Source: a virus. From it: DNA of 43,681 bases. This document shows positions 1-43,681 of the stretch, in pieces (the stretch's first letter is position 1; each line of letters starts with the position of its first letter). The position numbers were made by a program, and so were the translations under genes. The DNA lies in the IMG/VR virus record IMGVR_UViG_3300032246_000632, positions 1 to 43,681 of that record, one strand, 5' to 3'. The notes beneath the pieces are model-generated. The model was not told where the DNA came from. It ran no database searches and worked only from the letters and a program-made list of their open reading frames with translations.

Positions 1-1
1 C

Positions 2-1258
2 ACATCACTTGCAAATTCAGATGACATTTACATATACGACCCAGCAACAATAACTCAATATATTGGAAACGTAACAATGCCTCAAACTACGATTCTTGCA
101 ACGGATCGTATTTACATTGAGTTATGGGCGCAAAAAAATGTTAGTGGCGCAAGGACAATTTCATTTTATTTTGACTCACTACATCCATCGCACTGCCATA
201 CAACCCTTCCTTCAGTTACAGGTGATGGAGTTGTAAAGGTAGTCAATGGGGTATTTCAGTCTCCAGCATCTACAATTGTTAATGCTGACGTATCTTCAAG
301 TGCAGCAATTGTTGTTAGCAAATTATCTCAAGCAACATCTAAAATACTTGGGAGAACAACTTCAGGAACCGGTTCAGTTGAAGAACTTAGCGTTGCAGGA
401 AATCTTACACTTTCAACTGGTACGTTGACCGCAACTACAACAGACGTTCAAATCTTTACATCGAGCGGAACTTGGACAAAACCAGCAAATGCAAAATCCG
501 TAAACATCCAGCTTTTTGGCGGTGGTGGCGGCGGTGGGGGTGGCAGAAAAGACACTACGGCAATTACAACTAAATCTGGCGGTGGCGGTGGCGGAGGTGG
601 TGGATATTTAAATATCACAATACCTGCGGCGGCTCTTTTAGCGTCTGAATCTGTTACAATTGGAGCAGGAGGAACCGCTGGAAACGGTAGCGGTTCAACA
701 GGAGGTGGGGGTAATGGAGGAAGTGGAGGAACAACCATATTCAAATCTTTACTATGTTTAGGTGGAACTGGCGGAAGTGGCGGAACTCGAACATTAGGCA
801 ATGCTGGAAACGGAATTTTGAACGCGCACGACGCAGGTTCTAGTTCTATTAGTCAAAATGCTAACAATGGTTTCCCGCCAACAACCAATTCGCAAACTCA
901 ATTTGGCGGGTGCGGTGGAGGTGGAGGAGGGGGAATATCTGTTGCTTCAGACCCGTTTATTGGAGGAAATGGTGGGCGTTCAAATGTTTTAAACTATAGT
1001 GGAGGAGCAGGAGGAGCAGCCACAGGAGTTGCGGGCTCAGTAGGGACATCAAATACTTCTGCATCAAGTGGATTATTCGCAGTAGGTTCTGGAGGTGGAG
1101 GAGGAGGTGCTGGTCTTGCGGTATCAGGAGGAGTAGGTGGAGCTGGAGGATTTCCCGCAGGAGGTGGCGGGGGCGGTGGAGCCACTGAAACCGGAACGAC
1201 ATCTGGAGCAGGAGGAGTAGGTGGAGCTGGCATTGCAATCATAACAACTTATTTTTAA
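2..1258 (+). CDS. Glycine-rich tail fibre / receptor-binding tip, 5' partial
   Basis: The reading frame is open from the first full codon at position 2, so the gene starts upstream; the ATG at 77 is internal. The visible N-terminal part (about 90 residues) ends in a motif typical of phage fibre proteins (SVTGDGVVKVVNG, then QSPASTIVNADV). After residue ~130 (counted from the ATG at 77) comes WTKPANAKSV followed by long poly-glycine runs (codons around 518-600, 905-935, 1095-1180), and the protein ends in GIAIITTYF. Glycine-rich sandwiches after a W-T-K-P-x-x-A-K stretch are characteristic of phage adhesin tips that contact the host receptor. It heads a block of fibre genes (1260-4398). The GGA/GGT repeats make this region prone to slippage and recombination. 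A role in host recognition is inferred from the family; confidence in 'tail fibre' is high. Confidence 0.82.
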   Translation, partial: TSLANSDDIYIYDPATITQYIGNVTMPQTTILATDRIYIELWAQKNVSGARTISFYFDSLHPSHCHTTLPSVTGDGVVKVVNGVFQSPASTIVNADVSSSAAIVVSKLSQATSKILGRTTSGTGSVEELSVAGNLTLSTGTLTATTTDVQIFTSSGTWTKPANAKSVNIQLFGGGGGGGGGRKDTTAITTKSGGGGGGGGGYLNITIPAAALLASESVTIGAGGTAGNGSGSTGGGGNGGSGGTTIFKSLLCLGGTGGSGGTRTLGNAGNGILNAHDAGSSSISQNANNGFPPTTNSQTQFGGCGGGGGGGISVASDPFIGGNGGRSNVLNYSGGAGGAATGVAGSVGTSNTSASSGLFAVGSGGGGGGAGLAVSGGVGGAGGFPAGGGGGGGATETGTTSGAGGVGGAGIAIITTYF

Positions 1259-1259
1259 T

Positions 1260-1472
1260 ATGATCGAGCGATATGTTATTTTGAACAAAGAAGGTGGATG
1301 GCTTGAAAATACTGTCCTTTGGGATGGAAACACAGAAACATGGCAACCAGCACAAGGAACTATTGTAAAGCTGGAAAGCGAAGTTAATGTTTCAACACTT
1401 CCATTAAGTCCAGAAATTTTAAATGATCCAGTAGAAATTATTGTTGACATTGAGGAAGCGGGATCGTATTAA
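1260..1472 (+). CDS. Small fibre-associated hypothetical protein
   Basis: A 70-residue protein whose ATG lies one base after the stop of the fibre gene (TAATATG), so translation is probably coupled. It has the look of the short accessory proteins that follow phage fibre genes: a hydrophobic start (MIERYVILN), then LENTVLWDGNTETWQPAQGT, which may form a small beta structure, and an acidic tail. No signal peptide, membrane segment or catalytic motif is visible. A role in fibre assembly or capping is inferred only from position. Confidence 0.7.
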   Translation: MIERYVILNKEGGWLENTVLWDGNTETWQPAQGTIVKLESEVNVSTLPLSPEILNDPVEIIVDIEEAGSY

Positions 1473-1545
1473 ACTTTCACTGTTGAAAAAATCAGCAGTA
1501 AAAACAAAAACAAAAAGAAAGTAAACAAAACAAAACAAACTAATT

Positions 1546-3336
1546 ATGCCTAACGACATCAATCGCACACGTTTCTCTAACCGCCATCGTCTCCTCGGTG
1601 ATCCAGCAGGATCTGGAGCACCAACAACAGCACTTACTGCTGAGTTGGCACACAACGAAAATGACTCAATCCTTTACATAGGTACTGGTAATGACGGAGC
1701 AGGTAATGCTACCGCCATCATCCCAATTGCTGGTGAAGGTCACTTCTCGACACGCACTTACGCCGAGTCTTTGACTGGTGGAGTTCAGTCTTCGCTTGAC
1801 GCAGAAGTTACTGCGCGTGAAGCAGCTATCAATAGCCTTACAGGACGAGTGGACGCGATTGTATCCAACACGGATGCAGCGGCCCTCGATTCTCTTTCGG
1901 AAATTGTTACCGCTTTTCAAGCTGCTGACGGAGACCTAAGCGGAATGATTTCTGCTCTTGGCACATCGGCAACTTCTGCCATTGGTGCTGAGAAAACACG
2001 CGCTGAAGCCGCTGAAGCCGCTCTTGCTTCGGATATTTCCGACGAAGAAGCCGCTCGTATTGCTGCTGACGACCTACTCGCCAGCGACATTGCTACCCTC
2101 ACAAGCCGCGCCAACACTAACGACACCCGCAGCACTGCTATTGAGACTGCCGCAAGCGCCCTTGAGGGACGTGTTAGTGTAGCTGAAAGCGACATCGTTG
2201 CAATTGAGAATGCTGCTACTACCTTGACTGGTCGTGTTAGCACACTTGAGAGTGACCTTGCTAGTGAAGTTAGCCGCGCTGAAGATGCGGAGGCTGAACT
2301 CGCAAGCGACCTTGCTGACGAGGTTAGCCGCGCTCAAGCCGCTGAAGCCAACCTAGCCAGCGATCTCGCTGATGCAGTGTCCTCGCTTCAGTCTGATATT
2401 AGCTCCGAGCAATCCCGCGCTGAGTCTGCTGAGTCTGGTCTTGCTGATGACATCGCAAGTGAAGTTTCGGCCCGTGAAGCTGCTGTTTCTGCGGAAGTTA
2501 CTGCGCGTCAAGCCGCTATTTCTGCCGAGCAAACCGCTCGCGCTGCCGCCATCTCTGCCGAGACGACTGCGCGTGAATCAGCTATCTCTGCTGTTAACAG
2601 CCGAGTTGATTCAGTTCTGAGCAACATTGATCCTGCCGCTCTTGATTCTCTCACGGAGGTTGTGTCCGCATTTCAAAGCGCTGACGGTAATTTATCGGAA
2701 ACGATAACTAACCTGACTGCTAGTTCTGCTGCTGCTGTTTCTGCTGAAGAGACACGCGCTCTTGCTGCTGAGTCCGCTCTCCAGACTGCAATCAACAACG
2801 AAGTTTCTGCTCGCCAAATTGCGATCAGCGACCTCGCCTCTGAGGTTGCTAGTGATATTGCAGACGAAGTTTCCGCACGTGAAGCTGCCGTGTCTGCGCT
2901 CCAGACTGCGCTTGATAACGAAGTAGACCGCGCTGAAGCAGCCGAAGCTCAGTTGACAAGTGATCTTGCTGATGAGGTTTCAAACCGCACGGCAGACGTT
3001 CAGAGCGTTCGTGACGTTACCAACGATCACGAAGGTCGTCTTAATTCTGCTGAAAGCACGATTGCTGGCCTTGGCACAATGTCAACCCAGAACTCGAACA
3101 ATGTAAACATCACTGGTGGTTCTATCAGCGGTGTAAGCCTCCAAGCTTCCAGCATGGAGATCAGCGGTGCAGGTTCTACTGCCCTTTACGTTGGCTCCGC
3201 TGGTTCGGTCGGTATCGGAACTGAGTCCCCATCCACTGCGCTCGACGTTGTTGGTTCGGTGACTGTTTCGCAAAACATCGTTGGTTCGGGAACTAGCACA
3301 CTTACTGGGTTCATCCTCGGTGGTGGCACGTTCTAA
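1546..3336 (+). CDS. Coiled-coil trimeric tail fibre protein
   Basis: A 596-residue protein dominated by Ala/Glu/Ser heptad-like repeats (many copies of A-S-D-L-A-D-E-V-S-R-A type), predicting a long trimeric coiled-coil shaft. Two ~40-residue repeats (about residues 97-137 and 349-389) share SN-x-D-x-AALDSL-[ST]-E-[IV]-V-[TS]-AFQ-[AS]-ADG, a motif common in phage fibre shafts. The last ~60 residues contain VGIGTESPSTALDVVGSV, the V-G-I-G-T-x-x-P-x-x-x-L-x-V-x-G pattern found in fibre heads, although no S74 chaperone domain follows. The gene is preceded by a 73-base A-rich leader made of AAAAC/AAAC repeats with no Shine-Dalgarno site, and is followed by a strong terminator. Likely a side or tail fibre; its oligomeric state is inferred. 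Confidence 0.85.
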   Translation: MPNDINRTRFSNRHRLLGDPAGSGAPTTALTAELAHNENDSILYIGTGNDGAGNATAIIPIAGEGHFSTRTYAESLTGGVQSSLDAEVTAREAAINSLTGRVDAIVSNTDAAALDSLSEIVTAFQAADGDLSGMISALGTSATSAIGAEKTRAEAAEAALASDISDEEAARIAADDLLASDIATLTSRANTNDTRSTAIETAASALEGRVSVAESDIVAIENAATTLTGRVSTLESDLASEVSRAEDAEAELASDLADEVSRAQAAEANLASDLADAVSSLQSDISSEQSRAESAESGLADDIASEVSAREAAVSAEVTARQAAISAEQTARAAAISAETTARESAISAVNSRVDSVLSNIDPAALDSLTEVVSAFQSADGNLSETITNLTASSAAAVSAEETRALAAESALQTAINNEVSARQIAISDLASEVASDIADEVSAREAAVSALQTALDNEVDRAEAAEAQLTSDLADEVSNRTADVQSVRDVTNDHEGRLNSAESTIAGLGTMSTQNSNNVNITGGSISGVSLQASSMEISGAGSTALYVGSAGSVGIGTESPSTALDVVGSVTVSQNIVGSGTSTLTGFILGGGTF

Positions 3337-3357
3337 TTGAACTAATCAAAAATCAAT

Positions 3358-3397
3358 CCCCCTGTCATTGCACAACGCAGTGGCAGGGGGTTATTTT
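3358..3397 (+). terminator. Rho-independent terminator after the coiled-coil fibre gene
   Basis: A 14-bp stem (CCCCCTGTCATTGC with GCAGTGGCAGGGGG, including two G-U pairs) closes a 5-base ACAAC loop and is followed by TTATTTT. It starts 22 bases after the fibre stop and ends before the LamG gene, so it probably ends or attenuates transcription of the fibre block. Confidence 0.88.
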
Positions 3398-3421
3398 AAC
3401 AACCTTTTTTAAAAATATATT

Positions 3422-4147
3422 ATGGCACTTACAGACAACCTTCAGGCATTCTACAAACTCTCAGACACTTCTGATTCTTCAGGAAACAACAGAACCCTCA
3501 CCAACAACGGCAATGTCTCTTTTGCTTCTGGCAAAATTGGGAATGCTGCTGTGTTTGATGGGAGCGGTTATTTGAACGTAGAAGATACATCTTTTGCTTT
3601 CAGTGGAGATTTTTCTATCTCTTCATACTTCAAATTAACTCAAGCAATGAATGAAGATTCATTTGCTCATATAGTTCAAGGTGTTGCTGGTGGTGATACT
3701 CCTGGTGATTGGTTTTTTGGTATAGCTAAAACACTTAGTTGGGCAAACAACGCAAATGGTTTAGCTTTTGGAACGCACTGGGCAATATATCCTTTGGTTA
3801 CAGCTGAATTCTCGCCCGAACTAAATACATGGTATCACGCTGCTGTTAAGAGAAGTAATGGAACAATAACATTGTATATTAACGGACAAGCAATTGGAAG
3901 CGCAGCAGATACAAATCCAAGAACAGCTAGTGGTCTATCATTTGGTAAGAGCGATGGTTCTGGTGGCGGAGCATTGTATGGTTCAGTAGATGCCTTTGGT
4001 ATCTGGAATCGCGCACTTTCTGATGCAGAATTTGCTGCTCTCTGTAACAACGGCACGGGGTTGGAACTTGATGGTGTTGCTCAACCAACGCTTGTCAAAT
4101 TACAAGCTCCTGTTAAGTTCATGGGTAAAGTTAAATTTGGAGTCTAA
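3422..4147 (+). CDS. LamG / concanavalin-like fibre protein
   Basis: 241 residues reading as one LamG-type jelly-roll domain: N-terminal LQAFYKLSDTSDSSGN, then FDGSGYLNV, the central WYHAAVKRSNGTITLYINGQ signature, and the closing VDAFGIWNRALSDAEFAAL of the laminin-G/pentraxin-like superfamily. Such domains in phages bind surface carbohydrate or decorate capsids and fibres. The C-terminal ~30 residues (VKLQAPVKFMGKVKFGV) may be an attachment tail. It lies downstream of the terminator, with an AT-rich leader (AAAAATATATT) before the ATG. The fold call is firm from motif order; the ligand is unknown. Confidence 0.85.
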   Translation: MALTDNLQAFYKLSDTSDSSGNNRTLTNNGNVSFASGKIGNAAVFDGSGYLNVEDTSFAFSGDFSISSYFKLTQAMNEDSFAHIVQGVAGGDTPGDWFFGIAKTLSWANNANGLAFGTHWAIYPLVTAEFSPELNTWYHAAVKRSNGTITLYINGQAIGSAADTNPRTASGLSFGKSDGSGGGALYGSVDAFGIWNRALSDAEFAALCNNGTGLELDGVAQPTLVKLQAPVKFMGKVKFGV

Positions 4148-4152
4148 ATAAA

Positions 4153-4398
4153 ATGCCGTCTGTAACTGAAATCCCATCACGAATCCTCCCATTGCAGAGT
4201 TTAATCCCCGGTGCTAAACCAAGCACAGCGCAGTGGATTGAAAGAGAGATAGCGATAAATGTTACAGACGGCAAAATTTACGTTCGGATAGACGAAGACC
4301 CAGTTCTTGTTGCCGAGCGTATGCCAACTCCTCCCAGCGATCAAGGGACGTTTGTTCTCAAGGTCGTTAATGGGGTTTATACGTGGGTAGAAGAATGA
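4153..4398 (+). CDS. Small fibre hub-like protein
   Basis: 81 residues. The segment REIAINVTDGKIYVRIDEDPV resembles the E-I-A-[LI]-N-x-x-D-G-K-[IL]-Y segment found in many phage fibre and baseplate hub proteins, where it forms a short beta element. The C-terminus LKVVNGVYTWVEE echoes VVKVVNGVFQ of the glycine-rich fibre, so the two may share a connecting module. Its stop overlaps the ATG of the next gene (ATGA at 4395). Probable structural accessory; the exact role is unknown. Confidence 0.7.
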   Translation: MPSVTEIPSRILPLQSLIPGAKPSTAQWIEREIAINVTDGKIYVRIDEDPVLVAERMPTPPSDQGTFVLKVVNGVYTWVEE

Positions 4399-4763
4399 AA
4401 CACTTAATTCCAATACTCATAATTGCTCTTGCTGGATGCACGTCAAGTCCTCCAATAGATCAACCTGAGTTTGTTGGAAAGTATAAGAACGCTTGTTTAC
4501 CAGAGGCAATCGCCATGACGCAAGCACTGAAGCAAAACGGTATTCAAGCCAAAGTTCTTATCGTGAACACACCTAAATTCAGTCACGCATTGACGTGCTA
4601 TCTATATCCAGTTGGACAGAACAAGCTTTGGGTTTGGGACTCATATTGGAAGAGTATGAATCTTAGGGCATGGTGGGATAATTCTGACTCTGTAGCAAAA
4701 GAATGGTTGAAGTGGTGTACAACTGACACTAAGCTTGTAAGCTCACATTTTTTAGAAAATTAA
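4395..4763 (+). CDS. Lipoprotein with transglutaminase-like Cys-His-Asp pattern
   Basis: 122 residues starting at the ATG that overlaps the previous stop; a GTG start at 4383 would add four residues. The N-terminus MKHLIPILIIALAGC is a lipoprotein signal with lipobox L-A-G-C (Cys15), so the product should be exported and lipidated. The mature part has NACLPEAIAMTQALKQNGI (Cys34), FSHALTCYL (His64) and WVWDSYW (Asp82). This order and spacing match the Cys-His-Asp triad of the transglutaminase/papain-like superfamily, including the x-E-A-x-x-x-x-x-A-L-x-x-x-G-I helix after the Cys. It heads the lysis cassette. It could be an envelope-acting peptidase or amidase, or a catalytically dead relative; the fold is inferred from the pattern only. 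Confidence 0.72.
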   Translation: MKHLIPILIIALAGCTSSPPIDQPEFVGKYKNACLPEAIAMTQALKQNGIQAKVLIVNTPKFSHALTCYLYPVGQNKLWVWDSYWKSMNLRAWWDNSDSVAKEWLKWCTTDTKLVSSHFLEN

Positions 4764-4768
4764 ACATT

Positions 4769-4987
4769 ATGCCAAATGAAGATATTGAAAGAACACTAGG
4801 TCTGTTGCTAGGCAAACTTGATTTGGTATTAGAAAATCAAAAAGAATTTAGCAATAAATTTGCTGATGTAGAAAAACGCTTGAGATCACTTGAATCTCAT
4901 CGCGGATACGCATTCGGAATAATTGCAGCAGCAGCATTTGTTTGGACTGTATTCTTTGAATTTATTAAAAACAAAATTTCAAATTGA
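4769..4987 (+). CDS. Small coiled-coil membrane protein (holin-like candidate)
   Basis: 72 residues. An N-terminal amphipathic coiled coil (LGLLLGKLDLVLENQKEF, then VEKRLRSLESH) is followed by one membrane segment at about residues 48-66 (YAFGIIAAAAFVWTVFFEF) and a short basic tail (KNKISN). This layout (soluble coiled coil, single C-terminal membrane helix) is common for small phage proteins beside endolysins and often annotated as holin-like. The stop abuts the next ATG directly (TGAATG). It could be a holin, antiholin or inner-membrane spanin-like partner; the sequence does not decide. Confidence 0.7.
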   Translation: MPNEDIERTLGLLLGKLDLVLENQKEFSNKFADVEKRLRSLESHRGYAFGIIAAAAFVWTVFFEFIKNKISN

Positions 4988-5143
4988 ATGAATAAACGTT
5001 TAGAATTTGTCTTGATTTTGGTTGCGTTTATATTGTTTGCAATTTCATTCTTGACAAGTTGCGCTACATTTGGTGTATCTTTACAGACAGATTACGGGAA
5101 GTTTACTTATGAGCTTCCAATGCCAGAAGGAACAAAAAAATGA
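4988..5143 (+). CDS. Tiny lipoprotein of the lysis cassette
   Basis: 51 residues: MNKRLEFVLI start, hydrophobic core to about residue 23, then FLTSC with lipobox Cys25, and a 26-residue mature tail ending YELPMPEGTKK. The short predicted lipid-anchored peptide is similar in size to outer-membrane spanin subunits (Rz1-like), though it lacks the usual proline richness. The start abuts the preceding stop and the stop overlaps the next ATG (ATGA at 5140). Signal type is clear; the lysis role is inferred from neighbours. Confidence 0.72.
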   Translation: MNKRLEFVLILVAFILFAISFLTSCATFGVSLQTDYGKFTYELPMPEGTKK

Positions 5144-5310
5144 AAACAAACTGGAAAACAACCTTGCTTGGAGTATTCACGATTCTTGCCGCAGTTTCTG
5201 ATGCAGGAAAAGATTTTTTGGCAACTGGAAACCTTGGAGATATTGGATTGCTTTTTGCTTCAATTACTGCTGGGGTTGGCTTGATTCTCGCCAAAGATAG
5301 CAATGCTTGA
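5140..5310 (+). CDS. Small holin-like membrane protein
   Basis: 56 residues with two hydrophobic stretches (about 8-20, TLLGVFTILAAVS; about 35-51, IGLLFASITAGVGLILA) and the end AKDSNA. Many phages have a small protein here ending in G-[IV]-G-L-x-x-A-K-D-x-N, next to endolysins; I recognise the pattern but its function is rarely proven. The ATG overlaps the upstream stop and its own stop overlaps the endolysin start by 8 bases, so it is translationally coupled to the endolysin. This makes it the best holin candidate here. Confidence 0.73.
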   Translation: MKTNWKTTLLGVFTILAAVSDAGKDFLATGNLGDIGLLFASITAGVGLILAKDSNA

Positions 5311-5824
5311 AAAATTAATCGCAATTGCAACTGCTGAAGTTGGAACGCGAGAAGTTGGAGGAAATAATTGCGGGTTGCGTGTGCGAGAATATCAATCCGC
5401 GACAAACCTTGATCCTGCCTCTTGGCCTTGGTGTGCGGCTTTTGTTGATTGGTGCATCCGTGAATGGGTATCAATTCCACAAGTTGTAATATGGCTCAAT
5501 TTGCAACGTAGAAGTCCAGAAGAATGGCGACCAACAACAGCACTTGCGTATGGTCTAAAATCTTGGGCGCTACAACGTCCAAATACGACTAAAATATACG
5601 ACGAAACGCATGAGGCTAAACTTGGAGACATCGTGACATTTGACTTTTCTCACGTTGGATTTGTAGTTGAAGATTGCGGATCTGAGATAGTCACGCTTGA
5701 AGGAAATACAAATGGAAAAGGAGACAGAGACTCAACAAGTGGCGATGGAGTTTGGCGAAAAATTAGAAAAAAAACACTTGTAAAAGATTTTATTCGGATT
5801 TATCCCAGCGGCTCAATTAAATAA
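5303..5824 (+). CDS. CHAP-domain endolysin
   Basis: 173 residues. The start of a CHAP cysteine amidase/peptidase domain is seen in IAIATAEVGTREVGGNNCG. The catalytic cysteine is in WPWCAAFVDWC (Cys44), the histidine in FDFSHVGFV (His117), and the polar residue in LEGNTNG (Glu133/Asn135). Length fits a single-domain enzyme that cleaves peptidoglycan peptides or the amide bond to muramic acid. There is no signal peptide and no obvious wall-binding domain, so it needs a holin to reach the wall; the overlapping holin-like gene fits this. Assignment is strong. Confidence 0.9.
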   Translation: MLEKLIAIATAEVGTREVGGNNCGLRVREYQSATNLDPASWPWCAAFVDWCIREWVSIPQVVIWLNLQRRSPEEWRPTTALAYGLKSWALQRPNTTKIYDETHEAKLGDIVTFDFSHVGFVVEDCGSEIVTLEGNTNGKGDRDSTSGDGVWRKIRKKTLVKDFIRIYPSGSIK

Positions 5825-5830
5825 ATAAAT

Positions 5831-6595
5831 ATGGCAAATATCACTCACAAGTGGAAAAAAGTGCTGGCAGTTTCGTGCACACATGCTCGTTATTGCGATT
5901 CAGAAGCGTGGAAAGCAGTAATGGCATTTAAAGAAAAATACAAACCAGATACAATACTTCATCTTGGTGATTTTATTGATATGTCTGCGCTAATGGGAAA
6001 TGGAGTGGGGTCTGGCAATGATGGAGACGAAATAACTCCAGACATTGATACTGGATTAACTCATTTGCGACAATTGATGGCTGGATGTAAAGACCCATAT
6101 ATCCTTTGTGGCAACCATGAAGATCGAGCATGGAAACTAACAAATAGCAAAAATGCTGTTACATCATATTGCGCTCACAAAATTATTTCTGCAATTGAAG
6201 ATACATCAAAAAAACTTAAAGCAAGATTGATTCCGTATTCTGGAATTGAACAAATTGTTGATATAGCAGACATGGGATTTACTCATGGAGCTTGTTATGG
6301 AGAATCTGCGGCAAGAGACATGGCAGAGCAATACTGTGATAGAAGCAGGCGCAAAATAATTATGGGGCATACTCATCGTGTAGCCATTCAAAATGCCAGA
6401 ACATATCATGGTGGAACTTGCTATAATATTGGAACTCTTACTGCTCGCGGAGCATTAGAATATGCAAAAAATCGCAGAAGCACTTTCAGTTGGTGTCAAG
6501 GCTGGTTATGGGGAGAGTATTGTGAATCATTGCATCAATCATCACTTCAAATCACGCAAAGAGCAAAAGGAGATGTGTGGAGACTTCCAATTTAA
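5831..6595 (+). CDS. Calcineurin-like metallophosphoesterase
   Basis: 254 residues with the motif series of the metallophosphoesterase superfamily: SCTHAR (16-20), HLGDFID (GD at 46-47), CGNHED (GNHE at 94-97), FTHG (His152) and MGHTH (GHTH at 179-182). The first motif normally reads D-x-H; here the Asp position is Cys16, so one metal site may be altered. The family hydrolyses phosphomono-/diesters including nucleotides and nucleic acids. The leader is ATAAATAAAT directly before the ATG, with no Shine-Dalgarno. Substrate unknown; it may act on host nucleic acid or nucleotide signals. Confidence 0.88.
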   Translation: MANITHKWKKVLAVSCTHARYCDSEAWKAVMAFKEKYKPDTILHLGDFIDMSALMGNGVGSGNDGDEITPDIDTGLTHLRQLMAGCKDPYILCGNHEDRAWKLTNSKNAVTSYCAHKIISAIEDTSKKLKARLIPYSGIEQIVDIADMGFTHGACYGESAARDMAEQYCDRSRRKIIMGHTHRVAIQNARTYHGGTCYNIGTLTARGALEYAKNRRSTFSWCQGWLWGEYCESLHQSSLQITQRAKGDVWRLPI

Positions 6596-6619
6596 AAATA
6601 AAATTAAATCATTACACAA

Positions 6620-6647
6620 ATTTTCAACCATTGTGGAAAATTGAAAA
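6620..6647 (+). other. Two mutually exclusive small hairpins in the gap 6596-6688
   Basis: ATTTTC (6620-6625) can pair with GAAAAT (6636-6641), or TTTTCAA (6621-6627) with TTGAAAA (6641-6647). The arms overlap, so only one form can exist at a time. The 93-base gap otherwise holds no gene and no clear promoter. AT-rich inverted repeats arise easily, so significance is low. Confidence 0.35.
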
Positions 6648-6688
6648 CATTAAAAAAGGAAATAAACTTCCAACGCAATTTTTAACGC

Positions 6689-6952
6689 ATGACACCAAAC
6701 GATTTCCTTAAAATAATACAGGATAGTATCTGTAAACAATACGAGCCAGTTCCTAAAGGTTGGTATTCTTTAAAACAATTATGCGAATTGTGGAATCTGA
6801 AACTTTCACAATCAACAAGAAAAATAAGAATTGGAATAGATCTTGGTATCATTGAAAAGAAAGATTTCTATATTCCTACAAAATCTAAAAAAATGCATGT
6901 GACCCCACATTATTTCTTCCATGACGAAAAAAAGCGTAAAAGCAAGAATTAA
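6689..6952 (+). CDS. Small winged-helix-like phage protein
   Basis: 87 residues. GWYSLKQLCELWNLKLSQS followed by TRKIRIGIDLGIIEKKDFYI looks like a helix-turn-helix/winged-helix unit; similar small proteins (G-W-[YF]-[ST]-x-x-[EDQ]-[LI]...) recur in phages next to metallopeptidase-like genes. The C-terminus is lysine rich (HDEKKRKSKN), consistent with nucleic-acid binding. It overlaps the next gene by 32 bases, so the pair is expressed together. DNA-binding role inferred. Confidence 0.62.
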   Translation: MTPNDFLKIIQDSICKQYEPVPKGWYSLKQLCELWNLKLSQSTRKIRIGIDLGIIEKKDFYIPTKSKKMHVTPHYFFHDEKKRKSKN

Positions 6953-7217
6953 CGGACAATTGTGGACGATTAAGTTTGGTAATCCCGGCAAAACAGAGGG
7001 TGTAACGGATGATGGTTGTTGCGACTACGAAAAACGAACAATTATAATAAATCCAAACTCTCAAAGTAACCTTTTGAATGTTTTATCGCATGAACTTATT
7101 CACGCAAGATTATCTGACTTGCAAGAAGACGCGGTAGAAGAACTGGGAACACTAATTGACGATGTTTATGTTCAAATGCTAAAACTTTCTTTTGACAGAA
7201 ATAAACCAATAAAGTAG
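6921..7217 (+). CDS. SprT-like zinc metallopeptidase, minimal
   Basis: 98 residues. Zincin motif in VLSHELIHARL: His57-Glu58-x-x-His61, with downstream Glu73/Glu74 as candidate third ligand. The upstream strand RTIIINPN is the edge strand usual before the HExxH helix in SprT/WSS1-like families. At under 100 residues it is a minimal catalytic core without a zinc ribbon. The start is the ATG inside the upstream gene's C-terminal codons. It could process virion proteins or act on DNA-protein crosslinks. Motif firm; substrate unknown. Confidence 0.75.
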   Translation: MTKKSVKARINGQLWTIKFGNPGKTEGVTDDGCCDYEKRTIIINPNSQSNLLNVLSHELIHARLSDLQEDAVEELGTLIDDVYVQMLKLSFDRNKPIK

Positions 7218-7229
7218 AAATCACTAATT

Positions 7230-10200
7230 ATGTCTTGCGATTGCAATAATTCCTATTACAGCAGCACTTGTTGTCCAGATACTCCTTATCCACAGGTTTC
7301 GCATGAAAGCGTACCATCGTTGATTGATAATCTTGTTACCGCTCTTTACGGAACAATTACGAAAACTGTATCAAATGGCAGAGTAGTTTGGAATATTCCA
7401 TGTGATCCAAATAATTCTGCTAGTGTTGAGCAAATTCCACGCGAAGAAGGAGAAGGGTTGCTTTGTTATTTACTTCGTTTATTTGGTCAATCGCTTGATG
7501 GGTTTGGTCAATTCATGCGCTGGGGATTTTCCAACGTTGGACAAACACAATTTACTCTTACAGGAGCATACCAACCAGATCGGAATGCTTATATTGTTTA
7601 TATAAACGGAGTTGTTAAAGATCCAATTAGTTATACTATTTCAGAAACTCTTCCAAGAGTTTTAACAATATCAACTGGATTGACAATTGGGCAAACATTA
7701 ACAGTTGTAGAACTTTCTTCAAAAGCAGGAGCAACAGGCCCAGTTGGATTAACGGGTCAAACTGGAGCTACTGGATTAAAAGGCAGGGTTGGAGCTACAG
7801 GGCCAAGTGGCGGGCCGACTGGAGCTACTGGGCCAGTTGGTTTAACTGGCGCAACAGGCCCAAGTAACGGAATTGCGCCTGCTGGCGTAAAAACTGTTTA
7901 TATTGCTCCAAGAACAGATGGAAGTTCTGGGTCTGGAACAATTCTTGACCCATATGATGCGGGTGGAGCAACGGAGCAAATTGCGGCTGAAAAATACGAC
8001 AATATTATTAAAGACAGAAATAAATGTCCTGATTTTTGTACTATTCGTTTGCTTGCTGGAAATTATTTTACAAGGGGATCAAATGAGTATCAACCCGGAA
8101 GACCTAATTCTGGCGGGAATCAACCATATCGCACAGATTATCCTTTGAATTGTAGTGTAATTGGAGATGGAACTGGTTCTACTATTTTAAAACAAGTCGA
8201 ACTGCCAGAAAATTTAGCTGGAACTGGATACAAGTTGAATTTGATAAACATATTTAATGAGATACCAACATCTCCTAATTATTCATTTCAATTTTATACA
8301 TCACCTTGCATAATATCAGATTTAACAATTGATGGCGATTGGGAAAATTTGAGACAAGCTCAATTTGCTGTAAATGGAGCTTTAATTAGCGGCGGTAGAC
8401 AAGCCACAATTAGAAATGTTTGGGCTAAAAATTTTGGTGGCGATTATGGAAATGGATATGAATCTTTTGTTTTAACTGCTGCTGCATATAATGGAATTTC
8501 AACTGTTGAAAATTGCATAGTAACAGATGAAGTTGATTCATGGGATGGTGCTGACCCATATGTTTCTAATATTACGGCTGCTGGATTTGTTACTGTTGTT
8601 CCTCCAACTCCTCCAATGGATGGTCAAGGAAACGCATCATTTGGTTCTGCAATTGTAAGAAACTGCACAGTAATTGCTGGGACTGCTTTAAATCCAAGAA
8701 CAACTGCCGGTGGGATTTCGTGTTTTGCTAATAAATATGCAGAAGTAAGTAATTGTGCTGTTTACAATAAACAAAGTGGTTATTATCGTGATACTGGAAT
8801 TAATGCATTAAATGTTATACGAGGAAATACATATTATAATTGCACATTTGCAGTTCATGGCAACTTTGAAACAATGAGTCGTAGCTTTTCCTTAAACCAT
8901 GATAATAGTTGGATTATTGAAAACAATACTATTTATCTTCCAAATAACATTGGATATTATGGGCCATTAAGAATTACTGCTGCCGAATCTGTTGCATTTG
9001 AAAAAAATACTATTCGTTGCATTGATCCAAGTGTATCTCATGTTAGTTCATATTCAAGAATTCAAGCTACAGGTAGCGTTATATGGAAAGATAACATACG
9101 CGAAAGGGAAGATGCAGGAAATATTGAGAATGTGTATTCATGGGGATTTTTTGAACGCAATGAAGATAAAAGTCGTCAAAATCTTACTTATAATTCTTAT
9201 TTTCCACAACGATGGGAACAGCGTGGAGTTAACTTAATTACAATTAGTCGCTCTGGGAATATTGCAACTGCAACGCTTTCAAATCCAACTCAGGCTTCGC
9301 TTCCAACATATTTAAACAATCCAACATTTAATTATAATCCAATATTTAGAATAAGCGGAGCAAATCAATCAGAATATAATGGGATTAAAAAAATTACTGT
9401 TGTGCCGCCAGTTTCTCCAGCAACACAATCAACACAATTTACATTTGAGGTTGCAGGAACTCCAGCATATCCAGCAACAGGAACTATAATTTTTTCTGAA
9501 TGTTCAAATGGAATTAAAGATGTTACAATAAATGGAACGCATCCCGATCCATTAGAAAATGGAAAAATGTTGAGAGATGCGATGGCGTTTGCAACTCAAA
9601 TTCAAGCGTTTGATGGGAAAAATAACCATGTATGTAATATATACTTGGCATCTGGATATTATAAATTTGCAGATTCTACAGATAGATCATTTTTTGGTAA
9701 ATTTAATATAATTGGAAATGGGAGACCAGAAGATACTGTAATTGATTTTGGAACTCAAATTGTTCAACCCTCCTATGCGTATGGATTCAATTCAATTGGC
9801 AATACAATATTAAATGCGTTTTCATTTAAAAATTGCACAATTACAGGATCAAAAAGCGCAGCAGTTGGAGTTGGTGTAGTATCACAACTTGTTAATTTTT
9901 CAGACAATGCAATAGCAAATACATTTGAAAATGTTATTTTTGATAAAGGAACTCACGATACAATTACATTTAATTTGCGTGGGATATTTAAAAATTGCAC
10001 ATTTAATGGATTAGTAAATGACCCATCCAATTATATGGGCAGTCCTGTTAATGGTAAATTTTCAAATTGTATATTTAATTGTCCACAATTCAGTGCATTG
10101 CAATATGACGATAATTTAATTAGTGAATTTGACAATTGCACAATTACAATTGTTGCAGGAACTACTCAAGCAACATATCTTGATGGAAGGATAAAAAATT

Positions 10201-10517
10201 GTTTAATTAAAGACAATAGGACATATAACAATGCTTATACAAGATTAATTATTTCTACTAATTATTATACTTCAATAAAAAATACAACCATTCAAAATAT
10301 GAATATAGTAGTTTCAACTGGGAATCAATTGCCAGTAAATCCAGCATTGCGAGCAGAGTTATTTGATGTTCAAATAATCGTTCCAACTGGAACTACTCCT
10401 GCATTGGTTAGTTTTGTTGCATCAACAAACATTCGTGTTGCTAATCTAACAACAAATGGAGCATCTCCATACAAAGATGGGAACACTGTAGTCCAAACAT
10501 TAGCAACTATTTCATAA
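7230..10517 (+). CDS. Collagen-like / right-handed beta-helix tail spike
   Basis: 1095 residues. The N-terminus is cysteine rich ([15 protein letters not shown]) and runs into a conserved phage segment ([37 protein letters not shown]), probably the virion-attachment domain. Residues ~165-214 are collagen-like G-A-T-G-P repeats. Residues ~220-660 and ~760-1095 carry repeated short strands such as NCT, ENC, KNCTF and ENNTI, typical of parallel beta-helix (pectate-lyase-like) spikes. Between them (about 670-756) lies an Ig-like module ([28 protein letters not shown]) also found in the protein at 11479. A host-surface polysaccharide depolymerase or receptor binder is the likely role; catalytic residues are not evident. 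Confidence 0.88.
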
Positions 10518-10518
10518 T

Positions 10519-10692
10519 ATGAGCGAACCAATCGAAAAAACTGAAAAGCAAAAAGAACAAGAACAAATCGCATCGCAATATTGGAACGATTTTTCAAATT
10601 CACGTATCACAAATTATTTTGACAAAGACCAAAAAGAAAAATGGGTTAAATTTGTCGCAAAATATCCTAATGGATGCCCGATTGTAGAATGA
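10519..10692 (+). CDS. Small charged hypothetical protein
   Basis: 57 residues beginning one base after the spike stop (TAATATG). Highly charged N-terminal half (EKTEKQKEQEQ), then aromatic-rich SQYWNDFSNSRITNYF and ending YPNGCPIVE. No membrane segment or known motif. Same compact late-operon arrangement as its neighbours, so probably a real virion-related protein. Confidence 0.62.
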   Translation: MSEPIEKTEKQKEQEQIASQYWNDFSNSRITNYFDKDQKEKWVKFVAKYPNGCPIVE

Positions 10693-10701
10693 AATATATT
10701 C

Positions 10702-10720
10702 AATTATTTATATAATAATT
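10702..10720 (+). other. AT-rich perfect inverted repeat before the 10721 start
   Basis: AATTATT-TATAT-AATAATT is a perfect 7-bp inverted repeat whose last base touches the next ATG. It also contains TATAAT, but no convincing -35 element lies 16-18 bases upstream. It could be a weak promoter or simply an unstructured-leader equivalent. Confidence 0.3.
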
Positions 10721-11143
10721 ATGCCATACACAAAAGAAAAAGCTAAACTTAAATCCGATTTTATTGACCTTGGTGAAGAAATTAAATCTGGCGGAATGAC
10801 CATTTCTATGGGTTCTGAAGAATCCGAGGAATCTCCGAAATATCACTATCCTTCGCTTTACTTTGACAATGTAAAAGGGCTTGAAAAACTCGGTAAAGAA
10901 GGTATGGCAGTTATTCATTACAAAAAAGTAATGGAACGCAATGAAGACATTACGCGCAATGGCAAGAACGAGAAGCGTCATTCCGTTGAGCTTCAGATTT
11001 GCGGAATTAAACCAGAATGTTGCGAAGATATGCCAGAAATGGAAATGGAAGAAAAAGAAGATCCAGAAAATGCCATTGAAATGGGTTTGAAAGCTGCCGC
11101 TGGCGAATCTGAATCAGAAAACAAAACAGAAAACGAAGATTAA
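10721..11143 (+). CDS. Acidic virion protein, possible capsid staple-like
   Basis: 140 residues. The core KYHYPSLYFDNVKGLEKLG followed by EGMAVIHYKKVMERNEDITR and HSVELQICGIKPE resembles, from memory, small phage proteins described as capsid-stapling or decoration factors (Y-P-S-L-Y ... G-x-A-x-x-x-Y-K-V pattern). The C-terminus is strongly acidic (EMEMEEKEDPENA and ESESENKTENED). Position just before the adaptor and nozzle genes fits a head-associated protein. The staple assignment is tentative; 'small acidic structural protein' is safer. Confidence 0.65.
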   Translation: MPYTKEKAKLKSDFIDLGEEIKSGGMTISMGSEESEESPKYHYPSLYFDNVKGLEKLGKEGMAVIHYKKVMERNEDITRNGKNEKRHSVELQICGIKPECCEDMPEMEMEEKEDPENAIEMGLKAAAGESESENKTENED

Positions 11144-11148
11144 AATTT

Positions 11149-11469
11149 ATGCCTCCAAAAAATGAGCTTCTGACTGAAGCACCAACACCAACAACAGACG
11201 CGATGCCGGGTGAAATGGCCGCACCAACTCCTGACATGGCTCCCGCTGGTGGACAAGTTATGGTTCAAATGCCATCTGACGCATTTGATGCCATCTACAC
11301 CCTCGTCACACAGCTTGCCACAGGGCTTGAAACGCTCAAATCTGATGTTGAAGCGCAAAAAGGTGGCGCAATGCCTCCAGAGGGTGAAATGATGCCCCCA
11401 GAGGCGGCTCCAACTGGTGCAGACGAAGAGTTTTTGAAATCTCTTGCACAAGAGGGTTCAATGCGCTAA
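11149..11469 (+). CDS. Pro/Met-rich hypothetical virion protein
   Basis: 106 residues of low complexity: Pro/Ala/Met-rich termini (TEAPTPTTDAMPGEMAAPTPD, and MPPEGEMMPPEAAPTG) flank a predicted helix (DAFDAIYTLVTQLATGLETLKSDVEAQ), which suggests a short coiled coil. It starts 5 bases after the preceding stop. No enzyme motif. Probably an assembly or scaffold-like factor; the function is not recognised. Confidence 0.62.
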   Translation: MPPKNELLTEAPTPTTDAMPGEMAAPTPDMAPAGGQVMVQMPSDAFDAIYTLVTQLATGLETLKSDVEAQKGGAMPPEGEMMPPEAAPTGADEEFLKSLAQEGSMR

Positions 11470-11478
11470 TTTCGCGCC

Positions 11479-14400
11479 ATGTTTGTATCGGAAATTTTCG
11501 ATGAATGCGCTGAAATTTTAGGAACAACCGATACCAAAAAGGTATTTCGTAAGATTCAGCAGGCAGTCCAGACCTTGATGGAGTCTGGACATTGGACGCA
11601 TACCACCGCAGAGGTTGATGTCTGCACTGGTTGGGATCGTTGTAGCCTTGCATTGCCTCGCGGAATTGACGTTCCTCTTGCTGTTAATATCGATGGATCT
11701 CCGACATATTTCCGTAATCGTTTGTTCCAATATCACGTCAACAAGGGTGGAGTTTATAATTCTGTTGAGTGGGCATGGGATGACCGAGGTTATGTAGCAA
11801 CGCTGATGGACATTATTCAGCCTTCGCAGCTTGTTGCGGTAGCTGAAAGCAACAATGACGTTGGCAAGAAAATTCGCGTTCTTGGAACTGATCAAAACAA
11901 CCGCATTCTCCGTTCGCAAATGCCGAATGGTGCTGGCGTGGATGGTCTTCTAATTCCAATACACTCGCAGCAAGACTTCCAGTACGGCACGATTGCTCCT
12001 GACAACGCTACAATTGCAACTCGGAGTGTATCTATTGATCCAATTACAGATTTCAAAACATCAACTTCACATGGGTTAACATCTGGTCAAGGAATGTCTG
12101 CAAGGGTTATTACAGGCACAATTCCTGTTCCGCTCAATGATGGTCAAACATACTACGTTGGCGTTATTGACGCAGTTACAGTTCAGCTTTTCAGTGACTC
12201 GTTAAACGCTCAAGCGTTGCAATATCCAATTGCACTTTCAAGCATTGTTGGATTTGGAACAATGCAATTGCGCGACCAGCGTAATGCTCAAGTGGTGACT
12301 TCGCTAAAATTTGCACCTCCCGGCCCAACATTTGCAATTGACTCGCCTAACGAAATTGTTTTTCCAACATTGCCGCTTCCCGCGCCATTGGAAAAAAACA
12401 AAACATACTTTGCACAACCGATTGATTCGCTGAATTTGAACATCTTTAGTTCGCTTTCTGATGCGAAAACTAACAGCAATCCAATTTATACAACGGGTTC
12501 AATTTTGCCGATTGACATTGACATCCGCAAGGCAATTGTTCCAGAAACAAAACTTGTTTTTAGTGTTCGCCATTATTTTAGAGACGGCGACCAAGTGCAG
12601 GCGTTTACTGCTGGAGGCGTATTGCCTCAACCGCTCATTGCAAATCAAAACTACTTTGTCAACGTCATTGACGATTACTCTGTCTCCTTGCACGAAAACC
12701 AAGCTGATGCCGCCGCATCAACTCCGACAAACTTTGTAAATCCGATCAAGATCACAACCGCTGGATCAGGAACAAACTCGCTTGTAAAACTGATTCAAGC
12801 CACATCAAGGGTAGGCACGGAGAGTCAAATTACTGCACAAGGACTATCAATTGCAACTCCATCTGGTTCTGGAGCGCAATTCCAAGCAAATGTTGTTGGC
12901 GTTGTAACGTCAACGCGCATTGTTTCTGGAGGAAGCGGATATGGCACAGCAACTCCCGGAGTTACATTTTCTGCGCCGACCGATCTTCCTGCTGGAAGCA
13001 ATCTGCAAGCAAAATCCGCAGTTGGATATGCAATTCTTGTTTCTGGATCGGTAAGCAATATTGTTATTACTGACCCCGGCGCAGGATACTCATCTGCTCC
13101 AACAATTACAATTGATCCTCCTGCCGGATTTCCCGGTGCTGGATTGGCTCAAGCAACAGCTACAGCAACAATTACAACATCTTTTGTTTCTGGATTTACT
13201 AAAATTTCTGGAGGATTCAATTATACAGATGCTCCTCAAGTGAAAATTTCTGGAGGTGGTGGAACTGGAGCTACTGCAACAGCAACAGTAAACAATTTAA
13301 ATCTTTCTATTTCTTCAATAACTCGCGTTGGAACTACAGCTACAGCAACAACTCCAACGGCACATGGGTTTAGCTCAAATCAAACTGTAAGAATTACAGG
13401 TGCAAATCAAACTGGATATAATGGAGATGTAACAATTATTGTTCCTCAAATAAATACTTCAGTTTCATCAATTACTCGCGTTGGAACTATTGGAACTGTA
13501 ACAACAGGAACAAATCACAATTACAATACAGGAGATCGTATTACTATTTCTGGATGCACGGGAACATCTGCTGGATATAATACATCATATAACGTAACTG
13601 TTACTGGCCCCACAACATTTACAATAAATGTTCTTTCTACGCTTCCTACTCCTGTTGTTGGAACAATTATTTCTTCAATTGAAGACAATACTGCAACGAC
13701 TTTTACATACACTGTTTCTAATACGCTTGCAACTCCAGCAACTGGAACAATTTCAGTTTTTTCTGGTGAAGTAACAGGAATAAATATTGTTACTGCTGGA
13801 ACTGGTTATACCACAACACCAACAGTAACGATAAATCCATCAACTGGAGTATTTGTAAACTTTTCCTCAACTGGTGTATTGCCATCTCCACTTGTATCTG
13901 GCACAGCATATCGTGCGGAAACTCCATTAAATGGTCTTACAGGAACATTTACTGTTAAAAACACTGATTTTAGTGATGTAAACATTACTTCTGCTGGAAC
14001 TGGAACATTTTATGTTGTTCTTTCACGCTCATTTGGAGTTGATTTCACAAATAATTGGCTTGGAGACTTTACAACGCTTGTAACTGGTCAAGAAATTTAC
14101 TTTGGAACTGATTACATTCTTCCAACAACATCTCCAGCAATTGATAATAGTGTCACTCCGTTTTATTTGAGAGTTTTATCAAATACGCTTGCAAAAATAT
14201 ATGATACAGAACAAAATGCTATTGATGGGTTGTTTATTGATGGAAATACAATTCCAATTATAGGACAACTTTATTTTCCATTAAATCAAACTGCTGTATT
14301 TACAACAGAATCAACTAATGGATATTTAATTGGAAATACAGTAAGAATTAATGGATTACCATCATATCCAGTTTTGCAAAATGCAAAAATAATTGGAATT

Positions 14401-15474
14401 TTGGGAAATGGTTTTATAATTAATTATTCTGATTCACCTCTTACTTCTGTTAGTTCTGTATATCAATTATCTGGTCTAATCAACATTGATTCTTTCGGAA
14501 CTGGTCAAACATATTACGCTATTCGGACGCAAGTTACTCCATCCGTTGCCTCAAATTTGATTAAGCCTGTAAATACTGCTTTCTTGACTGAAGATGAAGT
14601 TGTCCGATTTAGCACTTCTGGAACACTTCCATCACCATTGGTTGCTGGAACAGATTATACGATTAAATTAATTGGTGATTCTGTTCGCGTTTATAGCGGC
14701 GCATCTCCAGTAATTCTTTCTTCAACTGGAACAGGTCAATTGAGCTTAGACATTATCCGCGATGTTCAAGTTCAGCCATCTAACAACATTGTCGCTGATT
14801 CATCGCTTTACGAGACAGGAACGATGCTTGTAACTCGTGCAAAAGAAGGAGACGCGCTTCCAGTTGGATTGTTGCCAAACACGAATTACTATGTTCGTCG
14901 CATTGATAACAATTCTTTCGAGCTTTATGACACGCTTTCCAATGCTCGTAACTTGACATCAACAACAGGACGCAAAGTTTACACAACAACAGGCAATTCT
15001 GTGTCATCCACATTCTACGTTGATGCAATTTCTGATCCAATCTTTGTTAAAAGCGTTGCTCATGTCGAAAAACCTCTTACTGATGGATATGTTAGCCTCT
15101 ACGCATGGGATTACGGACGCAGCAACGACATGACGCTGATTGGGCAATATCATCCAACTGAAATTAACCCGCAATATCGCAGAATTCGCATTGGCAAGCC
15201 TTGTGCGTGGGCTAGGATTATTTACAAAGTAACGAATCCTAGAATAACAAGCGTCTATGATTTTATCCCGCTTGAACAAGAACGGGCAATTATTGCCGCT
15301 GTTCACGCAGTTGACTTGGAAGACAAGGATTTTGCCGAGCAAGCCATGCGTTATTGGCAGATTTCATTTGGATACCTTAAAAACCAACAAGAATCAATCG
15401 ATGGTCACGCTATGGCAGTTCCGCAGATCAACAACGTTTGCTATGGCGATGAATCTGATCCTGTGATGTTTTAA
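11479..15474 (+). CDS. Tail adaptor-like protein with giant repetitive insertion
   Basis: 1331 residues. The N-terminus (about 1-170: VSEIFDECAEILGTTD, VFRKIQQAVQTL, ALPRGIDVPLAVNIDG, FQYHVN) and C-terminus (about 1200-1331: YDFIPLEQERAIIAAVHAV, FAEQAMRYWQISFGYL) read like the two halves of a short-tail adaptor (tail tubular protein A-like, usually a few hundred residues). Between them sit about 1000 residues of repeated beta modules: six or seven L-P-x-P-L-x-x-x-x-x-Y-x-x-x-x-I-[DG] units, several SGG-x-GY-[GTS] units (905-1080 codon region of the DNA about 12920-13260), and a nested duplication at 13315-13489. The insertion probably decorates the connector surface. Its stop overlaps the nozzle start (TAATG). 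Adaptor call from motif order and context. Confidence 0.78.
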   Translation: MFVSEIFDECAEILGTTDTKKVFRKIQQAVQTLMESGHWTHTTAEVDVCTGWDRCSLALPRGIDVPLAVNIDGSPTYFRNRLFQYHVNKGGVYNSVEWAWDDRGYVATLMDIIQPSQLVAVAESNNDVGKKIRVLGTDQNNRILRSQMPNGAGVDGLLIPIHSQQDFQYGTIAPDNATIATRSVSIDPITDFKTSTSHGLTSGQGMSARVITGTIPVPLNDGQTYYVGVIDAVTVQLFSDSLNAQALQYPIALSSIVGFGTMQLRDQRNAQVVTSLKFAPPGPTFAIDSPNEIVFPTLPLPAPLEKNKTYFAQPIDSLNLNIFSSLSDAKTNSNPIYTTGSILPIDIDIRKAIVPETKLVFSVRHYFRDGDQVQAFTAGGVLPQPLIANQNYFVNVIDDYSVSLHENQADAAASTPTNFVNPIKITTAGSGTNSLVKLIQATSRVGTESQITAQGLSIATPSGSGAQFQANVVGVVTSTRIVSGGSGYGTATPGVTFSAPTDLPAGSNLQAKSAVGYAILVSGSVSNIVITDPGAGYSSAPTITIDPPAGFPGAGLAQATATATITTSFVSGFTKISGGFNYTDAPQVKISGGGGTGATATATVNNLNLSISSITRVGTTATATTPTAHGFSSNQTVRITGANQTGYNGDVTIIVPQINTSVSSITRVGTIGTVTTGTNHNYNTGDRITISGCTGTSAGYNTSYNVTVTGPTTFTINVLSTLPTPVVGTIISSIEDNTATTFTYTVSNTLATPATGTISVFSGEVTGINIVTAGTGYTTTPTVTINPSTGVFVNFSSTGVLPSPLVSGTAYRAETPLNGLTGTFTVKNTDFSDVNITSAGTGTFYVVLSRSFGVDFTNNWLGDFTTLVTGQEIYFGTDYILPTTSPAIDNSVTPFYLRVLSNTLAKIYDTEQNAIDGLFIDGNTIPIIGQLYFPLNQTAVFTTESTNGYLIGNTVRINGLPSYPVLQNAKIIGILGNGFIINYSDSPLTSVSSVYQLSGLINIDSFGTGQTYYAIRTQVTPSVASNLIKPVNTAFLTEDEVVRFSTSGTLPSPLVAGTDYTIKLIGDSVRVYSGASPVILSSTGTGQLSLDIIRDVQVQPSNNIVADSSLYETGTMLVTRAKEGDALPVGLLPNTNYYVRRIDNNSFELYDTLSNARNLTSTTGRKVYTTTGNSVSSTFYVDAISDPIFVKSVAHVEKPLTDGYVSLYAWDYGRSNDMTLIGQYHPTEINPQYRRIRIGKPCAWARIIYKVTNPRITSVYDFIPLEQERAIIAAVHAVDLEDKDFAEQAMRYWQISFGYLKNQQESIDGHAMAVPQINNVCYGDESDPVMF
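13315..13489 (+). repeat. Direct repeat marking a nested domain duplication
   Basis: TCAATAACTCGCGTTGGAAC (from 13315) and TCAATTACTCGCGTTGGAAC (from 13468) are nearly identical, 153 bp (51 codons) apart and in frame inside the 11479 gene. Each encodes S-S-I-T-R-V-G-T. The second module interrupts the first, whose expected ending (TATTFTYTVSNTLATPATGT) appears only after the second module finishes. Confidence 0.75.
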
Positions 15475-17576
15475 TGAAATCACCGCAAATCACTTCTGGA
15501 CGGCAGACTAAAACTTGCGCTGGTTGGACTCAAGGCGTAAACTCTGTTCGCAATCCTTGGGCACTGCCAGAAAACCAAGTAAAGTGGGCAGTTAACTCAC
15601 AATTTCGTGGTGGAATTGCACAAACAAGACCCGGCCAATCCATGCGCTTGTCGCTGCCTCCGGGCAACTTTCAAGGCGGTATATTGTTTCTTGCAAACAA
15701 ACAATTCAAGGCGGCAGATGCTACAACATCTACGCAAATTTATGGAACAAATGGCGAGGGCGTTCAAGCCGACGAGTTGCCATACATCGTTTTTGCTGTC
15801 AATGGCAAGGTTTATTGGAGTCCGTTCCCGCTTACACAACCGCAAGACTGGAAACCATTCCAATTGACCAATGTTTCGCTTGATCCAAATGTTTCACAAT
15901 TTTGTTTCACGCTCGCAACGAAATCAGCAAACATTTCGACTGGTGGCGATGTTTCTGTAACTCCTTCACATCGCGTATTGTTCATCCAAGATGGCGTAAA
16001 CGCTCCTGTTTATTGGGATGGTTCAAATACCACCGGAGTTCAAGATGCAGACATTCCAATTGGCTTTTGGATGGCATATTCTGGAAATCGACTTTGGGTT
16101 GCCAACAAAAATATCGTGCTGGCATCCGATCTTGGCGACCCTACAAGTTGGAAGGAACGCACAACTGGATCAGGACGTGGAGACTTCTCGTTTACTCGAC
16201 CAGTAACGGCGCTTGTAAACTATGTGGGTCAAAACAACGACCAAAAATTATATGTTTTCACAGATCGTGCAACTTATGCACTTTCAAGCGGAATTTACGA
16301 TAGAACCACATGGGGAACTACTCCAAACTTCCAGACTATTTTGTTTCCAAACGTAGGATGTATTGCTGGTAAATCCATCGCGTTTCAAGCGGGTCAAATG
16401 TGGTGGTTCTCGCAAGGCGGGTTGGTATCAGCGGACGTTGCTGGCAACGCTTACTTGTCATCGCAGGTTTTGTACAAAGATGTCGAAATGGTGCGAGCAA
16501 AGGCATACATGGCAGGAGATCAAACGGGAATTTGTGCAACATCATTTGAGAATTATTTGCTTTATAGCATCCCGTATCTTGAGCCTCTTAATTCAGCTAC
16601 AATGGTCATGGATTGGGCAGTTGCGGCTGAAATGGGGTCAAACCGCCAACCTGCTTGGTGCGGAGTCTGGACAGGAACACGACCTGTTGAATGGACTACA
16701 GGAATTGTTGATGGTCAACCTCGCTGCTTTCATTTCTCTGTTGATTATTCAGCGACAAACGATGGTTCTTACATATCGCTATGGGAATCTTTCACTCCCA
16801 ATCGCGTTGATTCGTATTTGAGCATTAATGCAGATGGCACAACAACAAATCTTTTTAATCGCATTTACTCGCAAGTTGAAACTGGTCTTCTTGGAGACGG
16901 CATGGATTTCAAGCAGTTTGTTTATTCAGAGCTTGAGTGCGTAGAAATTGGAGGCACTGTAGATGTCAAGGCATCATATCGCGGCAGCAAAGGGCAGTAT
17001 CAATCAATTCTTGACACGCGCATTTTAGCAGTAACTGAAGACTACCAATGGCAAGAGACTCCGTTTGCTACAGAGATTGAAAAGCTTGGTTTTTTGAACA
17101 CGCAATATCGTCGTTTGATCACTGAATCAGCGACGCGAAATGCCGTTGCTGAAACTTGTGAATCATATCTTACAACAGATATTGATAAAGGTTTTTCTAT
17201 GCTTGTTGAATGGTGCGGAGAATTTGGTGTAGAGACAATTAGGATGTTCCAAGACCCGTGGAGCGAAAGGTCAACTGGTGTTCCTCAATCAAACGAAAAA
17301 CAATCTTGCTTGCTTGCTCAGGATGGATCAACATTAACGCTTGATTTGCTACCAAGCCCATATGAAGCACCGCAAACAGACCAACAGTCTTGGTACGCGA
17401 AAGTTTATCGAACAGTAACTTTAACCTGTCCTTCTTTATCGTCAATTTCTGCAACAGCAGCAGCATCATTCTTGTCAAGCATTTCATTTACACACGCTGA
17501 AGAACAAGCTGGAATTCTTGCTGAACAAGCTGCAAATTCAGCGGCGCAACAATACAGAATACTTAATCCTTGCTAA
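15474..17576 (+). CDS. Tail nozzle-like beta-propeller protein
   Basis: 700 residues beginning at an ATG overlapping the upstream stop. The N-terminal pattern GWTQGVNSVRNPWALPENQVKWAVN resembles phage nozzle proteins (tail tubular protein B-like or functional equivalents). Repeated beta blades follow: HRVLFIQDGVNAPVYWDG, FWMAYSGNRLWVA, KLYVFTDRATYALSS and MWWFSQGGLVSAD, matching a propeller. The C-terminal ~100 residues are helical and alanine-rich (SATAAASFLSSI, EEQAGILAEQAANSAAQQ). Directly behind the adaptor gene, it most likely forms the tail nozzle at the virion's distal end. Moderately strong assignment. Confidence 0.8.
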   Translation: MKSPQITSGRQTKTCAGWTQGVNSVRNPWALPENQVKWAVNSQFRGGIAQTRPGQSMRLSLPPGNFQGGILFLANKQFKAADATTSTQIYGTNGEGVQADELPYIVFAVNGKVYWSPFPLTQPQDWKPFQLTNVSLDPNVSQFCFTLATKSANISTGGDVSVTPSHRVLFIQDGVNAPVYWDGSNTTGVQDADIPIGFWMAYSGNRLWVANKNIVLASDLGDPTSWKERTTGSGRGDFSFTRPVTALVNYVGQNNDQKLYVFTDRATYALSSGIYDRTTWGTTPNFQTILFPNVGCIAGKSIAFQAGQMWWFSQGGLVSADVAGNAYLSSQVLYKDVEMVRAKAYMAGDQTGICATSFENYLLYSIPYLEPLNSATMVMDWAVAAEMGSNRQPAWCGVWTGTRPVEWTTGIVDGQPRCFHFSVDYSATNDGSYISLWESFTPNRVDSYLSINADGTTTNLFNRIYSQVETGLLGDGMDFKQFVYSELECVEIGGTVDVKASYRGSKGQYQSILDTRILAVTEDYQWQETPFATEIEKLGFLNTQYRRLITESATRNAVAETCESYLTTDIDKGFSMLVEWCGEFGVETIRMFQDPWSERSTGVPQSNEKQSCLLAQDGSTLTLDLLPSPYEAPQTDQQSWYAKVYRTVTLTCPSLSSISATAAASFLSSISFTHAEEQAGILAEQAANSAAQQYRILNPC

Positions 17577-17577
17577 T

Positions 17578-17832
17578 ATGCCATCAATCATTGACGCTTC
17601 TGTAAAAGTTAATAACTTTCCTAACCGATTTGTTTCACCATTCGGAGATGACCCAGTTGTTCCTCTCTATTCTTCTGTGCCAATTCCGATTGATGCTGAA
17701 AATTGTCTGCCTTGCGTTGTTTGTGGAAATTTTGCAACTCGCAATAAAGTTATTCAACAACAGGCTGAAAGATTCAAAGGATACTTGCCAACAGAATTGA
17801 GTGGAAATGAAGTTGTGGTTGGAACTAATTAA
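17578..17832 (+). CDS. Small hypothetical virion-region protein
   Basis: 84 residues starting one base after the nozzle stop (TAATATG). It contains CLPCVVCGNFATRNKVIQQQAERFKGYLP, with C-x-x-C-x-x-C (CLPCVVC) suggesting a small metal site or disulphide-forming element; the end is NEVVVGTN. No family recognised. Tight packing with the nozzle suggests co-expression in the late operon. Confidence 0.65.
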   Translation: MPSIIDASVKVNNFPNRFVSPFGDDPVVPLYSSVPIPIDAENCLPCVVCGNFATRNKVIQQQAERFKGYLPTELSGNEVVVGTN

Positions 17833-17840
17833 ATAAATAA

Positions 17841-18227
17841 ATGAGAACGAAAATTGAATATAAATTAGCAAGACATGGAACAAACGAGTTCTATGAATTG
17901 CAAAATTTCGCGCAGGAATTTGACCATGAAATCATTGAGCATCCGAATATCAATGTTTACGCGCATTATTCTAACGGCAAGTTATTTGGATATTCTGATC
18001 ATGTATTTCTTCCCGTTGTTTATCCTGCATTTCACCCAAAGCATACGCGACCACAAGATGTAATCCAAGTGATGAGCGATTGGAAGGCGCATTCTCAACT
18101 TTCTGGTCAACCCGGATACATTGGAGTGCCGTTAATCAATGATCGGCCTAATTTTAGCAACGAAATTATGAATAAATTAGGTTTGACAAAGATGGATCGT
18201 GAAATTTACAATATGAATAATTTTTAA
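17841..18227 (+). CDS. Hypothetical protein, possible degenerate GNAT fold
   Basis: 128 residues after an AAATAAATAA leader. The middle NVYAHYSNGKLFGYSDHVFLP looks like the central strand pair of acetyltransferases, and GYIGVPLINDRPNFSNEIMNKLGL, leading into EIYNMN, resembles the C-terminal strand-helix-strand of a GNAT domain, but the P-loop-like R/Q-x-x-G-x-G/A motif is absent. Similar small proteins occur in phage internal-protein regions. Function unknown; the GNAT resemblance is a weak reading. Confidence 0.62.
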   Translation: MRTKIEYKLARHGTNEFYELQNFAQEFDHEIIEHPNINVYAHYSNGKLFGYSDHVFLPVVYPAFHPKHTRPQDVIQVMSDWKAHSQLSGQPGYIGVPLINDRPNFSNEIMNKLGLTKMDREIYNMNNF

Positions 18228-18229
18228 TC

Positions 18230-19108
18230 ATGGGCGGCACAAAAACAGTTGATGCTAGAAAGTATTTAACGCAACCAGATTCCTCTCCGGATTTGGCTAT
18301 TATGCTTGCCATGCAACAAGCCCAAGCAAGGCAACAAGCAACTCAAGGTCAATTGTTGCAAGCGTATGCTAATATGACTCCTGCACAGCAGCAATATGAT
18401 GCCGCAGCAGAGTCTAGGAGACTTTCTGAACTTGGGATGGCTAACGTCCAGCGTTCCCGCGAAATGGAACAATTGACATCTCCAGAAGCTGCTCAAATGC
18501 GTCAAGCTCAAGGCGCTGAACTTGCAAATCTTGCAAGCATGGACAACGCAACTCGCTACATGAATGAATGGGCGCGTAACCAAGGACTTATTCAAGGATA
18601 TGAAACTGGTCTTGGAGATTCTACTGTTGGACAAGCGGCAACATACGATGCCGCTTTAAAAGCTAAAGCTAATTACGATCAACAAAACCTTGCATTGCAG
18701 CAAGAAACTCTTCGTCAAATGCAAGCTCCAGTTGGCGGCATTGATCCATCAACATCAATTTCTGCACAAGAGGCGGCAAAAGCAGCAAACTTGCAAGCCA
18801 TGCAGAATTTCCAAAATTCCATGTATGGCAACATTGGTGGATACAATCAATCTGTTGCTGATCAAATGGCTAGAATTGGTGCAGGTTTTCAAGGAATTAA
18901 CCAAACAGCGCAACAAAACGCCTTGAATTACCAAGGTGCATTGCTTAATCAACAAGCTCAAAATCAAGCGTCTAAAGCCGCAATGACAGGAGCATATGCT
19001 CAAGCCGCTGGATCGGCACTTGGAGGAATTACTGGAGGATTAGCGCAAAGATTTGCTCCAGTTGGCGTTGCAAAAACAGCAACAACTCCTGCAACAGCTA
19101 CTGTTTAA
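18230..19108 (+). CDS. Gln/Ala-rich internal virion protein, paralogue 1
   Basis: 292 residues, start MGGTKTVDARKY two bases after the previous stop. Nearly all helical and Gln/Ala rich (MQQAQARQQATQGQLLQAY). Signature segments: ELGMANVQRSREMEQL, YMNEWARNQGLIQGYETGLGDS, and PVGGIDPSTSISAQEAAKAANLQAMQ. The next gene has the same three segments in the same order, so the two are tandem paralogues. The hydrophobic C-terminal stretch (AQAAGSALGGITGGLA) may insert in a membrane, as in podovirus ejection proteins. Role in DNA ejection inferred. Confidence 0.75.
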   Translation: MGGTKTVDARKYLTQPDSSPDLAIMLAMQQAQARQQATQGQLLQAYANMTPAQQQYDAAAESRRLSELGMANVQRSREMEQLTSPEAAQMRQAQGAELANLASMDNATRYMNEWARNQGLIQGYETGLGDSTVGQAATYDAALKAKANYDQQNLALQQETLRQMQAPVGGIDPSTSISAQEAAKAANLQAMQNFQNSMYGNIGGYNQSVADQMARIGAGFQGINQTAQQNALNYQGALLNQQAQNQASKAAMTGAYAQAAGSALGGITGGLAQRFAPVGVAKTATTPATATV

Positions 19109-19109
19109 T

Positions 19110-19901
19110 ATGGCATACAAACTACCAAATTCAGCAGTAGCACTTCAAGGATTGGGAATGCAATCGCAGGGACAACTTGCCGCATTGCAAAATCAAGCTA
19201 GTCTTCTCAAATCTTACGCATCGCAAGCTCCAGTAATGCAGTCTTTTGATGCCGCAAAAACATCGCAACAAGCGTCTGAGTTTGGAATGGACAATTTGCA
19301 GCGTTCAAAGGAATTTGAGCGTTTATTGAATCCAGATATTGCAAAAATGCGAAATGAGCTTGGCTCTCGCGTTGCTGAAGCAACAAACCTTGATGCAACG
19401 AAAAATTGGATGGACAATTGGGCGGTTAAAAAAGGATTGATGAACCAGTCTGGATTGGGAACTGATAGCTTGATTGGAAGATCCGCTATTTATGACCAAG
19501 CTACCGAGGCTGGACGGCAAGCAAGGTTGCAAAACCTCGCAATTCAACAAGGCTATCTTGCTCAAACTCCAGCTCCCATCGGGGGTCTTGATCCAGCATC
19601 TATCATTGCCGCAGAACAAGCTGCAAAAGCTCAAAATCTTGCCGCAATGCAGCAATATCAAGGCAATGTAATGCAAGGAACTCAGCAACTTAATCAATCA
19701 ACAACGGATTGGATTAATCAAAACCTTGGACAACTGCAACAAATCAATCAAAACCAGCAACAAAACCAACAAAATTACCAGCAAATGATGTTGCAAAATG
19801 CTCAACAAAATGCTGCTAGTTCAAACGCGCAACAAGGGCAAATGATTGGTGCTGGAGGTGCTGCAATTGGTTCATTGGCGGGAGTGGCAATTATTATTTA
19901 A
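19110..19901 (+). CDS. Gln/Ala-rich internal virion protein, paralogue 2
   Basis: 263 residues; the start is the ATG of TAATATG, although the frame is open further upstream inside the preceding gene. It matches paralogue 1 in order: EFGMDNLQRSKEFERLLNP, WMDNWAVKKGLMNQSGLGTDS, and APIGGLDPASIIAAEQAAKAQNL. A Gln/Asn-rich stretch (LQQINQNQQQNQQNYQQM) follows, and the C-terminus is glycine/alanine-rich and hydrophobic (GAGGAAIGSLAGVAIII), probably membrane-active. Its stop overlaps the PP-loop gene by one base. Likely an ejection protein produced by tandem duplication. Confidence 0.75.
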   Translation: MAYKLPNSAVALQGLGMQSQGQLAALQNQASLLKSYASQAPVMQSFDAAKTSQQASEFGMDNLQRSKEFERLLNPDIAKMRNELGSRVAEATNLDATKNWMDNWAVKKGLMNQSGLGTDSLIGRSAIYDQATEAGRQARLQNLAIQQGYLAQTPAPIGGLDPASIIAAEQAAKAQNLAAMQQYQGNVMQGTQQLNQSTTDWINQNLGQLQQINQNQQQNQQNYQQMMLQNAQQNAASSNAQQGQMIGAGGAAIGSLAGVAIII

Positions 19902-20734
19902 TGAAACAACTAATAGATACAACAATACATAAAATACAAGAATGGAACAAAAGATGGCCGAGAGCAGTAGTTTTATGGAGCGGAGGTAAGGATTCCACGG
20001 CACTGCTGCATTTGATCAAGTTTGGAGCAGGAATTGATCTTCCTGTTATTCAATATCGTGAACCTAAGTTGCGCGAAAGATATGCTTATTCTGACAAGTT
20101 AATCAAAGAATGGAAGCTGGAAGTTTATGACTATCCTCCAAGCAAAATAGCAATTGCTGATGGGCCTGATGTTGAAACTGGAGAACTGCGCTTTGACTTC
20201 ATAAAGTATTACCAATGGGGTCAAGGAACAGCAGTGTGTCTTTCTCTTGGAACTGAGAAACCAAAAGAAGGAGAAGATTTCTTGTGCGCTGTTACTGACG
20301 TTCTACAACGCCCTACAGGCACGTTTAATTGGCCTTGGGGAGCAGTGTATATCGGAACCAAGTATACCGACACAGACTTGATTAAAGGTCACGTTCCACT
20401 TGCGGTTGATATTCGTTATACTGAAAATTCACCAATGTCTCTGTATCCAATGCGAGACTGGACAGATGATGATATTTTTGAATACCTAGAAGACAACGGA
20501 GTTAAACTTGATCCAACAAGGTACGTCAAAGATTATTACAAGTGGAAGAACAATCCAGACAAGTCATTAAACGCAGATTTTTATCCAATTTGCTTCAATT
20601 GCGTAAATCGGCATGAAGGAAAGTATGTTGATTGTCCTAAATTAAAGGCCAAAATATCCAATATTTCACATCTTGCTCTTTACGAAGATTTGGTTAATGA
20701 AGACCTTGGTTTTCGACCTACATGGAACAAATAA
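19901..20734 (+). CDS. PAPS-reductase-family PP-loop protein
   Basis: 277 residues. The PP-loop VLWSGGKDSTALL (SGGKDS at 27-32) and the layout (strand VIQYREPK, then the core region MSLYPMRDWTDDDIFEYLEDNG) place it in the phosphoadenosine-phosphosulfate-reductase/adenine-nucleotide alpha-hydrolase superfamily. A C-terminal Cys set (Cys231, Cys234, Cys245 in CFNCVNRHE and VDCP) may hold a metal or Fe-S cluster, as in related sulfur-transfer enzymes. True PAPS reductases end in an E-C-G-x-H motif that I do not see. It sits between virion genes and overlaps the YkgJ-like gene by 13 bases. Candidate roles: sulfur transfer to DNA, tRNA or protein, or sulfate reduction; the substrate is unknown. 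Confidence 0.85.
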   Translation: MKQLIDTTIHKIQEWNKRWPRAVVLWSGGKDSTALLHLIKFGAGIDLPVIQYREPKLRERYAYSDKLIKEWKLEVYDYPPSKIAIADGPDVETGELRFDFIKYYQWGQGTAVCLSLGTEKPKEGEDFLCAVTDVLQRPTGTFNWPWGAVYIGTKYTDTDLIKGHVPLAVDIRYTENSPMSLYPMRDWTDDDIFEYLEDNGVKLDPTRYVKDYYKWKNNPDKSLNADFYPICFNCVNRHEGKYVDCPKLKAKISNISHLALYEDLVNEDLGFRPTWNK

Positions 20735-21018
20735 ATGAATTTGACTGCAAATCATGCGGTGCTTGTTGCTGTTTTAAATGGTCATGGCCTGTATTAAAGC
20801 GAGATCGGTCAGATACAATTAATATACCAAAAGAAATGGTAAGAACAGACTATCCGTTAATGAAAACCACTGACAATCGTTGTATTGCACTTGATGGAAA
20901 AGTTGGAGAATCTGTATGTTGCAAGGTTTACAATGACAGACCAAATTCTTGCAGAAATTTTGAGCCCGGCAGTGATCTTTGCAAAGAAGCTCGCAAAAAA
21001 GTTCTTGAACAAACTTAA
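20722..21018 (+). CDS. YkgJ-family cysteine-cluster protein
   Basis: 98 residues with the YkgJ (formerly UPF0153) pattern: FDCKSCGACCCF (Cys9, Cys12, Cys15-16), CCKVYNDRPNSCRNF (Cys66-67, then Y-x-x-R-P-x-x-C with Cys77) and Cys87 near the end. Members are thought to bind zinc or an Fe-S cluster. Translation is coupled to the PP-loop gene through a 13-base overlap, so the two products probably work together, for instance as redox or sulfur-transfer partners. Pairing is seen directly; the functional link is inference. Confidence 0.82.
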   Translation: MEQINEFDCKSCGACCCFKWSWPVLKRDRSDTINIPKEMVRTDYPLMKTTDNRCIALDGKVGESVCCKVYNDRPNSCRNFEPGSDLCKEARKKVLEQT

Positions 21019-21053
21019 ATTCCATGCTAACAACCAACGAATTCCTTTAATTT

Positions 21054-21530
21054 ATGGGCGGTAGTAAATCAACACCTAAACAACCAAAAGCTCAAGTTGC
21101 TCCTGCAATGGATACTATGGCTCCGTACATGGCAATGTTGCAATCGCAACAGGCAATGCAGGCGCAGCAAGACTCGGCGGCAGCGGAAATGCAACGGCAA
21201 GCTCAAATTAACGCTCAAAATGAACAAGCTCGTCAAGCAGGAATGGTGGCAATGCAGCAAGGTGAGGCTGCTGCAAGAAACGCATTGAGCGGAATGAATG
21301 TTGGTCAACAAGCGCAAGATCAAGCGTCAATGGCAGCACAGCAAAAAGCGGGGTCAATGGCAACTGGTACAGATGTTGGTCAAATGCGTCAAGCGTCACT
21401 TGGTGGCATGGCAACAGGTCAACAAGGCGCTGCCGCGATGGCAGCAAATGCTGGCGCAGGTGGGGGACAGCAACGCTCTAATATGTTTTCAATGCCAACC
21501 ACAACAGGTTTAACTTTCGGAGGGGCATAA
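21054..21530 (+). CDS. Gln/Ala/Met-rich internal virion protein, paralogue 3
   Basis: 158 residues, start MGGSKSTPKQPKAQ. Helical, Gln/Ala/Met-rich, with MDTMAPYMAMLQSQQAMQAQQ and the end NMFSMPTTTGLTFGGA. The next gene has the same architecture: MGGSS start, basic stretch, D-x-M-x-x-Y-x-x-x-x-Q-A-Q-Q-D core and N-M-F-S-x-P ending. Together with 18230 and 19110 it belongs to a cluster of low-complexity internal proteins. Probable ejection or internal head protein. Confidence 0.7.
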   Translation: MGGSKSTPKQPKAQVAPAMDTMAPYMAMLQSQQAMQAQQDSAAAEMQRQAQINAQNEQARQAGMVAMQQGEAAARNALSGMNVGQQAQDQASMAAQQKAGSMATGTDVGQMRQASLGGMATGQQGAAAMAANAGAGGGQQRSNMFSMPTTTGLTFGGA

Positions 21531-21531
21531 T

Positions 21532-22062
21532 ATGGGAGGATCAAGTACAAAAAGTATCAAAAAGCAAGCACCATCCAAAAATGCAAGTGCAAGTGGTGTA
21601 GATCCAATGATGGGTTATTTGTCGCAAATGCAAGCGCAACAAGACGCTCAAGTTGCACAAGCTGCTGAAGCGCAACGTCAGGCACTATTGCAATCTCAAA
21701 TGGCTGCTGGATCTCAAGCGGAGCAAATGGGCGAGTCTGCCGCTCAACAACAACTTTCTACAATGGGTTCAATGCAGTCAATCCGCGATGCTAATGCACT
21801 CCTTGCAGCGCAACAAGCGCAAGCCACCGCTGGACAGCAAGCAACTGGAGGTGGATTTGACTTTAACAAATCCCGCGAAGAGGCACTTGCTAACCTTGGC
21901 GCAGCGGGTGGAATGTTGCCATCAACATATTCCAATGCACCCAAAACTTCTGTAAATCCAGCTTTAACAGGACTTGTAAACCAAGGTGCAGGAGCAGCAG
22001 CTAAAAAAGCAAATATGTTCTCACTTCCATCTTCGTCTGACCTTAAATTTGGCGGCGTTTAA
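21532..22062 (+). CDS. Gln/Ala-rich internal virion protein, paralogue 4
   Basis: 176 residues, TAATATG start. MGGSSTKSIKKQAPSKNAS leads into DPMMGYLSQMQAQQDAQVAQ and AGGGMLPS-like glycine segments, ending NMFSLPSSSDLKFGGV. Start and end match the 21054 product, so they are tandem duplicates that have diverged in the middle. It carries an additional FNKSREEALANLGAAGG segment typical of the helical ends of internal proteins. Late virion role inferred from cluster and composition. Confidence 0.7.
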   Translation: MGGSSTKSIKKQAPSKNASASGVDPMMGYLSQMQAQQDAQVAQAAEAQRQALLQSQMAAGSQAEQMGESAAQQQLSTMGSMQSIRDANALLAAQQAQATAGQQATGGGFDFNKSREEALANLGAAGGMLPSTYSNAPKTSVNPALTGLVNQGAGAAAKKANMFSLPSSSDLKFGGV

Positions 22063-22064
22063 TT

Positions 22065-23813
22065 ATGGCAATTTCATACTCTGGCGAGGGCTACAAATTC
22101 AATCCCCAGTTTGCAAATCTTGGCTCATTGCAAGGCTTGCAACCTCTTGATGTCACTCGCAAGGCTGAATTTCAGCTTCAGCCATTGGCATACGCTCCCA
22201 TTCAATCCTCGCGTCCAGAACTTGTATCTGAAGGCATCTCAAAAGGCATTCTTGCTGCTGTTAGCGGAATTACTGAAGGCATTACTGCTAAATATAAGGA
22301 AGAAAAAGCGTTAGAAATTGAAGAAAATAAAACAAAAAGAGCAGAAGCTCACGATAAAGCAATGCTTGATAGGCAAATGGCATTGCTTGACGCTAAAGAA
22401 AGAATAAAAGGATCACTCCCAACAAAATTTATTGACACTGCCACAAGTGAAGAGGTTGTTTCTGGTGAAGGAGACGCAACTGAAACAAAAATTGAACCTG
22501 TTTCAACAGAAGGAGACGTAACTAAAAACGATTTGCCTATTGATTTTGTAACTCCTGTTTCAGAAATGGAAACAAACGGGCCAAGTTTGTTTCGATCATT
22601 AACACCAGCAGATTCAATGCAATCTGGAATTGCAGAGCAAGCTAAACAATTGGAAGGGTTGTCTCCAAAATATGCTACTGCTGGTCTTTATGGAGGAGCA
22701 ATTGCTCCTATTGAACCAGTTCCTCAAATGTCTCTTGAAGGACTTAATGTAGCTGCAATATCTCCAGAGCAAAATGCAAAAGCAATTCAAGCAAGTAAAC
22801 AACTCAGTGAAACACTTGCTGAAATTAAACCAATAAAACAAGAAGCACCAAAATCAAAAAGAATGGTTTTTACATCAGCTAAAGCAGCAGATGAAGAATC
22901 AAAGCGTTCTTATGAAGGATGGGGTGAAGGAAGTATTCCTAAAAAAGTCAATATTATTGATAGTAATGGAAAACCAACTGGTCAAGTTGGGTATTCTGTT
23001 GAGAGACAACAAATAAAACCAGAAATACTTGAATCTAAAGCAGCGAGAGAAGAAGCATCGCAAGCAAGACAAGAAGCAGCAAAAGAACGCTTAGGAATTT
23101 CTAAACAAAATACGCTAAATCGAGAGCAAGTGAATTTCCAAAATCATCCAGACATTAAAGCATTTTTAGCTCCAAATGGAATGCGTCAATCCATTGGAAA
23201 ATTTGTAAGAGACTACGATGCTATTGCAAAAAATCCAGAGGCATCAGGTATATCCGATATCGGTCTTCTTGATATGTTTGGCCGAGCCGAGGGCGGAGGA
23301 AAAATCACAGAAGGACAAGCCGCTCTTGCATTGCGTTCTGTTGGTATTTTTGACAAACCAGAGCAACTTATTCAAAAACTTGAAGGGGGTGCGAGACTTT
23401 CTCAAAACCAACGAGATCAAATGTTGCGAGTTATTGCTGAAGATCATGCTGCTCAAGCTAATCTTGCAAATCAACAGGTTCAAATGAAGAGAAATCAGTT
23501 GAAAAAACAAGGTATTACTGATGAAGAAGATTTGCCTCAATTCTTTATTTTGCCTCAAACAAAATGGGAAGCTGAAAGTGAACTAGCTCAAATGAAAGCT
23601 GAATCAATTGCATTGCGAGATCAAATGAAAATTGCAGAAACGCCACATGAAAAAAATAAATTTAAGTTAAAAATAGAAACGATTTATGAAAACGCAAAGG
23701 CGTTGCAAAGAAAAATAGATAAATCAAAAAGCGCAATCATTAATCTACATGAAATGGAAACAACGCCACAAGGATGGAGTGGTGGTGCTTCTGCGATTTT
23801 GATGCAACAATAA
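22065..23813 (+). CDS. Internal virion protein (582 aa), helical
   Basis: The start MAISYSGEGYKFNPQFANL, a linker-rich charged middle (residues ~90-310), and a conserved helical part at about 330-580: IGLLDMFGRAEGGGKITEGQAAL, then LRSVGIFDKPEQLIQKLEGG. This segment (small helical domain with G-L-x-D-x-[FY]-[GA]-R) recurs, from memory, in phage internal/ejection proteins. The end is a coiled coil with many Lys/Glu. It is one base upstream of the giant-protein ATG (TAAAATG), so both are expressed together. No catalytic residues seen. Likely partner of the giant protein in the head or ejectosome. Confidence 0.72.
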   Translation: MAISYSGEGYKFNPQFANLGSLQGLQPLDVTRKAEFQLQPLAYAPIQSSRPELVSEGISKGILAAVSGITEGITAKYKEEKALEIEENKTKRAEAHDKAMLDRQMALLDAKERIKGSLPTKFIDTATSEEVVSGEGDATETKIEPVSTEGDVTKNDLPIDFVTPVSEMETNGPSLFRSLTPADSMQSGIAEQAKQLEGLSPKYATAGLYGGAIAPIEPVPQMSLEGLNVAAISPEQNAKAIQASKQLSETLAEIKPIKQEAPKSKRMVFTSAKAADEESKRSYEGWGEGSIPKKVNIIDSNGKPTGQVGYSVERQQIKPEILESKAAREEASQARQEAAKERLGISKQNTLNREQVNFQNHPDIKAFLAPNGMRQSIGKFVRDYDAIAKNPEASGISDIGLLDMFGRAEGGGKITEGQAALALRSVGIFDKPEQLIQKLEGGARLSQNQRDQMLRVIAEDHAAQANLANQQVQMKRNQLKKQGITDEEDLPQFFILPQTKWEAESELAQMKAESIALRDQMKIAETPHEKNKFKLKIETIYENAKALQRKIDKSKSAIINLHEMETTPQGWSGGASAILMQQ

Positions 23814-23814
23814 A

Positions 23815-26800
23815 ATGGATATTACTGAAAATCCAGAGGGTTTCTTTTCAAACCTTTCTTCAATAGCAAATGATGAAAAACCAAAAGAAGAAAAAATTGA
23901 GAAACCAGAGGAACCAAAAACCTCAAATGCATCAATAATTGAAGACCCAGAATCGTTCTTCTCTAATTTATCAAAAACTCCAGAACAAAAATCACAAGAG
24001 GAAACTGGAGGAGATTTTTTTAAAACTGCATATAAAACGATTGATGAATTTCTTGTTCAACCAAAAGCTCAACAAGAACCAACTCCAGATCAATCATTTT
24101 TAACATCAATTCAAAAGAAAAAAACATCTGATCTTGATAAATTTGATGTTGATTACATCAAATCCTTGACTCCAGACCAGCGATATTCGGTCATGCAAGC
24201 GAGAAAGGATATTCCGCTTGATATATTGTCGGATGATGAGCAACGGCAATTGCATGAAAATGAAAAATCCAAAGGCATACTTTCATTCCCAAAAGAAAAA
24301 GGATTTTGGTATAATCTGTTGGATGGATACAACGAAATGGCTCAAGGCGCATTTGATATTGGAAAAACTGCCGCAAAAGTTGCAGTTGGTTCAGCGGAAG
24401 TCCCGTATAGAATTCTACAAGGAGCAAGCGGCGACTATGGGGCCGCATTGGAGGGTGAAAAATTGTTGTCTCCAGAAGATAAAAAAGAAGTAGAGGCGTG
24501 GCGCGTAAATGCTATAAATCTTGCAAATACTCCAATGTCATCTGGAGACCCACGTCAAAAAGACATTTATTTGGATTCAAAATATCTTGCTAAAATTCTT
24601 GAAAAATTAACGCCAGAACAAAGGCAACAAGTTAAAGAAACAGAAGCAAAAAAAATTGCTGATGCGAAAAGCTCATTTTATTCTTTTTTTGCTCCAGCAT
24701 TTGAGTTGCCGGGGGCTGTTGCTAACGCAGGAAAAACAATACTTGCAGGAGGCATTGGGATTGGTGATTGGGGAAATGAAAAAATGGCAGCGGCACTTGG
24801 CCCAGAAATGGAGCAAAAGGCAAAAGAACTATCATTCGCAAATTGGAAAGCACGGAGAAAAATTAAGCAGGCGCACGAAGCGTATACACGCGAATTTCCA
24901 GACGTGTATGCAAGGATGTATGAAAATCCTGCTTTAAAATCCGCATTAAACGAAATAACTTTATTTCAAGGCCCAAGTGTAGAAGAAACCGCAAAATCTC
25001 GCGGAATTTCAGAAGACGCAGCAAAGGAATTGCTGAAAAAAGAAGCTGAAAAAAACAACGAAGTAGCATTAAAAGAATTAGAGCAACAATTGCCAGAAGT
25101 AAGTGAAAGCGCAAAGCTAACTGGAGAGTTTTTGCTTCCACGCGGAATTGGAATGGAATTATTTGGTGCTGCTGGACTTGCTACTGAAGCAACAAAAAAT
25201 GTAGCTCGCGGATTGAAGTTTTTAAATAAAACTGAAGACGAAATAAACGCAATAATGGAAGCTGATCGAGCATTGCAACGATCACGCACTGCACAACGAT
25301 ATGCAGCACGTCAAGAAATTGGAAAAGACGTTTCTCGCGCAGGCGAAAAAATGGAAGAAATCGGTCAAAAGTTTCGTCCTATTTCGGAATTTATTGAGAA
25401 AAAAACTAGCAATTTGAGTAAAATTGCACTTCCTGTTACTGGTGTTGTTTATGGGTATCAACACGATCCAGAGCATCCAATTTTAGGCTCATTAAAATAT
25501 GGACTTGGTGGATTGGGATTAAAATACGCAAAAGAAATTCCTGCATTTACTAAAGAACTTGGAGAGGCAATCCGTGTATCCGCTCCGGGAACTACTTTTG
25601 AAACTCTTGGCAAGGTTCCAGAAGGATCAAAAATTAAAGAGAAGATTCTTGCTAATGGAGGCAAAGGAATTGACAACCTGCTTGCGAACGCAAAAGAATA
25701 CGCTCAAACAGGCATTCATGGAGGAGCATTGGGTCTTGCTGTTGGTCTTTCGTCTGAAGATGATCCAGAAATTATTAAGAAAATGGCAAGCGATGGATTG
25801 CTTTATTCTGTTGGCACAAGAGGAATTCAACACGTTTTAGGCAAATTTTCAGTTGATCCAGTTATTGAAGAACGCAATCGCAAAATTGACGATTACAAGA
25901 TATATCAAGAATACAAGAATTCTACTCCAGAAACGCAAAAAAACATTGATGACTTAACTGATTGGAACAATGTTGTTCAAGCGTATGAAGGCAAGGCAAA
26001 TGAATACAAAGACGAATTAAATGATGCGATTCAAACTGGAGATCAAGCAAAAATTGAAAAAGCGCAAAGCAATGTTGATGCGCTTGATTCATCAATAAAA
26101 AACTTAAAAAAAGCAAATCTTCAGACGCGCAATGAACTTGGAAGGCAATTTTTGAAGTCCTACGTTGCCGCAAATGAACTTGCAAATAGCGCATTGTTGC
26201 CGGGGCAAAACAATGTTGGATTTCACATTTTAACAACAAACGAAATATTCCAAAAACTTCGCAGTGATCCAGCAAATGCAAATGTTCCAGATGCTGACAT
26301 TGCAAAAACTGCGGCACAACAAGGATTCTACTCTGGAATTGGCACAGCAGAACACGTTCCCGGCGCACCTATAACGCCCGGCGAGACAGGAATGACTTTT
26401 GATCGAACAAAGAATTCCATCGTTCTGAATGCAGACGCATTGCGAGATAGGATGGTTAAATATCGTCAGACTCCTATTGATGCATTGTGGCATGAATTGT
26501 CGCACTATCTTTTTAAAATTCCAGAGTTTAGAAAATTGATGGAAAACGTGGAATCATCATTGTTTTCAACGGAAGTAAAAGACATTTCTGGAAAGGTTAT
26601 CGCATCTACTTCTGGCATATATTCTCCCAAAGACTTGGTGGATATGTATAGAAAATCTTATATGCAGGGGCATGACGTTCCATCCATTGAATCTTTGGCT
26701 AAACTATCTGGAGTTTGGGATGAATCACGCGGAACGCTGGACGAGCAGAAAGTTGCCAATTATATGCGCGAAGAGGTAATGGCAGACTTGTTTGGCGAGG

Positions 26801-29800
26801 CTGGACAAAGGCACATTGCTTCCACGATGGATGGCGGGAAGCGTTCTATAATTGAAAACGCAATCGTAAAAACAAAGCAACTGATATTGGATAAGGCATT
26901 GGCGCGATTCCGTGGTCTTGGCGGCAAAGGTGACGTTGTTCGTGCGGCAAATTCTGGCGCAGAATTCAGCCCGGAGGTTATGAAGGCAGCAAAGAAGGCA
27001 CTTGATGCCATGCGCGACCTTAATGGCGCAATTTCTCCTGCTATTGAAGCTACAGCAAAACCGCTCATATCAAAAGCGCAGATGGCAAAATCAAAAGCTA
27101 TTGCTGGACGATATGGAATGGATTCTGGTTTGTTTGAAACCAAAATGACCGCATCCGTGTTTGATGCAGATGGCAACAAGATTGGCGAGTCAATGCCAGT
27201 TTCAGACCTTGCTTTTGAAGGCGCATTTCAATCAACTCCGCAAGGATTAAAGCAACTATCTGGATATGGTTCGTTGCCGAATGAGTTGGCTGGAGTAAAT
27301 ATTCCAGAAGGTGGAAAAATTGTTGTTGGAAAAGAATTCGTAATGTCACCAGACGGGAAGACTCCTATCATGCTTAAATCTGCGGACGTAAAGAAAGCAG
27401 TTAAAGGACGATCAAACTTAATTCGCACCGAACTTGCTAAACACGATGATGGTTCTCCAACTACATTCCGTGCAGTTTCTGACGATGGGTTAACATTTCG
27501 AGGGACGTTCAATCCAGAGCAAATTAAGGCTATTCAAGAATTGCCGGAAAGCATTGTTCCAAGAAGCATCAAAGAAAACATCCTCAAAGCGAACGAGTCA
27601 ATTGCTGCGGCTGATGGAACTCGCTGGATCATGGATTATGCCGCCATGATGGACGATTATGGAAACTACAAAGCATTTGCTCCAAAATTGTATGATTTTG
27701 TGCCAATTGGAATGCACTTTTCAAAAGAAGGAAATTTTCTCATTACATCAATCAATGTCGGTCGAATATTCCAAAAAATGCGTCTTTGGAATGAACGGAT
27801 GCCGGGTAAATTGAAAATGTGGGATAATAACCTTGAGATGGCATTTGATGACTTTGCAAACATTTATTTGCAGAATTGGAAAAATGGTAGGCCGGGAGAA
27901 ACTGGACTTGACAAGAATCCAACGATTGCACTTGCCAAAAAAGGTGTTTTTGCCGATTTGCTTAACATTGCGAAAGAACAATACAATCCAGATCGTTCTG
28001 TAATTCCTAAAAGAAAAGGTGATCCAAAAGGAAAAAATCTTGACAATGTAATGATTGGAATTCGCGTTGATCACATTGCCGAAATGATCAAAAACGAAGA
28101 AGCAACAAAACTTCCAGTAAACTACGGATTTGCTAAAATCAATTTCATGCCAGAGCGCATGGAAGGTGAAGCTCCAATTAGAAAAGATTGGGATGAAATG
28201 TTAAACAAATCTCTTAAAATGTCCTATGATGAGTTTGTTTCTTTAGCAAAAAAAGGAAAAATCATTCAAGCGACTGGAGAAAAAAATCCATTTGTAGCTG
28301 GAACTGGAGAAACGCCATTAAGCTATGGTGCAGGAGCAGGATATTCACTTCCAGACATAGTTCATTTTTACTCATGGCGAACTGCTCCGATGGAAGCTGC
28401 TTACAATAATTTTTTAGATAACGCTGAATTTGAAAAAATATCAAAAAAAGACGTTAAAATGTCTTATGATGAATTTATTTCTTCAGCAAGAAAAGGTGTT
28501 CAATTCATGCCAGAGCGTCCAGCGGAACAAGAACGCATCGTTGCCGCAACATATACCGACCCTCGCACTGGAGAAGTCCGCGAAGGTGTAAACCACAAGG
28601 CAGCAAATCCAAATGCGCCAGACGAGCAGACTGATCGTGAATCGCGTTACTATGGGTTCAAAACGGACACAGGTCGCGTTGTAAATCGTGAGGAGGCATA
28701 TCGTATTGCTGAGGCATCTGGACAGCTTAAAGAGGCAACCAGCGAGGAAGACAAGTTCAATACTGATCGAGGTGTTCTACATAGCAACATGGTGGACATA
28801 AAACCTACTATTGGAGAAAAACCGCAAAGTTCGGAGATGATAGGTGCTGACACCATCAAACCCGCTGATCTTCAAACAAGTGCAAAACCAGAATCTGACG
28901 AGTTGCCGAAACAAGCTTCACTTGCAAAAGGTGAAAACTTTGAAGTGTCAAAATCTGGTGATGTTTTTGTTGATGACATTACAAAACCAGTAAAATTCAC
29001 AAAAGATATTGGATTGCAGTTTATGCCTGCAAGACCAGAGGTTAATTTGGAGGACTACATTGATAAACCCATTATTGCGCTTACTGCCGACAGGATGGGA
29101 ATTGGAAAAGCATATGTCGGGCCTAAAGGCGCAGAACAAGAAGTAAGTCAAGAATCTCAAGGTGGGCCGGGATTCTCGTTCCTTTATACGGATGAGCAAT
29201 CAAATCCAGTTTGGGGATTTACTCGCAAGGAAGATGCTGATCGATTTGTTGGAAGAGTGACATCTGTTGCCAAAAAAGAAAAATCAGATTCCGTATTGGT
29301 TGCTCCCACTCTTTTATCTCCAGATAATCATTTGCATAATCCAACTGGTCAACTCGGATATGCAACTGCAATTGATGCCGCAATTAAAGCAAATATGCTT
29401 GATTCTAAATTAGCTGATTCCCATATTGAGCAAATTATGCAACGAATTGCAGCAGGAAAAGCATTGCCTAAAGCTGATAAAGACAAGTTTTCATCAATTA
29501 AATCATTGGCTGAATTTACAAATGCAGTAAAAGCAAAAGAAATTAATTTTAGACAAGCTGCATTAATTAGAGAAAAAGCATCTGCAAAAACTCTTCCAAT
29601 CAGCGTTGATGATATGACGCGAATGGGAATATTGCCTTCTGAAGTTGCTAAAAATCTTTCACAAGAAGGATTCTATGAACTTCCGACATTCTCTGTTGTA
29701 TCATTGTTTGAAGTTGCTGCAAATTCCAAACCAGAGCAAGGCGGGTATCATTACGCATATCCTTGGATTGTGCGTGGAAAGGCAATTGGATTCTTGAAAA

Positions 29801-29964
29801 ACATTTACAACCTTGATAAATTAACAAGCGAAACAAATGTTAGAAGCAAAACTACTGGAGAACTTTCAGCGCAACCTGTAATGGTTGTAATGCCTCAACT
29901 TGATCCGCAAAAAATACAAGAAGCATCTAATGTTCTTCAAAATTTAAATAAACCAACAAAATAA
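23815..29964 (+). CDS. Giant polyvalent-like virion protein with zincin domain
   Basis: 2049 residues. Two FFSNLS repeats open the protein (residues 5-15 and 43-53). Residues ~150-800 are mainly helical. A zinc metallopeptidase motif lies in ALWHELSHYLF (His893-Glu894-x-x-His897), with EEVMADLF (Glu986/987, Asp991) a plausible third-ligand region. Three F-M-P-[EA]-R motifs at 1444-1448, 1564-1568 and 1736-1740 separate later domains; duplicated K-M-S-Y-D-E-F segments start at 1469 and 1549. The C-terminal ~300 residues contain GGPGFSFLYTDE and QGGYHYAYPWIVRGK. Size, multi-domain order and position behind ejection genes resemble 'polyvalent' proteins thought to be injected with phage DNA and to act on the host. 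Function otherwise unknown. Confidence 0.82.
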   Translation: MDITENPEGFFSNLSSIANDEKPKEEKIEKPEEPKTSNASIIEDPESFFSNLSKTPEQKSQEETGGDFFKTAYKTIDEFLVQPKAQQEPTPDQSFLTSIQKKKTSDLDKFDVDYIKSLTPDQRYSVMQARKDIPLDILSDDEQRQLHENEKSKGILSFPKEKGFWYNLLDGYNEMAQGAFDIGKTAAKVAVGSAEVPYRILQGASGDYGAALEGEKLLSPEDKKEVEAWRVNAINLANTPMSSGDPRQKDIYLDSKYLAKILEKLTPEQRQQVKETEAKKIADAKSSFYSFFAPAFELPGAVANAGKTILAGGIGIGDWGNEKMAAALGPEMEQKAKELSFANWKARRKIKQAHEAYTREFPDVYARMYENPALKSALNEITLFQGPSVEETAKSRGISEDAAKELLKKEAEKNNEVALKELEQQLPEVSESAKLTGEFLLPRGIGMELFGAAGLATEATKNVARGLKFLNKTEDEINAIMEADRALQRSRTAQRYAARQEIGKDVSRAGEKMEEIGQKFRPISEFIEKKTSNLSKIALPVTGVVYGYQHDPEHPILGSLKYGLGGLGLKYAKEIPAFTKELGEAIRVSAPGTTFETLGKVPEGSKIKEKILANGGKGIDNLLANAKEYAQTGIHGGALGLAVGLSSEDDPEIIKKMASDGLLYSVGTRGIQHVLGKFSVDPVIEERNRKIDDYKIYQEYKNSTPETQKNIDDLTDWNNVVQAYEGKANEYKDELNDAIQTGDQAKIEKAQSNVDALDSSIKNLKKANLQTRNELGRQFLKSYVAANELANSALLPGQNNVGFHILTTNEIFQKLRSDPANANVPDADIAKTAAQQGFYSGIGTAEHVPGAPITPGETGMTFDRTKNSIVLNADALRDRMVKYRQTPIDALWHELSHYLFKIPEFRKLMENVESSLFSTEVKDISGKVIASTSGIYSPKDLVDMYRKSYMQGHDVPSIESLAKLSGVWDESRGTLDEQKVANYMREEVMADLFGEAGQRHIASTMDGGKRSIIENAIVKTKQLILDKALARFRGLGGKGDVVRAANSGAEFSPEVMKAAKKALDAMRDLNGAISPAIEATAKPLISKAQMAKSKAIAGRYGMDSGLFETKMTASVFDADGNKIGESMPVSDLAFEGAFQSTPQGLKQLSGYGSLPNELAGVNIPEGGKIVVGKEFVMSPDGKTPIMLKSADVKKAVKGRSNLIRTELAKHDDGSPTTFRAVSDDGLTFRGTFNPEQIKAIQELPESIVPRSIKENILKANESIAAADGTRWIMDYAAMMDDYGNYKAFAPKLYDFVPIGMHFSKEGNFLITSINVGRIFQKMRLWNERMPGKLKMWDNNLEMAFDDFANIYLQNWKNGRPGETGLDKNPTIALAKKGVFADLLNIAKEQYNPDRSVIPKRKGDPKGKNLDNVMIGIRVDHIAEMIKNEEATKLPVNYGFAKINFMPERMEGEAPIRKDWDEMLNKSLKMSYDEFVSLAKKGKIIQATGEKNPFVAGTGETPLSYGAGAGYSLPDIVHFYSWRTAPMEAAYNNFLDNAEFEKISKKDVKMSYDEFISSARKGVQFMPERPAEQERIVAATYTDPRTGEVREGVNHKAANPNAPDEQTDRESRYYGFKTDTGRVVNREEAYRIAEASGQLKEATSEEDKFNTDRGVLHSNMVDIKPTIGEKPQSSEMIGADTIKPADLQTSAKPESDELPKQASLAKGENFEVSKSGDVFVDDITKPVKFTKDIGLQFMPARPEVNLEDYIDKPIIALTADRMGIGKAYVGPKGAEQEVSQESQGGPGFSFLYTDEQSNPVWGFTRKEDADRFVGRVTSVAKKEKSDSVLVAPTLLSPDNHLHNPTGQLGYATAIDAAIKANMLDSKLADSHIEQIMQRIAAGKALPKADKDKFSSIKSLAEFTNAVKAKEINFRQAALIREKASAKTLPISVDDMTRMGILPSEVAKNLSQEGFYELPTFSVVSLFEVAANSKPEQGGYHYAYPWIVRGKAIGFLKNIYNLDKLTSETNVRSKTTGELSAQPVMVVMPQLDPQKIQEASNVLQNLNKPTK

Positions 29965-29965
29965 T

Positions 29966-30106
29966 ATGCCACTACGAAAATGCGCCTCACAGAATTGCTT
30001 TGAACGCAATTTGAAAACTGAACTAAAGTCCGGCAAACCTTTGAAGCAAAGTTTAGCCATAGCCTATAGCGTCCAACGCAAAGCGAAATCCAAAAAGAAA
30101 AAATAA
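29966..30106 (+). CDS. Small basic phage protein
   Basis: 46 residues, TAATATG start. RKCASQNCFERNLKTELKSG followed by KPLKQSLAIAYSVQRKAKSKKKK matches a common small phage/virus-associated pattern (x-N-[IL]-K-T-E-[IL]-K-x-G-K-P-x-K-Q-A-[IL]-A-I-A), here with two cysteines (Cys6, Cys11) near the start. The strongly basic end suggests nucleic-acid or acidic-protein binding. It is one base upstream of the ATP-grasp gene. Family pattern from memory; function unknown. Confidence 0.75.
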   Translation: MPLRKCASQNCFERNLKTELKSGKPLKQSLAIAYSVQRKAKSKKKK

Positions 30107-30107
30107 T

Positions 30108-31394
30108 ATGCGCATTGAAGATTTGAAAGATCCAAGCGAGGTCACAGCATTGTTCATTGATCATGGTTTGTTCATCTCGCAGGCACTGAAGCTTGCGGAG
30201 ACATTCAGGAAGGTTTACTCCTACACGCCTTGGGAGTCTGCGTTCCCAAAAATGACAAGTATGATCGGATATGGCTACGAGGAAATCGAGCTTGTTGACT
30301 CCATTTTTAACCCACACTTTGACGAGATCGACCTGTTTGTATTTCCAGACATAAATCACGGGCCATTGCAGCAATATTTGGTTGATCAAGGCAAAACTGT
30401 ATGGGGATCACGCCTTGGAGAGTGCTTGGAGCTTGATCGTGAAGGCATGAAGCAAATTTTGACTGCTCTTGATCTTCCTGTTGGAAAATTCACGCACGTC
30501 AAAGGCATGAGCAACCTTCGCGCATATCTGAAGGAAAGGAAAAATGTTTATGTGAAGATCAACAAATGGCGCGGAACATTTGAAACATTTCGCAGTGCAA
30601 GTTACCAGCAAGTTGAGCCTAAACTTGACGAGATTGAACACAAACTTGGGCCATTGAAACATATCATTGAGTTTACAGTTGAAGATCAGATTGAAGAACC
30701 AAATATGTTTGAAGGAGGAACTGATGGATATGTCATTGATGGCGAGTATCCATCAAAACTGATGTCTGGAATTGAAGTGAAAGATCTCGCTTACGTTGGC
30801 GTGTTTACTGACTACACCGACATTCCAGAACCAATCAGACGCTTCAATGACCGCATGAAACCAGTGTTTGCCGCATATGGGTATCGCGGCTGGATGTCAA
30901 CAGAGGTTCGCATTGGCAAAGATCACAATCCATATATGATCGATGGATGTATGCGCTCGCCAAGTCCACCTAATGAACTCTGGCAAGAACTCTACAGCAA
31001 CTTTGCCGACATCGTTTGGTATGGAGCAAACGGGATCGTTGTTGATCCAGAACCAACCGCAAAGTATGGCGCAGAAGTTCTCATTCATTCTTCATGGGCA
31101 TCTGGCAACTGGCAACCCGTGGACATTGATCCAGACGTGCGTGAATTTGTAAAGTTGCGAAACAGCATGAAGATTAATGGACGTGAATACATTTCTCCAA
31201 TGGGTGATGGATTGCCAGAAATTGGCGCAGTTATTGGTATGTCTGATGTGTCGGTTGAAGATGCCATCAAAAACGCAATTGATCATTGCGATGGAGTATC
31301 TGGATACTATTTGGAGATGCCCACTGCTGCAACAGACAAGGCACTTGAAGCAATTGAAAAGATGGATAAACTTGGGTTGAACTATTTCAACTAA
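30108..31394 (+). CDS. ATP-grasp-fold ligase-like protein
   Basis: 428 residues. The order HGPLQQYLVDQGKTVWGS, then LELDREGMKQILTALDLPV, KNVYVKINKWRGTFETF (Lys150/Lys153 region) and TEVRIGKDHNPYMIDGCMRS (Glu266, Asp near 278, Arg) is that of ATP-grasp enzymes of the PurD/carboxylate-amine ligase type: pre-ATP domain, ATP-lysine strand, then the metal-binding E...D...R end. Size is near PurD, but purine-pathway context is absent, so a different acceptor is likely. Located just after the giant virion gene. It may ligate amino acids or modify a phage protein or nucleotide; the fold is fairly clear, the substrate is not. Confidence 0.75.
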   Translation: MRIEDLKDPSEVTALFIDHGLFISQALKLAETFRKVYSYTPWESAFPKMTSMIGYGYEEIELVDSIFNPHFDEIDLFVFPDINHGPLQQYLVDQGKTVWGSRLGECLELDREGMKQILTALDLPVGKFTHVKGMSNLRAYLKERKNVYVKINKWRGTFETFRSASYQQVEPKLDEIEHKLGPLKHIIEFTVEDQIEEPNMFEGGTDGYVIDGEYPSKLMSGIEVKDLAYVGVFTDYTDIPEPIRRFNDRMKPVFAAYGYRGWMSTEVRIGKDHNPYMIDGCMRSPSPPNELWQELYSNFADIVWYGANGIVVDPEPTAKYGAEVLIHSSWASGNWQPVDIDPDVREFVKLRNSMKINGREYISPMGDGLPEIGAVIGMSDVSVEDAIKNAIDHCDGVSGYYLEMPTAATDKALEAIEKMDKLGLNYFN

Positions 31395-31493
31395 ATGACA
31401 ACTCATACTTGGACAATTTTGGTGCTTGCTATAGCAGCATTTGTTGGAGGCGGCTTTTGCATAGCCGCTTCTTTTTGGTGGGATGACAAGTAA
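31395..31493 (+). CDS. Tiny single-span membrane protein
   Basis: 32 residues: MTTHTW, then a membrane helix ILVLAIAAFVGGGFCIAASFWW, then DDK. The ATG directly follows the ATP-grasp stop (TAAATG). Such micro-membrane proteins are common in phages but hard to prove; stop-start coupling supports translation. Function unknown. Confidence 0.55.
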   Translation: MTTHTWTILVLAIAAFVGGGFCIAASFWWDDK

Positions 31494-31539
31494 ACCTCAC
31501 AATCCAGAACCGGAGAAAAATCCACCTATCAAAAAATGA
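31483..31539 (+). CDS. Possible 18-residue Pro/Lys peptide
   Basis: A short frame starting at an ATG inside the end of the tiny membrane gene and ending at TGA that overlaps the next gene's ATG (ATGATCACG at 31536). The peptide is MTSKPHNPEPEKNPPIKK. It may only serve as a coupling bridge that carries ribosomes to 31536. Too short to be sure. Confidence 0.25.
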   Translation: MTSKPHNPEPEKNPPIKK

Positions 31540-32219
31540 TCACGCTTAAAAATATTGATCCAGTTGCCATGCGTTATGTAACAACTGGCGATTGGGAATG
31601 GTTGCCTAATGGACATTTGAAATGCTCTGTAGCTGATTACGGCAACGAGGATGGCGCATTCTTGGTCAACCTGCATGAAATGGTAGAAGCATGGTTGTGC
31701 AACAAGGCAGGAATACGAGAGGATGAAGTCAGTAAGTTTGATGTTGATCATGCAGACCTTGAGGAACCCGGCGACTCGCCAGACGCCCCATATTATCCCC
31801 AGCACCTCGCTGCAACGCAGATAGAGCGCATCGCGTGTCAAGCGGCAGGAATAGACTGGGATGAACATAACAAGTGGGTGCAACGAGCAGGAGACGAGGT
31901 TGAGCGCAAGCAAGGCGATGAAGTTCCATCAATCCTTCTCAATGGGCCAAGGTTCTGGGCTGAACTGCATCTACTCGGATTGCGTCACAGGTCAGGCAAG
32001 AACATGACTGGTTGGCTTAACGATTGGCGCGATTCACTTCCGTTTAACGGATGCCCATGCAAAGAACATCTTGATAATTGGATTTCAGAAAATCCTCCTG
32101 ATTGGAATCGTTTTTTTGAATGGGGAATTGATTTGCACAATGCAGTCAATATTAGAATCGGAAAGCCAACGATGGATGTTGAAAATGCTAGAGAATTGTG
32201 GATGCAGCGGCACTTCTAA
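31536..32219 (+). CDS. Two-part protein with ERV/ALR-like C-terminal region
   Basis: 227 residues. Residues 1-115 form a conserved phage unit (YVTTGDWEWLPNGHLKCSV, EPGDSPDAPYYPQHLAATQIERI). Residues ~138-227 resemble the ERV/ALR flavin sulfhydryl-oxidase bundle: FWAELHLLGL (Trp141, His145), GCPCKEHLDNWI (Cys173-Pro-Cys175, His178), FFEWGIDLHNAVNIRIGKP (His201, Asn202, Asn205, Lys210). The W-x-x-x-H, C...C...H, H-N-x-V-N and K-P positions are in the family order, but the redox pair is C-x-C rather than C-x-x-C. A disulphide-forming role for virion or host proteins is inferred. Start ATG overlaps the short peptide's stop. Confidence 0.7.
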   Translation: MITLKNIDPVAMRYVTTGDWEWLPNGHLKCSVADYGNEDGAFLVNLHEMVEAWLCNKAGIREDEVSKFDVDHADLEEPGDSPDAPYYPQHLAATQIERIACQAAGIDWDEHNKWVQRAGDEVERKQGDEVPSILLNGPRFWAELHLLGLRHRSGKNMTGWLNDWRDSLPFNGCPCKEHLDNWISENPPDWNRFFEWGIDLHNAVNIRIGKPTMDVENARELWMQRHF

Positions 32220-32266
32220 AATAATTCTTGCCATGACAAAATAACCGCATAGGATTCGCGGCTCAT

Positions 32267-32395
32267 ATGAACATCATAGATACATTCACCAATACACCGA
32301 TTCTCGTTACGCTACAGCACTGCTGGCAGGCATTCTTATGCATGTCACCAATCGCCTTGATTGCAGGACTAACAATTCTCCTGACAAATGAATAA
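32267..32395 (+). CDS. Small membrane protein
   Basis: 42 residues: MNIIDTFTNTPILVTLQHCWQ followed by a hydrophobic segment FLCMSPIALIAGLTILLTNE. Its stop overlaps the next ATG by 8 bases (ATGAATAA), the usual spacing here. The preceding 47 bases (32220-32266) hold only CCGC...GCGG, a weak hairpin. Function unknown. Confidence 0.5.
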   Translation: MNIIDTFTNTPILVTLQHCWQAFLCMSPIALIAGLTILLTNE

Positions 32396-32594
32396 ACATA
32401 GAAATCAAAAGCTAAAAATGTTTTCAGCCAAGGGTGCTGGAAGCTCATCAGGCTTGGAAGAAAAGGTTGATTTCTGGCTAGTAAAATTGTCGAGGGAAGT
32501 CAGTATTGCTTGCGATAAATTCTGGACAAATACAAAGGAACGTCGTAGCGTGGACGCTCAATATCGCAGAAACAATCCATTTATAAACGAATAA
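32388..32594 (+). CDS. Small basic hypothetical protein
   Basis: 68 residues, basic at both ends (MNKHRNQKLKMFSAKGAGS and TKERRSVDAQYRRNNPFINE), with an amphipathic middle (LEEKVDFWLVKLSREVSIACDKF). No family recognised. Translation is probably coupled to the upstream membrane gene. A second ATG at residue 11 is possible but has no better start context. Confidence 0.55.
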   Translation: MNKHRNQKLKMFSAKGAGSSSGLEEKVDFWLVKLSREVSIACDKFWTNTKERRSVDAQYRRNNPFINE

Positions 32595-32596
32595 AT

Positions 32597-32830
32597 ATGG
32601 CAAAAGTAAACAATCACCCTGCATTTCCTGTTCAAGCATACGCTGGAGACGCGAATTCACCGAAAGTGCGACCCAACTCTGGCATGGGAATGCGAGACTG
32701 GTTTGCTGGACGTGCATTAGAGGGCATTCTCGCCAATCCAGAGGAGGAGGCAATGGATGCACCTTCAGAAGAAATCGCGCAACTCGCATACAAATTTGCA
32801 GACGCAATGTTAGAAGAAAGGGAGAAGTAA
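32597..32830 (+). CDS. Conserved small phage protein (GMxxRDWFAG type)
   Basis: 77 residues. HPAFPVQAYAG, then SGMGMRDWFAGRALEGILANP and IAQLAYKFADAMLEEREK match a widespread small phage family with the pattern G-M-x-[LM]-R-D-[YW]-F-A-[AG]-x-A-x-x-G and a final A-Y-x-x-A-D-A-M-L-x-x-R. Function unproven. Leader GAATAAAT before the ATG. Confidence 0.75.
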   Translation: MAKVNNHPAFPVQAYAGDANSPKVRPNSGMGMRDWFAGRALEGILANPEEEAMDAPSEEIAQLAYKFADAMLEEREK

Positions 32831-32831
32831 T

Positions 32832-32972
32832 ATGTCAACATCAGCAAAAATAAAATTTGGCGGGCCAATGATTATATCAAATGGTCAATCAAAGAAAAAA
32901 CTATCGAACATGAATGTTTCGGTAGTCAAACCAACCAAAAAAACAAGCAAACTAAAATCAATAAAAAAATGA
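32832..32972 (+). CDS. Small lysine-rich protein
   Basis: 46 residues, TAATATG start: MSTSAKIKFGGPMIISNGQS, then a lysine-rich tail (KKKLSNMNVSVVKPTKKTSK). Stop overlaps the next ATG (ATGA). No family recognised; placement in an unbroken chain of overlapping genes supports that it is translated. Confidence 0.5.
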   Translation: MSTSAKIKFGGPMIISNGQSKKKLSNMNVSVVKPTKKTSKLKSIKK

Positions 32973-33217
32973 ACGAAATAAATGAGTCAGTAGAAGGATT
33001 CTCAGAGGATCAGGTTAAAGCAATCGAACACGTCTTGAAGGACATTAACATTGACGAAGTGTCAAAGGACGAAGTGTTCCTTGATGTCATCAATCGTCTC
33101 AAACGATTCAACTTTGAGATGACGGTTGCATTGTACCTTCTCGAAAAGAAAACAATCTCAGACATGGCAAATGCTGCCACAGAAACGCCAGCAGAAGGCG
33201 ATGAAAAGCAAGAATAA
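32969..33217 (+). CDS. Small acidic helical protein
   Basis: 82 residues, acidic: FSEDQVKAIEHVLKDINIDEV and FLDVINRLKRFNFEMTVALYLLEKK form likely amphipathic helices, ending in a disordered ETPAEGDEKQE tail. No signature motif. Overlaps upstream by 4 bases and downstream by 17 bases. Function unknown. Confidence 0.6.
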   Translation: MNEINESVEGFSEDQVKAIEHVLKDINIDEVSKDEVFLDVINRLKRFNFEMTVALYLLEKKTISDMANAATETPAEGDEKQE

Positions 33218-33392
33218 TACTAAACGTGCGGCGATGAAGATTAATGGGAGTGAGCGAGTCCAATCCTCGCGCACTCACGCTGGCAAATCTGCTCAAAAAG
33301 GATTGAATGGAGAAACGGGTGAGGTCAGCAGGGGAAAATTCAAATCGTTCATCGTCCGCAACCACATGTTGTCATCGAGAAAAGAACCATGA
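33201..33392 (+). CDS. Small basic hypothetical protein
   Basis: 63 residues starting inside the previous gene: MKSKNNTKRAAMKINGSERV ... GKSAQKGLNGETGEVSRGKF. Very basic and Ser/Gly-rich, so probably disordered or nucleic-acid binding. An alternative ATG lies at residue 12 (33234). Four-base overlap with the next gene. Confidence 0.5.
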   Translation: MKSKNNTKRAAMKINGSERVQSSRTHAGKSAQKGLNGETGEVSRGKFKSFIVRNHMLSSRKEP

Positions 33393-33634
33393 GCATTATA
33401 TCAGATCACGCAGCAGACACAAAAGACCTGTCACACAAATGCCCGTCCTGTAGCGTTGAATGGGTTGACCACCGAGGCCCAACTTCGCTCTGTGAGCGTT
33501 TGCAGGAGTGCAAGAGAATCATCGCTGAATTACTGCACTATGTTGAGCAGCCAGATTACACGCGAGATATTGGTGAGATGGAGTGTTACTTTGACACCAT
33601 TGAGGACGCTGAAATCATCTTGGAGGAATTCTAA
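33389..33634 (+). CDS. Small zinc-ribbon-like protein
   Basis: 81 residues. HKCPSCSVEW gives a C-x-x-C knuckle, followed later by LCERLQECKRII with two more cysteines, consistent with one zinc site and a helix. The C-terminal half is acidic (EMECYFDTIEDAEIILEEF). Possibly a small regulator. Its TAA overlaps the next ATG by one base. Confidence 0.6.
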   Translation: MSIISDHAADTKDLSHKCPSCSVEWVDHRGPTSLCERLQECKRIIAELLHYVEQPDYTRDIGEMECYFDTIEDAEIILEEF

Positions 33635-33801
33635 TGGACACCATCAAAAATTCTGAGTGGAGCAGGAACGGCAAGGGCGATGATGAGCGCCCTGTGGATC
33701 GCAAAAAGTTTCGCGCAAACTTTGACGAAATTGATTGGTCAGCACATCGCAATAAGAAGTCTGAAAACATTGTTCCAAGCGATGACGACCTCATAGCTTG
33801 A
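33634..33801 (+). CDS. Small charged hypothetical protein
   Basis: 55 residues: SEWSRNGKGDDERPVDRKKF, then RANFDEIDWSAHRNKKSEN, ending PSDDDLIA. No motif recognised. It closes the small-gene block; a weak terminator-like structure begins at its stop codon. Confidence 0.5.
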   Translation: MDTIKNSEWSRNGKGDDERPVDRKKFRANFDEIDWSAHRNKKSENIVPSDDDLIA

Positions 33802-33835
33802 TTTGATCAGCGTTTGCGATCGTCAATCTTTTTTT
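33800..33835 (+). terminator. Weak terminator-like hairpin
   Basis: GATT (33800-33803) and GATC (33805-33808) can pair with GATC and AATC of GATCGTCAATC (33818-33828) around an internal bulge, followed by seven Ts. The imperfect stem makes termination uncertain, but it is well placed between the small-gene block and the next promoter. Confidence 0.4.
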
Positions 33836-33878
33836 ACAATTATTTTTCTACGCTGAAAAAAATTGTTGCGTAGTGTTT

Positions 33879-33935
33879 ATGCGGTTCCGCGAGCATCGAT
33901 GTCCGCAGATGTAGATTCCATGCGGTTCTACGAGC
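33879..33935 (+). repeat. Imperfect direct repeats ATGCGGTTC-N2-CGAGC
   Basis: ATGCGGTTCCGCGAGC (33879-33894) and ATGCGGTTCTACGAGC (33920-33935) differ at two of 16 bases and are 41 bp apart, about four helical turns, upstream of a promoter. The 12-mer ATGCGGTTCTAC recurs at 37151-37162 and the 8-mer ATGCGGTT at 40811-40818. Candidate operator or origin-related element. The 241-base gap 33802-34042 also holds a CTACGC/GCGTAG hairpin (33849-33874). Confidence 0.5.
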
Positions 33936-33958
33936 TTGAAAAAAAGTTTAAAAAAAAC

Positions 33959-34042
33959 TTTACATCGAAATGCCGTGCTGTAGTTTTGATTCCAAGCAGA
34001 CGGCACAACGCCAGAAGCGCAATAAATAAATACATACATCAA
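33959..34042 (+). promoter_or_regulatory. Promoter/leader cassette, copy 1
   Basis: -35-like TTTACA (33959-33964), 14 bases, then TGTAGT (33979-33984); read as sigma-70 this gives TTTACA-16-TAGTTT, and TAGTTTTG also fits the Bacteroidota TA-N2-TTTG element. A-tracts (GAAAAAAAGTTTAAAAAAAAC) lie just upstream. Downstream come CCAAGCA, CGGCACAACGCC and the leader ATAAATAAATACATACATCAA before the ATG at 34043. The same order of elements recurs at 40850-40930. Confidence 0.62.
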
Positions 34043-34237
34043 ATGAAATCAGAAAAAATTGAAAACCTCGGAAACTACGATTGCTTTGGAAATATCGGGT
34101 CAGTAAAAACTGAAAAAGATTTCTATATCTTTAATGGCTCAACAAACATTCCTTGGTTAAGGATGAGCGACAAGGAGAGTGGAACAATGAAGTTCAACTC
34201 AAAATATTCAACCTGCCAGTTCACTCCAACTCACTAA
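34043..34237 (+). CDS. Small first gene of the recombination operon
   Basis: 64 residues starting at the ATG behind the repeated leader; a longer frame from 33863 would run through the promoter and repeats and is rejected. Sequence features: KIENLGNYDCFGNIGSVKTE, FYIFNGSTNIPWLRMSDKESG. No family recognised. Its promoter is shared in design with that of the AlaRS-domain gene, so both are probably expressed together in time. Confidence 0.65.
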   Translation: MKSEKIENLGNYDCFGNIGSVKTEKDFYIFNGSTNIPWLRMSDKESGTMKFNSKYSTCQFTPTH

Positions 34238-34241
34238 TCTC

Positions 34242-34257
34242 TGTTCTCCCCAGAACA
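34242..34257 (+). other. Perfect small hairpin between 34237 and 34282
   Basis: TGTTCT-CCCC-AGAACA is a perfect 6-bp stem with a 4-base loop, without a T-run. It precedes a CATACATACATAC leader. It could stabilise mRNA ends or mark a processing site. Confidence 0.4.
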
Positions 34258-34281
34258 CAACATCAACCATACATACATACA

Positions 34282-34497
34282 ATGAATCCACTACTCACCG
34301 AAATCCACGACCTGTTCGCATTCCAAATCAAGCAGGCTCAACGTCACAATCTGGAAGAAATCAAAATTACAGTGCCTCGCGCCAAATCGCTATGCACCTC
34401 AATCCGCATGGCAAAGCACGATGAGAGATCCAAGAACCCATCTCATCCTGTAACAATCTTCCACAACTGGGCAACAATTCAAAGGAGTGCAAAGTGA
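34282..34497 (+). CDS. Small hypothetical protein
   Basis: 71 residues from the ATG after a CATACATACATACA leader. Helical N-terminus (LLTEIHDLFAFQIKQAQRHN), then EEIKITVPRAKSLCTSIRMA and a basic C-terminus. No motif recognised. Its stop overlaps the GTG of the next gene. Confidence 0.58.
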   Translation: MNPLLTEIHDLFAFQIKQAQRHNLEEIKITVPRAKSLCTSIRMAKHDERSKNPSHPVTIFHNWATIQRSAK

Positions 34498-34643
34498 GCG
34501 CAGAACTTGCAGTAAGTTTGTTCTTGATATGTATTGGAAGCTGCTATTCTTGCTTCAAATTAGGTCAAGAAAACGTCCTCTATCACTTCCGCGAATATTG
34601 CGAAAAACAAGATTCCTTACAAAACGAAAACACCAATAAATAA
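34494..34643 (+). CDS. Small membrane protein with GTG start and real Shine-Dalgarno
   Basis: 49 residues: V(M)SAELAVSLFLICIGSCYSCF forms one membrane helix, then a soluble tail KLGQENVLYHFREYCEKQD. AAAGGAG at 34480-34486 lies 7 bases before the GTG, one of few classical ribosome binding sites here, and decides this start. Function unknown. Confidence 0.55.
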   Translation: MSAELAVSLFLICIGSCYSCFKLGQENVLYHFREYCEKQDSLQNENTNK

Positions 34644-34649
34644 ATACAT

Positions 34650-35432
34650 ATGAGTAACCAAATCGCAGTTCACAACCAGTCCGTATCGGACATAGAAACA
34701 ATGGCAAAAGCCATTACCAAGTCTGGCCTGTTCGGGATCAAGTCTCCAGAGCAAGCGGTAGCATTGATGCTTGTTGCTCAATCCGAAGGGCGGCATCCTG
34801 CCAGCGTAGCAAGCGAGTTCGACATCATCCAAGGCAGACCAGCACTAAAGTCACAAGCCGCACTCGCTCGCTTCCAAGCGGCAGGCGGCAAGATTCAATG
34901 GACATCCAGAGGGCCAAGCAAATGCTCTGCCAAGTTCGCTCACGCTCAAGGTGGAGAGCTTGAGATCACTTGGACGATGGAACGAGCAAACGCAGCGGGA
35001 TTGACTGGCAAGGCAACATGGCGGCAGTATCCAGACCAGATGCTCTCAGCTCGCGTTGTTGCTGAAGGTGTTCGCGCAGTATTTCCTGCCTGCCTAAACG
35101 GAGTCTACCTTGCTGAAGAGGTGCAGGACTTTGACAGCAAGCCAACAAACATTAGGACATCAGCACCTGTTGTCATAAAGGAAGCAACGCCAGTTGCGGT
35201 TGAGGTAGTGTCTATTGAGGACGCTCCAGAAATCTCATGGGACGCTGGTAACTGGTATGACGGCATAAAAGCACAGATTGACCCTGTTGCAGATGCTGCA
35301 ACCCGCTTTCTAGCTGCCAAGGGGCAACTCGCAGATGGTCAATCATGGACTGACCTCGGAGAAGGTGCGTATCGCAATCGCATCTTGGAAGCAACCGACA
35401 AGTTTATTGCTGCTCTGGAGGCATCCAAATGA
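34650..35432 (+). CDS. recT: RecT-family single-strand annealing protein
   Basis: 260 residues. The conserved core LMLVAQSEGRHPASVASEFDI, GRPALKSQAALARFQAAGGK and the later YPDQMLSARVVAEGVRAVFP are typical of RecT/Redbeta-type annealases (recombinase family RecT). The C-terminal ~90 residues are variable (PVVIKEATPVAVEV...). It anneals complementary single strands exposed by a partner exonuclease; the next gene, overlapping by 4 bases, is that type of nuclease. Leader AATAAATAAATACAT, no Shine-Dalgarno. Assignment strong. Confidence 0.88.
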   Translation: MSNQIAVHNQSVSDIETMAKAITKSGLFGIKSPEQAVALMLVAQSEGRHPASVASEFDIIQGRPALKSQAALARFQAAGGKIQWTSRGPSKCSAKFAHAQGGELEITWTMERANAAGLTGKATWRQYPDQMLSARVVAEGVRAVFPACLNGVYLAEEVQDFDSKPTNIRTSAPVVIKEATPVAVEVVSIEDAPEISWDAGNWYDGIKAQIDPVADAATRFLAAKGQLADGQSWTDLGEGAYRNRILEATDKFIAALEASK

Positions 35433-36439
35433 TACGACATTCATCACTACCTAAGTTAGAGCAATGCGCATGCTATGAATCTGCTGGAGGTGCGTCTCCA
35501 GCGGCATCGAGGGGAACACGGATGGACGAGGCGTTCCGTTTTGTATTGTCTGGCGATACAAGCAAACTAGACGTTTTGGAAGACGACGAAAAAAGCGCAG
35601 TGAATTGGGCGGTCAACCAAGTCTGTTTAGTTGCGGAGTTGAAAACTATCATCTCAGATGAATCTCAACTCAAAGTCAAAACACCCGGCATTGATCACGA
35701 AGGCACAGAGGATTGTCGCATACCGCAGGCTTGCGTTAGCCTAGATTTGAAATCTGGAATCCAGCGGGATTATTACGCGCAGATGGCGGCATACGCATAC
35801 GGCAACATGGAACGCGATTTCGCTCCAGAGTGGACTTGTCACTTGTTATTCTGTGACCAGAAAAAAGTAGTCACGCATCACTTCACCTACGAACAAGCAA
35901 AGCTAGTCGTGGAAAGCATTCTTGACGCTGTTGCTGATCCAGATAAAAAACCAACTCCTTGCGAGTACTGCAATTGGTGCAAAAACAAAGATCAATGCTC
36001 CGCGCTTGGAAAAGCGGCATCCGAGACACTGGAGGTTGTTGATAGCGATTTAAACGCCAATTTATCGCAATTGAAAACGTACCTTGCAGACTCTCCAGAA
36101 ACACTTGGAGCGTTTCTTTCGAAGGCAGCAATCTTCAACGATCAGTTGGTTGACTGGGCTAAGGAATTGGTCAAAGAAAAACTTGCAAATGGAGAAGAAA
36201 TTACCGGATACAAGTTGCAGAAAGTCAAAGGAACGGATTACATTGATCCAACGCAAGTTGCAAGAGCATTCTCGATTTGTGGAGCAACAGCACCAGAGAT
36301 TGTTAAGTTACTCGGCGACAAAGTAAAAGCATCAGACATGAGAGAGTTCCTTGATAATCGTCAATGCGATTTTCAGTTTGATGTTGTTCAGGGAAATGGG
36401 TTTACAAAGTTAGTTCAAGACAAAAAGAAAAAGAAGTAA
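35429..36439 (+). CDS. Cas4/RecB-like PD-(D/E)XK exonuclease
   Basis: 336 residues. N-terminal Cys13/Cys15 (LEQCACYESAGG) and GTRMDEAFR give the G-T-x-x-[HD]-x-A motif; SLDLKSG (Asp106-x-Lys108) and YYAQMAAYAYG (Q-x-x-x-Y) are nuclease motifs II-III and IV; the Cys cluster CEYCNWCKNKDQC (178-190) would bind an Fe-S cluster as in Cas4/AddB. The variable C-terminal ~130 residues include KLQKVKGTDYIDP. The overlap with recT strongly suggests an exonuclease-annealase pair for phage recombination. The two-metal Asp/Glu before strand II (GIDHEGTED region) looks atypical. Confidence 0.84.
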   Translation: MIRHSSLPKLEQCACYESAGGASPAASRGTRMDEAFRFVLSGDTSKLDVLEDDEKSAVNWAVNQVCLVAELKTIISDESQLKVKTPGIDHEGTEDCRIPQACVSLDLKSGIQRDYYAQMAAYAYGNMERDFAPEWTCHLLFCDQKKVVTHHFTYEQAKLVVESILDAVADPDKKPTPCEYCNWCKNKDQCSALGKAASETLEVVDSDLNANLSQLKTYLADSPETLGAFLSKAAIFNDQLVDWAKELVKEKLANGEEITGYKLQKVKGTDYIDPTQVARAFSICGATAPEIVKLLGDKVKASDMREFLDNRQCDFQFDVVQGNGFTKLVQDKKKKK

Positions 36440-36464
36440 AACAAATAAATAAATACATAAATAC

Positions 36465-36758
36465 ATGAATATAAAACAACGAAATAAATGGCTTGATGGT
36501 TTTAATCTGCGTATTAAGACTCAAGAAGAATGGATTACAGACATTATGAATGTTCCTGCATATGCAAGAGCATTAGTTGCACGAATGATCTGGTGGGACT
36601 ATGCCAGCGAAAAGTTAAGCAAGGACAAATGGGAGCAGTTTGACCAGTTTCTTGTTCCTCCATACGACGAAGTTTGTCCAAAAGCATTGGTCAATGGATT
36701 GATACTTTGTGGGTACTCCAAAGACCGCGCTAATACTCGTGTAAGGAGGGCAGCATGA
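36465..36758 (+). CDS. Small hypothetical protein
   Basis: 97 residues after a long ATAAATAAATACATAAATAC leader. Rich in Trp (WLDGFNLRIKTQEEWITD, ARMIWWDYASEKLSKDKWEQ) and ends KDRANTRVRRAA. No recognised domain. Start is well supported by leader position. It overlaps the next gene by 4 bases. Confidence 0.62.
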   Translation: MNIKQRNKWLDGFNLRIKTQEEWITDIMNVPAYARALVARMIWWDYASEKLSKDKWEQFDQFLVPPYDEVCPKALVNGLILCGYSKDRANTRVRRAA

Positions 36759-37057
36759 TGGGCGGCATGACACTAAAAGAAACTGGATGCTCCAAGGTCA
36801 TTGACAACACGCCAGAAGATTGGAAGGAAGCAACTATGGCGATTATAAAGGCAATGGCATCTAGCGGACTCGCATTTCATGCAGAGGATGTTAGGAAACT
36901 TGCTGGAGATCCTCCCAACCACCCTAATGCTTTCGGTGCAATGTTCAATGCAGCAACAAGATTAAAGCTAATTGTCCGTGTTGGTGACATAATTGCCAAA
37001 CGAGACAATGCACATGCTCGGAGAATATCGCTTTACAAAGGCGCAAGATACGCCTAA
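36755..37057 (+). CDS. Small winged-helix-like phage protein
   Basis: 100 residues. LAFHAEDVRKLAGDPPNHPNAFGAMFNAATRLKLI followed by RVGDII and HARRISLYKGARY matches a common phage replication-region pattern (V-R-x-L-x-G-D-P-P-x-H-P-N-[AL]-[FW]-G-A). It may be a small DNA-binding or helicase-loading accessory. AAGGAGG (36743-36749) provides a clear Shine-Dalgarno, fitting either ATG at 36755 or at 36758. Confidence 0.7.
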   Translation: MMGGMTLKETGCSKVIDNTPEDWKEATMAIIKAMASSGLAFHAEDVRKLAGDPPNHPNAFGAMFNAATRLKLIVRVGDIIAKRDNAHARRISLYKGARYA

Positions 37058-37067
37058 TGTAGTGTAG

Positions 37068-37101
37068 CTTCATTTGAAGTGCATCGCTTAGAACCCGATG
37101 T
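37068..37101 (+). other. Two small hairpins in the 37058-37185 non-coding region
   Basis: CTTCA-TT-TGAAG (37068-37079) and CATCG...CGATG (37082-37086 with 37096-37100, loop 9) lie in tandem directly before a strong terminator. Together they make a structured region of about 120 bases between the recombination and replication genes. Candidate attenuator or origin; no promoter is clear here. Confidence 0.4.
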
Positions 37102-37121
37102 AAAAAACACAAAAACAATTT

Positions 37122-37182
37122 CCCTCGCCTCATGGCATTGTCGTTTGATAATGCGGTTCTACTTGAGGCGGGGGTTTTTTTT
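37122..37182 (+). terminator. Strong two-stem terminator abutting the replication gene
   Basis: Outer stem CCCTCGCCTCA (37122-37132) with TGAGGCGGGGG (37164-37174), 11 bp; inner stem GCATTGTC (37135-37142) with GATAATGC (37147-37154), 8 bp with a GTTT loop; then eight Ts (37175-37182). The loop contains the 12-mer ATGCGGTTCTAC (37151-37162) shared with 33920. It lies across the first codons of the longest frame of the next gene, which argues for the later start at 37186. Confidence 0.82.
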
Positions 37183-37185
37183 ATT

Positions 37186-37995
37186 ATGCAATTTAAAATA
37201 GAACAATACGAGAGGTGTCAGACAATGGCGGAAGGTTCAATTGAGGATCACTTGATTGGAATTACCAAACCAACGATTGACAGGTTGCTCAAGATGGATA
37301 ACCCCGGCGACTGCATCGCACTTTACACGTTTTACGCTTACACTCGCAAGTGGCAGAAAAACACGGCAGTTCATGCAACATCTGATTATGCCATGAATGG
37401 TCTTCAATGGGGTCGAGATAAGTTCACAAAAGCGAAAGCTCAACTCAAGGAAGCTGGATTCATTGAGGATGTCCAACGCAAGGATTCCAGCGGTAAAGTT
37501 ATCGGTTGGTATGTTGGGGTTCGCTTTGCACAGAATGCAACTCTTGGCAATTTCCATGTTGCAGAGTTACCAGAAAACCACCCTACGGGTTTCCCACAGG
37601 GTGGTGAATCCACACTGTGGAAAAACCGCACCCAAATACCTATTACTAATAACAAAATACCTAATACTAATAATGAAATACCTAATAATATAGACACACA
37701 GCAAGATTTATTACCTTTACCAACTGGTAAAGTTAATAAACCCACCAAGGCAACACTTGAAAAACCAGAGTCAGTTTCTCAACAGGTCTGGAATGACTTC
37801 CTCGCAGTCCGTAAAGCTAAACGCGCACCGCTCACAGAAACCGCTTTGGCAAGCATTGAAAAAGAATCTGAAATTGCAGGCTTGACACTCAACGATGCTT
37901 TGACAGAATGCGTCACCCGTGGATGGCAGAGCTTCAAAGCTGATTGGGTAAAACCCAAGCAACAGGCTGAGATGACATACTCACGGGCTTGCTAA
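37186..37995 (+). CDS. Phage replication initiator-like protein
   Basis: 269 residues from the ATG three bases after the terminator T-run; the longer frame from 37132 crosses the hairpin and is unlikely, and an ATG at 37225 is also possible. Residues ~25-130 contain a winged-helix-type region (DCIALYTFYAYTRKWQKN, MNGLQWGRDKFTKAKAQLKEAGFIEDVQRK), typical of phage replisome organisers. An Asn/Pro-rich linker with internal repeats (NNKIP, NNEIP) follows, then the C-terminal VWNDFLAVRKAKRAPLTETAL / GWQSFKADWV unit seen in phage DnaT/replication proteins. It probably recruits the DnaB helicase encoded at 39333. Well supported by context. Confidence 0.75.
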   Translation: MQFKIEQYERCQTMAEGSIEDHLIGITKPTIDRLLKMDNPGDCIALYTFYAYTRKWQKNTAVHATSDYAMNGLQWGRDKFTKAKAQLKEAGFIEDVQRKDSSGKVIGWYVGVRFAQNATLGNFHVAELPENHPTGFPQGGESTLWKNRTQIPITNNKIPNTNNEIPNNIDTQQDLLPLPTGKVNKPTKATLEKPESVSQQVWNDFLAVRKAKRAPLTETALASIEKESEIAGLTLNDALTECVTRGWQSFKADWVKPKQQAEMTYSRAC

Positions 37996-38029
37996 CAATA
38001 AATACAAACAAAAATAGAAAGACAAAATA

Positions 38030-39313
38030 ATGTGGATACTACCATCACAACTCTTGAATTCTGCGCCGGGTATGGCGGCATTGGACTTGGACTCAAAAAC
38101 ATCTTTGGCGAGCGAATGCGAACCATCGCATATTGTGAGCTTGAGGGGTTCGCTCAAGCCAATCTCCTCAGTAAAATGGAAAAAGGACTCATGGATGTCG
38201 CACCTATATGGAACGATCTTAAAACCTTCCCATACGAATCGTTTCACGGACTGGTGGATATCCTCATTGCGGGATACCCTTGCCAACCATTTTCCAGCGC
38301 AGGAAAGCGAGCAGGAAAAGAAGACCCAAGACATCTCTGGCCTTGGATTGCAGACGGAATTCGACTTCTTCAACCAAGAATGTGCTTCTTTGAAAATGTC
38401 GAAGGACATATCTCGTTGGGACTCTCCACAGTCATCAGTGATCTGGAAGAACTGGGTTACAAAGTGTCGTGGGGAATATTCAGTGCGAGTGAAGTTGGCG
38501 CAGTCCACCAAAGGAAAAGAGTGTTCATCATGGCCCACAATAAGAGTCAATCAAGCGGAAGATTGTGCGAGCGAACGCAGACGCAAGAATCCAAGTTTGG
38601 ATTCAATTGTGAAGCAGAACTGGCCGACTCCAACGGCGGGGGAGTGTCTGGATCAAGGAACGAATTGGGAAACTCTTGCAAGGCTGGACAAGGGCGGGAG
38701 AATACTTCGCAGAATGGCATCATTGGAAATGTCTGGCCCTCACGACCCGGACAACCACAATACGCATGGGAGCCGCCCAGAGTTGTTGTCGGACGCATGG
38801 CCCACTCCAACAGCCCTGAGCCGAGTCAGGAACGAGGAGACAATGGAGAAGTGCCTCAATTTTCGCCAGAGCAACGGACAGACAACGGTGCCTCTATATC
38901 TGGAGGAGAGAGTCAACATCGAGGAGATGAACCGCCCAGAGACATGGGCAACACCGAACAGCTTCTGTTTCCAGCCACCGGAGAACACGGAGCAATGGAC
39001 GAAGCGAGCGGAATTCCAGCAGACCGAGAAAGGAGTGAATCTCCACAAGCCGATACAGAGTCAAGTTCTGCACGAGAACGAGAAGGTAGTTGGAGCAATG
39101 CCTCCGAGTGCAGCGAAATTGAACCAAAGATGGGTCGAGACATTGATGGGACTACCGATGGGATGGACATCGCCGAGTTGTCCGGCCTCAGTAATTCAGA
39201 ACTGGCCGAAATTCGTGAATGGATGGTTAAAGGCGACAACCGCACAGACGAACTACGATCCTGCGGAAATGGAGTTGTTCCAGCAACAGCAGAACGAGCG
39301 TTCCGAGTCTTAA
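38030..39313 (+). CDS. Overlapping-frame W-P-T-P repeat protein (putative)
   Basis: A 427-codon frame, ATG start, overlapping nearly all of the methyltransferase gene in another + frame. It is not featureless: SSVIWKNWVTKCRGEYSVRVK, SSWPT (W168), QNWPTPTAGEC (W198), DAWPTPTALSR (W257), ETWATPNSF (W306) and LNQRWVETLMGLPMGWTSP (W368, W379) make four W-[PA]-T repeats and a closing motif. From memory, this pattern (repeated W-P-T-P-T-A, then L-N-x-x-W-V-E-x-L-M-G-x-P-x-G-W-T) recurs in phage proteins of unknown function, often beside C5 methyltransferases. Each W-P-T lies over methyltransferase residues such as M-A-H or L-A-D-S, so it may be a systematic shadow. The ATG (38030) contains the methyltransferase GTG. 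Real or not is undecided. Confidence 0.5.
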   Translation: MWILPSQLLNSAPGMAALDLDSKTSLASECEPSHIVSLRGSLKPISSVKWKKDSWMSHLYGTILKPSHTNRFTDWWISSLRDTLANHFPAQESEQEKKTQDISGLGLQTEFDFFNQECASLKMSKDISRWDSPQSSVIWKNWVTKCRGEYSVRVKLAQSTKGKECSSWPTIRVNQAEDCASERRRKNPSLDSIVKQNWPTPTAGECLDQGTNWETLARLDKGGRILRRMASLEMSGPHDPDNHNTHGSRPELLSDAWPTPTALSRVRNEETMEKCLNFRQSNGQTTVPLYLEERVNIEEMNRPETWATPNSFCFQPPENTEQWTKRAEFQQTEKGVNLHKPIQSQVLHENEKVVGAMPPSAAKLNQRWVETLMGLPMGWTSPSCPASVIQNWPKFVNGWLKATTAQTNYDPAEMELFQQQQNERSES

Positions 39314-39336
39314 TGGAGGAATTGATAAACAAATGA
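38032..39336 (+). CDS. C5 cytosine DNA methyltransferase
   Basis: 434 residues. Motif I FCAGYGGIGLGL (10-21), motif IV GYPCQPFSSAG (catalytic Cys84), motif VI ENV (121-123), motif VIII QRKRVFIMA (160-168), then a long target-recognition region, and motif X in CGNGVVPATAERAF near the end. It methylates cytosine C5 in DNA using S-adenosylmethionine, likely protecting phage DNA from host restriction. Start is GTG at 38032 (V/M-D-T-T-I-T-T-L-E-F), nested in the ATG of the overlapping frame. The recognition region is unusual in composition (Ser/Glu/Arg/Gly), perhaps because both frames are constrained. The stop overlaps the helicase ATG (ATGA). Confidence 0.9.
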   Translation: MDTTITTLEFCAGYGGIGLGLKNIFGERMRTIAYCELEGFAQANLLSKMEKGLMDVAPIWNDLKTFPYESFHGLVDILIAGYPCQPFSSAGKRAGKEDPRHLWPWIADGIRLLQPRMCFFENVEGHISLGLSTVISDLEELGYKVSWGIFSASEVGAVHQRKRVFIMAHNKSQSSGRLCERTQTQESKFGFNCEAELADSNGGGVSGSRNELGNSCKAGQGRENTSQNGIIGNVWPSRPGQPQYAWEPPRVVVGRMAHSNSPEPSQERGDNGEVPQFSPEQRTDNGASISGGESQHRGDEPPRDMGNTEQLLFPATGEHGAMDEASGIPADRERSESPQADTESSSAREREGSWSNASECSEIEPKMGRDIDGTTDGMDIAELSGLSNSELAEIREWMVKGDNRTDELRSCGNGVVPATAERAFRVLMEELINK

Positions 39337-40625
39337 AAACACTACCTATCGCTATCACTGCCGAGAAAGCAGCACTATCACTCATCGCAATCGATCCGGA
39401 GGTTCTGCCGCACCTCGCATGGCACTCTGACCTGTTCGCCCTGGAGCAGCACAAGCTGATCTTTAAATCACTTGAGAGGGTTTACCAGCGGACAGGATCA
39501 ACAAACGCACTGGGGGCAATCTCTGACCTCGAAACAACTGGCAAGCTCAACGCTGCGGGAGGCAAAGCTGAAGTTATTGAAACACTCAAAACAATCCTGA
39601 TAGCTCCGGGTGCTATGTGCGTTGAGACAGCATCCGATTACCGCTCGCAACTGCTCAAGGCGAAAGGCTATCGTGATGCCATAAAGACATGGGAGGAATC
39701 GCATGACGATGTTTGCGCCATGCGAGCTGACCTGCCAGCACTCGCTGAGTCACTTGCCAATGCAATCCAGCCAGAAACCAATTCCAAGAGCGTGAAGGAG
39801 CATCTGAGGGATTTTCTCAATGACCTGGAGAACAAGACACCACTGGAAAACTTCGCTACTGGAATTCCAAAGGTTGATAAACTCCTTGGTGGTGGAATGC
39901 GCCGAGGCGAGATGCTGGTAGTTGGAGCGCAGACAAGCGGAGGTAAGTCAATCCTGTTGTATCAAGCGGCACTCAACGCATTGCTTGATGGAAAATCGGT
40001 AACGATATTCAGTCTCGAAATGCCAGCGAAATCTATCCTCCAACGCATGGCTTGCAATCTGATTGGTAAGACCATTGTACCTATGCGTGAGATTGATGCT
40101 GTCAGTGATTGGAAGTCAGTTGCTAATGCAAAGGACATATCCAGCGCAATTGGACAACTCATGAAGCTGAACCTCACAATCCGCGACGACCTCTCTGAGG
40201 TTGGCGAGATCATCGCTGAAGCTCAACGTCTCGCATCACTTGGCAAGGCAGATATAATTGTGGTCGATTACCTACAAATTGTAACGATGCCTAACGCCGA
40301 CAACAGAGAGCAGGCAGTGAGCGAACTATCGCGCAGGCTGAAGCTGACAGCACTCAAGGCAAACTCAGCGGTTTTGACGGCATCGCAACTCAACGACGAT
40401 GGTGCAGTGAGGGAGTCACGCGCAATCGGACATCACACAGACTTCCTGCTCATCATCTCCCATCCTGACGACAAAAAGAAGGAGACTGCTGGCTACCGCA
40501 AGACAGCAACAGCACAAGCGACATCACGCATCCGAATAGACAAGAATCGCAGAGGTCAACGAGACGTATTCGTGCCAGTGAAAATGCGCGGAGACATTTC
40601 ACGCTTTGAGGAGGTCAATGAATAA
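39333..40625 (+). CDS. dnaB: DnaB-family replicative helicase
   Basis: 430 residues. N-terminal helical domain (about 10-110: EKAALSLIAIDPEVLPHLAW), linker, then the RecA-fold: GIPKVDKLLGGGMRRGEM, Walker A GAQTSGGKS (198-206), SLEMP, Walker B IIVVDYLQ (about 308-315), SQLNDDGAVRES, and the end with RIDKNRRGQ. A hexameric 5'-3' helicase that unwinds at the replication fork. Start overlaps the methyltransferase stop by 4 bases. Near the usual DnaB length (~450). Confidence 0.92.
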   Translation: MKTLPIAITAEKAALSLIAIDPEVLPHLAWHSDLFALEQHKLIFKSLERVYQRTGSTNALGAISDLETTGKLNAAGGKAEVIETLKTILIAPGAMCVETASDYRSQLLKAKGYRDAIKTWEESHDDVCAMRADLPALAESLANAIQPETNSKSVKEHLRDFLNDLENKTPLENFATGIPKVDKLLGGGMRRGEMLVVGAQTSGGKSILLYQAALNALLDGKSVTIFSLEMPAKSILQRMACNLIGKTIVPMREIDAVSDWKSVANAKDISSAIGQLMKLNLTIRDDLSEVGEIIAEAQRLASLGKADIIVVDYLQIVTMPNADNREQAVSELSRRLKLTALKANSAVLTASQLNDDGAVRESRAIGHHTDFLLIISHPDDKKKETAGYRKTATAQATSRIRIDKNRRGQRDVFVPVKMRGDISRFEEVNE

Positions 40626-40863
40626 AGATGACGCATACGAGCATTGTCTCATGCTCCTCGAAACAAGCATCGCAATATGGGAAAGCCGCATCCAGTCTCG
40701 ATTTGCGCTCGCTGAGAAAAACTACCAAGAGGCAAGAAAAATATATGAAAAAAATTTCAGCGAGTCTGCAAGCGGTTCAGCGGACACTGAAGACCGCAAA
40801 CCTAGCACTGATGCGGTTGCAGAGTGGGATGCTTTTTTTGAAAAAAATGTTGACCTGTTTTAG
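40618..40863 (+). CDS. Small acidic coiled-coil protein
   Basis: 81 residues from the ATG at 40618, behind a strong Shine-Dalgarno (GAGGAGG, 40608-40614) inside the helicase C-terminal codons. Helical (MLLETSIAIWESRIQSRFALAEKNYQEARKIYEKN region), then an acidic Ser-rich linker and FFEKNVDLF. It could be a helicase accessory. Its last codons carry the -35 element of promoter copy 2. Confidence 0.6.
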   Translation: MNKDDAYEHCLMLLETSIAIWESRIQSRFALAEKNYQEARKIYEKNFSESASGSADTEDRKPSTDAVAEWDAFFEKNVDLF

Positions 40864-40930
40864 CAATGCTGTAAATTCATTCTCAAGCAAGGCACAACGC
40901 CGAGCGAAAAAACATACATACATACATCAA
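40850..40930 (+). promoter_or_regulatory. Promoter/leader cassette, copy 2
   Basis: TTGACC (40850-40855), 14 bases, TGTAAA (40870-40875; or TAAATT with a 16-base spacer), then TCAAGCAAGGCACAACGCC and ACATACATACATCAA before the ATG at 40931. The TGCTGTA box, the CAAGCA and GGCACAACGCC boxes, the CATACATCAA leader and the 14-base spacing all match copy 1 at 33959. It drives the AlaRS-domain gene only, making that gene an independent unit. Confidence 0.65.
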
Positions 40931-41425
40931 ATGAAAACTTCAAAAACTGGATACATTGCAAAACAACAAGACAACGGAAAATATGTTGTTGGTCGGAATT
41001 GTGAGAAATTTCAAAATCAGCGTGCAAAACAATTTGATACTATTGATCAAGCTGAAAAAGCTGCAATAAAGCGGGCCAAAGACCTCGCTGCAAAATCCGA
41101 AAGCCTCAATGGGATTCCCTGTCTCATCGCCAACCTCGGCGCAGTCGATGGCGACTACCTCCAAGCCGTGCTGGACGCACTGAAGCCATCCTTTGATGGA
41201 GTCACAGTACTTGCAGGTTCCGCCAACAGCGCCGTCGCTCTGGCCTCCAGCGTCTCTCCAACGCACACCTCAAAATTACAAGCCGGCAAAATCATTCAGA
41301 CCATCGCGCCGATCGTCGGAGGAAAGGGGGGAGGCAAACCCGACTCCGCACGCGGAGGCGGCAAGGATACGTCGAAAATTTCCGAAGCCCTCGCAGCAGC
41401 AAAGAACATGCTCGCAGCAATGTAA
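40931..41425 (+). CDS. Alanyl-tRNA synthetase C-terminal (C-Ala/DHHA1) domain protein, chimeric
   Basis: 164 residues from the ATG behind promoter copy 2; the longer frame from 40628 crosses the promoter and is rejected. Residues 1-60 are AT-rich, phage-like (KTGYIAKQQDNGKYVVGRNC, helical AEKAAIKRAKDLAAK). Residues 61-164 match the C-terminal domain of bacterial AlaRS: GIPCLIANLGAVDGDYLQAV, LDALKPSFDGVTVLAGSANS, LQAGKIIQTIAPIVGGKGGGKPD, ARGGGKDTSKISEAL. In AlaRS this domain contacts tRNA and mediates dimerisation; no catalytic or editing domain is here. Codons in this part are visibly GC-rich versus neighbours (estimate by eye), consistent with recent capture from the host. It may bind tRNA or interfere with or adapt host AlaRS. 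Confidence 0.86.
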   Translation: MKTSKTGYIAKQQDNGKYVVGRNCEKFQNQRAKQFDTIDQAEKAAIKRAKDLAAKSESLNGIPCLIANLGAVDGDYLQAVLDALKPSFDGVTVLAGSANSAVALASSVSPTHTSKLQAGKIIQTIAPIVGGKGGGKPDSARGGGKDTSKISEALAAAKNMLAAM

Positions 41426-41472
41426 TGCCTGGACTTGAAATAACTGAACGCTACGGATTCTAAAAACAAAAC

Positions 41473-41493
41473 GAGCGGGTTTTATCCCCGCTC
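41473..41493 (+). terminator. Hairpin after the AlaRS-domain gene
   Basis: GAGCGGG-TTTTATC-CCCGCTC: 7-bp perfect stem, loop of 7. No T-run follows on the + strand (ACAACTAATAAAAAC), while A-rich sequence lies upstream (AAAAACAAAAC), so it would read as a terminator for the minus strand. It probably stabilises or ends the 3' end of the unit 40850-41425. The gap 41426-41532 holds nothing else. Confidence 0.45.
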
Positions 41494-41532
41494 ACAACTA
41501 ATAAAAACATTTCGTCACAATCAATAAATATT

Positions 41533-41760
41533 ATGAAACTTCTCAATACAATTACTATCGAGGGGTCATTGAACAAGAATGACCGAGGAACGCATGAATG
41601 GGGGACATTTCGGATTACTTCGCAAAGATGCTTGTCAAAAGAAACCATTTTATTTCTTTGCTCAAGTCACCTAATGGGAGGACAATCATTTTCAGTAAAC
41701 GAAACAAAAAACGAAAGTAATTATATTTACCAAGGTAGCTATGACTGCTGGAGCGATTAA
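41533..41760 (+). CDS. Small hypothetical protein
   Basis: 75 residues after ATAAATATT leader: LLNTITIEGSLNKNDRGTHE, WGTFRITSQRCLSKETILF, SNYIYQGSYDCWSD. Probably a small beta-structured protein. No family recognised. Overlaps the next gene by 20 bases. Confidence 0.58.
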   Translation: MKLLNTITIEGSLNKNDRGTHEWGTFRITSQRCLSKETILFLCSSHLMGGQSFSVNETKNESNYIYQGSYDCWSD

Positions 41761-41968
41761 CAAACCCAACCCCGGCAGCAAGGCAGCAATCGATGCTGGT
41801 TGCACCTGCCCAGTGATGGACAACTACTATGGCGCAGGCTACATGGGCATGGAGGGCATCTTCGTTTACTCAGGAGGATGTAAGCTCCATAAAACAAATA
41901 ATGATTTAACCAAACAAGACAATGACAATGGAATACGCACAACAAAATGGATTTGTTCCGCTAACTAA
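41741..41968 (+). CDS. Conserved small Cys-containing phage protein
   Basis: 75 residues. NKPNPGSKAAIDAGCTCPVMDNYYG, then GIFVYSGGCKLHK matches a widespread small phage pattern (P-N-P-G-S-x-x-A-x-x-x-G-C-x-C-P-x-x-D-N ... C-x-x-H), suggesting zinc binding (C-x-C, C-x-x-H). The C-terminal tail beyond the Cys/His part is variable. Function unknown. Confidence 0.75.
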   Translation: MTAGAINKPNPGSKAAIDAGCTCPVMDNYYGAGYMGMEGIFVYSGGCKLHKTNNDLTKQDNDNGIRTTKWICSAN

Positions 41969-42122
41969 TGGCTATAAACTCCCACGCGAGAAGTGGATGA
42001 TGGATAGTGTCATTAAGGATGCAGAACGAAACAATAAAGAGATTCTTGTTGTCTTCACAGATGAAGGCGCGGAAATCTGGCAAAAGCAAAAAACAAAACA
42101 ACCAACAGAACCACAACAATAA
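41922..42122 (+). CDS. Small hypothetical protein
   Basis: 66 residues; two in-frame ATGs (41922, 41928). NGFVPLTNGYKLPREKWMMD then EILVVFTDEGAEIWQKQKTK, ending in a Gln/Pro-rich tail. It overlaps the previous gene by 47 bases in another frame. No family recognised. Confidence 0.55.
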   Translation: MTMEYAQQNGFVPLTNGYKLPREKWMMDSVIKDAERNNKEILVVFTDEGAEIWQKQKTKQPTEPQQ

Positions 42123-42124
42123 AT

Positions 42125-42400
42125 ATGGAATTCGATAACACAAATCGCGGATCACTTTTCAAGAACGACCGCAAGGAACAAGACTCACACTCCGACTACA
42201 ACGGCAGCCTCAACGTCGATGGTGTAGAATACTACATCAACGCATGGGTCAAGGAGAGCAAGAAAGACGGCAAGAAGTTCTTTAGCCTATCAGTGAAGCC
42301 TAAAGCTAATCAAAACGCGCCACAGGGCAAATCTGCGCCAGCAAAGGCCAAGTATGAGGGACGCAAGAAGGACGACGAAGGCGACGATATTCCGTTTTGA
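42125..42400 (+). CDS. Small ssDNA-binding-like protein with SSB tail
   Basis: 91 residues. NDRKEQDSHSDYNGSLNVDG, VEYYINAWVKESKKDGKKFF and SLSVKPK look like a compact OB-type strand set seen in many small phage proteins. It ends DDEGDDIPF; the last residues (D-D-I-P-F) equal the tip of bacterial SSB used to recruit replication proteins. A role in single-strand DNA metabolism is inferred from this tail and the nearby DnaB, RecT and nucleases. Leader ATAAAT. Confidence 0.72.
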   Translation: MEFDNTNRGSLFKNDRKEQDSHSDYNGSLNVDGVEYYINAWVKESKKDGKKFFSLSVKPKANQNAPQGKSAPAKAKYEGRKKDDEGDDIPF

Positions 42401-42488
42401 TACTTTCCTCGCTTAACTGAGTATTCGGGCAAGCAGGGGACAATGGGGGCAGCGCATCCGAAAAAACGCTGACAAATAATAAATACAT

Positions 42489-42812
42489 ATGACTACAAAG
42501 AACTACCTAATCAATTGGCCAAATGGCACAATATCAATCATCACTGCGGACAATTCAGATGAACTATTTTGGCGCATGGACGAGGAAGGTGATCCAACAT
42601 CTCCTGATGTTGAAATCTACATCCTACCAGAGTATTTCCACATTGGCACACAACTAATTGATGGCAAGATTCAATTCTCAAACTACGAAGACGAAGACTT
42701 GAAACGCTACAGATTCTCCAAAAACTTCTCATCAAAAGCATTTCAACGCGCATATCCTAACGCTTCACCTGAAACAATAGAAAACATCAAGCCTCACCTT
42801 AGCATTACATAA
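42489..42812 (+). CDS. Hypothetical protein
   Basis: 107 residues after an AATAATAAATACAT leader. YLINWPNGTISIITADNSDE, LFWRMDEEGDPTSPDVEIYI and a C-terminal helix region (FSSKAFQRAYPNASPETIEN). No recognised family. The 88-base gap before it (42401-42488) shows only a weak AGCG...CGCT hairpin. The following gene starts directly at its stop. Confidence 0.6.
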   Translation: MTTKNYLINWPNGTISIITADNSDELFWRMDEEGDPTSPDVEIYILPEYFHIGTQLIDGKIQFSNYEDEDLKRYRFSKNFSSKAFQRAYPNASPETIENIKPHLSIT

Positions 42813-43286
42813 ATGATTAGCCTGCAAGAAACATTATTTGATCTGACAGAGTATTCACTAGAATATGATGAAAAGAAAGGTAATGACCATGCAAGAATTG
42901 GAACATTGTCTGAAATTATGTTTATGTCTCAAGCGGCATCTCATGGATTTCATATTTTTATGCCAATTGGACACGCTCAAAAAGCCGATTGCATAATATG
43001 GAAACCGCCAGCCAAATCAATTACTGTTCAAATTAAAAAAGGTGTTTTTAGATCAAATATATGGGAAATATCAACATCAGCAAAAAGACGATCTTGCGCT
43101 GCAAATTTAAATGATAAGGGCTCGCTTTACACAAATTATAATGAAGGAAACTTTGACATTCTTGCTGGACACATTACTGAACAAAACTGTTGGGCATTAT
43201 ACAGGCTCAAGGATATATGTGGACGATCATCAATAAGCTGGAAAGGATCACCAAGGAATAACTTTGAACTGCTGAATCATGTATGA
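42813..43286 (+). CDS. PD-(D/E)XK endonuclease-like protein
   Basis: 157 residues. GTLSEIMFMSQAASHGFHIFMP gives the helix-alpha1 Glu, AQKADCIIW the Asp, and ITVQIKKGVF the Q-x-K of a PD-(D/E)XK nuclease core, in the right order and spacing for resolvase/homing-type enzymes. The remaining part (NIWEISTSAKRRS...) would cover the last strand. It sits beside a zinc-ribbon protein and RusA, so a role in recombination intermediate processing is inferred; substrate unproven. Confidence 0.72.
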   Translation: MISLQETLFDLTEYSLEYDEKKGNDHARIGTLSEIMFMSQAASHGFHIFMPIGHAQKADCIIWKPPAKSITVQIKKGVFRSNIWEISTSAKRRSCAANLNDKGSLYTNYNEGNFDILAGHITEQNCWALYRLKDICGRSSISWKGSPRNNFELLNHV

Positions 43287-43438
43287 TTGACTATTGGAAT
43301 GACCCACCAGAAGAACCAGAGGTTCCAGAATGCTGCGACAATATCATGGATGTTGATGATCATGGACACTGTTCATGTAGCAAGTGCGGTAAAATAATCA
43401 AACAACCAGAAGATCCAAAACCAGAAGATTACCTTTAA
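43283..43438 (+). CDS. Small zinc-ribbon protein
   Basis: 51 residues: ECCDN (Cys17, Cys18) and HGHCSCSKCGK (C-x-C-x-x-C) form a treble-clef-like zinc site in an acidic, Pro-rich background (PEEPEVPE, QPEDPKPEDY). Overlaps the nuclease by 4 bases and RusA by 1 base, so all three are co-expressed. Possible nuclease accessory. Confidence 0.62.
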   Translation: MIDYWNDPPEEPEVPECCDNIMDVDDHGHCSCSKCGKIIKQPEDPKPEDYL

Positions 43439-43681
43439 TGAACTGGACACCAGATCAACTCGCAGCTAAAGGTTACGCTCCAAATAATGATGGATCATAT
43501 TCACCTAAATCTCAAAGGCTACTTAACACCCTCGCTAAACACGCTACTCAACAAACATTGGAGTCACTACCGAAAACACAAACAACTCGCGGCAACCGCA
43601 CTCGCATCCGCATTACGAGATTTAGCACAAAACCCCTCGATTGCGACAACTACGCAGGAGGTTGTAAAGCAATTATCGATG
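43438..43681 (+). CDS. RusA-like Holliday junction resolvase, 3' partial
   Basis: The first 81 residues are visible; the gene runs off the window. After an N-terminal stretch (MNWTPDQLAAKGYAP) the segment RIRITRFSTKPLDCDNYAGGCKAIID matches the RusA core (strand, P-[LM]-D-x-D-N, then K-x-x-x-D); D-C-D-N holds the metal-binding Asps. RusA resolves four-way junctions before packaging. The ATG overlaps the previous stop. Call is good despite truncation. Confidence 0.82.
   Translation, partial: MNWTPDQLAAKGYAPNNDGSYSPKSQRLLNTLAKHATQQTLESLPKTQTTRGNRTRIRITRFSTKPLDCDNYAGGCKAIID

Follow-up and report, generated by a model that had tools for sequence, protein, structure and literature searches.

The window (the whole stretch of DNA analysed, a linear virus record in IMG/VR, 43,681 bases long) carries, behind its gene for a DnaB-type replicative helicase, a chimeric gene for a 164-aa product in which about 47 residues of phage origin are joined to about 117 that come from a bacterial alanyl-tRNA synthetase (AlaRS). 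The gene lies at a variable site between conserved borders, with the following features:

39333..40625, + strand: DnaB-type replicative helicase gene, anchor of the conserved neighbourhood (Pfam DnaB_C, 1.7e-34)
40618..40863, + strand: conserved gene for a small protein (81 aa) ahead of the variable site, with same-place homologues in 16 of 17 related phages
40850..40877, + strand: promoter-like TTGACC-16-TAAATT, which overlaps the last bases of the upstream gene and is part of the locus
40878..40930, + strand: 5' border of the cassette, a leader with ACATACATACATACATCAA directly before the start codon, common to four relatives with other cargo (L008, L010, L012 and L100)
40931..41425, + strand: chimeric gene, 164 aa (ORF list; domain, structure and genome matches)
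40931..41073, + strand: phage-derived 5' part of this gene, 47 codons, GC 33.6%, with no homologue found in the searches given below
41074..41429, + strand: captured 3' end of a host AlaRS gene, about 117 codons, the stop codon and 4 bases, GC 57.9%
41321..41338, + strand: GG motif GKGGGK with product lysines K132 and K136 (alignment of AlaRS relatives)
41430..41463, + strand: untranslated 3' remnant of an older phage gene (..GLEITERYGF, stop TAA at 41461-41463), in frame with 40931-41073 once the insert is removed
41473..41493, + strand: hairpin GAGCGGG-TTTTATC-CCCGCTC, 3' border of the cassette (relatives' sequence and folding; T-run only on the - strand)
41490..41532, + strand: 3' border sequence around CACAACTAATAAAAACATTTCGTCACAATCAATAAATAT, ahead of the next gene, kept in relatives with different cargo
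41533..41760, + strand: small gene that follows in the variable region, 75 aa, also in L010-L013

The cassette site and its borders

The dnaB gene is 77-92% identical across 17 related phage contigs, and both the 81-aa gene and a downstream gene for a single-strand-binding protein are common to almost all of them. One contig (L015) stops before the 81-aa gene, and the site is readable in the other 16 related phages. The AlaRS piece is missing from all 16, which have different small genes, or none, between the conserved borders. On the 5' side the leader ends in ACATACATACATCAA immediately before the ATG. The 3' border reads CACAAC(C/T)AATAAAAACATT..., and in three relatives (L010, L012 and L100) the hairpin GAGCGGG..CCCGCTC lies ahead of it, behind other cargo genes. 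The position after this border is occupied in most other relatives by a different gene (product MT..MTPLAERL.. or MTLELTQIAQKW..). L100 has the same first cargo as L010 followed by a different gene, which is direct evidence for the swapping of small genes at the hairpin border.

The first-pass annotation had likened the AlaRS-bearing gene to a 'moron', that is, a late acquisition equipped with its own promoter and 3' hairpin. Late acquisition is borne out by the absence from relatives and the deviant GC content, but a unit with its own signals is not what is found, as the insert lies inside an existing ORF. Both signals do exist, but they are shared by the hypervariable locus whatever its cargo: TTGACC-16-TA(A/G)ATT is kept in nearly all relatives, independently of the cargo gene, and, as the promoter-like site and the hairpin belong to the borders of the locus, neither arrived with the AlaRS DNA. 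Promoter-like sites in the region are no more frequent than chance (1 found, 1.5 expected). The hairpin was scored as terminator-like on the - strand only, and its candidacy as terminator of the chimeric gene was rejected because the T-run is on the opposite strand.

The leader ACATACATACATCA recurs just before small-gene starts at 34028-34041, 36455-36468 and 40912-40929 (4 matches against 0.34 expected), and no obvious Shine-Dalgarno-like sequence lies ahead of the start at 40931. Further upstream, two + strand ORFs of 427 and 434 aa (38030-39313 and 38032-39336) overlap almost completely in different frames. Each matches DNA methyltransferase families, one phrog_1008 (8.5e-17), the other phrog_363 (1e-54) and Pfam DNA_methylase (1e-32); both frames also match a contig from a bacterial genome bin (L117), and the pair may represent overlapping genes or an old frameshift. 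In the structural region, the Q/A-rich predicted proteins encoded at 18230-19108, 19053-19901, 21054-21530 and 21532-22062 (+) resemble two duplicated gene pairs, and a gene of the PAPS reductase type (19901-20734, +; Pfam 2.7e-6) is found amid the structural genes.

Composition and origin of the chimeric gene

The C-terminal part of the product is recognized as AlaRS by several searches. Pfam DHHA1 (PF02272) matches residues 64-161 (2e-11; 44.5 bits, cut-off 25.9), the solved C-Ala domain of the Aquifex aeolicus AlaRS (3g98) matches the 164-aa product at 2e-6, and the NCBIfam alaS model TIGR00344 gives a fragment match (2.8e-14; 52 bits against a cut-off of 457) limited to model positions 721-847. 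By domain search and the span of TIGR00344, the AlaRS catalytic, tRNA-recognition and editing domains are absent, and a Pfam search of the product gave no match to the DHH catalytic domain. The first-pass annotation was thus right to see a catalytic-domain-free AlaRS fragment, made up of the C-Ala domain only and devoid of the catalytic and editing domains, but its start at residue 61 has to be moved: the AlaRS part begins at residue ~48. The captured block starts about 12 residues ahead of the globular domain and leaves out the helical C-Ala subdomain for dimerisation. Judged from its sequence, the phage product keeps the tRNA-gripping C-Ala domain of AlaRS without the catalytic parts.

The two parts of the gene also differ in composition, as had been noticed at first pass: GC is 33.6% in the first 143 nt and 57.9% in the AlaRS part, against 42.2% for the window, and among 867 segments of 356 nt, taken at steps of 50 nt, none attains 57.9%. 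For the N-terminal 48-58 residues, no relatives were found in the phages or viral contigs searched, and matches of the N-terminal part to protein families were insignificant (E 0.0076 and worse). The whole 164-aa product, used as a single query against viral contigs, likewise gave no relative, and a second copy of the chimera was found nowhere in IMG/VR, so that it is known from a single contig.

At the DNA level, 41074-41429 aligns without a gap to the AlaRS genes of Verrucomicrobia, with 93.0% identity to L020/L106 and 91.3% to L105, from a second genome of the same bacterial family. The match spans the stop codon and 4 bases past it, and its ends are sharp on both sides, the 5' start being abrupt at residue ~48. 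In a genome scan with the protein, the best match was the AlaRS of a Verrucomicrobia bacterium (L020; 95% aa identity over 109 residues), other Verrucomicrobia AlaRS reached ~70% and less, and those of other phyla mostly ~35-43%. The donor-type gene of L020 is a complete AlaRS, with a reading frame of 929 codons if measured from the stop codon ahead of it. Within 351 coding bases, 25 and 30 differences separate the phage copy from the two bacterial ones, which have 38 differences between themselves, and this nests the phage copy between two closely related verrucomicrobial species. The AlaRS protein tree groups the same three sequences with support 100/97 and a phage branch of length 0. Parsimony assigns 8 changes to the phage branch, 2 of them aa-changing and 6 silent, and 16 and 21 to the bacterial branches; the 8 changes may partly predate the transfer and are too few for showing purifying selection after capture. 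Since the phage copy lies between the two bacteria and carries few changes, the capture is recent and its donor a close relative of both species. By its DNA match, then, the AlaRS piece is a recent capture from a relative of L020/L106 and L105.

The search for a donor clade, which the first-pass annotation had suggested, accordingly leads to the AlaRS of Verrucomicrobia and thereby to a probable host group. A host in the donor's verrucomicrobial family is supported by two genome bins of that family carrying DnaB genes 37% identical to that of the window, against ~28% for the chromosomal ones; in L117, the dnaB gene immediately follows the end of a phage-type methylase, the same arrangement as in the window. 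These phage-type DnaB relatives (L117 and L118, in genomes G015 and G017) probably belong to prophages or co-binned phages. One member of the donor family shares an identical C-Ala with a MAG that bears the label Spartobacteria (L022 and L114). A comparison of window positions 5000-24900 with 26 genomes of the donor family gave no DNA match of the kind expected from a prophage or CRISPR spacer.

The flanks of the insert carry the probable trace of an older gene. The insert is 356 bases long (2 mod 3), and when the flanks are joined without it the frame reads ..AAIKR GLEITERYGF and stops at the TAA of 41461-41463, giving a reconstructed gene of 58 codons whose product ends ..KRGLEITERYGF. The restored TAA sits exactly 9 bases before the hairpin arm GAGCGGG, and the cargo genes of L010, L012 and L100 also end in TAA 9 bases ahead of the hairpin, while the present AlaRS-derived stop lies 47 bases ahead of it. 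From the restored frame and a stop spacing identical to that of the relatives, it is concluded that a cassette gene of 58 codons was already in place when the AlaRS fragment went in. This empty-site geometry argues strongly for the interruption of an older phage gene. An uninterrupted copy of the 58-codon gene was not found in the viral contigs searched.

Predicted fold, tRNA binding and rival explanations

In an AlphaFold model built with 29 AlaRS relatives, residues 61-164 of the product have a pLDDT of ~90-97 and the first 40 residues one of 51-63. A small beta-beta-alpha phage domain was considered for the N-terminal part and set aside, the model being too weak there. The structure comparison proposed at first pass favours C-Ala: the best solved match of like size to the predicted model is 3g98 (E 5e-10, TM 0.88 by target length). 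The motif GGKGGGKPD is kept, K132 being invariant and K136 nearly invariant among the aligned AlaRS relatives. The globular subdomain of the C. elegans C-Ala has, on its own, a Kd of 0.5 uM for tRNA-Ala; tRNA is bound by the lysines on either side of the GG motif, which matter for binding, and the complete C-Ala accepts a tRNA-Gly that shares the D-loop of tRNA-Ala about equally well. For the C-Ala of E. coli, a preference for tRNA-Ala is reported (PMC10485164). Given the predicted C-Ala fold, the kept lysines and this published binding, binding of the tRNA elbow is a reasonable expectation for the phage product if it is made, and by this analogy we consider tRNA binding upon expression probable.

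The overall explanation that accounts best for these data, and which we hold to be rather probable, is a recent illegitimate insertion giving a protein able to bind the tRNA elbow. The 356-bp end of a verrucomicrobial host AlaRS gene would have entered, by illegitimate recombination, a 58-codon phage gene in the hypervariable cassette site behind dnaB, cutting off the last ~11 codons of that gene. The reading frame would happen to run on, yielding a 164-aa chimera of 47 phage residues and a complete C-Ala globular domain. The protein would be made from the locus's own signals and would bind the tRNA elbow, tRNA-Ala first, in at most mild competition with the host AlaRS. The history of insertion is by itself very likely; that the chimera has a selected function is considerably more doubtful. 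Indeed, a neutral accident is at least as likely as a function, because the insertion is young, occurs once and lies at a site of fast turnover. The accident, to which we give nearly an even chance, would be a neutral or mildly deleterious insertion in a fast-turnover locus, one that shortened a small gene the phage can spare and is seen before its loss. It agrees with the very young age of the piece (changes at 8 of 351 sites on the phage branch), with its occurrence on one contig at a high-turnover site where relatives have no comparable gene, and with the loss of the older gene's C-terminal residues. It accounts less well for a frame maintained over the junction, although chance alone gives this 1 time in 3, for a complete domain with an intact motif and neither stop nor frameshift, and for the silence of 6 of the 8 phage-branch changes, although that branch may partly predate the transfer. 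The converse reading, a selected elbow binder that sequesters tRNA-Ala or other tRNAs or competes with the host AlaRS, appears less likely. Its payoff might be a slower host translation or the shielding of tRNAs from host tRNA-cutting defences. An intact predicted C-Ala fold, the GG-motif lysines, the sub-micromolar binding of tRNA-Ala by the C. elegans globular subdomain and the about equal acceptance of tRNA-Gly by the whole C-Ala (PMC10485164) speak for it, but stand-alone C-Ala does not recur in other viral contigs, as covered by a search for the motif GKGGGKP[DE]. Unlikely, too, is the more specific proposal that phages of Verrucomicrobia can make a stand-alone tRNA-elbow-binding effector in one step, by grafting the host C-Ala on a small phage protein, and that the present one acts on host tRNA or translation in infection.

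The remaining alternatives carry little weight. A mixed dimer with the host AlaRS, one of the activities imagined at first pass, would interfere with the enzyme through a region to which C-Ala contributes (2zvf is titled a C-terminal dimerization domain). The coiled coil is important for AlaRS dimerisation (PMC4649089), and as it was left behind, with only ~12 residues of the preceding helix captured and the remainder being phage sequence, such interference is now disfavoured to the point of being very improbable. An assembly chimera or cellular contamination, slightly less remote, would fit the known presence of cellular DNA in viral metagenomes (PMC3877843) and the single contig. Yet the AlaRS piece is internal, with borders of the phage family on both flanks; its identity to known bacterial genomes is 93%, not 100%; no long word common to donor and phage family, of the kind that could misguide an assembler, was seen at either junction; and two junctions inside one gene would both have to keep the frame and the border geometry. 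Moreover, the six other viral contigs with the motif carry ordinary AlaRS (4 full-length, 2 running off the end of the DNA). Finally, DHHA1 is common to RecJ and NrnA, and the matches in the viral structure library are mostly to DHH phosphohydrolases, as would suit an ordinary phage relative of the DHH/DHHA1 phosphoesterases. These matches reflect the shared DHHA1 fold, and membership in RecJ/NrnA was rejected as a reading of them. With 95% identity to AlaRS, a match at the DNA level and no DHH catalytic domain, this alternative is already refuted and retains a negligible probability; the best matches are to AlaRS and not to DHHA1 phosphoesterases, and the GC content of the piece is extreme in the window, both contrary to what the first-pass annotation had named as grounds for abandoning the AlaRS assignment.

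Comparison with known systems

Small genes whose origin is unknown abound in phages. In the present case one can read the donor gene, the two breakpoints, the frame, the gene that was interrupted and the relatives' sites without the insert, which makes the chimera a datable case of phage gene birth from a host gene fragment, a moment almost never seen. The capture further suggests which bacterial group is the likely host of this uncultured phage family, and with the chimera it could be tested simply whether a bacterial C-Ala on its own acts on tRNA in the cell. The vs protein of T4, a modifier of valyl-tRNA synthetase, is an example of a small protein with which a phage targets a tRNA synthetase of its host. 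Unlike the AlaRS-derived chimera, T4 vs is not known to derive from the synthetase.

The ingredients of this case are each known singly: the capture of host genes by phages, the exchange of small genes between stem-loop borders (PMC4503421), and C-Ala outside AlaRS. In the open-access literature, no account was found of a phage gene that derives from C-Ala without the rest of AlaRS, and a search by alignment for stand-alone C-Ala in IMG/VR contigs returned only AlaRS, either full-length or cut short where the DNA ends. In one phage record from the human gut (MT836065), a C-Ala match is accompanied by an AlaRS ORF of at least 679 aa. Full-length AlaRS is likewise present in records classed as viral (L122-L125, probably phrog_28604), but these are whole AlaRS genes, whereas the chimera has only a fragment, joined in frame to a phage gene. 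The PeSL shuffling cassettes of T4-type phages, as presented in the part of PMC4503421 that cites Arbiol 2010 and Comeau 2014, have similar short promoter-like and stem-loop borders around exchangeable small genes. The present locus belongs to another phage group and has other sequences, its candidate promoter being a consensus match at chance frequency and its hairpin having no U-run on the + strand. The free-standing editing proteins of the AlaXp type II also carry C-Ala outside AlaRS (PMC10485164), but they have an editing domain and the phage chimera has none. Closest to the captured part remains the C-Ala of AlaRS itself (3g98 from Aquifex aeolicus, 2zvf from Archaeoglobus fulgidus), which the phage product resembles in sequence, predicted fold, GG motif and lysines. 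It differs in standing apart from the catalytic, editing and helical portions of AlaRS, in its fusion to an N-terminal part of phage origin and in being encoded by a phage.
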